Shown one piece after another: positions 1-64,000 of a stretch of DNA of 64,000 nt. The stretch is from Methylomonas sp. AM2-LC (lineage in GTDB: Bacteria > Pseudomonadota > Gammaproteobacteria > Methylococcales > Methylomonadaceae), in NCBI RefSeq assembly GCF_039904985.1, contig NZ_CP157005.1:868001-932000 (forward strand). Direction: 5' to 3'. The first letter of the stretch is position 1, and every line of letters begins with the position of its first letter. Made by a program: the position numbers and the translations under genes. The notes below the pieces were generated by a model that saw nothing but the letters and a program-made list of their open reading frames with translations, did not search any database and was not told where the DNA came from.

Positions 1-687
1 GATGGTAGCGTAGGTAGAACTTTTAACTACGATTTGGGCGTTACTATGGCTCAAATCCAAACTTCAGGTTTGTCAGCATTCGCATCTTCTTATGACCTGA
101 GCACTGACAGCAACTGGACTGCTTTTACTAACGGCATGAATGCTGCTACTACTAGCTATTTAGTTCTGGATGGCGGTGGCAACAATCTGTTGCAAACTGG
201 TAACACTAACATTGGTTATTTGACACAAAGCTTGGCTGGTGTAGTAAGCTCAGTAGAAAAACAAGCTTCATCTATCGCATCTGGTGAAATTAATCTTTCT
301 GCCGGCGGAAACAGCTCCTTAGTTACCAATGCTCCTGCAAACGGTACATATGGTCAGTTTACCAATGCTGGTGGTAACCAATATTCACCTGTTGGCATAT
401 ACGCTGGTTTGAGCGGTGTGAATGCAACTTATGATCCAACTGCTGCTTATGGTTCACAAATCAGTTTGTATTTGGATACCAGCACTAATGTAACTTCAGG
501 TACAGGTTCGCATAAAGTTACAGTAGCAGAGTATTTGGCTGGTGATGCAGCTGTATTGGGCGCTGTATCTTTAAGCGGCAATACTCTGTCTTTTATAGCA
601 CCTACTTCAGCAGTACCTGTTCCTGCTGCTGTGTGGATGTTTGGCGCTGGTCTGTTAGGCATGTTGCGTTTAAATCGTCGTAAATAA
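1..687 (+). CDS. PEP-CTERM-type sorted surface protein, 3' part
   Basis: The reading frame is open from base 1, so the gene begins upstream of the window and its true start and signal peptide are not visible. The visible part is about 228 residues, rich in Gly, Ser, Thr, Asn and Ala, with no recognised catalytic domain. The C-terminus has the three-part sorting signal of PEP-CTERM/VPLPA-CTERM proteins: a VPVPAAVW motif, a short hydrophobic segment (MFGAGLLGML) and a basic tail (RLNRRK). In that family an EpsH/exosortase-type enzyme processes the signal and the protein goes to the envelope or extracellular matrix. No exosortase gene is in the window. The next gene starts 88 bp downstream after a strong hairpin. 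The sorting signal is clear; the role of the body of the protein is unknown. Confidence 0.75.
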   Translation, partial: DGSVGRTFNYDLGVTMAQIQTSGLSAFASSYDLSTDSNWTAFTNGMNAATTSYLVLDGGGNNLLQTGNTNIGYLTQSLAGVVSSVEKQASSIASGEINLSAGGNSSLVTNAPANGTYGQFTNAGGNQYSPVGIYAGLSGVNATYDPTAAYGSQISLYLDTSTNVTSGTGSHKVTVAEYLAGDAAVLGAVSLSGNTLSFIAPTSAVPVPAAVWMFGAGLLGMLRLNRRK

Positions 688-708
688 TTACTCGCTAGCC
701 TAGACAAA

Positions 709-740
709 CTGAAAAGTCAGCAAATGTGCTGGCTTTTCAG
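709..740 (+). terminator. 14-bp hairpin after the PEP-CTERM gene
   Basis: Arms 709-722 and 727-740 pair over 14 bp with one G-U and an AATG loop. No T-run follows, so it may be a weak or Rho-assisted terminator, or a processing or mRNA-protection hairpin between the first two genes. Confidence 0.45.
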
Positions 741-774
741 CTTACCTTGAATACAACAATTTCAGAGAAAAATC

Positions 775-2499
775 ATGAAAAAATTAATCTTAGCAACTGC
801 GGTTGCAGCGGCTTTCGCTGGTCAAGCGCAAGCATTTACTGCTGTAGCAGTACCCTTAACAGGTGCTGGTACACCAAACTGGACTGCAATCAATGCCGCC
901 GGTAAAACAGAAGGCTATATCACTGGTTCTTCCGCTGCTACTCCTTTCCTGGAAGAAGCGTTGCGTAGCGAATGTAATACTAGCGTAAGCCCAGTTTACA
1001 AAATTGCCGATTCTACCAATTCAGCATTCGTTTATGTCTGCTCTAACGCAGGTACTAACGCTAACCTGACAACACCTTATTTGGTGATGCACAAACGTGA
1101 TGGTGGCGGTTCTATCAATGCGCTTAAAAATGCAAACGGTACATTACAGTTTTTTGTTAACGAAGCCACTGCTCCTAATGTAACAGCTTGCCAAACTGGC
1201 GCTGCTGTTGTTGGTGCAATTTCTAATTGTACTGGTGGTACTGTATCACTTGCCACTACCGGTCAATTGGCTGATGTAGGTTTCTCAGACGTCGATTCAG
1301 CTCAGTTTTCTTCAGCTAGTAACGGTAGTGTTAATATAGCAGGTTTGACTAACACTTCAATGGCAACTGAAATTTTTGGTGTTGCTGTTTCTCTGAATCT
1401 GCGTAATGCCATGCAAACTGTTGCTGTAGCAGCTGGCGTGTTGCCTACAGGTTGTGCGACAGGTAATTCAGTTCCGGGTGCATTGAGAGAATCTGAAGCC
1501 TGTATGCCTAACCTGACTACTTCGCAAGTTTCAACTTTATTTGCTAATAATGGTTTTGGTAGCTGGGCTAACGTAGCATACGACAATTTAGATGGTGGTG
1601 CGGATCTGTATAACGGTACCGCGACTGCTAACGCTGCTGAGCCAAACGGTTCTACTGTACATATCTGTGCACGTACACCAGGTTCTGGTACTTGGGCAAC
1701 TTTGAATATTAAATTCGAAAACGCTCCGTGCAATGGTAATAATGACGAAGCATTTGTAACTTCTTCCGTTAAAAATACAATTGGCCAAGAATCTGCTGAT
1801 GGCGTTAAAGTTATCCATTCAATGAACGGTGCTTCTGATGTAGACGCCTGTCTTGATGCTTTAAATAATGGTGTTGCAGAAGGTACTTTTACGCCTTATC
1901 CAACCTTGGCTCCTAGCCCTGCGGCAACAGGTACCAGCAACAGCCGTTATGCTATTGCTGTTCAAGGTGTAGATCGTAATGCTAACCTGGCTAAAAACTA
2001 TCGTTTTATTAAAGTCGACAATGTATCGCCTTCTGCTTATAACGTAGTGAATGGTCGTTGGAAATTGTGGTCAGAAATGGTCGCTGTAAGTAAAGGCCCT
2101 CTACCTACCAGTCCTTTGATCACTGATATCGTTACTCTGATCAAAGATCCATTGCATATTGCAAACTTGGACGCTTTAGTGGGCACCACTATCGCAGCCG
2201 GTACCGGTGTTAATCCTGGTGCGACTGCACTGACAGGTGTACAATCTTGGGGTCAAGTTTCTGGCTTCTTGGGTTCTGCTCTGGGAGCTTCTGGCCCAAC
2301 ATCTTATACTCCTTCAACTACTGGTGGCAGCGCTACTTTGTTGAATGCGGCATTCGATCCAAGCAGACCGGTTAATCCATATACCCATGCTACTTCTAAA
2401 GGCACTAATTTAAACCATTGCCGCGTACCAACTATTCCTAATGCTGCTGATCCAGCTAACAACCCAGCAGAAATGCCAGCTTTCTACGGCAAATACTAA
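775..2499 (+). CDS. Exported protein of unknown function
   Basis: 574 residues with a clear Sec signal peptide (MKKLILATAVAAAFAGQAQA, cleavage likely after residue 20). I do not recognise the family. The mature protein is rich in Ala, Gly, Asn and Thr. It has a modest number of cysteines (for example in RSECNTS, YVCSNAG, VTACQTG, SEACMPN and VHICART), compatible with periplasmic or surface disulfides. There is no transmembrane segment after the signal and no sorting signal at the C-terminus (MPAFYGKY). It lies between a PEP-CTERM protein and a TpsB/TpsA pair, and a strong terminator follows, so it is probably its own transcription unit. An extracellular or outer-membrane-associated role is inferred from context only. 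Confidence 0.8.
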   Translation: MKKLILATAVAAAFAGQAQAFTAVAVPLTGAGTPNWTAINAAGKTEGYITGSSAATPFLEEALRSECNTSVSPVYKIADSTNSAFVYVCSNAGTNANLTTPYLVMHKRDGGGSINALKNANGTLQFFVNEATAPNVTACQTGAAVVGAISNCTGGTVSLATTGQLADVGFSDVDSAQFSSASNGSVNIAGLTNTSMATEIFGVAVSLNLRNAMQTVAVAAGVLPTGCATGNSVPGALRESEACMPNLTTSQVSTLFANNGFGSWANVAYDNLDGGADLYNGTATANAAEPNGSTVHICARTPGSGTWATLNIKFENAPCNGNNDEAFVTSSVKNTIGQESADGVKVIHSMNGASDVDACLDALNNGVAEGTFTPYPTLAPSPAATGTSNSRYAIAVQGVDRNANLAKNYRFIKVDNVSPSAYNVVNGRWKLWSEMVAVSKGPLPTSPLITDIVTLIKDPLHIANLDALVGTTIAAGTGVNPGATALTGVQSWGQVSGFLGSALGASGPTSYTPSTTGGSATLLNAAFDPSRPVNPYTHATSKGTNLNHCRVPTIPNAADPANNPAEMPAFYGKY

Positions 2500-2542
2500 G
2501 TATTTAGTGATAGTTTTGTAAAGGATTACAGTTGTAACATAG

Positions 2543-2575
2543 AAACCAACCGTCTTCGGACGGTTGGTTTTTTTT
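2543..2575 (+). terminator. Rho-independent terminator with UUCG loop
   Basis: Perfect 12-bp stem (2543-2554 with 2559-2570) closed by a C(UUCG)G tetraloop and followed by a T-run to 2575. It ends the exported-protein gene before the TpsB gene. Confidence 0.93.
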
Positions 2576-2709
2576 ATGCTGACTAAAAATAAGTCGCATC
2601 CTCTTTTGTGTACGTGTCGTTTGTCATAAAACTTTAATACAAATTTCATACAATTCTGATGTATTAGCTTTCAATACGGAAGCGGTCTTGAATGTAAAAT
2701 CATAACAAC

Positions 2710-4362
2710 ATGCAGTTTAACAATTTTAAAAGCAGCAGCTTTTTCCAGAGTTTGCCCTGGTTACTGTTGCCGATTAGTCTCGGCTCCTATTCGCAACTGC
2801 TATCTGCACAGCAAGCGGAAGCACTTGTAGTTGAGCAGCAAACCCAAGCCAACCCTGCGCCGCCAGCAACGTTTGATCTATTCGAATTGCGCATCAAGGG
2901 TAATACCTTGATTGAAAAAAAACAATTGGAACGGCTGATTTACCCATTTCTGGGACCTAAAAAAAGCATAGACGATGTGGAAAAAGCCCGTACTGCTTTG
3001 GAAGAGCAATATCGAAATTTAGGCTATCAAACCGTGTCCGTGGATATCCCGGAACAGGATGTTAAAGGTGGTCTGGTGTATTTACAGGTGGTGGAAGGTA
3101 AAGTTTCGCGCCTGCGTGTCACCGATTCCCGCTATTTTTCCCTGGGCAAAATCAAAGCAGGTATTCCTGAGTTAGCTGAAGGTAATGTACCCAATTTGCC
3201 AAAAATGCAAAAACAATTGCAAGATCTGGCGGCGCAAAGTCCGGACCGGCAAATCCAGCCCGTGTTGCGGGCGGGAGAAACCCCTGGCACGCTGGAGGTG
3301 GATTTAAAAGTAAAAGATGAATTACCCGTACATGGACGAATAGAGTTAAATGGGCGTAACACCTCAACCACGTCGCGCTTGCGACTGGTTAACTCTTTGC
3401 ATTACGATAATTTATGGCAAGAAATGCACAGTGCCTCACTGATGTATCAGGTTTCTCCGGAAAACAGTGCAGAAGTGGATGTGTGGGCCGGTACCTATGC
3501 GCTACCAGTATTTGATAATGGTACGCGACTGGCTATGTATACCGTGCGTTCGGCTTCTAATTCACAAATCGCCAGTGCCGGTGCTTTGTCGGTAATCGGT
3601 AACGGTACTATTTACGGCTTACGTTTGGTCAAGCCATTGCCAGCAGTGGATAACTATTACCATACCACTACGCTAGGGGTCGATTATAAGGATTTTAAAG
3701 AAGATTTAAACCTGATTGGTGCAGATGCGATAAGAACGCCAATTGCCTATACGCCTTTTTTAGCCCAATACAGCGGCAGTTTTCGTGGCAAAGAAAGCAT
3801 GAACAGTTTTGATCTGGCTCTGCATTTTTCGGTACGCGGCTTAGGTAACGATCAAACCCAGTTTGCCAACAAACGCTATCTGGCCAGTTCAGGTTTTATG
3901 TATTTGTTTGGCGATTACAAATTTCAGCATGATTTACCATATGGAATGGAAGTAACCTCGCATGTTACTGCGCAAGCTGCAGATTCACCTTTGATCAGCA
4001 ACGAACAATATTCTATGGGTGGCGCAACCAGTGTGCGTGGCTATTACGAAACCCAGGCATTGGCAGACAATGGTGTGTTTGGTTCCGTGGAATTGCACTC
4101 ACCGCATTTAGAGCCCATAGAATGGGAAGCTGTGAATAAATTGTTGTTAAGTAGTTTTTTTGATATTGGCAAAGGCTGGGTAAAAAGCCCTTTACCAGGA
4201 AGCGTCCATAGCTATGATCTGAGCAGTGCCGGGATGGGTTTACGCTTTCAGGTGTTAAAGAAAATAACCGGTGCATTTGATGTAGGGGTGCCGTTTACCT
4301 CAATCGGTCGGGTGTCCAGTGGTAATCCGCGCATACATTTTAGTGTAGCTACCGATTTTTAA
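2710..4362 (+). CDS. TpsB/ShlB-type two-partner secretion outer-membrane transporter
   Basis: 550 residues with an N-terminal signal region (hydrophobic around 14-33). A POTRA-type module follows (from FDLFELRIKGNTL through the region ending VEGKVSRLRV, about residues 57-140), then a C-terminal 16-strand beta-barrel domain ending in the aromatic residue of VATDF, as usual for outer-membrane proteins. Length matches the FhaC/ShlB/HecB family. Family members recognise the TPS domain of a partner exoprotein in the periplasm through POTRA domains and translocate it across the outer membrane. The obvious partner is the giant TpsA gene 0.9 kb downstream on the same strand. The long, riboswitch-containing gap between them suggests separate control of exoprotein and pore. 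Confidence 0.9.
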   Translation: MQFNNFKSSSFFQSLPWLLLPISLGSYSQLLSAQQAEALVVEQQTQANPAPPATFDLFELRIKGNTLIEKKQLERLIYPFLGPKKSIDDVEKARTALEEQYRNLGYQTVSVDIPEQDVKGGLVYLQVVEGKVSRLRVTDSRYFSLGKIKAGIPELAEGNVPNLPKMQKQLQDLAAQSPDRQIQPVLRAGETPGTLEVDLKVKDELPVHGRIELNGRNTSTTSRLRLVNSLHYDNLWQEMHSASLMYQVSPENSAEVDVWAGTYALPVFDNGTRLAMYTVRSASNSQIASAGALSVIGNGTIYGLRLVKPLPAVDNYYHTTTLGVDYKDFKEDLNLIGADAIRTPIAYTPFLAQYSGSFRGKESMNSFDLALHFSVRGLGNDQTQFANKRYLASSGFMYLFGDYKFQHDLPYGMEVTSHVTAQAADSPLISNEQYSMGGATSVRGYYETQALADNGVFGSVELHSPHLEPIEWEAVNKLLLSSFFDIGKGWVKSPLPGSVHSYDLSSAGMGLRFQVLKKITGAFDVGVPFTSIGRVSSGNPRIHFSVATDF

Positions 4363-5181
4363 GCGCTGTATTAATCGTTGCAAAAGTTTTTGCAGTCTAT
4401 TTTTTAAGGCTGAGAATGAAAAAGATCGTTTGTCTTGAGTTAGTTGAAGGATGGGAGGTGTTTTTCATGCGAGAACGTATGAAACAATTAATATCGGAAA
4501 TAGGCATTTATTCCTTATTATTCAGCGTAGGGTGGTTTCGGTGCGCATTAAGCATTGATCTCTTATCTGCGTATCGTAACCCATCAGCAAAAGAAATCCG
4601 CTACCTGACATAAATTAATGAGTGTGCGCGAATTAAACTGAAGTTTTTACAAAAAAATATTGATTTTGCTAGGTTAGGTTGAATGAAAATGAAATCCAGC
4701 TTCGAAGCTTACCATTCATGGGGTTAGGTATATCCGTGTTTCTGTTGGGATGGTCGTTTAGCTAAAATTTGTGGATAGCCAGATATATGCATATATTAAT
4801 ATCCCTATCAAAGTTTTCGTATTGAAATTACCAGATAATAAATAGAATTGTGACAATTTTATTACAAATATATTACGAGTTTAGTCGTAAAATTTTTTTT
4901 GAAAAAATCAACACAAATAATTAATGTATTTTTAATATATAGTACTTTGGTACAGTGTTAAATTTACTGTTAAAATATACAATAATAATTAAATATTAAC
5001 AGAATATGTTTTAGGTTTAGCCTGTTTTGGTATATCTGCAATGGCACTTTATAAGCGGCCTTGCTTGAAATTTAAACCAAACCATAAATTCAGGCTGCAT
5101 GGATTTACGTAACTGCTCATTCCGGCATCAAAAGTCCGGTAGCTAACCAACTGGGTGAGTAGCAACAAATTGACAAAAATG
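4363..5181 (+). other. Long AT-rich leader/intergenic region between tpsB and tpsA
   Basis: I see no convincing gene here. The 65-codon frame at 4416-4613 overlaps a REP-like repeat and has no family signature. A weak hairpin with a T-rich tail follows tpsB (about 4382-4406). The region 4840-5000 is strongly AT-rich, and TACAAT at 4978-4983 is a possible -10 box without a good -35. An imperfect 10-bp stem (5113-5122 with 5153-5162, including three G-U pairs) lies just before the riboswitch. Confidence 0.5.
4522..4585 (+). repeat. Diverged REP-like repeat, copy 1
   Basis: It starts TCAGCGTAGGGTGG and ends near CGTAACCCATC. The same sequence family recurs at 21136-21200 (CTCAGCGTAGGGTGGGTTA ... 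TAACCCACC). The outer parts can form a hairpin. This copy is the more degraded. Confidence 0.55.
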
Positions 5182-5259
5182 GTGTGTAAAAGCTAAACCC
5201 GTTGTGAAGCGGGGGCAGAAAGCTGCGGGTCTTCAAGCAAGATAGCCGGGTCGCCGCAT
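5182..5259 (+). promoter_or_regulatory. Cyclic di-GMP-I (GEMM-I) riboswitch aptamer
   Basis: The sequence folds like the GEMM-I aptamer. P1 pairs 5182-5186 with 5255-5259. P2 is 5198-5203 with 5208-5213, capped by a GUGA GNRA loop. The conserved core GCAGAAAGC lies at 5215-5223. P3 follows with CGGGTCTT...AAGATAGCCGGG. Aligned by hand to Vibrio Vc2 from memory, ligand contacts G20 (5192), A47 (5219) and C92 (5254) are kept, as is the tertiary C44-G83 pair (5216 and 5245). Two core pairs covary: G21-C46 is C-G and C22-G45 is U-A. It ends 35 bases before the tpsA start codon, in the 5' leader. G at position 20 points to c-di-GMP rather than cAMP-GMP. I cannot identify the expression platform, so ON or OFF behaviour is unknown. 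Confidence 0.85.
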
Positions 5260-5294
5260 AATGGAATTAATGCTCAGAGATAAAGGCGAGACCT

Positions 5295-8200
5295 ATGTCC
5301 AGTAAACAGCTGACTACCAATAATAACGCGATAAGTTTTTTCAAATTAAAACCACTGGTTGCCGTTGTTCGGGTTGTGCTGGCAGGAGGTTTGTTCTCTG
5401 GGCCGGTACATGCGGAGTTGCCAGTGCCGGTTATTGATAATTGGCAAACGTCTGGTAATTCTGATTTTACCAGCGACGGCACAAATATGGTGATTACTCA
5501 GCATACTCATAATGCAATTCTAAATTGGCAACACTATAATGTGGGTGCCAATAATACCGTGCAATATAAACAGCCCGATGGCACATCGGTATCTCTTAAT
5601 CGTATTTATGACATGAATGCCAGCAGCATTCTCGGTCATATCACTGCAAATGGTCAAGTATACCTGGTTAATAATAATGGTTTTGTCTTTGGCAATGGTG
5701 CTGTAGTCGATGCCAGTACTTTTGTCGCCTCAGCTTTAAACATCAGTAGCGAAACCATACAAAACGGTCTGGTTGCTGAGTTTAACGATACCACTACGAT
5801 CAGTCATTTGGGTTCCGCTGCTTTAAACGGTGATTTAGACACAACGAAAAACGCTACAGCGACCACTGTTAATCCCAATGGTTTTATCAGAGTGGATAAT
5901 GGCGCCAGCATACACGTTTCCGCCAATGGTCAAATTATTTTAGCGGCTCCAACCGTTACCAATGCCGGAAAAATCAGTGGTGACAGTCATGCGCAGATTA
6001 TTCTGGTAGCTAGTAAAGACAAGGTTTATTTACAACCAGTTTCAGCCACTAGTCCGTTTGCGGGTTTGCTGGTAGAAGTTGGCACAGGCGGCAAGGTTAC
6101 CAATCAGGCCGCTGGTGATATTTCGGTACGGGAAGGTAATGTTACCTTAGCCGGTTTTGCTGTTAATCAATCCGGTCGGATTTCTTCAACAACCTCTGTC
6201 AATGTAAACGGTTCCGTACGTTTATTGGCACGCGAAAATTTAAATAATGGCCCTGTGCAAGTTGATAGTTCAGGTTATTTAGTGCCTGGCCAAACTGTGC
6301 GTAGCGCCGATTTGGGTGATGGATTGAGTACGCAGTCCAGCGTTACTTTTGGTACTAACAGTTCAGTGACTATTTCGCCGGATGCTAATAGTGGTACTGC
6401 GATTACTGAGCAAACCCAGCCAAAATCCTATATAGAGGCTAGTGGTAACATTATCGACATGAAACAGGGTGCCTCGATAGTGGCGCCCTCAGCCAATGTT
6501 AATTTCACGGCTTTGGATAATAACAATCTAGCCATTATCAGTCAAAGACCCAGTTCACTCATTTCCCCTAGCAATACAGGGCGTATTGACCTGGAGAAAG
6601 GTTCCTCTATTGATGTTTCCGGTTTGCAAGCTGTGCAAATGACGATGGAAAGCAATGTACAACAGGTTTCGGTAGAAAGTTATAATTTGCGAGACTCCCC
6701 ATACCAACGTGGCGGAGTGTTGCAAGGTGAAACAGTGCTGGTGGATGTGCGTAATCTGCCCACTATCATTGACGCTGCTGGTGCAGTTTCAGGGATGCAT
6801 CACAGCGTTTATGAGCGTATGACCTCAGGTGGAACCATAAATCTAAAGGCCAGTGGCGACGTGATTGTTAATAACGGCGCTTCGCTAAATATTGCTGGTG
6901 GTTGGCTGGATTATCAGTCAGGCTATATTGCTACCACCCAATTATTATCCAGTACCGGACAATTAGTAGATATCAGTCAGGCAGATCCAAATCAGCACTA
7001 TACACAAGTTTTTGGTACTGTCTCAGAAGGTAATGTTAAATGGAATGATTATACCAAATACAGTGTACAAGGCACGGTGGCAGGTTATTATCAGCAAGGT
7101 TATGTGCAGGGTGAGGCTGCGGGTACCTTGAATGTGCAGGCGCCCGTCATGGTGTTTGGTGGCGATTTAAATGCGCATGCAGTTAACGGCGCTTATCAAA
7201 CTGGCACGCCGGTAACCGGAGGCAGTTTTTATTTTAATCAGGATGATAATGTCAGCAATGGTAGTGCGGCACTCTCCAACCAGAATGTACTTTTTCAAGC
7301 ATCCAAACCTACGGTCAACTTTGGTGTCAACGATGTATTGCCGCAAAGCAGTGGTCAACCTCTGGCTATGCAATTGTCCAGTGCTTTAATCAATGGCTCC
7401 GGCCTGGGTCATATTTTAATCAAGACCGGTGGTAATATTACGGTTGGCAAGGATGCAGCGATATCTATGCCTGCTTTAAGCTCAATAGAGCTGGATGCTG
7501 GCAGTATCAATATTAATGGTAGCATCCATACCTCAGCAGGAAGTATTACCCTTAATAGTTTGGCGGTAAACAGTAACAAGGGGCTTATGGATATAGCTGC
7601 CAATTCACTATTAGATGTATCTGGCAGTTGGGTGAACAATTTACAAAATGGCGCAACCTTTCAGTCAACTAAGCCTGCTATTATCGATGCCGGCACGATT
7701 AAGTTATCTGCAAGCAGTGATCTAAATATTCATCAGGGGGCAGCAATTAAAGCCGATGGCGGTGCCTGGTTAAGCACTGCCGGACGATTGACTTCAGGTG
7801 CTGGTGGTGCTATTGCATTAACTGCGGGTGTCGGGGGCACTTCATATTTTGGGACTCTAGAACTGAATGGTCAGCTGGAAGCGTATGGATTGAATAAGGA
7901 TGGTAGCTTATCGGTAACGACCAGCCAAAATATAGATATTGGCAATACTGTGCTGGATAAAACCGCATTAACGCTGGGTGTCAATGGCGATAATCATTTT
8001 AATTTTTCCAGTGCTTTGGCATTCAGTACCCTGACGCTGAATAGTAATGATGGTAGTGCCAGTCAACTCAGGCTGGAAGCGAATACCCAGTTATTATTAG
8101 AACAACAAAATAAAATCCTGACCGGCAACTATCAGCAGCAAGCCAGTGCAGATTCTATTGCTGCTTTTAGTCAAATAACAACATTACCCCACGCTTTGTT

Positions 8201-11200
8201 GGCACCCGAAACACTTAATTTAAGTGGCTATGCCGGTATAACGCTGGACACTGGTAGCGCTATCACTTTTGGTACTGGCAGCCGTTTTGATGCAAACGGC
8301 ACAGTTAACTTGACATCTAAAGCAGGTAACGGAATTTATATTGATGGCACTATAAATGCGCTAGCCGGAAATATAGCTGTCAATCTTAAAGCTAATCAGG
8401 GAGCATATAATTCAAAACAGACCATTTGGTTAGGTGCAAATGCAGTTTTAAATACCCAAGGTATGACGCTGTTGAATGATCCTAATGCCCTTAGCATCAG
8501 TACCGGTAGTGTCTTGAATGGTGGTAATGTGTCTTTGCAGGCGCAAATTGGTTATGTGGTGATGGAGAAGGGATCACAAATTAATACTTCTGGCACTAAT
8601 CACCAATTTACTGTGGCTGTCAGCAACACTGATGCGCCAGGATTTCACTACGAGTTTCCTGTAATCGGCTCAAATGCCGGTAATATCAGTATCACTGCTG
8701 CGGAAGGCTTGGTACTGGATGGTACGTTTTCTGCGCATGCCGGTTCTGCTAGTAACAGCGGCGGCAGTCTGGCTGTAACCCTCAATCGAAACAACCGTGG
8801 TGATAATCAAGCTGGCGATTTACCAACTAATGCTTTGCAACTGAATGTAGTGCAGGCTTATCAGCAACTATTGTCCCATAATCAAGGTTTTGGTACCGAT
8901 TTAAACGGTTTTTTGGGACAGGCAACAATAAGTAGTGAGCAAGTGACGCAAGCAGGTTTTGATAATCTGCAATTGACGGTACCTAATCAATCCACTGGTG
9001 TGCAGGGCACAGTACAATTTGAGGGAGATGTTACTTTAAAAACGGCTTCCAGTATTAATATCGATGCGCCTAGCATTGCCTGGAGCGGACTGAATGGCAG
9101 TAACTCTGGTGTAGTTAAGTTGGACACTTCTCTGTTAGAGCTGGGTTCTTCCTCCATCCAGTCACAGAATAGTACGCCCATCACCGGCGGTGGTACCCTG
9201 CAAACCACTAGTAACGTCAACTGGACACAATTAAACGGTGCCTTGGAGTTAACCGGCTTTAATCAGGTAAATTTAAGCAGTGTGCATGATTTACGCGCCG
9301 TGGGCGTGGTATCAGCTACTGATAAAACCGTCATTGGCGAATTAACCACAGCAGCCAATCTGAATTTGCATGCCAGTCAGATATATCCGAGCACATTGAC
9401 TAATTATACCTTTAATGTCATTGGCGATAATGGTCAGATTACTATTTCAGGTAGTAATACCGATGTTACCCCCTTGGCGGCAGATGGCAAATTGACCATC
9501 AATGCCGCGGTGATTGATCAAAACGGTGTATTAAAAGCGCCGTTGGGTAGCATAGCTATGAATGCCAGCAAATCTATGGAATTTTCTGCTAACAGTGTTA
9601 CCTCTGTGTCTGCGGATGGAAAAACTATCCCGTTTGGGGTAATTTCTAATGGCTTATGGGAATATCCGTTAACGGACCAAAGCGGAAACACTTCCTCTTT
9701 AGTGTTTGATACTAAAACCACTGCAGGCTATGTCGCTGTGGGTGTGAAAGACCTAAGTTTTAATTCACCTGTCATCAAATTTGATACCGGTAGTGTGGTA
9801 AATGTTGCTGGGGGCGGGGATTTGATTGCAGCTGAATTTCAGGCGGGTTTAGGTGGTAGCTCTGATTATCTGGCTAACAGTAAAGGCTTTGCTATTTTGC
9901 CCAGCTTGGGTTCATCCTTGGCTCCTTATGATCCGAATTATTCTGCAAGCTTTAACTACGACCCACGCACCACTGTTTACTTAAGTGGCTATGGTGATCT
10001 TCCTGCAGGTTTTTATACTATATTACCGGCAGCCTATGCAGTTTTGCCGGGCGCATATCTAGTCACGCCAGTGGCTAATACGACCGATCAATCCAGTACT
10101 ACCTATCTGGCTTCTGGTGTTCCGGTAGTTTCTGGATATGAAACTATTGCAGGCACTAATATTCATGATTCGCGAACCAGTGGCTTTATGGTGGAAACCA
10201 GTGCTCAGGTAAAGCAGCACTCTTTTTATAATATTCAGACCGCAAACAACTTTTTTACCGCTAGTGCTAACACAAACAATACCAGTCTGCCTTTGTTGCC
10301 TAACGATAGTGGTCAAATATCCATCGATGCAACGACACAGTTACTACTAGATGGCACTTTTAACGTGGCTTCTGCGCATGGTGGTAAAGGTGCCAAAATG
10401 GATATTTCCGCGCCACTGATTAAAGTTGTGACCAGTGCCAATTATGCGGCAACTCCAGGCACGCTGGAATTAGTGGACACCCAGCTGAATAAGTTGCATA
10501 TTGATAGTCTACTGTTAGGTGGTACCCGCGTATTCAACAATCAAACCGGGGATACTACGCTCACCGCTTCGGCAGACAGTGTAAGTTTCGATACCGGTGT
10601 GTCCTTAAAGCAGCTTGATCTGATGGCTGCGGCCAAAAATACCGTTGAAGTGTTAGGTGGTGCGGACCTAACGAGTAGCGGTAAAGTGAATACTGGAGAA
10701 TCTTTAGTCAATGTTACTGGCGATAGTGCTCTGTTGCGAGTTTCTGCCGACAATCAGATAACCATCAATCATAGCCAGTTATCCGGTGTAGCTGGCGTGG
10801 TTAAAATTGATAAAGATGCAAACATAACAGCTAGCAAATCCATATTACTGGATGGCAGTTATTCTACCCAGTTGAACGGCAATGTTAATATTAAAAATGG
10901 TTCTTTAAGTTTGGCAGCTAATAGTATTAATCTGGGTAACATTAGTGCGGTAAGCACAGACCCTTCGTTGCCACAGCCGTTAAATTTGTCTAATGATGTT
11001 TTAGCTGCTTTTGGTGCTGATACCCTGATTTTAAATAGTCGGAGTGCAATAAACTTATATGGCACTGTTGGCGAGTTTGATAGTCTTGGCAATCAACATC
11101 CGTTAAGTTTTAATAATTTGGTGTTGAATACAGCGGCTTTATCCGGTTTTAATCAACGTCGGAATGCCGTAGAGTTAGAAGCGACTAACTTAACTCTGGA

Positions 11201-14200
11201 AAATACTCAAAATGCATCATCAAGCATTGCTGGTAAAGGCCTCGGTATACTGGATGTAATAGCAACAAACTTTATACAGGGTAATGGCGTTGTTAATGTA
11301 GATGGCTTTAGAACAGTTAATGTTACTGTTGCAAATGAATACAATGCCACAGGTAATGGCACATTAAATGTGGCTGGCAATTTAAATTTAAGTGCAGCGG
11401 CTTTGACCACTACTGCGGGTGATAAACTTAATATTAATGCTACGGGCTCAAATGCTAATGTAGTAATTAGTGGTAACGATAATACTACGGTTTATAATTC
11501 CAGCGAATATGGCGGTGCTATTGCGCTGAATGGCAACTCTATAACCCTGAATAATGCCAATGTATTATTACCCTCTGGTAATTTAAGTCTGACGGCCAAA
11601 AGCGGTGATATTTTGGTGGAAGGCCAAAGTAAGCTGAATCTGGCGGGGGCTGCCGTTAATTATGCGGGTAGCTTGCAATATACCCCAGGCGGTACTTTTA
11701 GTGCAAACGCACAGGCGGGTAAAATTACCTTAACCAAAACTACCGAACTGGATATTGGTTCTGGCGGCACTAATGCAGCAGGTGGTCAGCTGAACTTAAG
11801 TGCGTTAGCCCAAAGTGTAGAACTTGACGGTACCTTGAACGCCAAAGGCGCTAGTGCCACCATTAATGTAGCTAATTATGCAGCGGGTCAAGACTTTAAT
11901 GGTTTAGTGGATAAACTGACGGCAGCTGGGGTGAATAATAATCTGTATTTTCGAGTGCACAATGCTGATATTGCGCTGGATGCCGGGCATGAGATTGTCG
12001 CCAAAACTATCAATCTGGTTTCAGATCAAGGGGCTATTGATATTGCCGGAACCTTGAAAGCTGATGGCGTCAATAATGGCGGTAGTATTCAACTCAATGC
12101 CGGTGGTGAAATTACCCTGGAAAACCATTCTTTATTGTCAGCAAAAGTCACTAATATCAGTAATGGCGGTGTGGGTGGTAATGTAAGTTTGTCTTCTGTA
12201 GATTCATTGCAACCGGGTCATAGTGGTATTAATATCATGTCGGGTGCCACCATAGATGTGACTGGTTCCAATGCCGCAACTGGCGGGGTAGTCAACTTGA
12301 GTGCCTTACGTACCGGAGGTAGTAGTACTACAGTGGATACCGGAATAAATATCCAGCCCATAGCGGGTAATGTTGTCGGTTACCGCGAATTTAATGCTAT
12401 AGGCTATAAAAAGTATACCGGAGTTGATAGTAATGCTATTACTAGCGATACCACAGCCTATATGGCAGCCGCCGCACAAAGCGTTGCCGATTTGGGCGCA
12501 GGGCTAACGTTGCGTCCCGGTGTTGAAATTGACTATAACGGCAATCTGGATTTGACTGATAGTTTGGACTTATCTGCCTTAAGTAGTCAGGGAATTGCGG
12601 GTAATTTGATTATTGCTGCCAGCGGAAATTTAACACTGGATAATGGTGCATCGATTACAGATGGTTTTAATAATGGCACTCTGGAAACGGTAGACTCCTG
12701 GTCTATGCAGTTAGTTGCTGGTGCAGATCAAACTAGCGCGGATAAATTCGCCGTGGCTAACAGTGGTGATTTAACGTTGGGTTCTGGTTCCAGTATACAT
12801 TCTGGCTCTGGTGATATTAAGTTAGCCGCTGCCGGTAATATTGTGTTAACCGATCAAACCTCAACTATATATAGTGCTGGTAAAGACACCGGGTCAGGTA
12901 CAGTTAAACTAGCTGCCAATACCGCTTATGCAAATGCAGGTGGCGATATCGTGATACATGCCGGTGGTAATGTGGTTGGTGCGGTGAGCAATCAGTTTCT
13001 GACAGCCTGGACAAATCAACAATATGCAGGTGTGACTCCAAGAGGAATAATCAAATTACCCGCCTGGGGTATCGATGCCAGTAAGTTTCAGGAAAATATA
13101 GGTTCCTTTGGTGGCGGGGCTGTAACGGTAAGTGCAGGAGGCGATATTACCGATCTTTCTGTGATGATGCCTACTACGGGTAAAGAAACGGCTTCAGGAA
13201 TTCAAATTCAAGGTGGTGGCACTATGCAGGTTAATGCCGCTGGCAACATAGCTGGTGGTGCTTATTATCTGGGCATGGGCAGTGCCACGCTGACGGCTGG
13301 CGGAAAAATTGAAGGTAGTGCCAATCAATTTAGCAGTGGCCCGCAAATCCTAATCAGTGGTGACAGCTCTGGGCAGCAAACAGTGGCTGCTGGCAGTGGT
13401 GATTCGCAAGTGACTTTGAACGCCAATCAAGGCGTTGCGGTGTCTGCGGTTTCAGATGCTATGAGCATTGGATCTGGCACAAACGGCTATTCTAGTTACA
13501 CAGCAAAAAGTGGTATTACGATCAATAGCCTGTCTGGTGATATTCACCTGAGTGCTGATACCAGTGTCGCAGAGGCGTTGGTTGGCGCTTCAACAGTTGG
13601 TAGTGCTCAAATATTCAGTGAAGCATATCCTGCAACTCTGAATGCAACTGCTTTTAATGGTAACGTCATTCTGGATACAAACATTGTTATGTCGCCATCC
13701 GCTTCAGGAAATCTTAACCTGTTTGCCAAACAAAATGTTGGTGGTAGTACTAGTGACTCATGTGCTGGCAATGTGGTAGGAGAGTGTAGTATTGTCATGT
13801 CCGATGCGTCACCCGCAAACATAGCTGGTTATCAGGTTCGCTCAACGGCTCTTACTCAGCAGGTAGATGGTGCCTTGTTTGATGCCTATTATGTTGATAG
13901 TGGCACGGTAAATTCTTCTGCTTTTAATAGTAGTATTTTCCACGCTTTAACCCCGTTACATAGTACAGATACACAATTAGCGCACATAGTGACCCAAACG
14001 GGTGATGTGTCTAATTTGTATATTAACTTGCCTAAACAGGCAGTTATCAAGGCTGGGCAGGATATGATTAATGCCTCAATCAATATTCAGCAAATCAATG
14101 CTACCGATGGCTCAGTGATCTCCGCAGGTCGCGACTTTGTATTTACGGCTACTCCGGATAGCGATGGTGTTATCCATGCCAACGCTTATCAAAGTATACA

Positions 14201-15410
14201 GGTGGGGGGGCCAGGTACGGTTTTGGTAGAAACTGGTAGAAATCTTGATTTAGGGGCTTCGGTCGGTATAGAAACAGTGGGTAATTTCAATAACAATGCT
14301 TTATCCAGTACAGGTGCCTCGGTGAATGTGGTGGTAGGCTTAAATGGTGGAACGCCGGATTATAATGCGTTCATCAATAAATACTTACAAGACAGTAGTC
14401 AATATGCAAGCAGCTTCGCAGCATTGCAAGCTATCATTACTCCTTTTATGCAGCAGTATACCGGCATCACTAATTTGTCTGATAGCGCAGCCCTCACTGC
14501 CTTCAGCAAGTTGGATGCCAGCCAAACCACTGCTATTCATCCGCAGTTGACTGCTTTGTTGGGTAGTGTGTTTTTCAATGAGCTTAAGGTAGCGGGTTCT
14601 GCGGCTGCTGCGGATAAGTTGGTCGGTTATGCCCCCGGTTTTGCCGCGATAGAGGCTTTATTTCCGGGTACCAATTGGTCAGGCAATATCACCATGGATT
14701 ACAGTAAGATACAAACTGTATCGGGTGGTGGTGTAAATTTATTTGTACCGGGCGGGCAGGTTAATGTGGGCTTGGCAGTAGCGCCTACCGGGGCTGCGGC
14801 TAAAGCGTCCTCTGATCTGGGTATCGTGGCTCAAGCTCAGGGTGATGTTAATGCTTTTGTGAAAACCGATTTTGAAGTGAATACCTCCAGGGTGTTTACG
14901 CTGGGTGGTGGTGATATTTTATTGTGGTCGTCTGATGGCAATATTGATGCCGGAAAAGGTGCTAAAACAGCGTTGGCAGTGACTATTCCACCTCCTTATT
15001 TTAATTCTAAAACTCATCAATTAGTGGTGCCTGCGCCAGTTATTACCGATGGTAGCGGGATTCGAACCGCAGGAAGCGACACCATAACTCCGGGGAATGT
15101 CTATTTATTTGCACCACAAGGTGTGGTAAATGCTGGTGAGGCGGGTATTGGTGGTACCAATGTCACTATTGGCGCGACCGCCGTACTGGGTGCGCAGAAC
15201 ATTCAGGTCAGCGGTGTCAGTACCGGTGTGCCGCAAGCTTCCACAGGTAGTTTGGCGGCTGGTTTAACTGGAACCAGCAATGGTACCGCGGGTGTTAGTC
15301 AAGTTGCACAAGCTGCAATAGACGAAGAGAATGGTCAAGGCCAGAAAAACGCTATGAAAAATGCAGTGTTAGGTTTGTTGAGTGTTGATATTTTAGGTTT
15401 TGGTGAATAA
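5295..15410 (+). CDS. Giant TpsA exoprotein, filamentous haemagglutinin-like
   Basis: 3371 residues. An extended signal region is followed by a TPS (haemagglutination-activity) domain, about residues 45-260. The hallmark NNNGFVFGNGAVVDAS stretch near residue 128 corresponds to the NPNG-type motif recognised by TpsB. The remainder is very long, imperfectly repetitive and rich in Gly, Ser, Asn, Thr and Val, as expected for a right-handed beta-helix fibre. The extreme C-terminus (LGLLSVDILGFGE) resembles the DUF3739-type end of a haemagglutinin subfamily. Likely role: secreted or surface-anchored adhesin or biofilm filament, exported by the upstream TpsB. A ribosome site (AAAGGCGAG, 5282-5290) precedes ATG 5295. 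The c-di-GMP riboswitch in its leader suggests control with the sessile state. The frame is unbroken over 10 kb, so it is under selection. Cytotoxicity is not excluded, but no toxin domain is recognised. Confidence 0.93.
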   Translation: MSSKQLTTNNNAISFFKLKPLVAVVRVVLAGGLFSGPVHAELPVPVIDNWQTSGNSDFTSDGTNMVITQHTHNAILNWQHYNVGANNTVQYKQPDGTSVSLNRIYDMNASSILGHITANGQVYLVNNNGFVFGNGAVVDASTFVASALNISSETIQNGLVAEFNDTTTISHLGSAALNGDLDTTKNATATTVNPNGFIRVDNGASIHVSANGQIILAAPTVTNAGKISGDSHAQIILVASKDKVYLQPVSATSPFAGLLVEVGTGGKVTNQAAGDISVREGNVTLAGFAVNQSGRISSTTSVNVNGSVRLLARENLNNGPVQVDSSGYLVPGQTVRSADLGDGLSTQSSVTFGTNSSVTISPDANSGTAITEQTQPKSYIEASGNIIDMKQGASIVAPSANVNFTALDNNNLAIISQRPSSLISPSNTGRIDLEKGSSIDVSGLQAVQMTMESNVQQVSVESYNLRDSPYQRGGVLQGETVLVDVRNLPTIIDAAGAVSGMHHSVYERMTSGGTINLKASGDVIVNNGASLNIAGGWLDYQSGYIATTQLLSSTGQLVDISQADPNQHYTQVFGTVSEGNVKWNDYTKYSVQGTVAGYYQQGYVQGEAAGTLNVQAPVMVFGGDLNAHAVNGAYQTGTPVTGGSFYFNQDDNVSNGSAALSNQNVLFQASKPTVNFGVNDVLPQSSGQPLAMQLSSALINGSGLGHILIKTGGNITVGKDAAISMPALSSIELDAGSININGSIHTSAGSITLNSLAVNSNKGLMDIAANSLLDVSGSWVNNLQNGATFQSTKPAIIDAGTIKLSASSDLNIHQGAAIKADGGAWLSTAGRLTSGAGGAIALTAGVGGTSYFGTLELNGQLEAYGLNKDGSLSVTTSQNIDIGNTVLDKTALTLGVNGDNHFNFSSALAFSTLTLNSNDGSASQLRLEANTQLLLEQQNKILTGNYQQQASADSIAAFSQITTLPHALLAPETLNLSGYAGITLDTGSAITFGTGSRFDANGTVNLTSKAGNGIYIDGTINALAGNIAVNLKANQGAYNSKQTIWLGANAVLNTQGMTLLNDPNALSISTGSVLNGGNVSLQAQIGYVVMEKGSQINTSGTNHQFTVAVSNTDAPGFHYEFPVIGSNAGNISITAAEGLVLDGTFSAHAGSASNSGGSLAVTLNRNNRGDNQAGDLPTNALQLNVVQAYQQLLSHNQGFGTDLNGFLGQATISSEQVTQAGFDNLQLTVPNQSTGVQGTVQFEGDVTLKTASSINIDAPSIAWSGLNGSNSGVVKLDTSLLELGSSSIQSQNSTPITGGGTLQTTSNVNWTQLNGALELTGFNQVNLSSVHDLRAVGVVSATDKTVIGELTTAANLNLHASQIYPSTLTNYTFNVIGDNGQITISGSNTDVTPLAADGKLTINAAVIDQNGVLKAPLGSIAMNASKSMEFSANSVTSVSADGKTIPFGVISNGLWEYPLTDQSGNTSSLVFDTKTTAGYVAVGVKDLSFNSPVIKFDTGSVVNVAGGGDLIAAEFQAGLGGSSDYLANSKGFAILPSLGSSLAPYDPNYSASFNYDPRTTVYLSGYGDLPAGFYTILPAAYAVLPGAYLVTPVANTTDQSSTTYLASGVPVVSGYETIAGTNIHDSRTSGFMVETSAQVKQHSFYNIQTANNFFTASANTNNTSLPLLPNDSGQISIDATTQLLLDGTFNVASAHGGKGAKMDISAPLIKVVTSANYAATPGTLELVDTQLNKLHIDSLLLGGTRVFNNQTGDTTLTASADSVSFDTGVSLKQLDLMAAAKNTVEVLGGADLTSSGKVNTGESLVNVTGDSALLRVSADNQITINHSQLSGVAGVVKIDKDANITASKSILLDGSYSTQLNGNVNIKNGSLSLAANSINLGNISAVSTDPSLPQPLNLSNDVLAAFGADTLILNSRSAINLYGTVGEFDSLGNQHPLSFNNLVLNTAALSGFNQRRNAVELEATNLTLENTQNASSSIAGKGLGILDVIATNFIQGNGVVNVDGFRTVNVTVANEYNATGNGTLNVAGNLNLSAAALTTTAGDKLNINATGSNANVVISGNDNTTVYNSSEYGGAIALNGNSITLNNANVLLPSGNLSLTAKSGDILVEGQSKLNLAGAAVNYAGSLQYTPGGTFSANAQAGKITLTKTTELDIGSGGTNAAGGQLNLSALAQSVELDGTLNAKGASATINVANYAAGQDFNGLVDKLTAAGVNNNLYFRVHNADIALDAGHEIVAKTINLVSDQGAIDIAGTLKADGVNNGGSIQLNAGGEITLENHSLLSAKVTNISNGGVGGNVSLSSVDSLQPGHSGINIMSGATIDVTGSNAATGGVVNLSALRTGGSSTTVDTGINIQPIAGNVVGYREFNAIGYKKYTGVDSNAITSDTTAYMAAAAQSVADLGAGLTLRPGVEIDYNGNLDLTDSLDLSALSSQGIAGNLIIAASGNLTLDNGASITDGFNNGTLETVDSWSMQLVAGADQTSADKFAVANSGDLTLGSGSSIHSGSGDIKLAAAGNIVLTDQTSTIYSAGKDTGSGTVKLAANTAYANAGGDIVIHAGGNVVGAVSNQFLTAWTNQQYAGVTPRGIIKLPAWGIDASKFQENIGSFGGGAVTVSAGGDITDLSVMMPTTGKETASGIQIQGGGTMQVNAAGNIAGGAYYLGMGSATLTAGGKIEGSANQFSSGPQILISGDSSGQQTVAAGSGDSQVTLNANQGVAVSAVSDAMSIGSGTNGYSSYTAKSGITINSLSGDIHLSADTSVAEALVGASTVGSAQIFSEAYPATLNATAFNGNVILDTNIVMSPSASGNLNLFAKQNVGGSTSDSCAGNVVGECSIVMSDASPANIAGYQVRSTALTQQVDGALFDAYYVDSGTVNSSAFNSSIFHALTPLHSTDTQLAHIVTQTGDVSNLYINLPKQAVIKAGQDMINASINIQQINATDGSVISAGRDFVFTATPDSDGVIHANAYQSIQVGGPGTVLVETGRNLDLGASVGIETVGNFNNNALSSTGASVNVVVGLNGGTPDYNAFINKYLQDSSQYASSFAALQAIITPFMQQYTGITNLSDSAALTAFSKLDASQTTAIHPQLTALLGSVFFNELKVAGSAAAADKLVGYAPGFAAIEALFPGTNWSGNITMDYSKIQTVSGGGVNLFVPGGQVNVGLAVAPTGAAAKASSDLGIVAQAQGDVNAFVKTDFEVNTSRVFTLGGGDILLWSSDGNIDAGKGAKTALAVTIPPPYFNSKTHQLVVPAPVITDGSGIRTAGSDTITPGNVYLFAPQGVVNAGEAGIGGTNVTIGATAVLGAQNIQVSGVSTGVPQASTGSLAAGLTGTSNGTAGVSQVAQAAIDEENGQGQKNAMKNAVLGLLSVDILGFGE

Positions 15411-15788
15411 TCAATATAGAAAATGACTTTGGTTAAAAAATAGCCTAAGTAATTAGAATGGCTGCAAGCAATAAGTCAAGATCGTTTTGATGACTTGCTT
15501 GTAGCGATATCACTATATAAACGTTTGAAAAGGTTTTAATAAATTTTGCGAAAACCAAGCTGCTAAATTTACTAAATCGATAGTTCAAAAATGATATTTT
15601 GGAAATCGAGTATTTAGATGTTTTTTACCTTTCAATCAAAATAAAGTAATACTTTCTGAACTTTCCAATTGCTGAATAGCTTGGTTAAGTAAATGCTGTG
15701 CACTATATATTGAAAATCATGCATTCTGTCATATTAATGTAAAAATCCATTGCGATAATGGCAAGGATATTTTGATTTGAGATAAAAA
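15411..15788 (+). other. AT-rich intergenic region before the ExbB-fusion operon
   Basis: There is no gene in this 378-bp stretch. A bulged stem of about 13 bp (around 15463-15510, TGCAAGCAA pairing with TTGCTTGTA) follows tpsA; it has no T-run. The rest is AT-rich and presumably holds the promoter of the five-gene operon starting at 15789. I cannot assign -35/-10 boxes with confidence. Confidence 0.4.
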
Positions 15789-17588
15789 ATGAAACGGATT
15801 GTTTGGCTGATAGCTGCACTTTTAATGACACCAACCCTGGCTCAGGCATGGTGGAACGATGACTGGGGCTACCGGAAAAAAATTAGCATTGATGCCCAAA
15901 AACTTCAGCAGGATGCCATTAAAATTCCAGGCGATGCAATGGCCTTAGTAAGGCTGCATACCGGTAATTTTACTTATTTTATGGATTTGGGCGAAAACGG
16001 TAAAGACATACGTTTTATGTCTAGCGACGATAAAACTCCGTTAAAGTTTTATATCGAAAAACTCGATCCAGTGAACGAGATGGCCTTGATTTGGGTAAAG
16101 TTGCCTAAAGATATTGCGACTGCCAACGAGCCTTCGTTCTGGATGTATTATGGCAATCAAAAAGCGGTTACGGCTTCTGAAGCGCCTGCTATTTTTGATG
16201 TAGCGCAAATGCTGACTTATCATTTCGAAGCTGGCGCAATTAAAGACGCAACCGCTTATGCGAATCAACCGTCTGTGGCGACCAGTACAGTAATGGAAGG
16301 TGGCGCTATAGGTGATGCTGCTGCCTTTACGGGTACTGAGCAGGTGCGAGTAACCAGTTCGCCAGCAATTAAAATGCTTACTTCAGAAGGATGGACAGTT
16401 TCAGCTTGGGTTAAAATTGATCAGCCACAAAATGATGGTGTGATTTTTCATCGCGATAGCCTAAGCTTGTTTGTTAGAGGGCAGTCGCCAGTTTTACGGG
16501 TGGGTGGCAAGGAATTAGTTGGTCCAACCAGTCTTAATTTGGCGCTGTGGCAGCATTTGGCTATTACAGCTAACAGCAGTGGCTTTACTCTATATTTGGA
16601 CGGTAAACCATTGGGGGTTTTACTCGCTGATGTATCGGTTCTGGATGGTGATATTGGTATTGGTGCCGATGTTTCTACATCCACGGTAAGTCGCGGATTT
16701 AGTGGTGCGATAGATGAAGTGGAAATTTCCAAAAATGTGCTGGATCAAAATGCGTTGCAATTTGCGGCGGTCATGCAAGGCCAAAATTCGGCACTGCTAG
16801 CTTATGGTGAAGACGCTACTCCTGAGAGTGAAGGTGGTGGTGAATCCTATGTGCTGGCCACCTTGAATAATGTCACTATTGATGGTTGGGTCATTATTGG
16901 TATTTTAGCAGTAATGTTTCTTATCAGTTGGATAGTAATGTTGGCTAAAGGTATCGTTTTGGCTCGCACTCTGCGTGAGAATAAAAAATTTGAACATGCT
17001 TTTAACCAATTAGGTGTTGCTGATTTAACTAAATTAGATCATGCGGATGAAGAAGGAATCGAGGATTTTAATGAATCCCCCTTGCTTTTGTCTTTGACGT
17101 CTAATCATGCCGCATTTGCTGGTTCATCAATCTATCGTGTATATCACATTGGTTCGCAGGAAATTAATAAACGTTTGGTTAATACCGTGGATGGTGCTGT
17201 TGCTACTCCACAGGTTTTATCAGCACCCGCACTAAATGCCATTAAGTCCTCTATGGATGGCGTCATGGTGCGCGAATTGCAGAAGCTAAATTCACAAATG
17301 GTATTACTGACAATCGCTATCTCTGGTGGTCCATTTTTGGGTTTGCTGGGAACGGTGGTTGGGGTAATGATTACTTTTGCGGCCATCGCAGTCAGTGGTG
17401 AGGTGAATGTAAACGCAATCGCACCGGGTATTGCTGCGGCTTTGACAGCAACGGTTTGCGGTTTGGCGGTGGCTATTCCTGCGTTGTTTGGATACAACTA
17501 TCTAGGTAGCCAAATCAAGGTAATTACCGCTGATATGCATGTATTTATTGATGAATTTATAGCCAAAATCGCAGAGCAATATAGCTAA
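15789..17588 (+). CDS. DUF2341/LamG-like domain fused to MotA/TolQ/ExbB proton channel
   Basis: 599 residues. A signal peptide (to about residue 20) is followed by a DUF2341 domain starting WWNDDWGYRKKI (about 21-120). A concanavalin/LamG-like domain (about 135-335) includes the family-typical SAWVKID and GAIDEVEISKN segments. The C-terminal third is an ExbB/TolQ channel: one transmembrane helix near 360-385, a cytoplasmic stretch, then two helices starting near 510 with GLLGTVVGVMITF and ALTATVCGLAVAIPALF. ExbB proteins form pentameric proton channels that power TonB. This one adds a large periplasmic carbohydrate-binding-like head. It leads the operon with ExbD (42 bp downstream), TonB, porin and coiled-coil genes. 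I infer it energises an envelope process tied to the adjacent TpsA system; the role of the head is unknown. Confidence 0.88.
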   Translation: MKRIVWLIAALLMTPTLAQAWWNDDWGYRKKISIDAQKLQQDAIKIPGDAMALVRLHTGNFTYFMDLGENGKDIRFMSSDDKTPLKFYIEKLDPVNEMALIWVKLPKDIATANEPSFWMYYGNQKAVTASEAPAIFDVAQMLTYHFEAGAIKDATAYANQPSVATSTVMEGGAIGDAAAFTGTEQVRVTSSPAIKMLTSEGWTVSAWVKIDQPQNDGVIFHRDSLSLFVRGQSPVLRVGGKELVGPTSLNLALWQHLAITANSSGFTLYLDGKPLGVLLADVSVLDGDIGIGADVSTSTVSRGFSGAIDEVEISKNVLDQNALQFAAVMQGQNSALLAYGEDATPESEGGGESYVLATLNNVTIDGWVIIGILAVMFLISWIVMLAKGIVLARTLRENKKFEHAFNQLGVADLTKLDHADEEGIEDFNESPLLLSLTSNHAAFAGSSIYRVYHIGSQEINKRLVNTVDGAVATPQVLSAPALNAIKSSMDGVMVRELQKLNSQMVLLTIAISGGPFLGLLGTVVGVMITFAAIAVSGEVNVNAIAPGIAAALTATVCGLAVAIPALFGYNYLGSQIKVITADMHVFIDEFIAKIAEQYS

Positions 17589-17630
17589 GTGACTTTTATA
17601 ACCCCTAGAGCTTAATCGAAGAGTAAAAAA

Positions 17631-18035
17631 ATGAAAGTCCAGGAAGAAAATGCGGCTTATGACGAAATCAACGTCACGCCGATGTTGGATTTGGCCTATG
17701 TGTTGTTGGTGGTGTTTATTTTGATGACTACCGCCGCTGTGCAAGGCATACAGGTTAATTTGCCCAAAGCGAGTAATGCGCCCAGTTTGTCAAAGCCACA
17801 AACCAAGGCTGTGACAGTAACGGCTGACGGTACCATTTTTCTGGATACCTATCCAGTGACGATGGAGCAACTTGAGGCGACTTTGATGCAATATAAGGCT
17901 GCTAATCCAGAATTACCCGTGGTGGTGAAAGGTGATGCTACCGTGCAGTACCATAGTGTTGTTGAAATTTTGGCATTATTGGGCAAATTGGATATTACTC
18001 AGGTGGGTCTGGTGACCCAAAACTTAGTTAAATAA
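17631..18035 (+). CDS. exbD: ExbD/TolR-family biopolymer transport protein
   Basis: 134 residues, the usual ExbD length. A short cytoplasmic N-terminus leads into one transmembrane helix containing the essential membrane aspartate (INVTPMLDLAYVLLVVFI, Asp near residue 20). A periplasmic domain follows, ending VVEILALLGKLDITQVGLVTQ. ExbD dimers sit inside the ExbB pentamer and couple proton flow to TonB. The partner is the ExbB fusion immediately upstream. The TonB-like gene starts 8 bp after its stop, so the three genes form a dedicated TonB-ExbB-ExbD set. Confidence 0.93.
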   Translation: MKVQEENAAYDEINVTPMLDLAYVLLVVFILMTTAAVQGIQVNLPKASNAPSLSKPQTKAVTVTADGTIFLDTYPVTMEQLEATLMQYKAANPELPVVVKGDATVQYHSVVEILALLGKLDITQVGLVTQNLVK

Positions 18036-18043
18036 ACACAAGT

Positions 18044-18700
18044 ATGCCTGATAAAAAGCGTTTTCGAGTGTATGTGCCGAGAATTATCGGTGGTGTGTTG
18101 GCTGCTATAGCCGTTTTTTTTGTAGTAAAGTTAATAGTTGGCTTTATTAATGATAAGCCGACTAAAAACGAGAAAAAGATTCAGCCTATTACTTTGCTGA
18201 AACCACCACCACCTCCGCCACCACCGCCTAAGGTTGAGACACCGCCTCCGCCCGAAGTTAAGCAAAAAATTGATGAACCAGAGCCAGAGCCGGAGCCTTT
18301 GCCGGATACGCCGCCTGATGAAGCGCCTGCGCGCGATTTGGGTTTGGATGCTGAGGGTTCGGCTGGGTCTGATGGTTTTGGTTTAGCGGCACGAAAAGGT
18401 GGTACCGGTTTGTTTGGCGGGGGTGATCCCTATAAGTATTATGGTGGCATAGTAAAAAATGAAATTTTGTCACTGCTGTCAAATCATGACGAATTACGCC
18501 GAAAAGGCTATACCGCTATTGTCAAACTCTGGTTGAAATCTGATGGTACGGTAGATCGGGTTGAGCTGGTCAAAGGTAGTAACGACAATGAAATTGATGA
18601 AATCTTAACCCGCTTGCTCGAAAGATTTAAAAAAGTTGCCGAGCCTCCACCGCCCGGTATGCAGCAACCTATTAAATTAAAAATTTCTTCACGCGTCTAA
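18044..18700 (+). CDS. TonB-like energy transducer
   Basis: 218 residues. Basic cytoplasmic N-terminus, one membrane anchor (about 10-31), then a Pro-rich periplasmic spacer (KPPPPPPPPPKVETPPPPEV, then a Glu-Pro repeat EPEPEPEPLP) typical of TonB. The C-terminal domain (about 125-218, including YTAIVKLWLKSDGTVDRVEL) matches the TonB_C/TolA-like fold that contacts outer-membrane receptors. The spacer spans the periplasm. It lies in an operon with ExbB-fusion and ExbD genes and is followed 16 bp later by a porin. Its outer-membrane client is probably encoded nearby: the porin or the TPS pair. That is inference, because TpsB transporters are not known to need TonB. Confidence 0.88.
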   Translation: MPDKKRFRVYVPRIIGGVLAAIAVFFVVKLIVGFINDKPTKNEKKIQPITLLKPPPPPPPPPKVETPPPPEVKQKIDEPEPEPEPLPDTPPDEAPARDLGLDAEGSAGSDGFGLAARKGGTGLFGGGDPYKYYGGIVKNEILSLLSNHDELRRKGYTAIVKLWLKSDGTVDRVELVKGSNDNEIDEILTRLLERFKKVAEPPPPGMQQPIKLKISSRV

Positions 18701-18716
18701 ATATACAGGAATAACG

Positions 18717-20474
18717 ATGGCGATTAACAAACAGCTGATAGTAGCTTTAGCACTATCGGGGCTGATCGGTGTGGCACATGCCGATGAAAAGGAAGAGTTA
18801 CTCAAATTGCGGAATACGACTGTTAATTTAATCAAGCAGTTGGTTAAGCAGGGCGTGCTTACCGATAAAACTGCGAATGAAATGATCAAGCAAGCAGAAG
18901 CCGATGCAGGTAAACAGGCAGCTGCAGCTAAGGTAGCTGGTGGAAAGAATGCAGTAGATGCCGGGAATGTCGAGCAGGCAGCCGTTAATGGTGCAGTTGC
19001 TAAAGATGCCGTACCTGCTGATGAAGTGCGCGTAACTTATGTACCCGATTTTGTTAAGGACGAAATACGCCAACAAGTACGTAGTGAATTGCGTGAGGAA
19101 GTGGTTGGTGATGTTATGCAAAAAGCCAAAGACGAAAAATGGGGCACTGCTGAAGGTGTGCCCGAATGGGTGAAGCGTTTTAAATTGTCTGGAGATTTGC
19201 GTTTACGCGATCAGGGCAATTTTTATGCATCAGATAATATAGCGAAAAGTTATTTTAATTGGCAAACCATCAATACTCTTAATAATGGCGCGGGAAATGG
19301 TATTGGTCCGGCGGGTATTAATGCTTTCCAAAATACAACTTTGAATCGTAATGTGAGTCGTGAACGTTTCCGTTTAGGAATTGATGCCGATATTGCTAAG
19401 GGTGTGGATGCCGGTATTCGCTTGGCAACAGGTAATACACCAAATCCAGTGTCTACCAATCAGACACTTGGTAACACAGGCGCACTTTATCAATTTGCCG
19501 TTGATCGGGCATTTCTAAGATACAACGGCTATGATGACAAGAAATTTAACTGGTTGACTGCTATGGCGGGTAGAACACCCAATCCATTCTTTACAGCAGG
19601 TAGTGAGGTGGTATGGGATGAAGATTTATCTTTTGAAGGTGCTGCGTTAACTATCCGACATCGACTAGGCGTTGATCAATTATCAGATGAAATTGGTGGT
19701 AAGGGTCCTACTGTTTTTGCTACCGGCGGTCTTTTTCCTTTGCAATCAACAAACTTAGTTTCTGGGCTGAGTGCGCGGGATAAATGGTTCTTCGGTGGCC
19801 AGATTGGAGTAGATTGGGGCTTTGATAATCAGGATAGTTTGCAAATGGGTGGTGCGTATTATGATTATCAAAACATTAAGGCTGTTATCAATAAAAGCGC
19901 CAATCCATTGTGTAATACCAATACAGCTGATATGAACCAGTCTGTGCCTCAGTTTATGCAAGGTGGTAATAGTTTGGTGAGTATTTGTAATGGCAATACT
20001 GATTTGGCTTCGGGGGGCTTGGTTGGCTTGGCTTCAGATTACAGAATTGTCGATATCAATGCCTTATACGATATGGCTCTGTTTTCGCCTATCCATCTTA
20101 GATTTAGCGCGGATGTTGCCAAAAACATAGGCTTTAACCGCTCACAAATTTTGGCTTATACGGGCTATCATATTGCTGAAAAAACCACTGCTTGGCAATT
20201 TAAGGTCGATCTGGGTTGGACTAAAATGACTGCGCCAGGAAATTGGAATATTTTTACTGGCTACAAATACGTGGAACGAGATGCGGTATTAGACGCCTAT
20301 ACCGATTCGGATTTTCATAATGGTGGTACCAACGTTAAAGGTTGGATGATGGGGGGTAATTACGCCCTAATGAAAAGCGTGTGGCTAACAGGGCGTTGGC
20401 TAAGCGGTAATGTTATCAATGGGCCAGCCTATGGTTTGGATGTTATGCAACTTGATCTTAATACTCGCTTCTAA
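18717..20474 (+). CDS. Putative outer-membrane porin with N-terminal coiled coil
   Basis: 585 residues with a Sec signal peptide (cleavage after VAHA, about residue 22). The N-terminal segment EELLKLRNTTVNLIKQLVKQGVLTDKTANEMIKQAEAD is the typical start of the 'putative porin' (Porin_5-like) family. A long beta-barrel region follows from about residue 155 (RFKLSGDLRLRDQGNFY) and ends in RF, the usual C-terminal aromatic. The coiled-coil part may contact peptidoglycan or the TonB apparatus. It is the fourth gene of the ExbB-fusion operon and probably its outer-membrane component. The substrate cannot be told from sequence. Confidence 0.85.
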   Translation: MAINKQLIVALALSGLIGVAHADEKEELLKLRNTTVNLIKQLVKQGVLTDKTANEMIKQAEADAGKQAAAAKVAGGKNAVDAGNVEQAAVNGAVAKDAVPADEVRVTYVPDFVKDEIRQQVRSELREEVVGDVMQKAKDEKWGTAEGVPEWVKRFKLSGDLRLRDQGNFYASDNIAKSYFNWQTINTLNNGAGNGIGPAGINAFQNTTLNRNVSRERFRLGIDADIAKGVDAGIRLATGNTPNPVSTNQTLGNTGALYQFAVDRAFLRYNGYDDKKFNWLTAMAGRTPNPFFTAGSEVVWDEDLSFEGAALTIRHRLGVDQLSDEIGGKGPTVFATGGLFPLQSTNLVSGLSARDKWFFGGQIGVDWGFDNQDSLQMGGAYYDYQNIKAVINKSANPLCNTNTADMNQSVPQFMQGGNSLVSICNGNTDLASGGLVGLASDYRIVDINALYDMALFSPIHLRFSADVAKNIGFNRSQILAYTGYHIAEKTTAWQFKVDLGWTKMTAPGNWNIFTGYKYVERDAVLDAYTDSDFHNGGTNVKGWMMGGNYALMKSVWLTGRWLSGNVINGPAYGLDVMQLDLNTRF

Positions 20475-20486
20475 ACGGGATATAAC

Positions 20487-21122
20487 ATGAAGGTTTTTCG
20501 TAAAAGGATTATTGTTATTTTTTTGCTTCTAAGTGGTTTGGCTGTCAGTGTAAGTGCTGCGCCGCGTGATGCGGGTAAAGCTGATAGTGGTGCGGTACAA
20601 AAACTACAGATGATGGTGAAAAGCCTGACCAGTGAACGGGATGCAGCAAAAGCTGAAGCCAGTAAAGTGCTGGCTGAGGTTGAGCAACTGAAGAAAGAAA
20701 ATAAAGAACATATGGCAGCCATTAAATCCACTGAGGCTGCCAAACAGCAAGTAGATAGCGAATTGACGGCGCAAAAAACCAGTACTACCGAGGTACAAAG
20801 TCGTCTGGAGCAAACGAATACTCGTCTGCTGGAAGTAATAGAAAAATACAAGGTGCTCAATCAGTCTAAAAATGAACTGACTAACGAGCTGGCGGTTTTA
20901 AATAATAAGCATCAAACCACAGAACAAAAGTTAACCACATGCGAAGAGCGTAACGTTAAACTGTATGAGTCTGGAAAAGAGCTGCTGGAACGCTATCAAA
21001 CAAAAGGTACCTTAACTTCAGTGTTGCAGGATGAGCCACTGTTGCAATTTAATAGTGTCGAAATGGAAACCATCAAGCAAGATTATGAAGATAAACTGCG
21101 CTCTGGTGTCTACAAACCCTAA
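20487..21122 (+). CDS. Periplasmic coiled-coil protein
   Basis: 211 residues with a signal peptide (MKVFRKRIIVIFLLLSGLAV, cleavage after SAA near residue 28). Almost the whole mature protein is a predicted coiled coil, with long heptad stretches of Glu, Lys, Ala and Gln between about 40 and 150. A single Cys (LTTCEER) is present. There is no enzymatic domain. It starts 12 bp after the porin stop and ends the operon. A structural or scaffold role across the periplasm is a guess. I do not recognise a named family. Confidence 0.78.
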   Translation: MKVFRKRIIVIFLLLSGLAVSVSAAPRDAGKADSGAVQKLQMMVKSLTSERDAAKAEASKVLAEVEQLKKENKEHMAAIKSTEAAKQQVDSELTAQKTSTTEVQSRLEQTNTRLLEVIEKYKVLNQSKNELTNELAVLNNKHQTTEQKLTTCEERNVKLYESGKELLERYQTKGTLTSVLQDEPLLQFNSVEMETIKQDYEDKLRSGVYKP

Positions 21123-21135
21123 ATTTCGTCACTAC

Positions 21136-21200
21136 TCAGCGTAGGGTGGGTTAGATGCGCAACTGAAGTGCTTTTAGGCATAGATGTCTGTAACCCACCA
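21136..21200 (+). repeat. REP-like repeat, copy 2
   Basis: It begins CTCAGCGTAGGGTGGGTTA and ends TAACCCACCATGG. Outer arms 21145-21153 and 21191-21199 form a perfect 9-bp inverted repeat. It lies 14 bp after the coiled-coil gene and could act as a transcription end. It is related to 4522-4585. Confidence 0.6.
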
Positions 21201-21347
21201 TGGGGATAAGAAAACTGCTCTATAACCTATAACAAAATGGGTGTACGAGAATTATTACAATTTTTATAGGATGTGCCGACGCCAGGAGGCGCATCGATCG
21301 CGACTGATGCGCATCACTTCGTTCAGTACATATATGGACTTCCCCCC

Positions 21348-21711
21348 TATTGCAAGACAAATTTTACCAAAATGAATGATTTCAAAAGTAATCAAGATTG
21401 CCGCCATATATTCGGTTTCAATTAGAGGTTGATTAATTTAACCACTGAACCTTGATGAACGTATTCGCGCGCTATTTCCACAAACATCCTAACGATTTTT
21501 AAAATCTATGTGCTTGAACGGGATAAATAGCACCGGTCTGACCTGTTGTTATCATCAATTGGATTTACTTGCCTCCGCAATCTGTTTTACTCTGTGTTAC
21601 ACCATTCACTTTTAATCATATCAACTGAGGGTTATCCACGCCTTACCCAACACCGGAACCCTTCTATCACGTGTAGGTGTTGGGTAAGGCGTGGATAACC
21701 CGGCCTACACG
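21348..21711 (-). other. IS 3' non-coding region, candidate bridge RNA source
   Basis: These 364 bp between the transposase stop and the left inverted repeat hold no gene. IS110-family recombinases are guided by a structured bridge RNA encoded in the element's non-coding end; in the IS1111 subgroup that is downstream of the transposase. I cannot draw the guide loops by eye. A REP-like palindrome occupies 21629-21710. Confidence 0.35.
21629..21710. repeat. Perfect 26-bp inverted repeat plus nested REP-like palindrome
   Basis: Arms 21629-21654 and 21676-21701 are perfect reverse complements (core TATCCACGCCTTACCCAACA) with a 21-bp spacer. The right arm is nested in a second palindrome (GTGTAGG 21671-21677 with CCTACAC 21704-21710) that ends one base before the transposase stop codon. 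It may terminate the transposase transcript or be a REP that entered the IS. Confidence 0.75.
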
Positions 21712-22746
21712 CTACGACATGACTACATCGGCGGACCTAACCTCATACCTCTTATTTTGTGTAGCCATTACCCACAAAATTCGGGCATTTTTATTGGCCA
21801 GTGCGACGGCCGCTTTGTTAAAACCACGTCGTTCAATTAGCGCCTGCAACCATCGACTTAGCGAGTCTGTTTTACCTTGGCAGTTTTTCAAGACTGATCG
21901 GGCGCCGTGAATCAGTAAAGTTCGCAGATAGCCATTACCTCGTTTACTGATACCCAACAACACCACCTTGTCACCACTCGTGTGCTGTTTGGGTACAATG
22001 CCTAAACTGGCTGCATAATTTTTGCTTTTGGTATAGCCTTTACCGTCCCCTATATCCGATGCAGCCATAGTAGCCGTAATGGCTCCTATACCTGGAACCT
22101 CTACAAATCGTTGACATAATTCGCTCTGAATACAGAGTTGATCAATCTGCTTATCATACTCTTTGATCGTTTTATCCAATTCCTTGAGTTTTTCAAGCTG
22201 TTTGGCAAACAGATTTCGACTGATCACGCTTAAACCATTCTCAGCATCTTCAATAATTTCAGTGAGGTGCGTTCTGAGCTGATTGATGCCTATAGGCAGC
22301 ACAATTCCCCACTCACCTAAAAAACCCCGAATTCGATTCGCCACCGCCGTCCGTTCATCCACTGTACTTTGACGCAATCGATGCAGCATTTGAATATCTT
22401 GCTGCTCAAGCGTCTTAAGCGAAACTGTTCGTCTTTTCGGTTGGTGTGTTGCCGTCCAAATAGCCTCTGCATCGTTATAATCATTTTTATTGCCCACCAC
22501 AAACCCTTTCACATAACGGGCATTCAGCAATACCACTTCATGCCCCAGTTTCTTGATTTCTCGCGCCCAATAATGCGAGCCTCCACAGGCTTCCATACCA
22601 ATAATACTGACTGGCAAGTTCGCTATGTACGACAATAAATCCGCTCGCTTTACTTTCTTTTTAATCTGTTTCAGTTCAGCATTAAAACTCACCAGATGAA
22701 AAATGTTTTTTGCTAAATCTAAACCAATTACGTTATTCTTGATCAT
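21712..22746 (-). CDS. IS110-family transposase (DEDD recombinase)
   Basis: 344 residues. The N-terminal RuvC-like DEDD domain starts IGLDLAKNIFHL (first catalytic Asp), followed by GMEACGGSHYWAREI and KNDYNDAEAI. A coiled-coil linker (about 165-225) leads to the C-terminal Transposase_20 domain: VPGIGAITATMAAS, the region KNYAASLGIVPKQHTSGD, and the catalytic-serine segment GISKRGNGYLRTLL. The frame is complete and uninterrupted, so the element may be active. The start ATG follows the sequence GGAGAAATCC, a good ribosome site. Confidence 0.95.
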   Translation of the reverse strand: MIKNNVIGLDLAKNIFHLVSFNAELKQIKKKVKRADLLSYIANLPVSIIGMEACGGSHYWAREIKKLGHEVVLLNARYVKGFVVGNKNDYNDAEAIWTATHQPKRRTVSLKTLEQQDIQMLHRLRQSTVDERTAVANRIRGFLGEWGIVLPIGINQLRTHLTEIIEDAENGLSVISRNLFAKQLEKLKELDKTIKEYDKQIDQLCIQSELCQRFVEVPGIGAITATMAASDIGDGKGYTKSKNYAASLGIVPKQHTSGDKVVLLGISKRGNGYLRTLLIHGARSVLKNCQGKTDSLSRWLQALIERRGFNKAAVALANKNARILWVMATQNKRYEVRSADVVMS

Positions 22747-22838
22747 GGATTTCTCCTTACCCTTGTTTATTTGCCAGGTGCATTATGACACCGTTAGGGG
22801 TGGGGAGAAGTCCATGCCATCATCCTACTACACTGTTG

Positions 22839-23288
22839 TTAGGGTCTTAATGGTGTAACTACCCCTGTCTCCCGATAGCGCTGATAATCCTCTAATACCG
22901 TGGCATGATCAAAAGCCAGTTGCGGTAAGTTATCCGTAAAGCTAAATAGCCCACAGTTTTTGGCGTCATCCGCTGCCAGAGGGGTGCCATGTGCTTCAGC
23001 GATATAAACAGCGGTTACCGTATGATTTCTGGGGTCGCGTAGAGGATTTGAATAAATACCTAGTAATACTTTTAAAGTGACGATTAACCCGGTTTCTTCC
23101 TGCGCTTCGCGAATGGCGGCGCTCTCTAAGGTTTCACCAACATCCACAAATCCACCTGGTACGGCCCAGCCATAGGGAGGATATGCGCGTTCGATCAGTA
23201 CAAACGGGCGATGTGGATAATCTATTAGTTCGATAAGCGTATCAGCCGCTAATAATGGGGTTACAGGTTTAGACATAATGTGTGCCAT
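22839..23288 (-). CDS. Nudix hydrolase
   Basis: Up to 149 residues. It carries an intact Nudix box ([24 protein letters not shown] region: Gly, Glu, Arg-Glu and Glu-Glu-x-Gly at the canonical spacing) near residue 45-70. The box binds divalent metal and hydrolyses nucleoside-diphosphate-linked compounds. The context WAVPGGF resembles ADP-ribose/MutT-type enzymes, but the substrate cannot be told. A second in-frame ATG at 23276 (MSKPVTPL) is an equally plausible start; neither has a clear ribosome site. It is transcribed away from carA and ends 23 bp before the IS repeat. Confidence 0.88.
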
Positions 23289-23418
23289 TTATTTTGAAAA
23301 ATCAGCGTTAATAGTAACCTGAGGGGTGAAAAGATGGAATCAGACATAAGAAAAGAAAAATTGTTAATGACCTGATAGCCATAATTTCGTAAAATTGCTG
23401 TAGTTTTAATCTTTTCAG

Positions 23419-23450
23419 AACGGGGTGAGTCGTCAGGCTTATCCCGTTTT
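23419..23450 (+). promoter_or_regulatory. Hairpin in the carA leader, possible attenuator
   Basis: Arms 23419-23429 and 23438-23448 pair over 11 bp (two G-U) with an 8-base loop, directly followed by TT and C. It lies 23 bp before the carA start. The tail is too short for a convincing terminator, so a role in attenuation is only a suggestion. Confidence 0.35.
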
Positions 23451-23472
23451 CTACATCTAAAGGTGGCCAATC

Positions 23473-24606
23473 TTGAATAAACCTGCATTACTGGTACTAG
23501 AAGACGGGACGGTGTTTCACGGTAAATCCATAGGCGCTGAGGGCTGTGCAGTAGGGGAGGTGGTATTTAACACTGCTCTAACTGGCTATCAGGAAATTCT
23601 TAGCGATCCTTCCTATGCCCGACAAATTATCACACTTACTTATCCGCATATCGGCAACGTCGGCACTAATGCCGAAGACGACGAATCGGGCCAGGTTGTA
23701 GCCAGTGGTTTGGTCATACGTGACTTGCCAATTTTAGCCAGTAACTGGCGTATGCAGCAAAGTTTGCCTGACTATCTGCGTGAGCGCAAGGTAGTGGCGA
23801 TTGCAGATATTGATACCCGGCAATTGACGCGCTTGTTACGCGATAAAGGGGCGCAACGCGGATGTATAATTGCTGGTGATAATATTGATGTGACGCAAGC
23901 TCAGCAGGCCATACAGGGCTTTGCAGGTTTGAAAGGCATGGATTTGGCTAAAGAAGTCACCACAACTGAGTCTTATGAATGGACCGAAAATGTCTGGCAA
24001 TTAGGGCAAGGACACAGCGTTGCAGCGCATTTAAATAAACATGTAGTGGCTTACGATTTTGGTATTAAACGCAATATTCTGCGTTTGCTGGTGAATCGTG
24101 GTTGCCGAGTCACTGTGGTGCCAGCCACAACGACTGCTGCTGAGGTGCTAGCCTTAAAGCCGGATGGTGTGTTTTTGTCTAATGGTCCTGGTGACCCTGA
24201 GCCTTGTGCGTACGCTATTGCTGCCATTCAGGAGCTTTTGGAGCATAACATGCCTCTGTTTGGTATTTGCCTTGGTCATCAATTACTGGCTTTGGCCAGT
24301 GGTGCAAAAACTGAAAAAATGAAATTCGGCCATCATGGTGCCAATCATCCTGTTCAGCAGATTGCTACAGGTCGGGTAATGATCAGCAGCCAAAACCACG
24401 GCTTTGCAGTCAATGAAGCGTCGCTGCCTGATAATGTACGTGCTACTTACCGTTCTTTATTCGATGGCAGTTTACAAGGTATTGAACGTACCGATAAGCC
24501 AGCCTTTAGTTTTCAGGGACATCCTGAGGCGAGTCCTGGCCCGCATGATGTTGAATCATTATTTGATGATTTTATAACCTTGATGAACCCACCGCGTTTA
24601 GCCTAG
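23473..24606 (+). CDS. carA: Carbamoyl-phosphate synthase small (glutaminase) subunit
   Basis: 377 residues, the usual length. It hydrolyses glutamine and passes ammonia to CarB for carbamoyl phosphate, the precursor of pyrimidines and arginine. The N-terminal CPSase domain starts [20 protein letters not shown]. The class I glutamine amidotransferase domain has GICLGHQ with the nucleophile Cys near residue 266 and the GHPEAS histidine-glutamate pair near the C-terminus. The start codon is TTG at 23473, supported by ribosome site AAAGGTGG at 23459-23466; no in-frame ATG lies near. carB follows 18 bp downstream, so the two are co-transcribed. Confidence 0.97.
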
Positions 24607-24624
24607 TTTTCTATACAGAGTCAT

Positions 24625-27600
24625 ATGCCAAAAAGAACCGACATAAAATCGATTTTATTACTGGGTGCCGGGCCGATTGTTATCGGTCAGGCTTGCGAAT
24701 TCGACTATTCTGGCACACAAGCTTGTAAAGCGCTGCGTGAAGAGGGGTTTCGGGTCATACTGGTTAACTCCAATCCAGCTACTATTATGACCGATCCTGA
24801 AATGGCCGATGTTATTTACATTGAGCCTATTGATTGGCAAACCGTAGAAAAGATTATTGAAAAAGAACGTCCTGATGCCATACTTCCGACTATGGGTGGA
24901 CAGACGGCGCTTAATTGTGCCTTGGCACTGGATAAACACGGCGTGTTGGAAAAATACGGCGTGGAAATGATAGGTGCCAGCAAGGAAGCCATCAACAAAG
25001 CCGAAGATAGGCATTTGTTTAACGAGGCCATGCGTAAAATTGGCCTTAAAGTCTCTAAATCTAAAGTAGCACATAGCATGGAAGAAGCTTTGGCTGCTCA
25101 GGAAGAAGTTGGCTATCCAACCATTATTCGTCCCTCGTTCACTATGGGCGGCAGCGGTGGCGGTATTGCTTATAATCGTGAAGAGTTTCTGGAAATTTGT
25201 GAGCGTGGTTTATATTTATCGCCCACCAGCGAATTATTGATCGAGCAATCGGTATTGGGTTGGAAAGAGTTTGAAATGGAGGTGGTACGTGACTCCAAAG
25301 ATAATTGTATTATCGTCTGCTCTATCGAAAACTTTGATCCTATGGGTGTGCATACGGGCGACTCTATAACAGTGGCACCTGCACAAACCTTAACCGATAA
25401 AGAGTATCAGTTGTTACGTAACGCTTCTTTAGCTGTATTGCGTGAAATTGGTGTGGATACGGGAGGGTCTAATGTGCAATTTGCCATTAATCCTGAAGAT
25501 GGCTCTTTAATTGTCATTGAAATGAATCCTCGCGTTTCTCGTTCTTCGGCTCTGGCTTCTAAAGCGACAGGTTTCCCCATTGCCAAAGTGGCTGCCAAAT
25601 TAGCGGTGGGTTATACGCTGGACGAATTAAGCAACGAAATCACTGGCGGCAAAACTCCGGCATCTTTCGAACCCAGTATCGATTATGTGGTTACTAAAGT
25701 ACCGCGCTTTGCTTTCGAGAAATTTCCACAGGCCAATGATCGCCTGACTACACAAATGAAGTCTGTTGGTGAAGTAATGGCCATTGGACGTACCTTTCAG
25801 GAGTCTTTGCAAAAAGCATTGCGCGGATTGGAAGTGGGTGTGGATGGACTTGACGAAATCGTTGATTTAGAGGATGCCAATAGTCTGGATGTCATTCTTA
25901 GAGAACTGCGTTATCCGGGGTCGCAACGCTTATGGTATTTGGCTGATGCGTTTCGTAGCAGTTTAACGTTTGATGAAATCCATGAAGCCTCCAAAATTGA
26001 TCCCTGGTTTTTAGCGCAGGTTGAAGATTTAGTGGTTACCGAAAAAGCCTTGTCCAGCAAAGTTTTGGCTACGTTGGATGCGGATGAGTTATTTAGACTG
26101 AAGCGTAAAGGTTTTTCTGATGCTAGGCTGGCGAAAGTATTGGGCGCAAAAGAATCAGAAGTACGTACCATCCGCCATAAATACGGAATTCGTCCGGTTT
26201 ATAAGCGCATAGACTCTTGTGCGGCAGAATTTGCTTCCGATACTGCTTATTTGTATTCCACTTATGAGCAAGAATGCGAAGCGCTGCCCACGAATCGTGA
26301 AAAAATTGTGATTCTTGGTGGCGGACCAAATCGGATTGGTCAAGGTATAGAATTTGATTATTGTTGTGTGCATGCCGCTTTAGCGTTGCGGGAAGATGGC
26401 TATGAGACCATCATGATTAACTGTAATCCTGAAACGGTGTCTACTGACTTTGATACCTCTGATCGTTTATATTTTGAACCTTTAACACTGGAAGATGTGT
26501 TGGAGATTATTGATCTGGAAAAACCCAAAGGCGTCATTGTGCAGTACGGAGGGCAAACACCTCTGAAATTAGCACGGGCTCTTGAAGCGGCTGGCGCGCC
26601 TATTATTGGTACCTCGCCAGATTCGATTGATTTGGCGGAAGATCGTGAACGCTTTCAAAAATTACTGGAACGTCTTGAGCTGTTACAACCGCCCAATGCA
26701 ACCGCCCGCTCCGTTGAACAAGCTGTTATTTCAGCCAAAGAGCTTGGCTATCCATTGGTGGTGCGCCCTTCTTATGTATTGGGTGGAAGGGCTATGGAAA
26801 TTGTATTTAACGAAGAAGGGCTCCGTCGCTATATGAAAGAAGCGGTGAGTGTTTCCAATGATTCACCTGTTTTGCTGGATAGATTTCTGGATGATGCGGT
26901 AGAAATGGATGTTGATGCTATTTATGATGGTGAGACACTGTTGATAGGTGGCTTGATGGAGCATATTGAGCAGGCCGGTGTACATTCCGGTGATTCTGCC
27001 TGCTCATTGCCACCTTATGATCTACCCATGGCTATGCAGAATCAGTTGCGAGCCCAGGTTGCAAAAATGGCGGAAGCTTTAGGGGTGCGAGGTTTAATGA
27101 ATACCCAGTTCGCCATTCAAGGTGAAACTATCTATGTGTTGGAAGTTAATCCACGCGCATCAAGAACTGCGCCATTTGTTTCCAAAGCAACAGGTTATCC
27201 ATTGGCTAAAATTGCCGCGCGCTGTATGGCGGGCAAATCGTTAAAAGAACAAGGCGTTACCGAAGAGCGTATCCCCAGCTATTTTTCTGTAAAAGAAGCG
27301 GTGTTTCCGTTTATTAAGTTTCCGGGTGTTGATCCTTTGTTAGGGCCGGAAATGAAATCTACCGGCGAAGTCATGGGGGTGGGTAAAACCTTTGGCGAGG
27401 CTTTTGCCAAATCGCAGCGTGCAGCCGGGGTTGATTTAAGTCAGAGTGGTAAAGTGCTGATCAGTATCCGTGATGCCGATAAGCCTAAATTGCCGGAATT
27501 GGCGAATATGCTGATTGCCAAAAACTACGAAATTGTAGCTACTCGCGGTACTGCGCGGGTTTTAAAGGCGGCGGGTATTCCGTGCAAGGAAATATTCAAG

Positions 27601-27840
27601 GTAAATGAGGGGCGTCCACATACCGTGGATATGATTAAAAATGGAGAAATCCATTTGATAGTCAATACCACTGATGGCGTTAAAGCTGTGGCTGATTCGT
27701 TTACCATGCGCCGGGAAGCGTTACAGCGTAAGGTGAGTTATTACACTACCATGGCGGGCGCTAAAGCCGCTTGTTATGCTTTAGGTGAATTATCAGCTGG
27801 CGATGTGAATAGTTTGCAAGATTTGCATAAAACTTTTTAA
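24625..27840 (+). CDS. carB: Carbamoyl-phosphate synthase large subunit
   Basis: 1071 residues, full length. There are two homologous halves, each with a biotin-carboxylase-like N-lobe and an ATP-grasp domain. The first ATP-grasp includes [16 protein letters not shown], the second [14 protein letters not shown]. An oligomerisation region lies between. The C-terminal MGS-like allosteric domain (about 935-1071) contains [18 protein letters not shown], the site of ornithine and UMP regulation in relatives. It makes carbamoyl phosphate from bicarbonate, ammonia from CarA and two ATP. greA follows after 35 bp, so the operon may read through. Confidence 0.98.
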
Positions 27841-27875
27841 CGGACGAGTGTTCGAAGTATTTTTAGGAGTAGTCT

Positions 27876-28352
27876 ATGATTAAAGTGCCGTTGACAGTGG
27901 TGGGTGCGAATAAATTGCGTACTGAGCTGGAAGAATTAAAATCTGTGGTTAGGCCACGAATAATCCAGGCCATATCAGATGCGCGTGCGCATGGCGATTT
28001 AAAAGAGAATGCTGAGTATCATGCGGCTCGCGAACAACAAAGTTTTGCTGAAGGGCGCATTGCTGAGATTGAAAGTAAGCTATCGAATGCTAATATTATT
28101 GACGTCACTAAAACCGACGCTAATGGTAAAGTTGTGTTTGGCGCGACTGTGGAGATTGAGGAATTGGAAACTGGTAAGGTGGTTACCTATCAAATCGTCG
28201 GCGAAGATGAAGCGAGTATTAAAGAAGGCCGAATTTCAATTGGATCGCCTATTGCCCGGGCTTTGATTGGTAAAGAAGTTGAAGATACCGTAGTGGTTAA
28301 AGCACCTGGTGGAAATATTGAATACGAAATAATTTCCATCCAGTATATTTAA
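27876..28352 (+). CDS. greA: Transcription elongation factor GreA
   Basis: 158 residues, the standard length. An N-terminal coiled coil (about 1-75) carries the acidic tip that reaches the RNA polymerase active site. A C-terminal FKBP-like domain (about 80-158, with the [25 protein letters not shown] region) follows. GreA stimulates cleavage of backtracked RNA. A good ribosome site (AGGAG near 27866) precedes ATG 27876. It is in the carAB-greA order common in gammaproteobacteria and converges on yhbY. Confidence 0.97.
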
Positions 28353-28353
28353 A

Positions 28354-28377
28354 TAAAAAGAGAGCAGTAATGCTCTC
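28354..28377 (-). terminator. Rho-independent terminator of yhbY
   Basis: Stem 28360-28366 with 28371-28377 (7 bp, GTAA loop). Read on the minus strand it is followed by TTTTTATTT, so it terminates yhbY. There is no T-run on the plus side for greA. Confidence 0.8.
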
Positions 28378-28388
28378 ACTGGAATAGT

Positions 28389-28655
28389 TTATTTTTTTGG
28401 ATTTTTTCGATAAATAACGGTTACCTGACCAATAGACTGTATATGTTCCGCCAATGTTTCGGTGCATATGCGGTCTTTAATGGCAAAACGCTCATCCCTT
28501 TCTGCCCGGATTTTTACTTTGATTAGTTCGTGGGCATCTAAGGCTAGATTTATTTCTTTAATAACCGCATCGGTCAAGCCAGCTTGACCTATAATAACAA
28601 CAGGATTTAAGGCGTGAGCCTGTGCTTTTAACTTTTTCTTTTCAATGGAATTCAC
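28389..28655 (-). CDS. yhbY: YhbY-family RNA-binding protein (CRM domain)
   Basis: 88 residues forming a single CRM domain. The GxxG-type loop is in VVIIGQAGLTDAVI, followed by basic RNA-binding surfaces (KVKIRAERDER). YhbY associates with pre-50S ribosomal particles in E. coli. It is divergent from rlmE (50 bp apart), the same arrangement as in E. coli, and both act in large-subunit maturation. It converges with greA. Confidence 0.94.
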   Translation of the reverse strand: MNSIEKKKLKAQAHALNPVVIIGQAGLTDAVIKEINLALDAHELIKVKIRAERDERFAIKDRICTETLAEHIQSIGQVTVIYRKNPKK

Positions 28656-28705
28656 TCTGCTTCCTTGGATTTTAATAAACCCGATATTTTACACCAATAA
28701 AAAAT

Positions 28706-29329
28706 ATGGCACGTAGTAAAAGTAGCCAGCAATGGATGCAGGAACATTTTCATGATGAATATGTCAAAAAAGCCCAGCAGTTAGGTTATCGATCACGGGC
28801 TGTTTTTAAACTGATAGAAATTCAGGAAAAAGATAAAATTATACGCCCTGGTATAAACATCGTCGATTTAGGCGCCGCCCCTGGAGGCTGGTCAGAATAT
28901 GCCAGTAAAATAGTGGGTAAAAATAATAAAGTCATTGCTTTAGATCTTTTGGATATTGATCCCATATCCGGTGTTGATTTTATACAGGGAGATTTTCGTG
29001 ATGATGAAGTCTTAGAAAAACTTTATCAAGTGTTAAATGGTGAGCAGGTACACTTGTTATTGTCTGACATGGCACCCAATATAAGTGGTAACAGAGAAGT
29101 TGATCAGCCCAGAGCCATTTATCTGGGAGAGTTGGCATTGGATGCTGCAAAAACGATATTATGTAAAGGCGGTGTGTTTTTGATTAAAATGTTTCAAGGC
29201 GCTGGTTTTGATGAATATTTTGAGCAGGTTAGGCAACATTTTACCAGCGTAGTCATCAGAAAACCCAAAGCCTCGCGTCCCAGAAGCAGCGAAGTGTATA
29301 TTCTGGCGAAAGGATTTAAATCGATATAA
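28706..29329 (+). CDS. rlmE: 23S rRNA (uridine-2'-O)-methyltransferase RlmE
   Basis: 207 residues of the FtsJ/RrmJ family, methylating U2552 of 23S rRNA. The SAM-binding motif is VDLGAAPGGWSEYA (about residue 50-63). Catalytic-tetrad candidates are the Lys of YRSRAVFKL, the Asp of LLSDMAPNISG, the Lys of FLIKMFQG and the Glu of SSEVYILAKG. Length is normal. It lies upstream of ftsH as in E. coli, but a terminator-like hairpin stands between them here. Confidence 0.97.
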   Translation: MARSKSSQQWMQEHFHDEYVKKAQQLGYRSRAVFKLIEIQEKDKIIRPGINIVDLGAAPGGWSEYASKIVGKNNKVIALDLLDIDPISGVDFIQGDFRDDEVLEKLYQVLNGEQVHLLLSDMAPNISGNREVDQPRAIYLGELALDAAKTILCKGGVFLIKMFQGAGFDEYFEQVRQHFTSVVIRKPKASRPRSSEVYILAKGFKSI

Positions 29330-29460
29330 CTAACTGTTTACAAACAGCTTAGATAGGTGCTTTGCGAGTAAATACTTTTTTTGGAGTTGACAAAGCAAAA
29401 AATTTATTCTCTTTTTAAGGAAATTTACCACAGATCAGTTTATGATGAGCGGTGGAGATA

Positions 29461-29491
29461 CGAGTATTCTTGATAGAATTACTCGGTTTTT
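29461..29491 (+). terminator. Terminator between rlmE and ftsH
   Basis: Stem 29461-29470 with 29475-29485 (10 bp, one bulge, TGAT loop) followed by GTTTTT. It is 130 bp after rlmE and 36 bp before ftsH, so ftsH needs either read-through or a promoter overlapping this region. Confidence 0.65.
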
Positions 29492-29526
29492 AAATTCTAG
29501 GGCCGTTCGGGGCCGGAGCGCGTAAC

Positions 29527-31452
29527 TTGAGCGATATGATGAAAAATGTAGTTTTGTGGGTTGTCATTGCAGTCGTTTTGATGGCAGTGTTCAACAACTT
29601 TGGTTCAAAATCTATTAGAACCGATTCCACGTTGTCCTACTCGCAGTTGATAGATGCGGTTAAAGCAGGGCAGGTGCAACAGGTACAAATTGCCGATAAT
29701 ACTATCAAAGGTCGGATGCAGACGGGTGATAAGTTTAAGACTTATATGCCAAATGATCCGCACTTGATTGACGATTTACTGGCCAATGGCGTAGAGATTA
29801 CTGTACAGCCGCCCGAAGAACCGTCAATGATCATGCAGATTTTTGTTTCTTTTGGTCCCATTTTGTTACTGATTGCTGTATGGGTATTTTTCATGCGGCA
29901 AATGCAGGGCGGTGGCGTTGGTGGTCGTGGTGGAGCAATGGGCTTTGGCAAAAGCAAAGCACGCATGCTCGAACAAGATCAGAACAAAGTCACCTTTGCA
30001 GATGTGGCCGGGTGTGATGAAGCCAAGGAAGAAGTTGAAGAAATGGTCGACTTTTTAAAAGATCCGGCCAAATATCAAAAATTGGGTGGCAAAGTGCCGC
30101 GTGGTGCCTTAATGGTTGGCCCTCCCGGTACAGGTAAAACCTTGTTGGCCCGAGCTATTGCTGGCGAAGCCAAAGTACCGTTTTTTACCATTTCTGGATC
30201 AGATTTTGTGGAAATGTTCGTTGGTGTGGGTGCCTCGCGAGTGCGGGATATGTTTGAGCAAGCTAAAAAACATGCACCATGTATTATTTTTATCGACGAG
30301 ATTGATGCCGTGGGCCGTTCGCGCGGAGCAGGTTTAGGTGGCGGTAACGACGAACGCGAACAAACCTTAAACCAATTATTGGTGGAAATGGATGGTTTTG
30401 AAGGCCACGAAGGCATTATTGTCATTGCTGCTACCAACCGTTCTGATGTTTTAGATAAAGCCTTGTTACGACCTGGTCGATTTGATCGTCAGGTAGTGGT
30501 CGGTTTGCCTGATGTCAGAGGACGTGAGCAGATTTTAAATGTGCACTTAAGAAAAGTGCCCGCTGCCGAAGATGTTAAAGTTAAATACATTGCACAGGGT
30601 ACGCCCGGTTTTTCTGGTGCTGATCTGGCTAATCTGGTCAATGAAGCGGCCTTACTTGCGGCTCGTTTTAACAAGCGCTTAGTGAGCATGATCGATTTGG
30701 AAAAAGCCAAAGACAAGCTCATTATGGGTGCGGAAAGACGCTCTATGGTGATGGACGAAAAAGAGAAAAAAATGACTGCCTATCACGAAGCTGGGCATGC
30801 CATTGTTGGTCGCTTGGTACCTGAGCACGATCCAGTTTACAAAGTAAGCATCATGCCACGTGGACGCGCTTTGGGTGTAACCATGTTCTTGCCTGAGCGT
30901 GATCAGTACAGTGCCAGTAAATGTAAGCTGGACAGTATGATTTCAAGCTTATATGGTGGCAGGATTGCTGAAGAGCTGATTTTTGGCTGGGAGCAAGTAT
31001 CCACGGGCGCTTCTAACGATATCGAACGCGCCACAGAGTTGGCCAGAAATATGGTGACTAAATGGGGCTTATCGCAACGTTTGGGTCCATTGGCTTACAG
31101 CGAGGAAGAAGGTGAAATCTTTTTAGGACGTTCTGTTACGCAACATAAGTCGGTTGCCGAAGAAACATCTCACACTATTGATGAGGAAATCCGTTCTATT
31201 ATCGACAAAAATTACGAAAGAGCTGAGAAAATTCTTAAAGAAAACGAAGATATTCTGCACTCTATGTCTGCGGCTTTAATGAAATATGAAACCATAGACA
31301 AGTATCAAATTGATGATTTGATGAACAGGAAACCAGTTAGAGATCCAAAAGGTTGGGATGATTCCTCAACTCCTAGTGATGGCGTTGAAGTTGATCATTG
31401 GGGTAAGGGTAATAGTGATCATACTTTGGATGGTGCGACTGAGCAGGGTTAA
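29527..31452 (+). CDS. ftsH: ATP-dependent zinc metalloprotease FtsH
   Basis: 641 residues. Two N-terminal transmembrane helices (about 6-25 and 100-120) flank a periplasmic domain. The AAA+ module has Walker A GPPGTGKT (about 198-205), Walker B IIFIDEID and the arginine-finger region. The M41 peptidase has the zinc site HEAGH (about 420-424). A flexible acidic tail ends the protein. It degrades membrane and short-lived cytosolic proteins as a hexamer. The start is a TTG at 29527 with GGAG eight bases upstream; ATG at 29536 is the alternative. A strong terminator follows. Confidence 0.97.
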
Positions 31453-31476
31453 GTAGATCATCAGGCAAAAATTATA

Positions 31477-31503
31477 AGAGAGGCTACGGCCTCTCTTTTT
31501 TTT
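31477..31503 (+). terminator. Rho-independent terminator of ftsH
   Basis: Perfect 8-bp stem (31477-31484 with 31489-31496), TACG loop, and a run of seven T to 31503. Confidence 0.93.
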
Positions 31504-31525
31504 GGATTGAATAAGAGATTTGAGT

Positions 31526-32866
31526 ATGGCAAAAAAATATTTTGGAACAGATGGTATTCGTGGCAAGGTTGGAGAATACCCAATTACAGCCGATTTTATG
31601 TTAAAACTAGGTTGGGCTGCGGGGCGAGTATTTGCCAAAGAAGGCAATGGTTTTGTGCTAGTTGGTAAAGATACACGTATATCGGGCTACATGTTCGAAT
31701 CTGCACTGGAAGCAGGCCTGTCTGCGGCTGGTGTTGATACGCGCATGCTAGGGCCTATGCCTACCCCTGCCATTGCTTATCTAACCCGTACATTAAGAGC
31801 CAAAGCAGGTATCGTTATTAGTGCTTCTCATAATCCCTATTACGACAATGGCATCAAGTTTTTTTCGGTCAATGGTACCAAGTTGCCAGATGAGCTTGAG
31901 CACGAAATAGAAGAATATCTGGAAGCGCCCATGACTACAGTCGAGTCGGCAAAGCTGGGCAAAGTAAAGCGGGTGAACGATGCTGCTGGTCGGTATATAG
32001 AATTTTGTAAGGCTACCGTGCCTCCGCAAATTGAATTTAAAGGTATGCGTATCGTTATAGACTGCGCAAATGGAGCAACCTACCATATCGCACCGCATGT
32101 GTTTAGAGAAGTAGGCGCAGAAGTGGTTGCTATTGGAGCAGAACCGGATGGACTAAACATTAATGACGAATGTGGAGCCACCAAACCGGAAAATTTAGCT
32201 GCCAAAGTCATGGAATATCGCGCTGACCTGGGTATTGCTCTGGATGGTGATGGTGATCGCATTATTATGGTTGATCATAAAGGCGAGATAGTCGATGGTG
32301 ATGAATTAATCTATATCATTGCCAAGTCACGTCTGGAAGTGGGCAAGTTATCCGGGCCAGTTGTGGGTACTTTAATGTCCAATTTGGGTATGGAGCATGC
32401 TTTAAATGCCATCGGTGTGCAACTATTGCGTGCCAATGTTGGTGATCGCTATGTGATGGAGTTGTTGACAGAGAAAAAAGGCATATTGGGTGGCGAAGGC
32501 TCAGGTCATATTATCTGTCTGGATAAAACGACTACCGGTGATGGTATCGTTGCGGCTTTGCAAGTGCTGGCAGAAATGCGTCGTACAGGCAAAAGTTTGT
32601 ACGAGCTGAAGTCGGGTATGAAAAAGTATCCGCAGGTTTTAATCAACATTAGAACCGAAAAAAAAGTCAAACTCGACGAAATCGATGCTGTTAAACAAGC
32701 AGTAGCAAGCGTAGAAAAAAAACTGGGAGATAAAGGTCGAGTATTATTAAGATCGTCAGGAACAGAGCCGCTAGTGAGGGTAATGGTGGAAGGTGTAGAT
32801 TTGGACGATGTCAATAAATACGCCACTCAGCTTGCCAATGATGTTAAGAAATCAATCACTTCTTGA
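31526..32866 (+). CDS. glmM: Phosphoglucosamine mutase
   Basis: 446 residues from ATG 31526 (AAGAG ribosome site eight bases upstream). An in-frame TTG at 31520 is less likely because [13 protein letters not shown] is the usual family start. It converts glucosamine-6-phosphate to glucosamine-1-phosphate for UDP-GlcNAc, peptidoglycan and LPS. The phospho-serine loop [15 protein letters not shown], the Mg-binding [11 protein letters not shown] and the phosphate-binding [12 protein letters not shown] are intact. It directly follows the ftsH terminator, without the folP gene often found between them. Confidence 0.97.
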
Positions 32867-32877
32867 AATCAGTGTCT

Positions 32878-32905
32878 GCAGCGTATATCATACGCTGCTT
32901 TATTT
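32878..32905 (+). terminator. Hairpin after glmM, probable weak terminator
   Basis: 9-bp stem around GCAGCGTAT/ATACGCTGC (32878-32886 with 32890-32898) followed by TTTATTT. It lies 12 bp after glmM and just before the tpiA ribosome site. Confidence 0.6.
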
Positions 32906-32920
32906 AGCTCGGAGTATGTG

Positions 32921-33667
32921 ATGCGGCGGTCTTTGATAATGGGCAACTGGAAAATGAATGGCTCTCTTCAAGAGGGACAACAACTTGCGTCAGCTTTGGC
33001 TGCAGGCTTGGGTGACGTTCAGCAAGAAGTGGCAGTTTGTGTTCCGTTTATCTATTTGTCTGAAATAAGCAAGGTTTTGGCAGGTTCTGCTATTGCGCTA
33101 GGTGCACAAAATGTCGCTGATCAAGCATCCGGTGCCTACACAGGCGAAATATCTGCGGCCATGCTGGCTGATATTGGCATTAAATATGCGCTGGTAGGTC
33201 ACTCCGAGAGACGTAGTTATTATGGTGATACCGATCAATCAGTAGCCAACCGTTTTGTACAAGCAATCAAACAAAACGTAATCCCCGTGTTATGCGTGGG
33301 TGAAACACTGGCAGAGAGAGAAGGAAACAAAACTTTTCAAGTAATCGACGAACAACTTGATACTGTTATAGCCACCGCAGGTATAGAAGCGTTTTCTAAA
33401 GCTGTTATTGCTTACGAACCCGTTTGGGCTATCGGTACCGGTAAAACCGCAAGTGACGAACAAGCGCAAGAAGTTCATCATTATATTCGTCAGCGTATTG
33501 CCGGTGTCCATCCGGAAATCGCAGAAAAACTGCAAATTCTGTATGGCGGCAGCGTCAAACCAGACAACGCTAAAGCCTTATTCGCTATGCCTGATATAGA
33601 TGGCGGGCTGGTAGGTGGCGCCTCTCTGGATGCAAACGGCTTTTTACAGATTTGCCATTCAGTTTAG
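32921..33667 (+). CDS. tpiA: Triosephosphate isomerase
   Basis: 248 residues from ATG 32921, chosen over the GTG at 32918 because GGAG (32911-32914) is then six bases upstream. It interconverts dihydroxyacetone phosphate and glyceraldehyde-3-phosphate. Catalytic and binding elements are present: GNWKMNG with the Lys, GHSERR with the His, AYEPVWAIGTGKTAS with the Glu and the flexible loop, and YGGSVKPDNA for phosphate. secG follows after 21 bp, a common gammaproteobacterial pair. Confidence 0.97.
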   Translation: MRRSLIMGNWKMNGSLQEGQQLASALAAGLGDVQQEVAVCVPFIYLSEISKVLAGSAIALGAQNVADQASGAYTGEISAAMLADIGIKYALVGHSERRSYYGDTDQSVANRFVQAIKQNVIPVLCVGETLAEREGNKTFQVIDEQLDTVIATAGIEAFSKAVIAYEPVWAIGTGKTASDEQAQEVHHYIRQRIAGVHPEIAEKLQILYGGSVKPDNAKALFAMPDIDGGLVGGASLDANGFLQICHSV

Positions 33668-33688
33668 TTTATTTGGCTTAGGATTTAT

Positions 33689-34102
33689 ATGTTGTACCAA
33701 GTTATTATTGTAATTCACATCTTGCTGGGCATTGGTATTGTCGGTTTAGTTTTAATGCAGCATGGTAAAGGCGCTGATGCTGGCGCGGCATTCGGTAGCG
33801 GTTCTTCAGGAACTGTTTTTGGTGCGCAAGGCTCTGCCTCGTTTTTATCCAGAACCACGGCTATTTTTGCTGCCCTGTTTTTTACCACCAGTCTTGGTTT
33901 GGCCATGTTAAGTGGCTATAGTGGCAAAAAAGCAGATATTATTGATACGATCAGTATCGAAGAGTCTAAAGCGGTTTCTGATGTACCCTTAAACCAAAGC
34001 AAACCAGCTGCTGAAACGGTTCAAGTAGAAAAATTACCGGATGCACCAGCTATTAAAGAAGTTGAGCAAGCGCCTAGTGCTGCACCAGCTGCAAAAGAAT
34101 AA
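33689..34102 (+). CDS. secG: Preprotein translocase subunit SecG
   Basis: 137 residues. Two transmembrane helices (about 3-22 and 53-73) enclose the conserved loop LMQHGKGADAGAAFGSGSSGTVFG. A longer Ala/Pro/Glu-rich C-terminal tail is variable in the family. SecG assists SecYEG-mediated export. It is followed nine bases later by tRNA-Leu, as E. coli secG is by leuU. Confidence 0.95.
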   Translation: MLYQVIIVIHILLGIGIVGLVLMQHGKGADAGAAFGSGSSGTVFGAQGSASFLSRTTAIFAALFFTTSLGLAMLSGYSGKKADIIDTISIEESKAVSDVPLNQSKPAAETVQVEKLPDAPAIKEVEQAPSAAPAAKE

Positions 34103-34111
34103 GCGAATTAA

Positions 34112-34196
34112 GCCGATGTGGTGAAATTGGTAGACACGCCATCTTGAGGGGGTGGTGACGCAAGTCGTGCCGGTTCAAATCCGGCCATCGGTACCA
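34112..34196 (+). tRNA. tRNA-Leu(GAG)
   Basis: 85 bases with encoded CCA. The acceptor stem GCCGATG pairs with CATCGGT. The anticodon stem CCATC/GGTGG has loop TTGAGGG, giving anticodon GAG at 34146-34148. The long variable arm is that of a class II leucine tRNA. The T arm has GTTCAAATC. It is probably co-transcribed with secG. Its 3' end is the inferred integration site of the element that follows. Confidence 0.97.
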
Positions 34197-34240
34197 ATAC
34201 AGAAAAATGCATCATGTAGCATGGTGTGTAATCTTAAGTC

Positions 34241-34272
34241 AAAAGCCTGTTTTTACAGGCTTTTTTGTTTTT
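34241..34272 (+). terminator. Terminator after tRNA-Leu
   Basis: 10-bp stem AAAAGCCTGT/ACAGGCTTTT (34241-34250 with 34255-34264) with a T4 loop and a T-rich tail. It ends the secG-tRNA transcript and insulates the integrase. Confidence 0.9.
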
Positions 34273-34337
34273 CCGCTTTACCGTTTTTATGTAACCGTGT
34301 AGCATGAAATGCAATTAAATTGCATCAAAATTGCATC

Positions 34338-35315
34338 ATGGCTAGTTATCAAAAACGCGGAAAATCCTGGTTTGTCCAGGTTCGAAAAAAAGGGGTCACA
34401 AAGTGCTCGACTTGGCCGACTAAAGCCCAAGCCCAGGCTTGGGCTGCTCAAACTGAAATAGAAATTCTTTCAAAGGATGATAAGCCATCATTACCCGACA
34501 AAACTTTACTGGATGCAATTGAACGCTATGAAACTGAGGTTACTCCAAAAAAGCGGAGTGCACGATGGGAAATCATAAGATTTAATGTTTGGAAAAAATT
34601 GGCAATAACCAACTTACCAGTGTCGGAAGTGACCACGCCTGTTTTGGCAAAATGGCGAGATAAAAGGTTAACCGAGGTTTCTTCCGCTACAGTTAACCGT
34701 GAAATGAATTTGTGGAGTGCTCTGTTTGAGTGTGCACGCAGAGAATGGCAGTGGGTAGAATCAAATCCAGTTCATGATGTCAGACGGCCTCCCCAGCCTA
34801 GGCACCGAGAACGTCTATTTGCTGAATATGAAGTTGATCAAATTTGTTTGGCGCTTGGATATCAGGGTACAGAGGTTGTTACCAAGAGCCAGATTATTGC
34901 GTGCGCTTTTTTGTTTGCTCTTGAAACAGCGATGAGGCGTGAAGAAATTACTGGTCTTGAGTGGAAGCGAGTTAATTTAAAAAAACGAATCGTAACATTA
35001 CCGCTTACAAAAAATGGGGATGCTAGAGATGTCCCTCTGTCTTCCCGTGCAGTGGAGTTGTTGACTACCCTTGCAGACCATCCTCGCCCATTCGATGTTC
35101 ACAAAGATGTTCTCTCCTCGCTGTTTAGGAGGGCATGCATAGACTGTAAAATTGAAAATGCACATTTTCATGATGCAAGAGCAACGGCACTAACTAGATT
35201 AGCAGGAATTTTAAATATGCTGGAATTAGCTAGAATGGTAGGTCATAGAGATATAAGATCATTGCAAATTTATTATCGTGAAAAAGCTGAAGATTTAGCA
35301 AAGAAATTAGGATAG
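34338..35315 (+). CDS. int: Tyrosine site-specific recombinase (ICE integrase)
   Basis: 325 residues from ATG 34338 (MASYQKRGKSW is a usual start for this group; the TTG at 34320 is less likely). The N-terminal arm-binding and core-binding domains are followed by the catalytic domain with R (AMRREEITGLEW, near 199), H-x-x-R (HDAR, near 278), GHRD and the nucleophile in QIYYRE (Tyr 312 or 313). It integrates and excises the element at tRNA-Leu. Its position right at the tRNA, read away from it, is typical. It converges on the AlpA-like gene. Confidence 0.93.
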   Translation: MASYQKRGKSWFVQVRKKGVTKCSTWPTKAQAQAWAAQTEIEILSKDDKPSLPDKTLLDAIERYETEVTPKKRSARWEIIRFNVWKKLAITNLPVSEVTTPVLAKWRDKRLTEVSSATVNREMNLWSALFECARREWQWVESNPVHDVRRPPQPRHRERLFAEYEVDQICLALGYQGTEVVTKSQIIACAFLFALETAMRREEITGLEWKRVNLKKRIVTLPLTKNGDARDVPLSSRAVELLTTLADHPRPFDVHKDVLSSLFRRACIDCKIENAHFHDARATALTRLAGILNMLELARMVGHRDIRSLQIYYREKAEDLAKKLG

Positions 35316-35345
35316 TTGTGTTTAACAGTCCAACGGTTCCTGGTT

Positions 35346-35633
35346 TTATTTTTTAATGGATCTTTTTTCACGCTGTCTTTCAGCCCAACTCTCAACTTCA
35401 CTTGGTTTCCAACGCGGAACACCGCCATCAATGCGAATAGCAACAGGAAAGTCAGGTCGGGAAACAATTTTTCGTGAAACTGTGCTTCTGCTAGTTTGGA
35501 AGTAATCTACCAAATCATCAATAGACCAAAGTTTATTTTTGCGCTGACCCGATTTAAGTACCGTGAGTATTTCTGATAATAAATTCTCTACAGCATTGGT
35601 GGGTTCTTTAGAAATTAAATTATTATCCGACAT
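35346..35633 (-). CDS. AlpA-like helix-turn-helix protein, candidate excisionase
   Basis: 95 residues from ATG 35633 (a TTG at 35642 would add three). The core LWSIDDLVDYFQTSRSTVSRKI...DFPVAIRIDGGVPRWKPSEVESWAERQ is a winged-helix MerR/AlpA-type DNA-binding domain. Such proteins serve as recombination directionality factors or integrase regulators on genomic islands. It is tail-to-tail with the integrase, 30 bp apart, which supports this. Function is inferred. Confidence 0.8.
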   Translation of the reverse strand: MSDNNLISKEPTNAVENLLSEILTVLKSGQRKNKLWSIDDLVDYFQTSRSTVSRKIVSRPDFPVAIRIDGGVPRWKPSEVESWAERQREKRSIKK

Positions 35634-35765
35634 TAGTTTCAAAATTATTTTAATAAATATTGTTAATTAATTTCATTTTCCGAATTTCAAACTTTGGTTT
35701 CTGGCTTCACGAACATTCTCTTTGATCGTCAACTAGCGACCTGAACAAAGAAATTTATTATTTTT

Positions 35766-36344
35766 TTAAGTCGATGAAATCCAGCGCCGGCGGCCAGTAC
35801 TATCGGTCCAGGTTTCGCAAATTGGGCATTTATCAAACAACTCATCTTTTTTGTTAACGATTAAGTGTCGAGCTTTACATTTTTGGCAAACGGTAAAACC
35901 TAATTCAAGGGTTTTGAACTGCTGGATGATTTGCCAGGCGCGGTTGATATCCAGCACTCTGAAATTTTCGAAATTCTGTTCACGCCTACTAGGCTTTGAA
36001 TTATTGGCGACCACCCGGCAATAAAGCCCGTAGGCATTTACAAACTGCTTACCGTATTCGACATTGGAAGTTGCACAATTCAAATGGCCATGAATAATGC
36101 CTAAAAAAATTGAGGCATGCAGGTTGTTGACCGATGAACGGATAATCCAATGATCATCCCAAGGCAGCAAGCCCTTTTTGGGTGATTCTTGATTTGCGAT
36201 CTTATAAATGCGTATCGCCGTTTTTCTGCTAATAGCACATAAATGACAGACCATATGAGTTCTGGCTCCCAATGCAAACAGCTTTTCGGCAAGCATTAGT
36301 TCAGCTCCAAATTTCGACAAATCAACAAATCCAGCATTACTCAT
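35766..36344 (-). CDS. FlhC-like transcriptional activator (pair 1)
   Basis: 192 residues from ATG 36344 (AAGGA eight bases upstream). ATG 36353 is the alternative. It follows the FlhC pattern: LGARTHMVCHLCAISRKTAIRIY, then KKGLLPWDDHWI and NNLHASIF, equivalent to the KGMLPFSTDWF...NVHASMF region of E. coli FlhC. A C-terminal zinc site of two CxxC motifs (CQKC and CPIC) is intact. The 5' end overlaps the FlhD-like gene by 8 bp, indicating translational coupling. FlhD and FlhC form a heteromeric activator. On SXT-type ICEs and IncA/C plasmids the equivalents (SetCD, AcaCD) switch on transfer, so that is the inferred role, not flagellar control. Confidence 0.85.
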   Translation of the reverse strand: MSNAGFVDLSKFGAELMLAEKLFALGARTHMVCHLCAISRKTAIRIYKIANQESPKKGLLPWDDHWIIRSSVNNLHASIFLGIIHGHLNCATSNVEYGKQFVNAYGLYCRVVANNSKPSRREQNFENFRVLDINRAWQIIQQFKTLELGFTVCQKCKARHLIVNKKDELFDKCPICETWTDSTGRRRWISST

Positions 36345-36627
36345 AAACAGCATCCTTGTTCTGGCTTTGATCTGTGTGGATTAGCAACGCCGCATAAGCC
36401 GTGGTTGAAGCTTCGAACTGGCCAATTGGCAACAAAGTGATTACAGCCCGGTTAATAGATGACTGGTTTTTGATTTCCTCCATAGACAATGCGGCAAATT
36501 CAGAAATTCGGTCTGGATCTAAACCAAATCGCCATGCGGCTTCCATGGGATTGCTTCTGGCGCATTCTCGAGCCAGCATCAGGTACTCAAAATTTAATTG
36601 CGTCAGATCTTCTTCTAAAGTCGACAT
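36337..36627 (-). CDS. FlhD-like transcriptional activator subunit (pair 1)
   Basis: 96 residues from ATG 36627, chosen because AGGA lies six bases upstream (ATG 36642 has none). The FlhD pattern is clear: LTQLNFEYLMLARECARSN, then AAWRFGLDPDRISEFAALSMEEI, matching the helical dimerisation core of FlhD. It is cotranscribed with the FlhC-like gene and diverges from the transglycosylase operon that holds the second pair. Confidence 0.82.
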   Translation of the reverse strand: MSTLEEDLTQLNFEYLMLARECARSNPMEAAWRFGLDPDRISEFAALSMEEIKNQSSINRAVITLLPIGQFEASTTAYAALLIHTDQSQNKDAVYE

Positions 36628-36934
36628 GTTTTTTCCTGCCATTAGTTATGAATTTGGTGGCTATGCTAATGGAATAAATTGGTAATCGTCACGCACGCAA
36701 AGTGACCCTTTTGGGTCAGATTTCGTGCAAAGTCTTACCGGACGTGGCTTTCAGAGGATTAGATTGATAATTGATGTCGGTTTAAATATAACGTATTGAT
36801 TTTGTTTGAAATAAATGAATGCAGTAAAAATTTAACAAGTAAATAGGTCGATTAGGGTCTTTTTTTGAACGATTGAAGTATGGATTTTTTCAGTAAACTC
36901 ATGTCATCAACACAAAGTTTCAAACGCCATTGCT
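36628..36934. promoter_or_regulatory. Divergent promoter region with TGACCC palindrome
   Basis: This 307-bp gap separates the two divergent activator operons. It contains a perfect palindrome TGACCCTTTTGGGTCA (36703-36718), a plausible operator. Just after it, CTTACCGGACGTGG (36734-36747) is nearly the same as CTTGCCAGACGTGG at 56421-56434 next to the iteron array. Individual promoters cannot be assigned. Confidence 0.6.
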
Positions 36935-37621
36935 ATGAAAGATTTAACTCACCCTTTTTTCGTGACAGAAATCCGCATTTTGAAAAATCACTTTAGGTCG
37001 ATACTTGCCAATAATCTCTCGGCAATTATTTCTATCTCGTTTTTGTTCGGTGCAGTATTAAGTCAGCCTTGCTTAGCGCACCCAAATGTGGCTTTATCGA
37101 CAACACCACTTCCGGAAAATCAGCTTAATAAACCGAGATTTTTGCCAACAAAATTGCAAAATACCCTTTGGTGGCAAATAGCCAAACAGCATGAACTCGA
37201 TCCCTATATTCTTTACTCAGTAGCATTAATCGAATCGGCTAACAGTGGTGGTACGACAAAAATCACACCATGGCCTTGGGCTATCAACAAATCTGGGAAG
37301 TCTATCCAATCTGATACTCGACCTCAGGCACATGCCATTTTGAAAAAATCCATTGCCGAAGGTAATCGGCATATCGATATTGGATTAATGCAAATTAATC
37401 TTCACTGGCATGGAAATCGTGTCGGTAAACCCGAGGATTTATTAGACCCAGTTACCAATCTGAAAATCGGTGCCGGACTATTGGCGGAAGCGATTCAATC
37501 TTCGCCTAATGACCTTGTGATGGGAATTGGTCGATACCACAGTTGGGAAAACATTCCGGCTGCCATGTTATACGGACGTCGGGTTCTTGCCTTGGCGGAA
37601 CAAATCAGGAATGTGATTTGA
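36935..37621 (+). CDS. Lytic transglycosylase (VirB1/Slt-like)
   Basis: 228 residues with an N-terminal hydrophobic export segment (about 27-50, ending QPCLAHP). The SLT domain has the catalytic Glu in YSVALIESANSGG (near residue 104), IDIGLMQINLHWHG and DPVTNLKIGAGLLAEAI, then GIGRYHSW. Such enzymes open peptidoglycan locally for assembly of a conjugation apparatus. It is first in an operon with the second FlhD-like gene (10 bp after its stop) and FlhC-like gene. Confidence 0.9.
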   Translation: MKDLTHPFFVTEIRILKNHFRSILANNLSAIISISFLFGAVLSQPCLAHPNVALSTTPLPENQLNKPRFLPTKLQNTLWWQIAKQHELDPYILYSVALIESANSGGTTKITPWPWAINKSGKSIQSDTRPQAHAILKKSIAEGNRHIDIGLMQINLHWHGNRVGKPEDLLDPVTNLKIGAGLLAEAIQSSPNDLVMGIGRYHSWENIPAAMLYGRRVLALAEQIRNVI

Positions 37622-37631
37622 GAGGTGATTT

Positions 37632-37943
37632 ATGGATGAAGATATCTACAACCTACATTTAGATTACCTAATCTTGGCGCAGAAGTTGGTGCTGGCAGGC
37701 ATGGAACATAAAGCTATGTTCAGTCTTGGTTTAACGCAGGAAGCTGTCGCGATACTAAAAAAACTACCCTCCTATCAATTAAAAAATATTGCTCGCAAAG
37801 AGATTCTTTCATTTACTCCAAGGTTCAGCGCAGCCAACTGGAGTAGTTATCTTCATAATGAAAAAATCGCCCCTGATCAGGATGCAACTGAGATTCGTGC
37901 ACGAGAGTTTTTAAAACTTATGCCCAGCCCAAATACAAAATGA
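37632..37943 (+). CDS. FlhD-like transcriptional activator subunit (pair 2)
   Basis: 103 residues. The start region IYNLHLDYLILAQKLVLAG, then HKAMFSLGLTQEAVAILKKLPSYQLKNIA, lines up well with E. coli FlhD (IYDINLSYLLLAQRL...[23 protein letters not shown]). It is closer to FlhD than the pair 1 protein is. It overlaps the following FlhC-like gene by 4 bp (ATGA). Ribosome site GAGAGG is close upstream. Confidence 0.87.
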   Translation: MDEDIYNLHLDYLILAQKLVLAGMEHKAMFSLGLTQEAVAILKKLPSYQLKNIARKEILSFTPRFSAANWSSYLHNEKIAPDQDATEIRAREFLKLMPSPNTK

Positions 37944-38548
37944 TGAAAACGCGCTATTTCTATGAGGACCATCTTCGAGATCATTATTTTGCCTATGAAC
38001 TTTTAAAGCGAAAATTACGCACTTCCTATGTCAAAGCACAAATTAAATCCATAAGTACTCGTGAGTTACGTTATATTTATCGCTCAATCCATCAAAAAAG
38101 ACCTCAGTCTGGTCAAATCCAGATTGTCACCACCATCCCGATTTGCCGAGAATCTTTTCTTTATTTGGCATTATTTGTATCCATTTTCCAAAGCACCAGC
38201 CTAGCAGATACTCAGTCACAATTGGACGTGTCAGCAATCATTTTTGCGTGGGATACATTCTGCCAAATTTTTCCGGATCATATTCGGGATAAACGGCCAT
38301 TTGGGAAAATTCGTCCAGCTAATTTCAATGAGGCGTGGGTGATCATTCAAAGTTTAAGAAAAGGACTAGTGGAATTGCAATTCTGCACTACATGCCGCCA
38401 TAATTATTTAATTGTGCACAACTGCCAATTCACTTCGGTATGTCAAGTATGTGAGCTGGATAAAGCCAGAAAAGCTTCACTAAACTCTATCTCAACCCTT
38501 TTAAAATACCCAAAAAGAACTATTTCAGGCCTTTTAATTGCCGAGTAA
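37940..38548 (+). CDS. FlhC-like transcriptional activator (pair 2), diverged
   Basis: 202 residues. The N-terminal part (YELLKRKLRTSYVKAQIKSI, STRELRYIYRSIHQKRPQSG) matches the FlhC helix-turn-helix region. The C-terminal zinc site is kept (CTTC and CQVC). The middle differs: the KGLLP..W segment of FlhC is replaced by QIQIVTTIPICRESFLYLALF. It is translationally coupled to the FlhD-like gene. A second complex alongside pair 1, mixed heteromers or antagonism are all possible. The following 245 bp up to 38793 hold no convincing gene. Confidence 0.8.
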   Translation: MMKTRYFYEDHLRDHYFAYELLKRKLRTSYVKAQIKSISTRELRYIYRSIHQKRPQSGQIQIVTTIPICRESFLYLALFVSIFQSTSLADTQSQLDVSAIIFAWDTFCQIFPDHIRDKRPFGKIRPANFNEAWVIIQSLRKGLVELQFCTTCRHNYLIVHNCQFTSVCQVCELDKARKASLNSISTLLKYPKRTISGLLIAE

Positions 38549-38793
38549 AATTCCAGCCAGCGAGACCTAAAGAGTGCGCGCTTGTACTTGACCCTACCTG
38601 CGATGGCGGTATAGCGTATCTGGAAACTGAGCTCGCTGCCGCAACTCTCAAACGGAGCGAAATACATAGTTCGTATCCAACCTAATTTGTATTCGGCTTG
38701 TATTGCTCATCCCTCGAATAGTAAAATCAGCCTGCATTTTACTTACTATGGGTAATCAGAACCCTGAATTCCGGACACATTGAGGGTTTATTT

Positions 38794-39072
38794 ATGACTG
38801 AAACCATTACCGCTTTTGATATTGCCGAACATTTGGAAATCGACGCCGATATTCAAGAGTTTTTACGTGAAACATCGAAAGCCGGCAATTCATCCGATTT
38901 TATCCACGCGCTTAATACCACTGCGCGAGCTAAGGGTATGGCCAAAGTGGCCAAGCAAGCCGGTGTTACACGAGCAAGTTTGAACAAATCTCTAGCAGCA
39001 GCTGGTAACCCTCAGTTCGATACCATCGCTAAGATTGTTAAGGCCCTTAGCTGCAAGCTAGTGGTTTCTTGA
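38794..39072 (+). CDS. HigA-like addiction-module antitoxin, apparently orphan
   Basis: 92 residues resembling the 'probable addiction module antidote' family. The N-terminal TITAFDIAEHL, the region FIHALNTTARAKGMAKVAKQ and a helix-turn-helix AGVTRASLNKSLAAAGNPQFDTIAKIVKAL are all present. These partner a small RelE/ParE-like toxin normally encoded immediately upstream. No toxin-sized frame is found in 38549-38793, so it is an orphan or a repurposed DNA-binding regulator. It ends 12 bp before the likely start of the sigma factor, suggesting cotranscription. Confidence 0.82.
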   Translation: MTETITAFDIAEHLEIDADIQEFLRETSKAGNSSDFIHALNTTARAKGMAKVAKQAGVTRASLNKSLAAAGNPQFDTIAKIVKALSCKLVVS

Positions 39073-39083
39073 TTCCAATGAGT

Positions 39084-39608
39084 ATGATCGCATCTTCGCC
39101 ACCCGATATGGCTTTATACTGGAACGAAGCCTTGGCCAAGGAATTGTTGCATTTTTTGACGGGCCGTATCAGATGCCCTGAGGCCGCCGCTGACCTTACC
39201 CATGAGACCTTTCTTCGGCTAAATCACTTTGTTAAAGAAGCTCCGCCGGATAATGCTCGCGCTTTGGCCTATCGGATTGCCATCAACTTAGCCACTGATT
39301 ACCATCGTAAAATCAAAGTCCGGGAAAATGTCATGGTTGATGTCGATCCGGATCAGTTGGCTGATATGAGTATGAGCTTAGCGCCCGGTCCGGAACAAAT
39401 TGTCATGGACAGGCAGCGCCTCAAACAGTTTCATGATGTCCTGGATGAGCTTCCCGTCAATTGTCGTACGGCTTTTTTGCTGCATAGCATTGACGGATTG
39501 ACTTACGAAGAAATCGCCGTTCACATGGGGATTTCTGACTCCACGGTGTATAAATACTTGACCAAGGCGATTAACCATTGCATTAAACGGCTAGGTAATA
39601 GCTTATGA
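39084..39608 (+). CDS. FecI-like ECF sigma factor 1
   Basis: 174 residues from ATG 39084, which aligns with the start of the paralogue at 43819; the frame is open to 39069. Sigma region 2 spans CPEAAADLTHETFLRL and NARALAYRIAINLATDYHRK. Region 4 is DELPVNCRTAFLLHSIDGLTYEEIAVHMGISDSTVYKYL. It belongs to the iron-starvation type, controlled by a FecR protein and a receptor signal. The order FecI-FecR-receptor follows directly. About 55 bp (from 39105) is nearly identical in DNA to the start of the paralogue at 43819. Confidence 0.92.
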   Translation: MIASSPPDMALYWNEALAKELLHFLTGRIRCPEAAADLTHETFLRLNHFVKEAPPDNARALAYRIAINLATDYHRKIKVRENVMVDVDPDQLADMSMSLAPGPEQIVMDRQRLKQFHDVLDELPVNCRTAFLLHSIDGLTYEEIAVHMGISDSTVYKYLTKAINHCIKRLGNSL

Positions 39609-39696
39609 AGACATCCGCTCTATTTCAGGCGCAGAGTAAGTATTTATTACCCTTACACGTCTTATTTAAAAAACCAATGCGTTTTCTTAGCGTCTA

Positions 39697-40734
39697 ATGT
39701 CCAATTCTACCCAAAATACTCAGTCGGATCCACTCACCGAAATAGCTGTCGACTGGCTGGTAAAACTGCGGGGCGGCAACCTAAGCGAAGAGGACACTCA
39801 TGCTTTTGCGGATTGGATGTCGCAAGACCCGGCTCATTCCGCGGCTTTCGTCAAAGCCGAAGATTTTTTTAACAAAATGACCCTTTATGCTCGACACCCC
39901 CGTCCCGTCGATGTCGAGCCGATACCTCAAGAAAATGCGTCAACTCTGACAAAAATCGCTGCACCTAAACAAGTCGTCAAACCCTGGCTGATCATACCGC
40001 TGGCCTTGGCTGCATCCTGGCTGGTTGCAATTGGCTTGGTATTGCCCGAGCAGTCCAGTCTACTGGATAACCTGATGAGCGACTACCACACCCAGACAGG
40101 TGAAATCCGGGACATCCAGTTGGCCGATGGCAGTCATTTGCTGCTGAACACCAACACGGCGGTTTCGGTAGGCTATCAGTCCTCAAAACGCTTGATTACC
40201 CTCCACCATGGGCAAGTCCGCTTTACCGTGGCTCAGGATATTCAGCGACCTTTTGAAGTCAAAACCGATGCCTTAGTGGTCAGGGCCTTGGGGACTGTGT
40301 TTGACGTCTACCGGAAAGAAGCAGATTCGATCGAGGTAACTGTCCAGGAACATGCGGTCGCCGCCAGAATCCAAAATCCAAGTGTTCTAATCAAGGAAGA
40401 TCCTTCTAGTCAGATCACTATTGAAGCAGGACAGCGATTGACGTACCAAGGCGAGGGGGCATTGCCACAACCAATCCCAGTTAATCCCGCCCTGACCTGT
40501 TCCTGGCAACAACATCGCCTGTTCATCAATAATCGGCCATTAAGCGAATTGGTTGAAGAGCTCAACCGTTACCGGATTGGCCGGATTTATTTAGCCGATA
40601 AGGAACTTGAAAACCTGCCGGTGACCGGCGTATTTCCGTTGGATAATCCCGAGGAAATTCTATCCAGTGTCCACAAGGTGTTGGGCTTGCAGGAAACCCG
40701 GCTAAATCCCTTGTGGGTATGGCTGCATAGGTAA
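39697..40734 (+). CDS. FecR-like anti-sigma regulator 1
   Basis: 345 residues. An N-terminal cytoplasmic DUF4880-type domain (TEIAVDWLVKLRGGNLSEED) leads to one transmembrane helix (WLIIPLALAASWLVAIGLVL, about 95-115). The periplasmic FecR domain (IQLADGSHLLLNTNTAVSV, RPFEVKTDALVVRALGTVFDV) follows. A C-terminal STN-like segment (FINNRPLSELVEELNRY) may bind the receptor's signalling domain. It relays receptor occupancy to the sigma factor 88 bp upstream. Confidence 0.92.
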   Translation: MSNSTQNTQSDPLTEIAVDWLVKLRGGNLSEEDTHAFADWMSQDPAHSAAFVKAEDFFNKMTLYARHPRPVDVEPIPQENASTLTKIAAPKQVVKPWLIIPLALAASWLVAIGLVLPEQSSLLDNLMSDYHTQTGEIRDIQLADGSHLLLNTNTAVSVGYQSSKRLITLHHGQVRFTVAQDIQRPFEVKTDALVVRALGTVFDVYRKEADSIEVTVQEHAVAARIQNPSVLIKEDPSSQITIEAGQRLTYQGEGALPQPIPVNPALTCSWQQHRLFINNRPLSELVEELNRYRIGRIYLADKELENLPVTGVFPLDNPEEILSSVHKVLGLQETRLNPLWVWLHR

Positions 40735-40818
40735 GCAGTTCAGCAAAGACTGACATCGATAAATGAGATAAACGTTTCCGCAGTTTTTTCCAAGCCAGCG
40801 TCATGTCTTCTGCATAAA

Positions 40819-40865
40819 CTCAGCAAAATGAGCCTGAGCTAAAAAATAATTACCTCAGGTAAAAA
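40819..40865 (+). promoter_or_regulatory. Cluster of CTCAGSWAAAA-type motifs upstream of receptor 1
   Basis: CTCAGCAAAA (40819-40828), CCTGAGCTAAAAAA (40833-40846) and CCTCAGGTAAAAA (40853-40865) lie in the 275-bp gap before receptor 1. Similar motifs precede sigma 2 (43698) and receptor 2 (45501). This is a possible ECF promoter or regulator element; the assignment is unproven. Confidence 0.4.
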
Positions 40866-41009
40866 CATATCTTATTGATAGGTTGATATTTTTTTGAAAA
40901 AAAGACAGTTAGCAGCCTGATGTTAAAAAATATTTTCAAATTTGGGTAAGGAATTGAGTGGGGTCGCGCGTGGTAATAAGGTAATTGATCTTATTTCTCA
41001 GGAGAGTAC

Positions 41010-43598
41010 ATGAGCGAGCCACTTCCAATAACCTGCAAAACCGTTAATTCTGTAGCCCTAGCCAACATCCGAAAATTCGCTGTTGCAGAACCGAACCACA
41101 AATACAGGCAGCTTCGCTTACTGACTTTGCTATTCCTGTTCTTAGGCAATACGGCCCTGGCAGACGATAGCGCCCAGCATTACCGGATACCTGCGCAATC
41201 GCTCAATAACGCCTTGATGCAGTTTGCCGCTGATGCCAATCTGAAATTGTTGTTCTCGGACGCCAAAGTATCGGACTTGAATGCCAAACCCCTGGACGGC
41301 ATCCTGACGCCTAAGCAGGCGCTGGAGCAATTACTGCAAGGCAGTGGTTACACCTACCGATTTATTGATGAGCATACCGTGACGCTGGAAAAAGCGCGGA
41401 CACCTCCAGCATCACAGCTTAACAGTTCCGACCCAATCACCTTACCCAAGGTTTCAGTTGTCGGTAATACCATCAACGATGTCAAAGACCCCTACAACGA
41501 AGACTATTTATTACCCAACGCCACCAGCGGCACTAAGACAGACACGCCAATTATGGAAACGCCGCTGAATGTACAAGTGATTTCCAAGCAAGTACTTAAA
41601 GACCAGCAGGTGATCCGGCTTGACCAAGCCTTGAATAACGTTAGTGGTGTTACCACAATTTCAGGTAATGATTCTGGTAACGGTGACGCGTGGTTTTTGC
41701 GGGGGTTTCAAACGAACACCTTGTTCAGGAACGGGTTTCGGATGGACAACTTTAACGGCTTTGCCAATAGCCAACAGTTTGCCAATGTGGAAAGTGTCGA
41801 AGTGCTTAAAGGGCCAGCAGCTATTCTTTATGGGCGGGTCGAGCCAGGCGGCATGGTCAATATTGTTACCAAACAACCCAAAGCTACGCCGTATTATTCA
41901 TTAACCCAGCAATTCGGCTCCTATGACTTATTCCGTACCAGCATTGATGCGACCAGTCCATTAACCAAAGACGACACCTTGTTGTACCGAATGAATGCTT
42001 CCTTCCAAAGCAATAATACCTTTCGCGATCAGATTAAGAATGAGGATGTATTTCTGGCGCCGATTATGAAGTGGAATATTAGTCCCCGTACCCAAGCTAC
42101 GCTAGAGATGGAGTACCAGCATCAGAATACCAATTTCGACTACCAAGTTTTACCATTCGCCAACAACAAGTTGCAGAACTTGCCGCCCAACCGGAACCTG
42201 AATGAGCGTAATCCTTTGGAGATCGAAGAAATATTCGCAGGTTTAAATTGGTCACACCAGTTTAATGATGATTGGGCTATCAAGCACCAGGTCAATTTTA
42301 AAAGGCGCGATCAAAACCTGCCGAAAATTGTAACAGTTGGATTCATAAATCTGGACAACCGACAAGCGGATCGAACTGTTTCCGCGACCCATATTAATAA
42401 CGACACAATTGCGACTATCCTGGATTTAACGGGACATTTTAAAACAGGGTTCCTTGACCATACGCTTTTGTTGGGTGGCGATTATTATCGGGCTGACTTT
42501 TTGCAAAAAAGCTTGGACATGGATTATGGCAATGACCCCGTCACTGTCTCAAGCATCAACATTGACAACCCCATTCATCCAGGACAACCGGATCTCAATC
42601 CGCATATAAGATCCTCCTTTAAGCAAAACGTAGATAATTATGGCTTATACCTGCAAGACCAGATAAAGTTGCCTTATAACGTTCATGTGATGGGGGGCTT
42701 CAGGTATCAATATATTCACCAGGTCACACAATCGGGTGACGCCAATGGGATATTCACAATTGCTGATTACAATCCACCAACTACAGCAGATGCCGTAACG
42801 CCGCGGGTCGGCTTATTATGGCAAGCCCAAAAGTGGCTAACTTTATATAGTAATTATGCGGAAAATTTTGGCGCAAATCCGTTTGGTGTCGCCTTTGGCG
42901 GCCTGGATCCCTCAGGAAATCCTTTACCTGGTAAAGCACTGCCGCCAACCAGCGCCCAACAATGGGAAATTGGCTCCAAGGCCGAATTTTTTGACGGCCG
43001 ATTAAGGGCGACGCTGGCTTATTACGACCTTACCAAACAGAATGTTGCTACGACAGATTACATAGCAGGCCATGAATGCAATGGTGGTGGGCCATTAAGT
43101 TGTACCGTTGCAGTTGGTGCGGTGCGTAGCAAGGGACCGGAACTCGACATCCAGGGTGAAATTTTGCCAGGCTGGAACGTGATTGCGACTTACGCCAATC
43201 AGGATGTCCGCGTCACTAAAAGTAATGACCTCCAAGGCGCTGCTGTCGTCGGCAACCGCCTCCAACTTACGCCCCGGAATATTAGTAGCGTATGGACGAC
43301 TTACGAAGCACAGAACGGTGAGCTTAAAGGGTTAAAAATCGGCGGCGGCGTGAAGTTAATAGATAGCGTGTTAGATGGCCTTAACCAATTTAAATCCCCT
43401 GGCTATGCATTAGTAGGTCTGTTGGCAGGCTATAGTTTTAATGTCGGAAAATCTAAAGTAACCGCGCAATTTAATATCGATAACCTGCTGGACAAATCCT
43501 ACATTTTCAATGCTGTGCCCATATCAGATGCAAACTATAGCGCTGTTACCTTCAGTACGCCGCGTACATTTATGGGATCGATTAATATCCAGTATTAG
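41010..43598 (+). CDS. TonB-dependent receptor 1 with STN signalling domain
   Basis: 862 residues. An export signal ends near LGNTALADD (about residue 52). An STN signalling domain (YRIPAQSLNNALMQFAADANLKLLFSDA...GSGYTYRF, about 57-130) is followed by a TonB-box region, a plug (TPIMETPLNVQVISKQVL...VEVLKGPAAILYGRVEPGGMVNIVTKQP) and a beta-barrel ending MGSINIQY. Architecture is that of ferric-siderophore transducers such as FpvA and FecA. It imports a metal chelate using TonB energy and signals to FecR. A good ribosome site (CAGGAGAG) precedes ATG 41010. The ligand cannot be read from sequence. In methanotrophs, methanobactin receptors share this architecture, so copper-methanobactin is an alternative to iron-siderophore. 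Confidence 0.93.
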   Translation: MSEPLPITCKTVNSVALANIRKFAVAEPNHKYRQLRLLTLLFLFLGNTALADDSAQHYRIPAQSLNNALMQFAADANLKLLFSDAKVSDLNAKPLDGILTPKQALEQLLQGSGYTYRFIDEHTVTLEKARTPPASQLNSSDPITLPKVSVVGNTINDVKDPYNEDYLLPNATSGTKTDTPIMETPLNVQVISKQVLKDQQVIRLDQALNNVSGVTTISGNDSGNGDAWFLRGFQTNTLFRNGFRMDNFNGFANSQQFANVESVEVLKGPAAILYGRVEPGGMVNIVTKQPKATPYYSLTQQFGSYDLFRTSIDATSPLTKDDTLLYRMNASFQSNNTFRDQIKNEDVFLAPIMKWNISPRTQATLEMEYQHQNTNFDYQVLPFANNKLQNLPPNRNLNERNPLEIEEIFAGLNWSHQFNDDWAIKHQVNFKRRDQNLPKIVTVGFINLDNRQADRTVSATHINNDTIATILDLTGHFKTGFLDHTLLLGGDYYRADFLQKSLDMDYGNDPVTVSSINIDNPIHPGQPDLNPHIRSSFKQNVDNYGLYLQDQIKLPYNVHVMGGFRYQYIHQVTQSGDANGIFTIADYNPPTTADAVTPRVGLLWQAQKWLTLYSNYAENFGANPFGVAFGGLDPSGNPLPGKALPPTSAQQWEIGSKAEFFDGRLRATLAYYDLTKQNVATTDYIAGHECNGGGPLSCTVAVGAVRSKGPELDIQGEILPGWNVIATYANQDVRVTKSNDLQGAAVVGNRLQLTPRNISSVWTTYEAQNGELKGLKIGGGVKLIDSVLDGLNQFKSPGYALVGLLAGYSFNVGKSKVTAQFNIDNLLDKSYIFNAVPISDANYSAVTFSTPRTFMGSINIQY

Positions 43599-43603
43599 TC
43601 TCC

Positions 43604-43664
43604 ATTGACCTTTCAACTTTAGGTCAATCTTTCAGGTAGGGCACACACAGTTCGTGCCCTGCCT
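43604..43664 (+). terminator. Two conserved hairpins after receptor 1
   Basis: Hairpin 1 (ATTGACCT/AGGTCAAT, 43604-43611 with 43621-43628) and hairpin 2 (11 bp, 43634-43644 with 43654-43664). The same pair follows receptor 2 with compensating base changes. There is no T-run, so termination would be atypical. Confidence 0.55.
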
Positions 43665-43697
43665 CTCGGAATATCATTAGGTTTCATCAAAACCTTT

Positions 43698-43710
43698 CCT
43701 CAGCTAAAAT
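43698..43710 (+). promoter_or_regulatory. CCTCAGCTAAAAT motif upstream of sigma 2
   Basis: This lies 109 bp before sigma 2 in the 220-bp gap. It is the same motif family as at 40853 and 45501. Confidence 0.35.
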
Positions 43711-43818
43711 CGATGATGATCGGTTTACGTCTGCAACGCCCATCGGGTACCTTTCCAAATTTAGTGATTTATAAGATAATTTCAGGAACACTCGATTTTT
43801 GCACTGACCACATTCACG

Positions 43819-44361
43819 ATGACAGCATCCTCGCCACCTGATATGGCTTTATACTGGAACGAAGCCTTGGCCAAGGAGTTGTTGCATTTTTTGACGGGGC
43901 GCACCAAATGCCCGGAGGCCGCCGCCGACCTGACGCATGAAACCTTCCTGCGTTTCCATCAATTCATCCAAACCACTCCACCTGATAACGCCCGTGCCTT
44001 GGCATTCAGTATCGCCGTCAATTTGGCCACTGATTACCAGCGGAAAATGAAAGTCCGGCAAAAAGTCATGGTGGATGCGGAACTTGACTCCAGCGGCCTT
44101 GCTGATGAACAAGCTACGGCGGACAGCGGGCCGGAGCGGATTGTCATGGCTCGCCAACAGTTGCATCTTGTTTACGCTGCGCTGGAAGAACTCGCCGTTG
44201 ACTGTCGTAACGCCTTCATCATGCACAGCATCGATGGCCTGACACAAGCGCAAATTGCCTCCACTTTAGGCGTTTCCCAGGTCCAAGTCTACCGGCTGCT
44301 GATTAAGGCCATGAGCCATTGTCAGCTCAGGCTGAATGCACACAATGAACCTAAAGTATGA
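43819..44361 (+). CDS. FecI-like ECF sigma factor 2
   Basis: 180 residues, a paralogue of sigma factor 1 (near-identical N-terminus SSPPDMALYWNEALAKELL). Regions 2 (CPEAAADLTHETFLRF, NLATDYQRK) and 4 (LAVDCRNAFIMHSIDGLTQAQIASTLGVSQVQVYRLL) are intact. The recognition-helix part differs from sigma 1 (VSQVQVYRLL against ISDSTVYKYL), so the two may read different promoters. It is followed by its own FecR and receptor. Confidence 0.92.
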   Translation: MTASSPPDMALYWNEALAKELLHFLTGRTKCPEAAADLTHETFLRFHQFIQTTPPDNARALAFSIAVNLATDYQRKMKVRQKVMVDAELDSSGLADEQATADSGPERIVMARQQLHLVYAALEELAVDCRNAFIMHSIDGLTQAQIASTLGVSQVQVYRLLIKAMSHCQLRLNAHNEPKV

Positions 44362-44425
44362 AAAACCACATTAAAGTGAAAACTTTAACCCGGTCAAGCG
44401 TCTTACTTAGTACCGACCACCATTT

Positions 44426-45481
44426 GTGAACACCTTGATGCCTGCCTATAACGCCGAAGACGACTTGCCGCCTTTGCAACAACAAGCCATTGAATGGCTG
44501 ATCAAGCTGCGTACCCACGAGTTGACCGAAGCTGAAACTCGGGAATTTGCCGCGTGGCTTTCCCAGGACCTTAGCCATGCCAGCGCTTTCGGCGATGCCG
44601 AAGACCTTTTCGATGTCATGACCCAAGCCGTGCAATTGAAAACCGCCGAGGCAAAACCCAACCCAAAAATCGAGCAGGAGCCTGCCGGAAGCGCCACCAT
44701 CCCGCTGCTCCCCAAGCGCAGTACTCGCAACTGGATAGCCGTGCCATTGGCATTGGCTGCCTCCTGGTTGTTCGCGATCACTTTGGTGTTACCCGAACAA
44801 GCCAGCCTGTGGGACGATTACCTCAGCGACTACCACACCGGCACCGGTGAACAACGTACCATCCAGCTTGCCGACGGTAGCCAATTGCTTTTGAACACCG
44901 ACACGGCGGTTTCGGTTGATTATCAAGACACTTCTCGGCAAATTATTCTCCACCACGGCCAAGCCCAGTTTACCGTGGCGAAGGATAAAACCCGCCCGTT
45001 TACGGTCAGCGCGGGCGAACTTCAGGTACAGGCTTTGGGTACGGTGTTTGAGGTTTACAGGAAGTCATCCGGCGATATTGATGTCAGCGTTCAGGAACAT
45101 ACAGTTGCAGCCAGCCTGACTGCCGACGGAGATCGCCTAAAAACATCAGCATCGCCGACTTTCATCCAGCAAGACCAGCAATTGCATTACACCCAAAGCA
45201 GCGGCACGCTAAATCCACCGGAAATGATCAATAGCGAACTCAGCGGCGCCTGGCACCAACACCGGGTCATTGTCAAGGATCAACCGTTAGGCGAATTGAT
45301 CGCTGAAATTGAGCGTTACCGTCCAGGCCGTATATTTCTGGGTGGTAACGATCTTAGCAAGCTACGCGTTACTGGCCTGTTTTCTCTGGCTGATCCCGAA
45401 GCATCGTTGGAAAAAGTGCGGACAATACTGGGCTTAAAGGAAACCCGCCTGGGTTCCTGGTGGGTAGTCTTACACCGTTAA
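44426..45481 (+). CDS. FecR-like anti-sigma regulator 2
   Basis: 351 residues from GTG 44426; ATG 44438 is the alternative, and neither has a clear ribosome site. Layout is that of FecR 1: DUF4880-type start (QQQAIEWLIKLRTHELTEAE), transmembrane helix (about 100-120, VPLALAASWLFAITLVLP), FecR domain (IQLADGSQLLLNTDTAVSV) and an STN-like end (VKDQPLGELIAEIERYRPGRI). It pairs with sigma 2 and receptor 2. Confidence 0.92.
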   Translation: MNTLMPAYNAEDDLPPLQQQAIEWLIKLRTHELTEAETREFAAWLSQDLSHASAFGDAEDLFDVMTQAVQLKTAEAKPNPKIEQEPAGSATIPLLPKRSTRNWIAVPLALAASWLFAITLVLPEQASLWDDYLSDYHTGTGEQRTIQLADGSQLLLNTDTAVSVDYQDTSRQIILHHGQAQFTVAKDKTRPFTVSAGELQVQALGTVFEVYRKSSGDIDVSVQEHTVAASLTADGDRLKTSASPTFIQQDQQLHYTQSSGTLNPPEMINSELSGAWHQHRVIVKDQPLGELIAEIERYRPGRIFLGGNDLSKLRVTGLFSLADPEASLEKVRTILGLKETRLGSWWVVLHR

Positions 45482-45500
45482 AAAATAAAACTATCAGAAT

Positions 45501-45514
45501 CCTCAGCAAAAAAA
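45501..45514 (+). promoter_or_regulatory. CCTCAGCAAAAAAA motif upstream of receptor 2
   Basis: This lies 78 bp before receptor 2. The following ACGTATCCT resembles the ACATATCTT after the 40853 copy, strengthening the match. Confidence 0.4.
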
Positions 45515-45591
45515 CGTATCCTCTGTATAAAATCACAGCCTCATTCGTCTTTGTTAGTTAATGGTGACATTAACGTTAACGAGGAGAACAC

Positions 45592-48138
45592 ATGAATGTA
45601 GGACTAAAGCCGCTACAGCAAACCAATTTGCGGAAAATCCGCCTATCCAAGCAACGCAGGATGCTTTGTACCGTGCTGGGAATAGGCTTGATTGCCCTAA
45701 TCGACACTGCCTTCGCGGACGAAACCACTCGCCCTTACCATATACCGGCGCAAGCTCTCGACACGAGTTTGTTGCGACTGGCCGCCGACACCGGCCTGGA
45801 AATCCTGTTCACTGCCGACCAGATACGCGGAATGACCGGCAACAGCCTGGATGGCAATTTGACGACTAAGCAGGCGCTGGATCAATTGCTGAAAGGAAGC
45901 GGTTACACCTACCGATTTATTGATGAGCATACTGTGACTCTGGAAAAAGCGTCAACACCTCCGGCGTCACAGATTAATCAGGCCGATCCTACGACCTTAC
46001 CCAAGGTTACAGTGGTCGGCAATGCAGTCTATGACGCCACAAATCCTTACAATGAAGATTACGTTCTACCGAACGCGACAAGTGGCACCAAGACAGACAC
46101 GCTGATCATGGAAACGCCGTTGAACGTGCAAGTCATTTCAAAACAGGTTTTGAAGGATCAGCAAGTCATCTCCCTTGATCAGGCCTTAAGAAATGTGAGT
46201 GGCGTAGTGATGGAGTCACGCGATAACCCTAATGGTGGTTTCGGGTTGGGGACCAACTTGTACTTACGTGGATTTCAGACCAGTACATTTTTTCGAAACG
46301 GTTTCCGTATTGACAATCCTTCAGTTTCTACCATGGGCTTAAGTGATCGTCAGTTTGCCAATGTGGAGAGCGTTGAAGTGTTGAAGGGGTCATCGGCGAT
46401 TTTGTACGGTCGCGTAGAACCGGGCGGCATGGTCAACGTCATCACTAAGCAACCGCTGGCAACGCCTTATTATTCTTTGACTCAACAGTTCGGTTCGTAT
46501 AATACCAACCGAACCAGTTTAGATAGCAGTGGACCGTTGACGCAAGACGACACCTTACTGTACCGGCTGAACATGTCCTATCAAAATCAGGGCAGTTTTC
46601 GCGACGGCGTCAATAGTGAAAATTTCTTTATCGCGCCCATTATCAAATGGAACATTAACCCGCGTACCCAGGCAAGCCTGGAAATGGAATATCAGCACGA
46701 CACTGAAGTGCAGAACGTCGGCCTTGTACCCGGCTTGAACGGACAACTGGCTAATATTCCATACAACCGGAATTATTTTGATCCTAACGGCATAAACGTC
46801 CAGGATACTTATTTCATCGGTTTAAATTGGTCACATCAGTTCAATGACGACTGGTCCATTAAACATCGCATCCAGGTCAATAAGAACAATTTGAATCTAT
46901 TCAATACCCAACAGGCTGCGTTTGGTGTAAATGATGACAGCAACGGCAAGCCGATATTAACCCTTAACACCATGGCAGGCTCCTATGCGACCGATACCTA
47001 TTCCACGGGTCTTGATTTGACCGGACATTTCAATACAGGAATACTCAAGCACACCCTGTTGTTTGGCGGCGATTATTACCGATATACCATGAACCAGGCA
47101 TTTATGAACAATGGTTCTGTAAGCGTTAGTTTGTTAAATCCAGCCTATCCCGGTATGCTGCCAACGGCTCCTGATCCTACCCAAAACTATACCGCTAATA
47201 ATCAAATCGATAATTATGGGTTTTATCTGCAAGACCAGATTCAGTTACCCTATCACATCCACTTGCTCGGGGGTATGAGATACCAATATATCCACGAAAT
47301 TTTCAATATTGAACAAGGGGGGATCACTTCCGCTCTGAATCCAATTAATACAGCTGATGCAGTCACACCTAGAGCTGGTGTGCTGTGGAATCCAGAATCC
47401 TGGCTCAGCGTCTACGCTAATTATACTGAAGGCTTTGGGGTGAATACCGGGGTAGCTTATCCAAGCGGCAAACCGGTTCCGCCCACCGGAGCCAAACAGT
47501 ATGAGGGTGGCATCAAGACTGAGTTTTTCGATGGACGTTTGCGGGCCACCTTGGCCTATTACGATTTAACTAAGACCAACATCCCGACACCTGTTCTTGG
47601 TAATCTTAATACAAACATGGTATCAGTCACGGGGGAAGCCAATTCACATGGACCTGAGTTCGACATAATGGGCGAAATCTTGCCTGGCTGGAATGTCATT
47701 GCCAACTATACCAATATGGCTGTCCACATTACAAAAAGCAATAACGGCGATGTTGGCAACCGATTTTATAATGTCCCGCGCAATATGAGCAAAATATGGA
47801 GCACCTATGAAATTCAGCAAGGTGATCTGCAAGGTGTCAAATTGGGCGGCGGTGTGACCATGCAGGATGATCTGCTCGGTGGTTTTGCTGGTTCTGCTCA
47901 ACCTATCTCCGGTTATGCAACGGTATCCCTGATGTCGGGTTATTCTTTCAAGGTCAATAAAGCAAAGATAACTGCGCAGTTGAATGTCGAAAACCTGTTA
48001 GACAAGCATTATTACACGGGGGGTGTTAACTATCTAGGCCCCAACGGAATACCTCAATCGGCTAGCGGCTATAATTATACATTTATGTCTTTCGGCATGC
48101 CTCGCACTTTGATGGGGTCGATTAATATTCAGTACTAG
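45592..48138 (+). CDS. TonB-dependent receptor 2 with STN signalling domain
   Basis: 848 residues, a paralogue of receptor 1. It has a signal region to about residue 42 (DTAFADE), an STN domain (YHIPAQALDTSLLRLAAD...GSGYTYRFIDEHTVTLEKA), a plug (TLIMETPLNVQVISKQVLKDQ...VEVLKGSSAILYGRVEPGG) and a barrel ending MGSINIQY. The STN end, plug and C-terminus are very close to receptor 1. The extracellular-loop regions of the barrel differ much more, as expected if the pair recognise different ligands after duplication. Ribosome site GAGGAG precedes ATG 45592. Substrate uncertainty is as for receptor 1. Confidence 0.93.
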   Translation: MNVGLKPLQQTNLRKIRLSKQRRMLCTVLGIGLIALIDTAFADETTRPYHIPAQALDTSLLRLAADTGLEILFTADQIRGMTGNSLDGNLTTKQALDQLLKGSGYTYRFIDEHTVTLEKASTPPASQINQADPTTLPKVTVVGNAVYDATNPYNEDYVLPNATSGTKTDTLIMETPLNVQVISKQVLKDQQVISLDQALRNVSGVVMESRDNPNGGFGLGTNLYLRGFQTSTFFRNGFRIDNPSVSTMGLSDRQFANVESVEVLKGSSAILYGRVEPGGMVNVITKQPLATPYYSLTQQFGSYNTNRTSLDSSGPLTQDDTLLYRLNMSYQNQGSFRDGVNSENFFIAPIIKWNINPRTQASLEMEYQHDTEVQNVGLVPGLNGQLANIPYNRNYFDPNGINVQDTYFIGLNWSHQFNDDWSIKHRIQVNKNNLNLFNTQQAAFGVNDDSNGKPILTLNTMAGSYATDTYSTGLDLTGHFNTGILKHTLLFGGDYYRYTMNQAFMNNGSVSVSLLNPAYPGMLPTAPDPTQNYTANNQIDNYGFYLQDQIQLPYHIHLLGGMRYQYIHEIFNIEQGGITSALNPINTADAVTPRAGVLWNPESWLSVYANYTEGFGVNTGVAYPSGKPVPPTGAKQYEGGIKTEFFDGRLRATLAYYDLTKTNIPTPVLGNLNTNMVSVTGEANSHGPEFDIMGEILPGWNVIANYTNMAVHITKSNNGDVGNRFYNVPRNMSKIWSTYEIQQGDLQGVKLGGGVTMQDDLLGGFAGSAQPISGYATVSLMSGYSFKVNKAKITAQLNVENLLDKHYYTGGVNYLGPNGIPQSASGYNYTFMSFGMPRTLMGSINIQY

Positions 48139-48143
48139 TTGGC

Positions 48144-48204
48144 ATTGAGCTTTCAACTCTAGCTCAATTTTTCAGGCAGGATTCATGTAGTTCGTGATCT
48201 GCCT
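48144..48204 (+). terminator. Two conserved hairpins after receptor 2
   Basis: Hairpin 1 is ATTGAGCT/AGCTCAAT (48144-48151 with 48161-48168), same loop type TTCAACTCT as after receptor 1. The outer part of hairpin 2 pairs 48174-48180 with 48198-48204; its inner part is disrupted. Confidence 0.5.
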
Positions 48205-48299
48205 ATGTTGAATAATATTTGTTTCCTACAAAACCCAAAAACATACACTACCAGTGTTTACACAGGATGAGAAAACTGTGCAGCCATCATAAATTTAGG

Positions 48300-48326
48300 T
48301 GCCAAGCTGTATGGTTCTGCTTGGCA
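48300..48326. repeat. 8-bp inverted repeat TGCCAAGC/GCTTGGCA
   Basis: Perfect arms 48300-48307 and 48319-48326 with an 11-base spacer, 54 bp before the membrane-protein gene. It could be an operator or a hairpin. Confidence 0.4.
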
Positions 48327-48379
48327 AATTAATTAGTTCGACGTACGATTATAAAAAATTGAAACAATGGTAATTAAAA

Positions 48380-49000
48380 ATGTCAATTTACTTAAAATCA
48401 AGCCAACAGCCCAAGCTATCAAACCGGTTTCTTCATACTGAACCGGCAAAGTCTATCTATAGCGGTCATCACGCCACAGTCAATTGTGAATGCTGTAATC
48501 GGACTATGGTTCCCAGAGTGGTCAGTTATTACGGTCAGCCACTGAAATCCTTTTGTCCATTTTGCGGAAGTACATTCACAAAATTCCCAACAGGTTTTAC
48601 TCGATTCATACGGGGGAGATATCCAGATATCCAGTCATTTTCCGTTTTTAAAAAACTTGCAGCTATAACAATCTGCTTGGTATTGCTATGGTTTGTTGCT
48701 GATTGGGGCAATCTCTCAGATAACATCAGCTTGTTTGCAGGATTCGGAACTGCATTTTTTCTTGCTATGACATTAGCTGAATTGGTTTTTCAAGGAATTG
48801 AACGTTTAGCGGCCAAGTTTTTGCATAAAAGTAACTACTACTGGGCATTATTGGTATTGGGAGCAATGATAATTGCCCATGAGCGTCGGGCGCTTGCAGG
48901 CTATGTCGCTGTATTTTTCATTATGATTATTGCTCGTGGTTTTGTTGCTGCGTTTCTTCAGAATCGAGAAAAACATAAAAAACCACATTTCAATAATTGA
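48380..49000 (+). CDS. Zinc-ribbon membrane protein of unknown function
   Basis: 206 residues. The N-terminal cytoplasmic part holds a probable zinc ribbon (CECC near residue 36 and CPFC near 60). Three to four transmembrane helices follow (about 91-106, 115-135, 150-165, 170-190). I do not recognise a family. It converges on traG and overlaps its 3' end by 11 bp. It is bordered by receptor 2, so it may be ICE backbone at the end of the cargo. No function can be assigned. Confidence 0.7.
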   Translation: MSIYLKSSQQPKLSNRFLHTEPAKSIYSGHHATVNCECCNRTMVPRVVSYYGQPLKSFCPFCGSTFTKFPTGFTRFIRGRYPDIQSFSVFKKLAAITICLVLLWFVADWGNLSDNISLFAGFGTAFFLAMTLAELVFQGIERLAAKFLHKSNYYWALLVLGAMIIAHERRALAGYVAVFFIMIIARGFVAAFLQNREKHKKPHFNN

Positions 49001-52000
49001 TCAGTCCGCGAGCTCGATTGTATTGGCCTATTTGGTCAATCAGATCACTTCTGTTTTGACCAGCGGCGCTTCTTAATAATTTAGCGATATTGTTGCCATC
49101 ATGGTCGCCTTCTTCATTAAGTAATTGTTGCTTGGCTTCGCCCAAACTGCCAATATTTTCACTACTCACAGCAACCCCGGCAAAGGTTTCATACATTGCG
49201 GCACGATAATAAGCTTGTTGACTTGGTGTAAGTCTGTCAGCTATTTTATTTACTCGTTGATCAGCCCAGGCTTGTGTAGCTTGAGAGAATCCGGGATAGG
49301 ATTGGGATGCAGCATATTTGAAAGCATCCCATTTTTCAGCGCCTTTTGATCGGGCCTCATCGTAACTATCATTGAACTGTTTTAAGTATTCATGGCCGGC
49401 AGAACCTAAGGCTTCAAGATTTTTGGCGGTACTGTAAACTCCACCACCTATGTAGTTATATGATGCCTCTGCTGCTGACGGTGTATCGTTTGCCGCCGCA
49501 GCAATAGACGCCCTAAAATGTTCTGCCTTAATATTGGCCAGTTCACCAAAGCCTTGTCTCGATTCCTGATCGATGGCATTCAAATTTTGATCGTGATGCG
49601 CTTCAATTGATTTCTTGCCGACTGCAATTTTACCGCTGGTACTGTGAATCTGACCCTGCGCCCGATGGCTGACACCTTCGGTTTCATGCCTTGGATCGGA
49701 AAGATTAGCCTGCTGAACCATCGATTGGACTTTACCAATTTTAGGCACTTGGCTTGTAAGGTTTTCATTTTGACTGGGATTCCTATTTGAATCAGCTTTC
49801 GGCGCATTGAATGCATCCCCCAATAACTGGTAACCAGCTATTTCAGCGTTATGTGATTGCTGGCTATCCAATGTCCGATAACTCGGCGATGAGAATCCGG
49901 TTAGTAATGACATGCCTGCTGCCACATAAGCCTGATCACCATTGCTAATCCAGCCTGCCGCTTTCCATTGCGACGCTAGGCGTTGGGCGTCTCCCCTAAG
50001 ACCATATTGATCCAGGGTTTGATCAAGATGTTCCATCAGCTTTGGATCATTCGCAATTTTGTATCCAGTTTCTGCCGCGCCGAAACTGGCTTGTGAACCG
50101 AAACGTTGTTGTGCCGATACGGTTTTCTGATAAGTTTCGGATGCGGAAACAGCATCGGTGGCGCTATGTTGCAGGGATGATATTGATTGGCTCTGCAAGC
50201 CCATGGATGCAACGTTTCGCGTACCAGACTGGGCATCTAGAGCCAAGCTTTTGGCGAGGCCTGCCTGATAACCCTGGCTGTCGTTGACGGTTTGGGTAAT
50301 ATCGGCCGCAATGGAATCGGATTTGTCCTTGCCAACTTTAAAATCATTCTGCAAACGTCCCGAGATCGCAGCCCCCAGTCTTTCATCAGACATTTTTGCG
50401 GCGGCATTGGCGCTGCCGGCCACCAGCGCCGAAAAGTGATCCGCCGATATACCAGTATCGGCATGCCTTTTGGCAAAAGCTTCACCAAACTGCCGATTAT
50501 AAGCATCGGTATGACTGGAGCTGCTGGCGATTTGTTTTCCCAAAGAGTGACTATCAAACGCATCGTTGGTGATGCTACTGGATTTGGACGCCGTTGACGA
50601 CAAGCTATTCATGAAACTACTGCTGGCTTGTTCGGAAGCGCTGGAAGCGGAAGAGACCGCCGCGCTCATATCCTTGCCTGCTGTAAAGCTTGGCAGGACT
50701 TTATCGCTGCCGGTCTGGGTGACCGCCGACAACGGACTGTATTGATGTTGGGGATGAGCATTCAAGACTGGCGCCGGACTCACTACGTCGGGTGTGGTGA
50801 TTTTTTCATTGGCATAATCACCACCATCCATCCGTCCCAGAAAATGCGTTGTAGTCACTGCACCTCGATAAATCAGCATCAAGGAAATCGCCGGTGTCGA
50901 AGCCGCCAACATGCCACCGATTGAGAGCCATTGTTGCAACTCCATGTCCATCTGGTAAATACCCATCATGGAGGGCAAATTGTAATTGGCCGCCGTCAAC
51001 GCTGACATTTTGCCAGCCGCCGACATATTGATGAACAAATTAATCACCGCCAGGATAGGCATCCAGAGCTGTATCCATAACAACATCGAGAAATAGCCGA
51101 TGTTCATGCGTATACCGACACTGCCAAACAGCACTACAAACCCCATAATTGGTGCAATCGCATAGCTCAATCCCTCGATAAACGCCATCATCGGCCGGAC
51201 GATTTTCGAGAACAAAGTCTGTTCCGCCGCCCATTGGGTATTGCGTTGCTGGATGGCTTGTTCGATCATGGAGGCTTTGGTCCAGTGCAGACCATCTTCA
51301 TGCCTGCCGATGACGCCTTGTTCAAACATCGGCATAATGGCCGACATCAACATGTAATTGCTGGCGTTGACCACTCCTGGTCCGGCCAAAGCGTCAAACG
51401 CATCCTGAATTTTCGGTACCGCATCTGCGGCAGCTGGCACACCTAAAATCTGTTGTAACTTGGTTTCCAACGCTGTGCTGAAAGCGCCATTGGCCATCAC
51501 GCCTAAAGCCGTCCAGGCATCGGTGCACGTCAGGGTTTGCGGTTGACCGCCGACATAGATTTCGGTCATGTAAATGTCGGAGTCGAAGCGAATGGCATTG
51601 AGCGGATCGGCATCGCGCAGAATGGCGTCAATGGCTTTCAGATTCAAATCGACCCCGGTCAGTGTACATTCTTTGACGTAATTGGCGAAAGAGCTTTCCA
51701 TGTCGCTGCCGGCCACCGGTGCATTGGCTGCGCCTAAACCAACACGGGATAACAAATTCTTCCGAACGGCGGTCAAGGTTTGCAGGGTATCGGCAAAACC
51801 CTTGCCGGTCATGGTCGGCATCCCGAAAGCCTGTTCAAACATGCGTGTGGTACGGTAACCCATATTCGACATCACACTGCCAACCGCTGCCGGCCCCAGT
51901 GGTACATTATCGACCACCACTACACTACCGGTATAGGCATCCTCAATACTGACCTGGACTGACGGCGCATACAACATCAGCCACAGCACATACGCCAACA

Positions 52001-52187
52001 ACAAATCCTGATAGCGTATCCCTTGACCATCAAACTGCATCAAGGCTCGTAGCATGATGATGATCACCCCGATCACGCCACCGACGGCTGCGGCAGTACG
52101 GTAATCGCCGGTTCCGGAAATCATCGACACCGCATTCAACACCGCTTGCAGATAGGCCGAATCGCCCACCGAGAAAATTTCAAACAT
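48990..52187 (-). CDS. traG: F-type conjugation protein TraG (mating-pair stabilisation)
   Basis: 1065 residues, close to F and SXT TraG lengths. The N-terminal half is a TraG_N-type membrane domain with several helices (about 35-60, 330-370, 375-400, 435-455) and the segment GYFSMLLWIQLWMPILAVINL. The C-terminal half is a long Ser/Ala/Gln-rich, largely helical periplasmic region (many SSASSASEQ, SGS and DAYNRQFGEAFAKRHADTG stretches). In F, TraG acts in pilus assembly, mating-pair stabilisation and entry exclusion recognition. It is the last gene of traF-traH-traG, starting 53 bp after traH. Confidence 0.9.
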   Translation of the reverse strand: MFEIFSVGDSAYLQAVLNAVSMISGTGDYRTAAAVGGVIGVIIIMLRALMQFDGQGIRYQDLLLAYVLWLMLYAPSVQVSIEDAYTGSVVVVDNVPLGPAAVGSVMSNMGYRTTRMFEQAFGMPTMTGKGFADTLQTLTAVRKNLLSRVGLGAANAPVAGSDMESSFANYVKECTLTGVDLNLKAIDAILRDADPLNAIRFDSDIYMTEIYVGGQPQTLTCTDAWTALGVMANGAFSTALETKLQQILGVPAAADAVPKIQDAFDALAGPGVVNASNYMLMSAIMPMFEQGVIGRHEDGLHWTKASMIEQAIQQRNTQWAAEQTLFSKIVRPMMAFIEGLSYAIAPIMGFVVLFGSVGIRMNIGYFSMLLWIQLWMPILAVINLFINMSAAGKMSALTAANYNLPSMMGIYQMDMELQQWLSIGGMLAASTPAISLMLIYRGAVTTTHFLGRMDGGDYANEKITTPDVVSPAPVLNAHPQHQYSPLSAVTQTGSDKVLPSFTAGKDMSAAVSSASSASEQASSSFMNSLSSTASKSSSITNDAFDSHSLGKQIASSSSHTDAYNRQFGEAFAKRHADTGISADHFSALVAGSANAAAKMSDERLGAAISGRLQNDFKVGKDKSDSIAADITQTVNDSQGYQAGLAKSLALDAQSGTRNVASMGLQSQSISSLQHSATDAVSASETYQKTVSAQQRFGSQASFGAAETGYKIANDPKLMEHLDQTLDQYGLRGDAQRLASQWKAAGWISNGDQAYVAAGMSLLTGFSSPSYRTLDSQQSHNAEIAGYQLLGDAFNAPKADSNRNPSQNENLTSQVPKIGKVQSMVQQANLSDPRHETEGVSHRAQGQIHSTSGKIAVGKKSIEAHHDQNLNAIDQESRQGFGELANIKAEHFRASIAAAANDTPSAAEASYNYIGGGVYSTAKNLEALGSAGHEYLKQFNDSYDEARSKGAEKWDAFKYAASQSYPGFSQATQAWADQRVNKIADRLTPSQQAYYRAAMYETFAGVAVSSENIGSLGEAKQQLLNEEGDHDGNNIAKLLRSAAGQNRSDLIDQIGQYNRARGLINY

Positions 52188-52240
52188 GGGCTACCTGTCT
52201 TACACTGAATAAAGAAAAATACATACCGATTTTTGTGCAG

Positions 52241-53677
52241 TTAAGGGCTTGGCCAGGCTGCGGCAGTTGCAGGGAGCTGAGTTACCGAACCATACTGGCG
52301 AGGTTTTACGGTGTTCATCAGTTGCTGATAAAACGCCATCAAGGTTTGCGGATTGCCGTAACGGCCGGCGATAGTGACGTATTCGTCCTGTATCTGTTCG
52401 CGGGCGACTCGCAATGAATCCATCAGCAACTTGGCGTAAGCATGGTCATTCATTTGGGCGGCAGCCTGTACTGCACTCAGGGTATCGTTGACGATTAATT
52501 GCGCCATTTCCAAAGCGATTACCGGTGCTGCTTCTTCCGCCCATAGTTTGGCAATTCCAGCATCTTCACGAGCCAGGTTATGAATCATGCCGCCAATCGC
52601 ATCCGGCACGGTTTGCATGAAGGCTTGTTCGGTGGCTGTGATGGCGCCGGTATTGGTCGAAAATTTATAGATCAGACCGTTGCCGGTATCGGCTGATCCA
52701 AGCAGAATATCCATCACCCGCTGTTTCAATCCGATCAGATTGAGGTTTTGGACGATGGGTTTAAGACATTGATCGGCGCCATGACCATCTGAGCAGGTGT
52801 ACATATTCACGGTTTGATAGCTATTGCCGGCATCGTTACCGTACATCAAGTCTTTGATGCTCAGAATCGGTGGCGGACCGCTAATGGCATTGTTTTCGCC
52901 CTTGCCGTCCGGAGCAGCTTGCGGCGCATCGACGATCACCGTACCGGAGATACTCATGACCGCTTCCAGCAAGCTATTGCCGCCAAATCGAAACCAGGCG
53001 CCTGCGTTTTGATTAACCAAGGCTCGCCAGACCAGATTGCCCTGGATTTTTTGCGTCAGGTCATTGGGTGAATTTTGTTTAATCTGCTGCATCGGATCGC
53101 CCAGTGTACTGGTATTGGTCCAGCTGGAAAACACATCGCTGATACCTTGGGTAAACGAAGCATTGGACAGATTGGCTTTGCTCTGTAAATCGAAGGCCTT
53201 GACCGTGTCGTTCACCAAACCCTGAGACAAACGGCAAGAATTGCTGAACATCTGGTTCATTTCCTGAATTTTCTTTTGCAGATCGGTCATCACCGAAGCA
53301 CACCAGGGACACATCGCGCCGACCGCTAGCTGGAACGCATAGCCCGCAGCATTGCCGGCGACGTTACGCAGTAATTGCACGAATTGATTGAAGTTGATAA
53401 AGCTGAAACTGCCTCCAAAAAGATCGATGCCACCACAACCGGCGCTGAACGAGGGCGGCACAAACGACACCAGATTGGTATTAGTAATCCCATTGCGAGC
53501 TACCAGATTGCCTCCGGTAATGACACCCCGGCGTTGACCCAAATGCGCGGTCGGCGCGGTGAAATTAGTCATGGTGCCAAACATGCCATCCATTTCCTGT
53601 TGTAAGTCGGCATAGGCTGGTACCGAACTCTCAACCAGCAGCAGAAAAATAACCAATCGCCTATACGAAAAATTCAT
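52241..53677 (-). CDS. traH: F-type conjugal pilus assembly protein TraH
   Basis: 478 residues with a Sec signal peptide (cleavage after PAYA, about residue 23). The TraH hallmark is the region LGQRRGVITGGNLVARNGI, then FVPPSFSAGCGGIDLFGGSFSFIN, followed by AMCPWCASVMTDLQKKI. C-terminal coiled-coil stretches are present. TraH is a periplasmic/outer-membrane component of F-like systems. It overlaps the traF stop by one base (TAATG), so the two are translationally coupled. The several cysteines fit with TraF being a disulfide-handling partner. Confidence 0.93.
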   Translation of the reverse strand: MNFSYRRLVIFLLLVESSVPAYADLQQEMDGMFGTMTNFTAPTAHLGQRRGVITGGNLVARNGITNTNLVSFVPPSFSAGCGGIDLFGGSFSFINFNQFVQLLRNVAGNAAGYAFQLAVGAMCPWCASVMTDLQKKIQEMNQMFSNSCRLSQGLVNDTVKAFDLQSKANLSNASFTQGISDVFSSWTNTSTLGDPMQQIKQNSPNDLTQKIQGNLVWRALVNQNAGAWFRFGGNSLLEAVMSISGTVIVDAPQAAPDGKGENNAISGPPPILSIKDLMYGNDAGNSYQTVNMYTCSDGHGADQCLKPIVQNLNLIGLKQRVMDILLGSADTGNGLIYKFSTNTGAITATEQAFMQTVPDAIGGMIHNLAREDAGIAKLWAEEAAPVIALEMAQLIVNDTLSAVQAAAQMNDHAYAKLLMDSLRVAREQIQDEYVTIAGRYGNPQTLMAFYQQLMNTVKPRQYGSVTQLPATAAAWPSP

Positions 53678-54672
53678 TATTGGATGCTCCCGGTTTGCGC
53701 GCTTTGCTGCAAGGCTTGAATCAATGACAGAGGATCTTGAGCGGTTGTTGGACTGATGCTGCCAGCTGTTGGCAGCAACATCGGCGTAGAGCGGATACCC
53801 TGTGTGGTTTGATACTGGGAAGGCTCTATCCAGCCGGCTTCTTTGCCTGCCAGCAAAATCCGGCTGGTCATTTCCTCCAGTGACAGCACGCCTTGCGATA
53901 ACGGCACGATTTGCTTAGGCGGATTCATAAGGAACAGCGCCGGTGTCTGCTCAACCCCAAGCAATGCCGCCTGTCCTTTGTCGAGCTTGAAGTTTCCGAA
54001 CAATCCATTCGGCATCGGTAATCCATCCAGTGAAACCGCATAGATTTTGAAGCCATAGGCTCTTTCCAGCATGCTCAAGATCGGTGCCTGCACATGGCAA
54101 TACCGACAGTCCGAGCGGAAGAAAAATAAAATGCCAATATGTGCTGCAATGTCTTTCAATGCCCGATCTGCGGCTACGCCAGCTTGATGATTCGCTTCAT
54201 TGGCGGCAAAGGTTGAGATTGGACGGCGAACGGTTTCATCCAGTTGCGGATCGGACATCACCACATAACGGGCGGCGTTGGTAAACCGTTCGGCCTTGTC
54301 CATCATTACCCGTTGCAGGTAATAAAACGCCGCTACATTCTCCTGAGTTGGCTCATCAATGGCCTTGTTCAGGTAACGTTCCATGTTTTGCTTAAGCCAG
54401 ACGGAAGACAAGGGTGCGGGTTCAACAGGCATTTCGCGGGTTTCTGGTTTAGGTGGCTTCTCGGCAGATATTGGCGGTTTTGAGTCTGGAATGGCGGATT
54501 CAATGGGTTTTTTCGTGATCGGTTCCGGCTGAACTTCATACCAAAACCAACCGCGTTGTTTGTCTTCGAAGTACGAAACGCGGGGTAAATCTGTGCTGTC
54601 CTCTCCCCAAGCTTTTAGGGCTGGGAAGGTAATAAAAATCAGGATAAGCAAATAGGCGTGAGTTCGGTTCAT
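53677..54672 (-). CDS. traF: F-type conjugal pilus assembly protein TraF (thioredoxin-like)
   Basis: 331 residues with a signal peptide (about 1-22, ending ALKAWGE). A linker rich in Pro and Lys leads to a thioredoxin-like domain with CRYC (near residue 200; region ILFFFRSDCRYCHVQAPIL) and a cis-Pro segment VEQTPALFL. In F-type systems TraF is a periplasmic protein of the pilus assembly machine; this copy keeps both active-site cysteines, which F TraF lacks. It is first in the traF-traH-traG operon, which starts from the intergenic region carrying the palindromes at 54706 and 54777. Confidence 0.9.
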   Translation of the reverse strand: MNRTHAYLLILIFITFPALKAWGEDSTDLPRVSYFEDKQRGWFWYEVQPEPITKKPIESAIPDSKPPISAEKPPKPETREMPVEPAPLSSVWLKQNMERYLNKAIDEPTQENVAAFYYLQRVMMDKAERFTNAARYVVMSDPQLDETVRRPISTFAANEANHQAGVAADRALKDIAAHIGILFFFRSDCRYCHVQAPILSMLERAYGFKIYAVSLDGLPMPNGLFGNFKLDKGQAALLGVEQTPALFLMNPPKQIVPLSQGVLSLEEMTSRILLAGKEAGWIEPSQYQTTQGIRSTPMLLPTAGSISPTTAQDPLSLIQALQQSAQTGSIQ

Positions 54673-54705
54673 AGCCTAATTGTCAGCTATGTTCCATACA
54701 GGGTG

Positions 54706-54743
54706 ACTTGCAAAAAATCGCTAATTACGCATTTTTTGCAAGT
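54706..54743. promoter_or_regulatory. 38-bp palindromic operator candidate, site A
   Basis: Arms ACTTGCAAAAAATCG (54706-54720) and GCATTTTTTGCAAGT (54729-54743) are separated by 8 bp. Thirteen of 15 positions pair. Same geometry and sequence as sites B (54777) and C (58044). It lies 34 bp upstream of the traF start codon. Confidence 0.75.
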
Positions 54744-54776
54744 TAGAAACATTTTTTTTGTGGTAGTGACCGTCTA

Positions 54777-54814
54777 CCTTGCAAAAAATGACGAAAAACT
54801 TATTTCTTGCAGAA
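54777..54814. promoter_or_regulatory. 38-bp palindromic operator candidate, site B
   Basis: The core arms TGCAAAAAATGA (54780-54791) and TTATTTCTTGCA (54800-54811) are separated by 8 bp, the same spacing as A and C but with weaker outer positions. Its centre is 71 bp from site A's centre. Confidence 0.6.
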
Positions 54815-55180
54815 GTCCTACGAAATCGAGCTTGTAAAATCACCGGACAAGCGGACTCATTTTTTTGCTTAAAAAACCTAGCAAACGTGCTCACTAATAG
54901 CTTGAAAAACAATTGTAAATTTTATGCAAAACGAATCTTGTCCAAATTTAGTTCCTAGCTAGGGTTTTTGAGCCAAGTTTTTTGCTAGGTTAAATGGATA
55001 AAATTTTCTGATGTATCAACAGGACTTAATTTATTGATACAGAATGGTTTTCTATGAAAAAACAGTTGCTAGGTCGCAACAAAGAAAATCCGCTTACGGA
55101 TGGCAAAAACAGTGGTTTTAGCCGAAAAAGTTATTAGGTTTTTACACCCTAAAAACCTATAGTTAAGTATAGGATTTTAC

Positions 55181-55651
55181 ATGCTCGAAACAAATGAACT
55201 TAGCACACCACACACTGAATCGGATCAGGCCGTGATCGAATGGCTGGAGACCAACATAGAGCTCTTGCATAACCAAGCGAAGATGCTGGTTGACGATTAC
55301 TGGCGACGGGTCAATAAGGAGCGAAAGCAATATCCCTCATCGGAACGTGGCCGAATTGGGGTGCGGATTCGAAGGCGGGAGCAAAGTTATTCATTTGCCA
55401 TCGAGTGGTTTGTCATGACCTCGGTGTTTGTGAATGGCCGATACAAACCGATGGCTCAACACCTCAAAAAGGGCAAGGGATTTCGCTATCCTATGCAATG
55501 TATCCTGAAAACCGAGCCTGACTGGGAAGCCAAACTGGTCGAAGAGTTCGAAACCGAGTTCGTGGAGATTCGTAAGCAGGTCGACTTGCTGGGAAAGTTT
55601 CGGGACGTTTTTTATCAATGCCGACGCTGCATGTTGGAACGTAGGTTATGA
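55181..55651 (+). CDS. mobI: MobI-like conjugative transfer protein
   Basis: 156 residues, highly charged, no membrane segment. The order of an N-terminal helix (VIEWLETNIELLHNQAKMLVDDYWRRV), a basic central part (GRIGVRIRRREQSYSFAIEW, then KKGKGFRYPM) and the C-terminal helices (EEFETEFVEIRKQVDLLGKFRDVFYQCRR) resembles MobI of SXT and IncA/C plasmids. MobI is needed with TraI for processing at oriT. Its position downstream of a repeat-rich non-coding region facing traF supports this. Recognition is by pattern and context, so moderately sure. Confidence 0.68.
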   Translation: MLETNELSTPHTESDQAVIEWLETNIELLHNQAKMLVDDYWRRVNKERKQYPSSERGRIGVRIRRREQSYSFAIEWFVMTSVFVNGRYKPMAQHLKKGKGFRYPMQCILKTEPDWEAKLVEEFETEFVEIRKQVDLLGKFRDVFYQCRRCMLERRL

Positions 55652-55679
55652 ATTTTTATATTTCAGCCCGTCTTAAAGC

Positions 55680-56261
55680 TTAAGCTTGATTTTTGAGAAG
55701 CCAGTCCATCACCTGAGCTACGTTTTTATCGGGTGGATATACCGGATAAAAGCACTTTTTTATTTCGCCGTTATTGAGAATAAGCGTCAGCCTTTTGATC
55801 AGTTTTAAACTTTCAATTTCAAACATTGGCAGTTTTAAGGCGGAAGCCAAAGAAAAGTCGGCATCGCTCAGCAGTGGGTAGGTCAGCGCTAGGCGGTTTA
55901 CAGCCTCCCTTTGTAATCCTGTGGTTTGAGTACTTACCCCATAAATCCCTACGCCCAGAGGTTTGAATGCCGCCAGATTGTCACGATACGAGCATACTTG
56001 CGGCGTACATCCGGCTGCACCTGGAATTTGAGCCCACCCTTCAGGAATAGTAAAACCGGGTCTGCCGGTCATTGGATAACAAAAAATCACGTTCCAACCC
56101 GATAACTGCGATACGTTGATTTCCTGATCCTCAGTTGACTTTAGTGAAACGTCAGGCATCAGCCTATTTTGTAAATGTTCACAAGCACCATCATCCGTAG
56201 GCACAGGTAAATCATCAGGAAATGAGAGAAGCACATCAGGTGCAGGCGGTATCTTTTGCAT
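55680..56261 (-). CDS. Peroxiredoxin (AhpC/TSA-like)
   Basis: 193 residues. A thioredoxin-fold peroxiredoxin with the segment WNVIFCYPMTGRPG and the cysteine region GCTPQVCSYRD (near residue 86). The second cysteine there fills the peroxidatic position after the TPQ motif; Cys in FCYP may be the partner. A later Cys is in IKKCFYPV. It would reduce peroxides using a thiol donor. It is an accessory gene within the conjugation region, tail-to-tail with mobI (28 bp apart). Role in the element is unknown: protection of the recipient or donor from oxidative stress is a guess. Confidence 0.82.
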   Translation of the reverse strand: MQKIPPAPDVLLSFPDDLPVPTDDGACEHLQNRLMPDVSLKSTEDQEINVSQLSGWNVIFCYPMTGRPGFTIPEGWAQIPGAAGCTPQVCSYRDNLAAFKPLGVGIYGVSTQTTGLQREAVNRLALTYPLLSDADFSLASALKLPMFEIESLKLIKRLTLILNNGEIKKCFYPVYPPDKNVAQVMDWLLKNQA

Positions 56262-56393
56262 GGGGGTGATTCTCCGTATTTTCTAAAATTTAACGCAAAA
56301 AGTCAGTATAGCGATGGTCTGTTATAGATCGTGAGATTGGGTTTGCCTATATTTAGATTAAAAAAAGATTATAAATAGATTAGCACGCTATTT

Positions 56394-56441
56394 TTTGTGA
56401 TTTCGAAAAGCGCTGTAAGCCTTGCCAGACGTGGTCTGTAG
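56394..56441. promoter_or_regulatory. Motif shared with the activator promoter region
   Basis: GATTTCG and then CTTGCCAGACGTGG (56421-56434) resemble GATTTCG plus CTTACCGGACGTGG (36734-36747) between the activator operons. Similarity extends about 45 bp with gaps. It directly precedes the iteron array. Confidence 0.45.
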
Positions 56442-56464
56442 AGATTTATGAAAATCATCTTCGC

Positions 56465-56659
56465 GTCGGTCGAATGCCGTTATTTGTGTCGGCCTAATGC
56501 CGTGGATTGCGTCGGTCTAATGCCGTGTTTGTCGGTCGAATGCCGTTACCCCGTCGGCCTAATGCCGTGCCTGTGTCGGTCGAATGCCGTGCCCGCGTCG
56601 GCCGAATGCCGTGTCGCGGGGGGCTGGAAAGGCTAAAAATAGCGTCGGTCGAATGCCGT
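56465..56659 (+). repeat. Iteron array, eight copies, putative oriV
   Basis: Consensus GTCGGYCKAATGCCGT. Copies start at 56465, 56488, 56511, 56531, 56553, 56575, 56597 and 56644. Spacing is 20-23 bp (about two helical turns) except the last gap of 47. All are in the same orientation, with variation mainly at two positions. It lies immediately downstream of the TrfA-like gene. RK2-type initiators bind direct repeats of about this size and spacing, so this is a probable replication origin. Confidence 0.88.
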
Positions 56660-56665
56660 GTATTT

Positions 56666-57532
56666 TTAGTGAGGTTTGCCGTTCAGAAAGCGTTGTTGGC
56701 TGGGGGTTGGATGCTTTTTGATCTTGACTGAATCTTCCGTGACCTCAAAGCTTTCCAAATTTCCGATGGCGATCAGCGCTTCCAGGGCTTTTCGCAAACG
56801 GTATTTGAAGTCACGAAGCGTTTTGGCGCCACTGCCGCTCAATCGGTGAATGGTGGTGATTTTCAGTGGGTAGGGAGCGGCATGTGATGATAAAAATCCA
56901 TGCAGCCATAGGGCAAGCGGTTGTTTGCGTAACTTTTGGCGTTGCTCAAACTCAATGTAGGTGTAACCGTCTTCGAACAAATGCAGCATGGATTCGGTCA
57001 ATTCGACGACATAACGCTGAGTCATTTCATCTCGGTGATAACGCAAAAATCCTTTTTCACCGAACGTATCACGGCCGTTGAAGGTGATTTCCACAAAGGC
57101 GCCGCCCAGCCTGGCCATAGATTCCTTCAGCCATTCATGCTGGCTTTTGCCAGTGCCTTTACCCAAAGACGACAACATGGCGTATGCGCTGAACGTCACG
57201 CTAAATCCCGGCAACTGCTGTCTGGACAAATGCACAATTTGCATCCACACATCCAGGTCGGACTGATTGAGTTGCACGCCCAAATAACGTACTTCAATGC
57301 CGTCCACAGCTGCCAGTAAAGTGCGTTTTTTGTAGGCGATGCGCTCATTACCCTGGATGCCGGCAAACAAGGCGCTACGCAAACAAGCGTTGGGTGTACC
57401 GCGCATACTGGCCGGCCAACTGGGTACAGCTTTCAGCGGTTCGACTACTTTTAGCCGGGCTTTTTTACGCTCCGAAAGTGTTTGAAAACGTTCGGTCAGA
57501 TTGTCTATCGATTGAAATTGTGAGTCTTCCAT
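56666..57532 (-). CDS. trfA: TrfA-like plasmid replication initiator
   Basis: 288 residues from ATG 57532 (GAGG six bases upstream; the in-frame GTG at 57538 is possible). It follows RK2 TrfA throughout: WPASMRGTPNACLRSALFAG, then VDGIEVRYLGVQLNQSDLDVWMQIVHL, GKGTGKSQHEWLKESMARL, LRKQPLALWLHGFLSSHAAPYPLKI, and the end KHPTPSQQRFL. TrfA proteins are winged-helix initiators that bind iterons and open oriV. The iteron array is 6 bp beyond its stop codon. On an integrated element this suggests extrachromosomal replication after excision. It is cotranscribed with the upstream lipoprotein-like gene. Confidence 0.9.
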   Translation of the reverse strand: MEDSQFQSIDNLTERFQTLSERKKARLKVVEPLKAVPSWPASMRGTPNACLRSALFAGIQGNERIAYKKRTLLAAVDGIEVRYLGVQLNQSDLDVWMQIVHLSRQQLPGFSVTFSAYAMLSSLGKGTGKSQHEWLKESMARLGGAFVEITFNGRDTFGEKGFLRYHRDEMTQRYVVELTESMLHLFEDGYTYIEFEQRQKLRKQPLALWLHGFLSSHAAPYPLKITTIHRLSGSGAKTLRDFKYRLRKALEALIAIGNLESFEVTEDSVKIKKHPTPSQQRFLNGKPH

Positions 57533-57539
57533 AGACACC

Positions 57540-57986
57540 TCACTTGCGCAAGCTGCGCGGATTGCAGCCCAATTTCAGCATGGCCCGTGGGATGGTGGAA
57601 TGTTCAATGATTTCATGTTCTTCCGGGGTCATATCAAGCTGATGATGACAATACTTACGCCAGGCCCGTTCTATTGCCAGCGGATCGTCCTCCGTTTTTT
57701 CAAGGTACGGCACACTTAAATTCTCATTCGCGGCAATCACTTTCTTCCAGGGTTGATCATTTTGCCTGACTACATGCTCGATAGAGGATGCTCTGAGTAC
57801 CGCACCCCCTAAACCTCCTGCTTGCCAGGCGTTATCTAGCCGCCAAGGCTGTTCGGGTTGTGAATCAGTCTGCAATGATTCAATCACCGCTTCGCTGACG
57901 GTGATTGATGGTTGTTCAAAATGGGTACAACTGGTGCACAGTAAAACCGGCAAGATGATATTGACTAGGGAGGTTTGGGCTTTCAT
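57540..57986 (-). CDS. Putative small lipoprotein of the ICE
   Basis: 148 residues from ATG 57986, which has the ribosome site AGGAGT; the longer frame to 58079 would run across palindrome site C and is unlikely. The N-terminus MKAQTSLVNIILPVLLCTSCTHFEQP looks like a lipoprotein signal with Cys 20 as the acylation site, though the lipobox (LCTSC) is not perfect. The rest is soluble and unrecognised (EHVVRQNDQPWKKVIAANE, ERAWRKYCHHQLDMTPEE). It ends 7 bp before the trfA start, in the same operon. It may be a conjugation or surface protein; function unknown. Confidence 0.7.
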   Translation of the reverse strand: MKAQTSLVNIILPVLLCTSCTHFEQPSITVSEAVIESLQTDSQPEQPWRLDNAWQAGGLGGAVLRASSIEHVVRQNDQPWKKVIAANENLSVPYLEKTEDDPLAIERAWRKYCHHQLDMTPEEHEIIEHSTIPRAMLKLGCNPRSLRK

Positions 57987-58043
57987 TTTGACTCCTGGGA
58001 ATTCAAGAAAACCTTCTACCCTAATAGCAATTTTTTCATCGCT

Positions 58044-58081
58044 ACTTGCAAGAAATGCGTTTTTCGGCATTTTTTGCAAGT
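58044..58081. promoter_or_regulatory. 38-bp palindromic operator candidate, site C
   Basis: Arms ACTTGCAAGAAATGC (58044-58058) and GCATTTTTTGCAAGT (58067-58081) with an 8-bp spacer; 14 of 15 positions pair. The right arm is identical to that of site A. It lies between the divergent lipoprotein-trfA operon and traI, 28 bp before the traI start. Confidence 0.8.
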
Positions 58082-58109
58082 TATATGGAAAAACTTTCTG
58101 CCATGATAA

Positions 58110-60587
58110 ATGGCTATGGAAAACATTTTCACATCATTCATCGTTGGTATCGGCAAACGCTTGTTGGGCGGTGGCGAGGTATTGCCCAAGGCTGTGGTCA
58201 CTAACCAGGATGAGGAAATTCCGCGCTATCCGCCGTTCATGAAAGGACTGCCTGCAGCACCGGTGAATCGGATTTTGTCCACACAAACTGAGCTTATTAA
58301 ATCCATCGAACAAGCACTTGCCTTGCCCGATGATCTATACCAAGCCATTGCTTTGCCGGTCATCGGCCGTTATGCAGCCTATAGCCATCTATTGCCGGCA
58401 TCGGAGAGTCATCATCACCGAGGCGCCGGCGGTTTGTTTAGGCATGGTTTGGAGGTGGCACACTGGGCAACATTGGCCTCGCAAGGCTGTTTGTTCGCCA
58501 CCCAGGCTACCCCCAAAGAACGTAAAGCTTTAGAACCTCGTTGGCGATTGGCGGTGTGTTTTGCCGGTTTGCTGCATGATATCGGTAAACCCGTGTCGGA
58601 CATGGCGGTGGTGGACCAACTGGGACATCACACCTGGAATCCCTGCGATGAAAATCTAACCGACTGGGCTGAGCAGAATAAAATCGATCGCTATTTCTTG
58701 CGCTGGCGGGAAAACCGGCATAAACGTCATGAGCAGTTTTCGGCGTTAGTGATTGAACGGGTGCTGACGCGAAAATCTCGAACCTACATCCTGGAACCCG
58801 GCCCTGACATCATGCAGGCGATGCTGGAAACCATACATGGTCTGGACAGAGGGGCAAAATTATACGAGCTGGTGATTGAAGCAGACCGCAAAAGCGTGGA
58901 GCGGGATCTGAAAGCGCATTATCACGGCCTGGATTCGGCGATGGGCATGCCAGTGGAAAAATACCTGTTCGACGCCATGCGCCGTTTGATTAAATCGGGA
59001 CAATGGACTGCGAATGAAAGTGGCGCCCGCGTCTGGCGATTCCAGGAGGGGTTGCATATCGTTTGGCGCTTAGCCGTGAAGGAAATTCTGGGCATGTTGG
59101 ATAAAGATCATATTCCCGGCATTCCCCGTGACGAAGATACACTGGCTGATATTCTAATCGAGCGTGGTCTGGCCATTCCCAAAATCTCAAAAGGCGGGCA
59201 ATACCGTTACTGGCGCATGCAGCCGGGAGGTATGAATGGCAGCTTGTTTATGCTGAGGTTGGCTTCAACAGAATTAATTTACAGTGGCGAACCGCCCGTG
59301 GTGGTGATTGGTCAGGAAGTTTTAGACGGAGAGGATGTTCAAGAACCGGCCAAAACAAAAAAAGTCGGTAAAAAACGCGAGTCACTACCAGAACCCGTCG
59401 TTCCAGCGATAGTTGAGATTGAAGCGGCTGCTGTCGAGCCGATGGATGATGATTACCTGAATTCAGAGAACTTTGATGATGGGTATCCAGCGTATTTCGA
59501 TAGCGACATCAACCTTGACCAGAAAGTACAGTCCGAGGCCGACAATAGGTTGCCTGTTCCAGAACAAACGCTATCTGCAGTGCAATTTCAATCTGAAACT
59601 GAAGTCGCTAAAACACCGATCCAGGATGAATCTACCCCAAGCAATACAGTCATTCATCTCGATGCCGATCAGCCATTCGAAGCTGTCAATTCTATTACTG
59701 CCGCTAGAAGGTGGCTGGAAAACCAGGGACTTGCAGGTGAATGGCTGATTAAGCTTGCCGAAGCGATCAATTCAGGATGTTGGCATTTAGAGATGGATTT
59801 TTTGGACGCACAAAACAAATTGCTATTGCCGTTTCCGGGAACTGCACAACAGCTTCAGCTTGAATCTAATTTGTTTATCAAAACCCTGGATGAAAAAGGC
59901 TGGCTGCTGACCGACGTATTGTCACCTATGCGCAAGGTTCAGGTAATCAATGGCATTCGTGGCGTGCAGTTAGCTTCGGAGCCGAGCGTAAAACTTAAAC
60001 AGCTTCTAACCGCTGTAAAGCCTAAAGCCGTCAGATCAGATGATCAGCCCGAAACCGTTCAACCTGCAAAGCAAGGTAAATCCAAACCTAAAATTCTGCC
60101 TGAGATTGTGGAGAAAAATGCTCTCCCAGAACGGCAGTCTCAGTTGGAATTGCCGGACACAATGTCGGAAATGCCAATGCAAAATCAGGAAATTGACAAA
60201 AATCCAGACGAGACTGCAACCAACGACGCATTAACGAAAATCGCCGAACAACCTGCAAAGACAGCTAAACCTTCATCTATACCCTCCAAGTCCAAACCGG
60301 ACTCGGATAAACTTAAAAAGTCCTTATCCAGGAAAGAAAAAAAAACACAGCTAATCCAACTGCATGGACTAGCCATCAAAACCTGGATAACTGAAATAGA
60401 ACAATCCTCATCTCAATCACCAGTATCCGATTCTGATGAGGGCTGGTTTAAAATTGATGACCAGGAAATTGAAAGATTACTGCAGAAAACTCCAGGCCTA
60501 AGCAGAATTGATTTAATGCTGATGCTGGGTGCACAACCGAATTTGCGTAGTGTCAGTAATGGCTTACAAATGCAGCGGAAAACATGA
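58110..60587 (+). CDS. traI: MobH-family relaxase TraI
   Basis: 825 residues. The N-terminal TraI_2 domain has the MobH metal-binding motif SHHHRGAGGLFRHGLEVAHW (about 99-118) and the HD motif LLHDIGKP (near 155). A Lys/Glu/Pro-rich linker follows (about 405-540, with the repeated KTKKVGKKRE type). A second TraI_2_C-like domain lies near 545-640 (RRWLENQGLAGEWLIKLAEAI). A basic tail ends it. MobH relaxases nick oriT and pilot the DNA strand. Start ATG 58110 or 58116. It overlaps traD by 4 bp and begins the traI-traD-membrane-protein operon behind site C. Confidence 0.93.
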   Translation: MAMENIFTSFIVGIGKRLLGGGEVLPKAVVTNQDEEIPRYPPFMKGLPAAPVNRILSTQTELIKSIEQALALPDDLYQAIALPVIGRYAAYSHLLPASESHHHRGAGGLFRHGLEVAHWATLASQGCLFATQATPKERKALEPRWRLAVCFAGLLHDIGKPVSDMAVVDQLGHHTWNPCDENLTDWAEQNKIDRYFLRWRENRHKRHEQFSALVIERVLTRKSRTYILEPGPDIMQAMLETIHGLDRGAKLYELVIEADRKSVERDLKAHYHGLDSAMGMPVEKYLFDAMRRLIKSGQWTANESGARVWRFQEGLHIVWRLAVKEILGMLDKDHIPGIPRDEDTLADILIERGLAIPKISKGGQYRYWRMQPGGMNGSLFMLRLASTELIYSGEPPVVVIGQEVLDGEDVQEPAKTKKVGKKRESLPEPVVPAIVEIEAAAVEPMDDDYLNSENFDDGYPAYFDSDINLDQKVQSEADNRLPVPEQTLSAVQFQSETEVAKTPIQDESTPSNTVIHLDADQPFEAVNSITAARRWLENQGLAGEWLIKLAEAINSGCWHLEMDFLDAQNKLLLPFPGTAQQLQLESNLFIKTLDEKGWLLTDVLSPMRKVQVINGIRGVQLASEPSVKLKQLLTAVKPKAVRSDDQPETVQPAKQGKSKPKILPEIVEKNALPERQSQLELPDTMSEMPMQNQEIDKNPDETATNDALTKIAEQPAKTAKPSSIPSKSKPDSDKLKKSLSRKEKKTQLIQLHGLAIKTWITEIEQSSSQSPVSDSDEGWFKIDDQEIERLLQKTPGLSRIDLMLMLGAQPNLRSVSNGLQMQRKT

Positions 60588-62410
60588 AGTCTGATTACGA
60601 CTATCAATTTCCGTGGCGGCCTATTTTCGAAGTGACAGCGATTGCCGGCTGGACCGGCGGCGCCGGGATTGCGTATTTGACCAGTTGCATATCTGGATTG
60701 CCGATGCAACCGTTCAATTGGCTAATGATTTCCTGCGGCGCTATGGCCTTATACCGGCTGCCAGCCGCCTTGAATCTCTGGTACCGCAAGCGCCGCTTAC
60801 GGCAATTTCGCTTTCAATATCTGGACGCCGATAAGTTGAAGAAGCTGGTCAAACGCCACCCGGATGAATTATGGTTTGGCTGGGGATTCGATTGGGTACA
60901 GAAACACGCGCAACTGGCCTATGAAATTCTCAAACGCGATGTCTCGCTGCTAATACCCACCGATCACCAGCGTATGGGTTCAGCCTGGATACATGGCTTG
61001 GAAATATCGGAAAGCGACGTGTTGCAGCCGATACAGCATACTGCTGGCCATACTTTGATTGTGGGCACCACCGGCGCCGGCAAGACGCGGGCGTTTGATT
61101 TGCTGGTGACACAGGCGGTATTGCGTGGCGAAGCGGTGATCATTATCGATCCTAAAGGCGACAAGGATTTGATGGCTTCAGCCAAACGCGCTTGTGAATT
61201 AGCCAACCAACCTGAGCGCTTTGTGTATTTTCACCCGGCTTTTCCTGAAGACAGCGTTCGACTCGATCCACTGCATAATTTTAACCGCCCATCGGAAATC
61301 GCCAGCCGGATTACCGCCATCATGGCAGGGGAATCCACAAACGATCCGTTCAAGGCCTTTGGCCAAAAATCTCTCGATAATGTCATTCAAGGCTTGATGG
61401 TCATCGAAGATCGGCCAACCCTGATCAAACTGCGCCGATATCTGGAAGGCGGGCCATCGACACTGGTGATACAGTCCTTGGAGCGGTATTACGATCAATC
61501 CTTGGGCAACTGGCGGCTCCAGGCCAAACAATACCTGAAAAACACCAATGACATCGACTCAAAAGCAGCTGGCTTGGTGAGATTCTACCGGCAAGTGGTG
61601 CAATACCAGGCGCCTAATCTTGATCTGGAAGGCTTATTGTCGCTGTTCGAGCATGACAGAACCCATTTTAGCAAGATGGTGGCTTCGTTGATTCCGATCA
61701 TGAATATGTTGACATCTGGATCGCTGGGGCCTTTGTTATCCCCCAATCCCAACGATGCCGACGATTTGCGTCCGATTACTAATACCGGCCAGATCATTCA
61801 AAAAGCCCAGGTGGCCTATATTGGCCTGGATTCTCTATCAGATGGACTCGTCGGCAGCGCGATTGGCTCAATATTACTTGCCGATCTGGCTGCAGTAGCC
61901 GGCGACCGCTACAACTATGGCGTCTCCGACAGACCTGTGAATGTGTTTGTCGACGAATCCGCGGAAGTTATTAACGATCCGTTCATTCAGGTTTTGAATA
62001 AAGGCCGGGGCGCCAAAATTCGACTGTTTATTGCCACCCAGACTTTTGCGGATTTTGCCGCCAAAACCGGTTCCCAGGATAAAGCCCGGCAGGTACTGGG
62101 TAACGTCAATAACTTGATTGCGCTTCGCATCATGGATAGCGAAACTCAACAATACATCACCGACAACCTACCGAAAACCCGGCTGAAATACATCATGCGC
62201 ACTCAGGGTGTCGCAACTAGCGCTACCAATCCCAGCGTATTTTCCGGTAATGTCGGAGAAAGACTGATGGAAGAAGAAGGCGATCTGTTTGCCCCACAGT
62301 TGTTGGGACAACTGCCTGATCTACATTACATCGCTAAATTATCCGGCGGCAGAATCGTCAAAGGGCGTTTGCCGGTGCTTCGATCTCACCTGGACGCCAA
62401 ACAGGCTTAA
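60584..62410 (+). CDS. traD: Conjugative coupling protein TraD
   Basis: 608 residues. Two N-terminal transmembrane helices (about 20-60) are followed by a VirD4/TraD ATPase: Walker A GTTGAGKTRAFD (about 161-172), Walker B AVIIIDPKGDKDL, and the later VFVDESAEVINDPFIQVLNKGRG and FIATQTFADFAAKTG segments. It resembles the SXT/TOL-type TraD. It docks the relaxosome to the secretion channel and pumps DNA. Its ATG overlaps the traI stop, and the next gene begins 2 bp after its stop. Confidence 0.95.
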   Translation: MKSDYDYQFPWRPIFEVTAIAGWTGGAGIAYLTSCISGLPMQPFNWLMISCGAMALYRLPAALNLWYRKRRLRQFRFQYLDADKLKKLVKRHPDELWFGWGFDWVQKHAQLAYEILKRDVSLLIPTDHQRMGSAWIHGLEISESDVLQPIQHTAGHTLIVGTTGAGKTRAFDLLVTQAVLRGEAVIIIDPKGDKDLMASAKRACELANQPERFVYFHPAFPEDSVRLDPLHNFNRPSEIASRITAIMAGESTNDPFKAFGQKSLDNVIQGLMVIEDRPTLIKLRRYLEGGPSTLVIQSLERYYDQSLGNWRLQAKQYLKNTNDIDSKAAGLVRFYRQVVQYQAPNLDLEGLLSLFEHDRTHFSKMVASLIPIMNMLTSGSLGPLLSPNPNDADDLRPITNTGQIIQKAQVAYIGLDSLSDGLVGSAIGSILLADLAAVAGDRYNYGVSDRPVNVFVDESAEVINDPFIQVLNKGRGAKIRLFIATQTFADFAAKTGSQDKARQVLGNVNNLIALRIMDSETQQYITDNLPKTRLKYIMRTQGVATSATNPSVFSGNVGERLMEEEGDLFAPQLLGQLPDLHYIAKLSGGRIVKGRLPVLRSHLDAKQA

Positions 62411-62412
62411 CC

Positions 62413-63045
62413 ATGCAACGGAACATTCTGGTCAGTTTGATGATCTGGTTATTGGAAATCATCCTGGTAGCCGGTTTTGTATCCGATGAATGGACCAGGG
62501 AAATTCAAGCCGTTGAAGACAAAATGCTGATCGACTACTTTGGAAAGGAAAAAGACGCCGAGATCCGCAAAACCACGCAACACTGGTTCGACAAGTTTTT
62601 CGTCAAAACCGGTATCCGCGAAAATGTCTACCATTACTTTATTCCGACTGAACGCGAACGGCAAATGTCCAAGGGGTTTGAGGATGTCGGCCGGCATGAT
62701 CTTTTCCCTTTTATTCAGAGCCGGTTAGATGTGCTTTGGGATACGGTTTATCAGATGATTAAACGCTTCATCATGGCCTGTATTTGGTTTCCGTTTTTGG
62801 CGGTTACTTTGTTGCCATTCTGTATTGACGGCATCGTCAGGCGCAAAATAAGCCAGACCAACTTCGATTATCCAAGTCCCATGGCGCATCGTTATAGTCT
62901 ATATGCGATTTTGGGAGCCCTGTATTTACTGTTTGTTGGCGTGACGCTGCCTTTTCCGGTACCACCTCAATCGGTTCCGGTTGGGGTCATCATCGTGGCT
63001 TGGGCAACTAATGTGCTGTTGGCTAATACTCAGAAGCGAATTTAG
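62413..63045 (+). CDS. ICE integral membrane protein (PFL_4697-like)
   Basis: 210 residues. A membrane-anchor N-terminus (VSLMIWLLEIILVAGFVSDEW) leads to a charged region (about 25-95), then three helices (about 113-135, 155-178, 182-203). It looks like the conserved ICE membrane family found immediately after traD in PFGI-1 and SXT-like elements. Its biochemical role is unknown. It completes the traI-traD operon; no terminator is seen. Confidence 0.75.
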   Translation: MQRNILVSLMIWLLEIILVAGFVSDEWTREIQAVEDKMLIDYFGKEKDAEIRKTTQHWFDKFFVKTGIRENVYHYFIPTERERQMSKGFEDVGRHDLFPFIQSRLDVLWDTVYQMIKRFIMACIWFPFLAVTLLPFCIDGIVRRKISQTNFDYPSPMAHRYSLYAILGALYLLFVGVTLPFPVPPQSVPVGVIIVAWATNVLLANTQKRI

Positions 63046-63421
63046 GTTATCTACAAACCGGAAACAAAATTGCATTAGTCCGAACAGGCCAAAGGAAGCA
63101 GACCCGTTACCATCTCAAATTGGATAAGCTCGCCTAATTCAAAGTATCGAATGAATAGCTTACTTAAAAACTGTGTGATTTCACGCAGTCCAAATAGGTG
63201 ATATGCCGCATTTTTATCCATCAGCACAGCAAGATTATTCAGTTCCCCTAGTGCAGACTCTAAACTGTAATAGCTAATACCTCGTCTACAACCCTATTGC
63301 ACGCTGGCTTTTGAGATATAAATACATGCTTTATTATCAATCTCATAACGGCATCGTTAATCTTTGCATAAAAATTGCTTTAGTATTCCCTACGATTCGG
63401 ATTTCTTACCCTAAATGCATA
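63046..63421. other. Gap between the traD operon and sigma factor 3
   Basis: No complete gene. A coding-like minus-strand stretch (63075-63294) is listed separately. A promoter for the sigma factor is presumed, but none is assignable. Confidence 0.4.
63075..63221 (-). pseudogene. Small ORF or gene remnant
   Basis: 48 residues from ATG 63221 (MDKNAAYHLFGLREITQFL and onward). The frame stays open and protein-like for about 24 codons further upstream (ISYYSLESALGELNNLAVL) before a stop near 63297, with no start there. This suggests the 3' end of a decayed gene. The family is unrecognised. Confidence 0.3.
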
Positions 63422-63943
63422 ATGCTCGAATTTTCTGTTAACGATATTGCTGTTTTGATGCAAAGACATCGTCAAGAGCTAATGCGTTATTTATCCCAGA
63501 GACTCGGTTGTAACGATACGGCACAAGATATTTTTCAGGAAACCTTTCTTCGCTATGCCGGATACGATGGCAAAACCACAGTGGAGAATCCGCGGGCTTT
63601 TATTTTTCGGATTGCGGCCAATCTAACGACTGATTATTTGCGCAGCCGTTCGCGTCATTACCATCAAGACATAGATGCCGAGGATGGTGAAACGATCAGC
63701 GAAATCGAAGACCCCAGGCTTTCGGTGGAGCGTACCGCCATATCTCAGCAACAGCTTGAACAGTTGATTTCGGCGCTAGCGGAGTTGCCACCCAAATGTA
63801 GTGAAGTTTTTATCATGCTTAAAGTTAAGCACTACAGCTATGCGGAAGTGGAACAGAAACTCGGCATTTCAAATACCATGGTTTTCAATTATGTGACCAG
63901 GGCAATGGCGCATTGTCGGCAACGGCTCGGTGATTTAGATTAA
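63422..63943 (+). CDS. FecI-like ECF sigma factor 3
   Basis: 173 residues from ATG 63422 (MLEFSVNDIAVLMQRHRQEL); the longer frame from 63311 has a non-homologous head. Region 2: GCNDTAQDIFQETFLRYAGYD, NPRAFIFRIAANLTTDYLRSR. Region 4: LAELPPKCSEVFIMLKVKHYSYAEVEQKLGISNTMVFNYV. It is diverged from sigma factors 1 and 2. No partner is visible before the window ends; a FecR gene would be expected just beyond. Confidence 0.9.
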   Translation: MLEFSVNDIAVLMQRHRQELMRYLSQRLGCNDTAQDIFQETFLRYAGYDGKTTVENPRAFIFRIAANLTTDYLRSRSRHYHQDIDAEDGETISEIEDPRLSVERTAISQQQLEQLISALAELPPKCSEVFIMLKVKHYSYAEVEQKLGISNTMVFNYVTRAMAHCRQRLGDLD

Positions 63944-64000
63944 CTACAGCCAACTTTTATATACCGGACGATACAAAAGATCTTATGGTGATATTCGTTA

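Follow-up and report, generated by a model that had tools for sequence, protein, structure and literature searches.

Three FlhDC-Type Pairs on One Conjugative Element

The element carried in the window (the whole 64,000-nucleotide stretch of Methylomonas sp. AM2-LC DNA analysed here) has three FlhDC-type pairs, alpha (pair 1), beta and gamma (pair 2), of which gamma is probably the activator of transfer, working through a 36-bp box, with alpha and beta setting excision and feeding gamma. The carriers of this three-pair system are SXT/IncC-like (MOBH, MPF_F) integrative elements of Methylomonas and related methane-eating bacteria. The original prediction of two FlhDC-like pairs on one element is confirmed, but it was incomplete. 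The beta pair is located ~90 kb from alpha, near the right end of the element; its FlhC matches PF05280 with 57.3 bits and its FlhD half scores 26.1, just below the cut-off of 27.

The FlhD/FlhC family domains are retained in every D and C protein of the three pairs, and the predicted family placement holds, as profile searches put the four window proteins (Table 1) above the cut-off of 27. With the class profile alphaD scores 156 bits, its own sequence being among the profile seeds, and its conserved start is probably MSTLE at 36627. The four zinc cysteines that were expected to be kept and the FlhC fold are both found, the fold being assessed from single-chain models. A central segment was thought to be missing from gammaC, a reading that the domain matches and the structure model do not support and that was rejected. 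The C proteins of the three classes, with ~20% identity to alphaC, form separate groups in a tree that includes AcaC and Rts1 SetC, with SXT SetC absent. The alpha group has a support of 96/91 and alphaC clusters with E. coli FlhC (98/96); gammaC joins betaC (93/90), apart from Rts1 SetC and AcaC, the latter a flagged long branch. In the window element, betaC falls with different lineages from alphaC and gammaC, which gives the element a mosaic appearance.

The STAS-FlhD fusion that forms betaD was found in Methylococcales only. A structure search with the STAS half of the betaD model gave weak matches (RsbS, SpoIIAA) and nothing at E ≤ 0.001. No alphaD/C remnants precede betaD in the window element beyond cross-matches to beta. 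Near C1:4.809 Mb, the same genome features a beta-only relic together with C-terminal fragments of alphaC.

Table 1. Features of the element within the window (positions counted from the first letter of the window).
Feature	Position	Strand	Evidence or remark
attL	34174..34197	+	24 bases at the 3' end of tRNA-Leu(gag); tRNA 34112-34196
Tyrosine integrase	34320..35315	+	Pfam Phage_integrase 70.5 bits, cut-off 27.1
Small HTH protein	35346..35642	-	HTH_17 16.8 bits, under cut-off
alphaC, FlhC-type subunit, pair 1	35766..36353	-	PF05280 79.9 bits
alphaD, FlhD-type subunit, pair 1	36337..36642	-	PF05247 27.2 bits, cut-off 27
Perfect palindromic box TGACCC-TTTT-GGGTCA	36703..36718	.	Upstream of alphaD
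slt, lytic transglycosylase, first gene of gamma operon	36935..37621	+	PF01464 31.2 bits, cut-off 21.3
gammaD, FlhD-type subunit, pair 2	37632..37943	+	PF05247 43.3 bits
gammaC, FlhC-type subunit, pair 2	37940..38548	+	PF05280 32.3 bits, cut-off 27
traF-traH-traG block	48990..54672	-	Pfam: TraF 53677-54672, TraH 52241-53677, TraG_N 48990-52187
tra box, perfect 12-N12-12 dyad	54707..54742	.	Between traF and mobI
Second tra box, degenerate	54778..54813	.	3 mismatches; between traF and mobI
mobI	55181..55651	+	PF19456 109.5 bits
TrfA-like replication initiator	56666..57538	-	PF07042 64.3 bits
tra box	58045..58080	.	1 mismatch; upstream of traI
traI-traD-DUF4400 gene	58110..63045	+	Pfam: TraI_2 58110-60587, traD 60584-62410, DUF4400 62413-63045

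Backbone and Left End

The predicted SXT/IncC-like conjugative backbone is supported by Pfam matches to TraI_2, TraD, TraF, TraH, TraG_N, MobI, TraE, TraC, TraU, and TraN, which describe a MOBH/MPF_F element carrying the FlhDC-family pairs. The element is integrated in tRNA-Leu(gag), as seen from attL and from attR (C1:1006169-1006191), which repeats attL minus one base. It is not a member of the SXT/R391 family proper, which inserts in prfC. The HTH gene lies downstream of pair 1 and reads in the same direction; its product is probably an AlpA/xis-type factor, and genes in the same place in the relatives L059, L056, and L062 score above the Phage_AlpA cut-off. A pattern search found boxes related to the palindrome upstream of alphaD at 15 of 27 alpha loci. 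This box was rejected as a tra operator, as it occurs once in the element.

Comparison with Known Systems

According to the available extracts of the published accounts, FlhDC-type activators of conjugative elements are single master switches and SXT, IncA/C, and Rts1 elements have one pair each, whereas three pairs are present here. AcaCD of the IncA/C plasmid pVCR94 is likewise found on a MOBH/MPF_F element, in the order HTH-slt-acaD-acaC and with FlhD/FlhC Pfam matches; it is reported to switch on tra promoters and to have the core site GCCCAAAATGGGC. AcaC matches gammaC weakly (30 bits over 47 residues), and the N-terminal half of AcaD has no DUF4325 match. SetCD of SXT/R391 and Orf246/247 of Rts1 are also single FlhDC-like activators on the same kind of backbone, and SetCD is described as activating int, xis, and tra promoters; the SXT int and xis are convergent single genes, unlike those of the window element. 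The slt-D-C order is a feature of pair 2, pair 1 having no slt, and is common to pVCR94 acaDC, Rts1 setDC (where slt adjoins setDC in the same way), pUP202, pTs417, and pKOX. Flagellar FlhDC from E. coli and C. necator shares the fold, the zinc cysteines, and the D-C order; the window pairs differ in being encoded on a conjugative element and in scoring far under the NCBIfam equivalog cut-offs (C, 76 and 31.7 bits against 216; D, 25.3 and 38.8 against 90), and an identity as the flagellar master regulator was rejected. BisDC of ICEclc, described as an ICE activator with an FlhC-like C subunit and as a positive-feedback switch, was rejected as well: BisC is reported to have a DUF2857 domain and BisD a ParB domain, and no match to either domain turned up in the scanned proteins of the alpha, beta, and gamma pairs (E ≤ 1 for pairs 1 and 2, E ≤ 0.1 for the third pair). 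Among the matches listed by a literature search, none concerned at least two FlhDC pairs on one element, DUF4325 together with FlhC, or these Methylomonas ICEs.

Two FlhDC-type pairs are reported to meet in one cell when SGI1 FlhDC is joined by its helper's AcaCD; these pairs use the same sites, but they are closely related and carried by two different elements (79% identity for C and 46% for D, with similarity-type figures of 89% and 67% given elsewhere). SGI1 FlhDC is said to work at the AcaCD sites more weakly, which indicates that related pairs can share targets. It is conceivable on these grounds, and given the family domains retained in every subunit, that D and C subunits mix among the three pairs into complexes with graded or dominant-negative activity and that there are no separate switches; we consider this quite unlikely, since the C classes are so divergent and AcaCD is reported as not replaceable by SetCD.

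Conservation of the Module in Relatives

All four alpha/beta genes are present in 34 fetched loci, of which L040 and L053 are the same place and L061 has an interrupted betaC; slt-gammaD-gammaC is added in 6 of these and in the window. Of 25 loci taken from titled public records, 18 show the full alpha/beta order, and the operon is followed by xis/int in seven of nine inspected loci, the exceptions being L066 and L067. ICE-type TraD occurs in 12 of 16 near-complete genomes, and in all 12 the alpha and gamma counts are at least the TraD count and the STAS-FlhD fusion is present. A hand tally gave 27 TraD, 28 alpha, and 28 gamma, with equal counts in 14 of 16 genomes; it excludes plasmid TraD (48–69% identical), the G001 and G013 TraD at 35% identity, and one G003 copy that is split, and the gamma of G003 C3 is known from its FlhD match only.

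These equal counts, together with intact reading frames in all window genes concerned and a divergent alpha-gamma layout that recurs in L053/L054, L055, L056, L057, and L070, make it very improbable that the pairs are leftovers of at least two inserted or recombined elements without joint function, a reading that would fit the relic near 4.809 Mb and the different grouping of betaC in the tree.

The tra Boxes and Their Correlation with gammaC

The proposed family of dyad boxes at tra promoters exists and has three members inside the window. At up to two mismatches there are five boxes in the genome, all on the window element, and none in a reversed control; a sixth match in a coding region (spacer 4, 4 mismatches) was left out. 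At the same place before traI, a dyad with arms of at least 9/12 is found in 23 of 24 elements compared with 27 of 4800 shuffles, which preserve base composition only. The arms of G027_702k match at 7/12 at traI, yet at 11/12 at traF. Neither ICE2 nor G021 yielded a tra box in the half-site and family searches, and the ICE2 box was recognised only by inspecting the fixed place. There are ~7 operator types among the 24 elements, which form a natural series on DNA reading by FlhDC-family proteins, and the boxes of coexisting elements are often, not always, different. The 24-element set excludes two TraD loci of G025 (1821255, no clear alpha; 1382763, interrupted betaC), the G003 C3 TraD, and genomes in many contigs, and its elements were matched to alpha/beta and gamma loci by hand from order and orientation.

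Box distance correlates best with gammaC (rho 0.911), and 0.59–0.81 is left when any one of eight other proteins is fixed. The gamma pair and the tra-gene sites thus seem, from sequence comparison, to have changed together. It is rather unlikely that the tra box is read by beta or alpha, with gamma governing slt or some of the genes and its correlation reflecting physical linkage. Linkage does join gamma to slt, trfA, traI, and the box, which share one side of the element; in 26 of 27 elements the distance between gamma and TraD is 13–58 kb, alpha is mostly more distant, and the linked slt and trfA also correlate with the box (0.872 and 0.820). With gammaC fixed, trfA keeps 0.43 and betaC 0.30, the latter being 0.43 (p 0.007) in 12 representatives. 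However, gammaC holds when traI, trfA, and slt are fixed in turn (0.75, 0.76, and 0.59), whereas traI, alphaC, and betaC fall to 0.24–0.30 once gammaC is fixed. G016_1454k and G006_4208k have betaC 90% and betaD 91% identical, yet their boxes are 5/24 apart and gamma is 51–52% identical. Recombinant elements of the same alpha/beta type (74–87%) with gamma at 50–52% have boxes that differ at 6/24, whereas those with alpha at 60–72% and gamma at 82% differ at 1/24. Some similar boxes, on the other hand, accompany dissimilar gammas: the ICE1 box differs from that of G006 at 5/24 (gammaC 48% identical) and from that of G014 at 6/24 (gammaC 44% identical); the ICE2 comparison is about one base out of register.

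Proposed Mechanism

Gene positions and box comparisons suggest a division of labour: gamma is associated with the tra promoters, whereas alpha/beta belongs to the end that carries xis/int. In the favoured reading, a gammaD/gammaC complex would bind the 36-bp dyad upstream of traI, traF/mobI, and traE, and would recruit RNA polymerase in the manner of SetCD and AcaCD. The genes alphaD-alphaC-betaD-betaC form an additional operon, usually reading towards xis and/or int. Alpha and beta most probably control whether the element excises and also feed gamma; the cascade would presumably run in that direction. The STAS-like domain of betaD may respond to a signal or bind a partner protein. The window element departs from this order, beta having been separated from alpha. 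More tentatively, the three pairs may form a layered switch, where a STAS-gated beta together with alpha, both expressed from a single operon next to the recombination genes, decides excision and gamma then opens the conjugation genes through a 36-bp code that co-evolves with gammaC; such an element-specific code would leave related ICEs in one cell partly insulated. The elements offer a non-pathogenic system for studying how excision and transfer come to be decided separately in an ICE.

The Region Between Alpha and Gamma

The control region that was expected to be shared by the divergent pairs is present in the window and in the 6 fetched loci, which include two that overlap or are near-identical; the arrangement does not extend to other relatives, where tens of kb separate gamma from alpha/beta. 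A box search found no tra-type box in the shared region, a sigma-70 scan gave 6 promoters against 8.9 in shuffles, and a terminator scan gave 4 against 2.6. At 23 of 25 loci the slt promoter features a TAAACTC/TAGACTC/TAAACTA element, and many loci also have an inverted repeat upstream.

FlhDC-type pairs in the window and in the whole element

The original prediction of two FlhD-like/FlhC-like gene pairs holds for the window, where four FlhDC-type ORFs form pair 1 (alphaD/alphaC, minus strand) and pair 2 (gammaD/gammaC, plus strand, behind the lytic transglycosylase gene slt), but the whole unit comprises three pairs. ORF calling was mechanical, so start positions are approximate. All four ORFs pass the Pfam FlhD or FlhC cut-offs, FlhD1 barely (27.2 vs 27), and the FlhC zinc cysteines, expected to be retained, are invariant in 22 of 22 aligned proteins. 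The loss of a central segment proposed for pair 2 FlhC is not supported. Compared with PDB sequences, pair 1 FlhC (E 1.4e-8) and pair 2 FlhC (E 1.9e-4) both match E. coli FlhC best, followed in each case by C. necator FlhC. Flagellar FlhDC was rejected as an assignment, as the window proteins score far below the NCBIfam flagellar equivalog cut-offs.

The element is integrated at tRNA-Leu(gag); the last part of this tRNA gene includes a 24-base stretch that is repeated, with one base missing, on C1, a contig of the same genome (attR), and the two copies bound an element of ~104 kb. It carries TraG_N, TraH, TraF, MobI, a TrfA-like protein, TraI_2, TraD and DUF4400, and beyond the window TraE, TraK, a DsbC-like protein, TraC, TrbC, TraU and TraN, a MOBH/MPF_F backbone type common to IncC and Rts1.

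Coordinates of the features (C1 and C2, contigs of the window's own genome; L012 and L016, fetched loci)
Feature	Position	Position in fetched locus
tRNA-Leu(gag)	window 34112-34196	
Pairs 1 and 2	window 35766-38548	
slt promoter element	window ~36850-36900	
ECF sigma/FecR-like/TonB-receptor sets	window 39069-48138 and past the window's end	
TrfA-like initiator	window 56666-57538	
Beta pair, same element	C1:994086-995191	
Gene without Pfam match	C1:996314-997027	L012:5314-6027
tra box before that gene	C1:997043	
GNAT/TacA1-like genes	C1:1002558-1003348	L012:11558-12348
TOTE-type primase, helicase	C1:1003432-1005857	L012:12432-14857
Repeat of 24-base stretch	C1:1006169-1006191	
Second element, alpha-beta-xis-int	C1:4.697-4.701 Mb	
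Second element, gamma	C1:4.786 Mb	
Beta-only relic	C1:4808375-4809435	L016:9363-10579
Alpha-beta operon plus separate beta pair	C2:38610-40737 and 124440-125508	

The whole genome gives 11 FlhC and 7 FlhD matches. The third, or beta, pair is located at the far end of the element and not behind alpha. BetaD (206 aa) combines a STAS-like DUF4325 domain at the N-terminus (27.5 bits vs a cut-off of 23) with a C-terminal FlhD half slightly below its cut-off (26.1 bits vs 27), and is followed by betaC, a 158-aa FlhC (57.3 bits). Its AlphaFold model (199 aa, mean pLDDT 77.9) matches solved FlhD with probability 1.0 and a best E of 4.4e-3, and the N-terminal half of the model matches STAS proteins weakly. 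A second element in the genome has alpha-beta-xis-int and a gamma pair. Further copies are a beta-only relic, with an HU gene, alphaC C-terminal fragments and open betaD and betaC, and those on the plasmid-sized C2 (288757 bases).

Origin and distribution

In a tree of 33 FlhC proteins, built without SXT SetC, alpha (96/91), beta (99/98) and gamma (100/100) are distinct groups, alpha joining E. coli FlhC (98/96) and beta joining gamma (93/90). AcaC, flagged as a long branch, lies apart from these, as do Rts1 SetC and further plasmid FlhC proteins linked to slt. The alphaC and gammaC of the window's element group with their counterparts in genomes G002 and G016 and its betaC does not, so by sequence the element looks like a mosaic. 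Read by eye, the STAS-FlhD matches cover both halves in ~34 of the order's 201 genomes searched (two partial or split); samples of 369 class and 299 phylum genomes held none besides the window's own genome. Searching 5.8 billion proteins returned 36 STAS-FlhD clusters, and the four organism-named ones are labelled Methylomonas, Methylobacter or Methylococcaceae.

FlhC matches at E <= 0.001 were found in 26 of 37 genomes of the genus (23 above cut-off, up to 11 per genome). With class profiles built in this analysis, the common layout is alphaD-alphaC-betaD-betaC in one direction, with slt-gammaD-gammaC either divergent to alphaD or at another place on the element. The complete four-gene set is present in 34 fetched loci, six of which also hold gamma (L053, L054, L055, L056, L057, L070). 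In seven of nine loci inspected (window, L014, L053, L056, L059, L062, L068), and not in L066 and L067, the operon is followed co-directionally by int, by a gene of the AlpA or DUF4224 type, or by both, with Pfam assignments for some loci. Titled public records supplied 25 loci, 18 of which have the full alpha/beta order; the others are at contig ends (L164, L165, L168, L169) or partial or broken (L161, L173, L174). All 25 come from methanotrophs or their MAGs, bar one titled just Gammaproteobacteria. By hand tally, 16 genomes of <=5 contigs contain 28 alpha, 28 gamma and 27 ICE-type TraD copies, and the three counts agree within 14 of these genomes; G001 has gamma without TraD and G014 one surplus alpha. 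The distance between gamma and TraD is 13-58 kb in 26 of 27 cases; in G008 it is ~25 kb on the assumption that the one contig forms a circle.

tra boxes and the gamma pair

The tra box, a dyad CTTGCAAAAAAT-N12-ATTTTTTGCAAG, occurs with 0-3 mismatches twice between traF and mobI, before traI, before traE and near the right end of the element. The core pattern (<=2 mismatches) has these five places and no others in the whole genome, and reversed it has zero matches there. The right-end box is perfect and precedes a gene without a Pfam match, which may thus be part of the transfer regulon. The traF, traI and traE dyads of the G026 and G016 elements differ from those of the window's element. Across 24 elements the traI promoter holds a 12-N-12 dyad at constant position with a spacer of 12 (one base off in element ICE2), whose arms agree at >=9/12 in 23 of 24 elements vs 27 of 4800 shuffles and at >=11/12 in 20 of 24 vs 0 of 4800. 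These dyads appear to fall into about seven half-site types.

Box distance over the 24 elements correlates best with gammaC (rho 0.911), which points to gamma as the probable reader of the tra box, followed by slt (0.872), gammaD (0.851), trfA (0.820), alphaC (0.812), traI (0.800), betaC (0.784), betaD (0.732) and alphaD (0.715). With any one other protein fixed, the gammaC correlation is 0.59-0.81 (permutation p 0.0005 for each of six proteins tested), or 0.51-0.69 among 12 representatives; when gammaC is held constant instead, the remaining proteins retain 0.14-0.43, or 0.03-0.43 among the representatives. Recombinant elements serve as natural swaps: G021_418k and G006_4208k are alike in alpha (83-87%) and beta (74-78%) but not in gamma (50-52%) and their boxes are 6/24 apart, and G021_418k and G016_1454k share 60-72% in alpha and 82% in gamma with a box difference of 1/24. 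However, gamma is physically linked with the box, trfA and betaC retain residual signal, and pairs such as ICE1/G006 have close boxes (5/24) despite 48% gammaC identity.

The alpha promoter has a separate box, TGACCC-AAAA-GGGTCA in the window's element, pattern-matched in 15 of 27 alpha loci; its resemblance to the published AcaCD core site, given in excerpt as GCCCAAAATGGGC, is a lead only. The 307-bp control region predicted between the divergent operons exists and is partly conserved, but it lacks a tra-type box. A TAAACTC/TAGACTC-type element is conserved in the slt promoter of 23 of 25 loci (e.g. L083), and an inverted repeat CGAAAAACCGC-N7-GCGGTTTTTCG lies upstream of slt in many elements.

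Proposed mechanism

GammaDC is most likely a SetCD/AcaCD-like transfer activator, and alpha/beta most likely an extra layer next to the recombination genes; the direction of such a cascade, an antagonism and a STAS input are what we infer. The published background used here comes from PMC4207636, PMC4344509, PMC4542580, PMC5058578, PMC7423338, PMC10838148 and PMC8527097. As described in this literature, the single SetCD pair switches on the int and xis promoters as well as the tra promoters, whereas here these jobs would be divided between pairs. Such a split of int/xis and tra control between FlhDC-type pairs would, if true, be new.

Replication gene and cargo

The TrfA-like initiator gene lies inside the tra block, as in the elements compared, so the excised ICE may replicate. 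The cargo includes several sets resembling ECF sigma factor/FecR-like/TonB-receptor genes, the profile test covering the first sigma factor alone. On the inner side of attR and close to it, a gene for a TOTE-type archaeo-eukaryotic primase (339.6 bits) is followed by a helicase gene, possibly as a defence cassette. Additionally, a GNAT acetyltransferase gene adjoins a TacA1-like antitoxin gene in a toxin-antitoxin-like pair, with a RhuM-family gene beside it.
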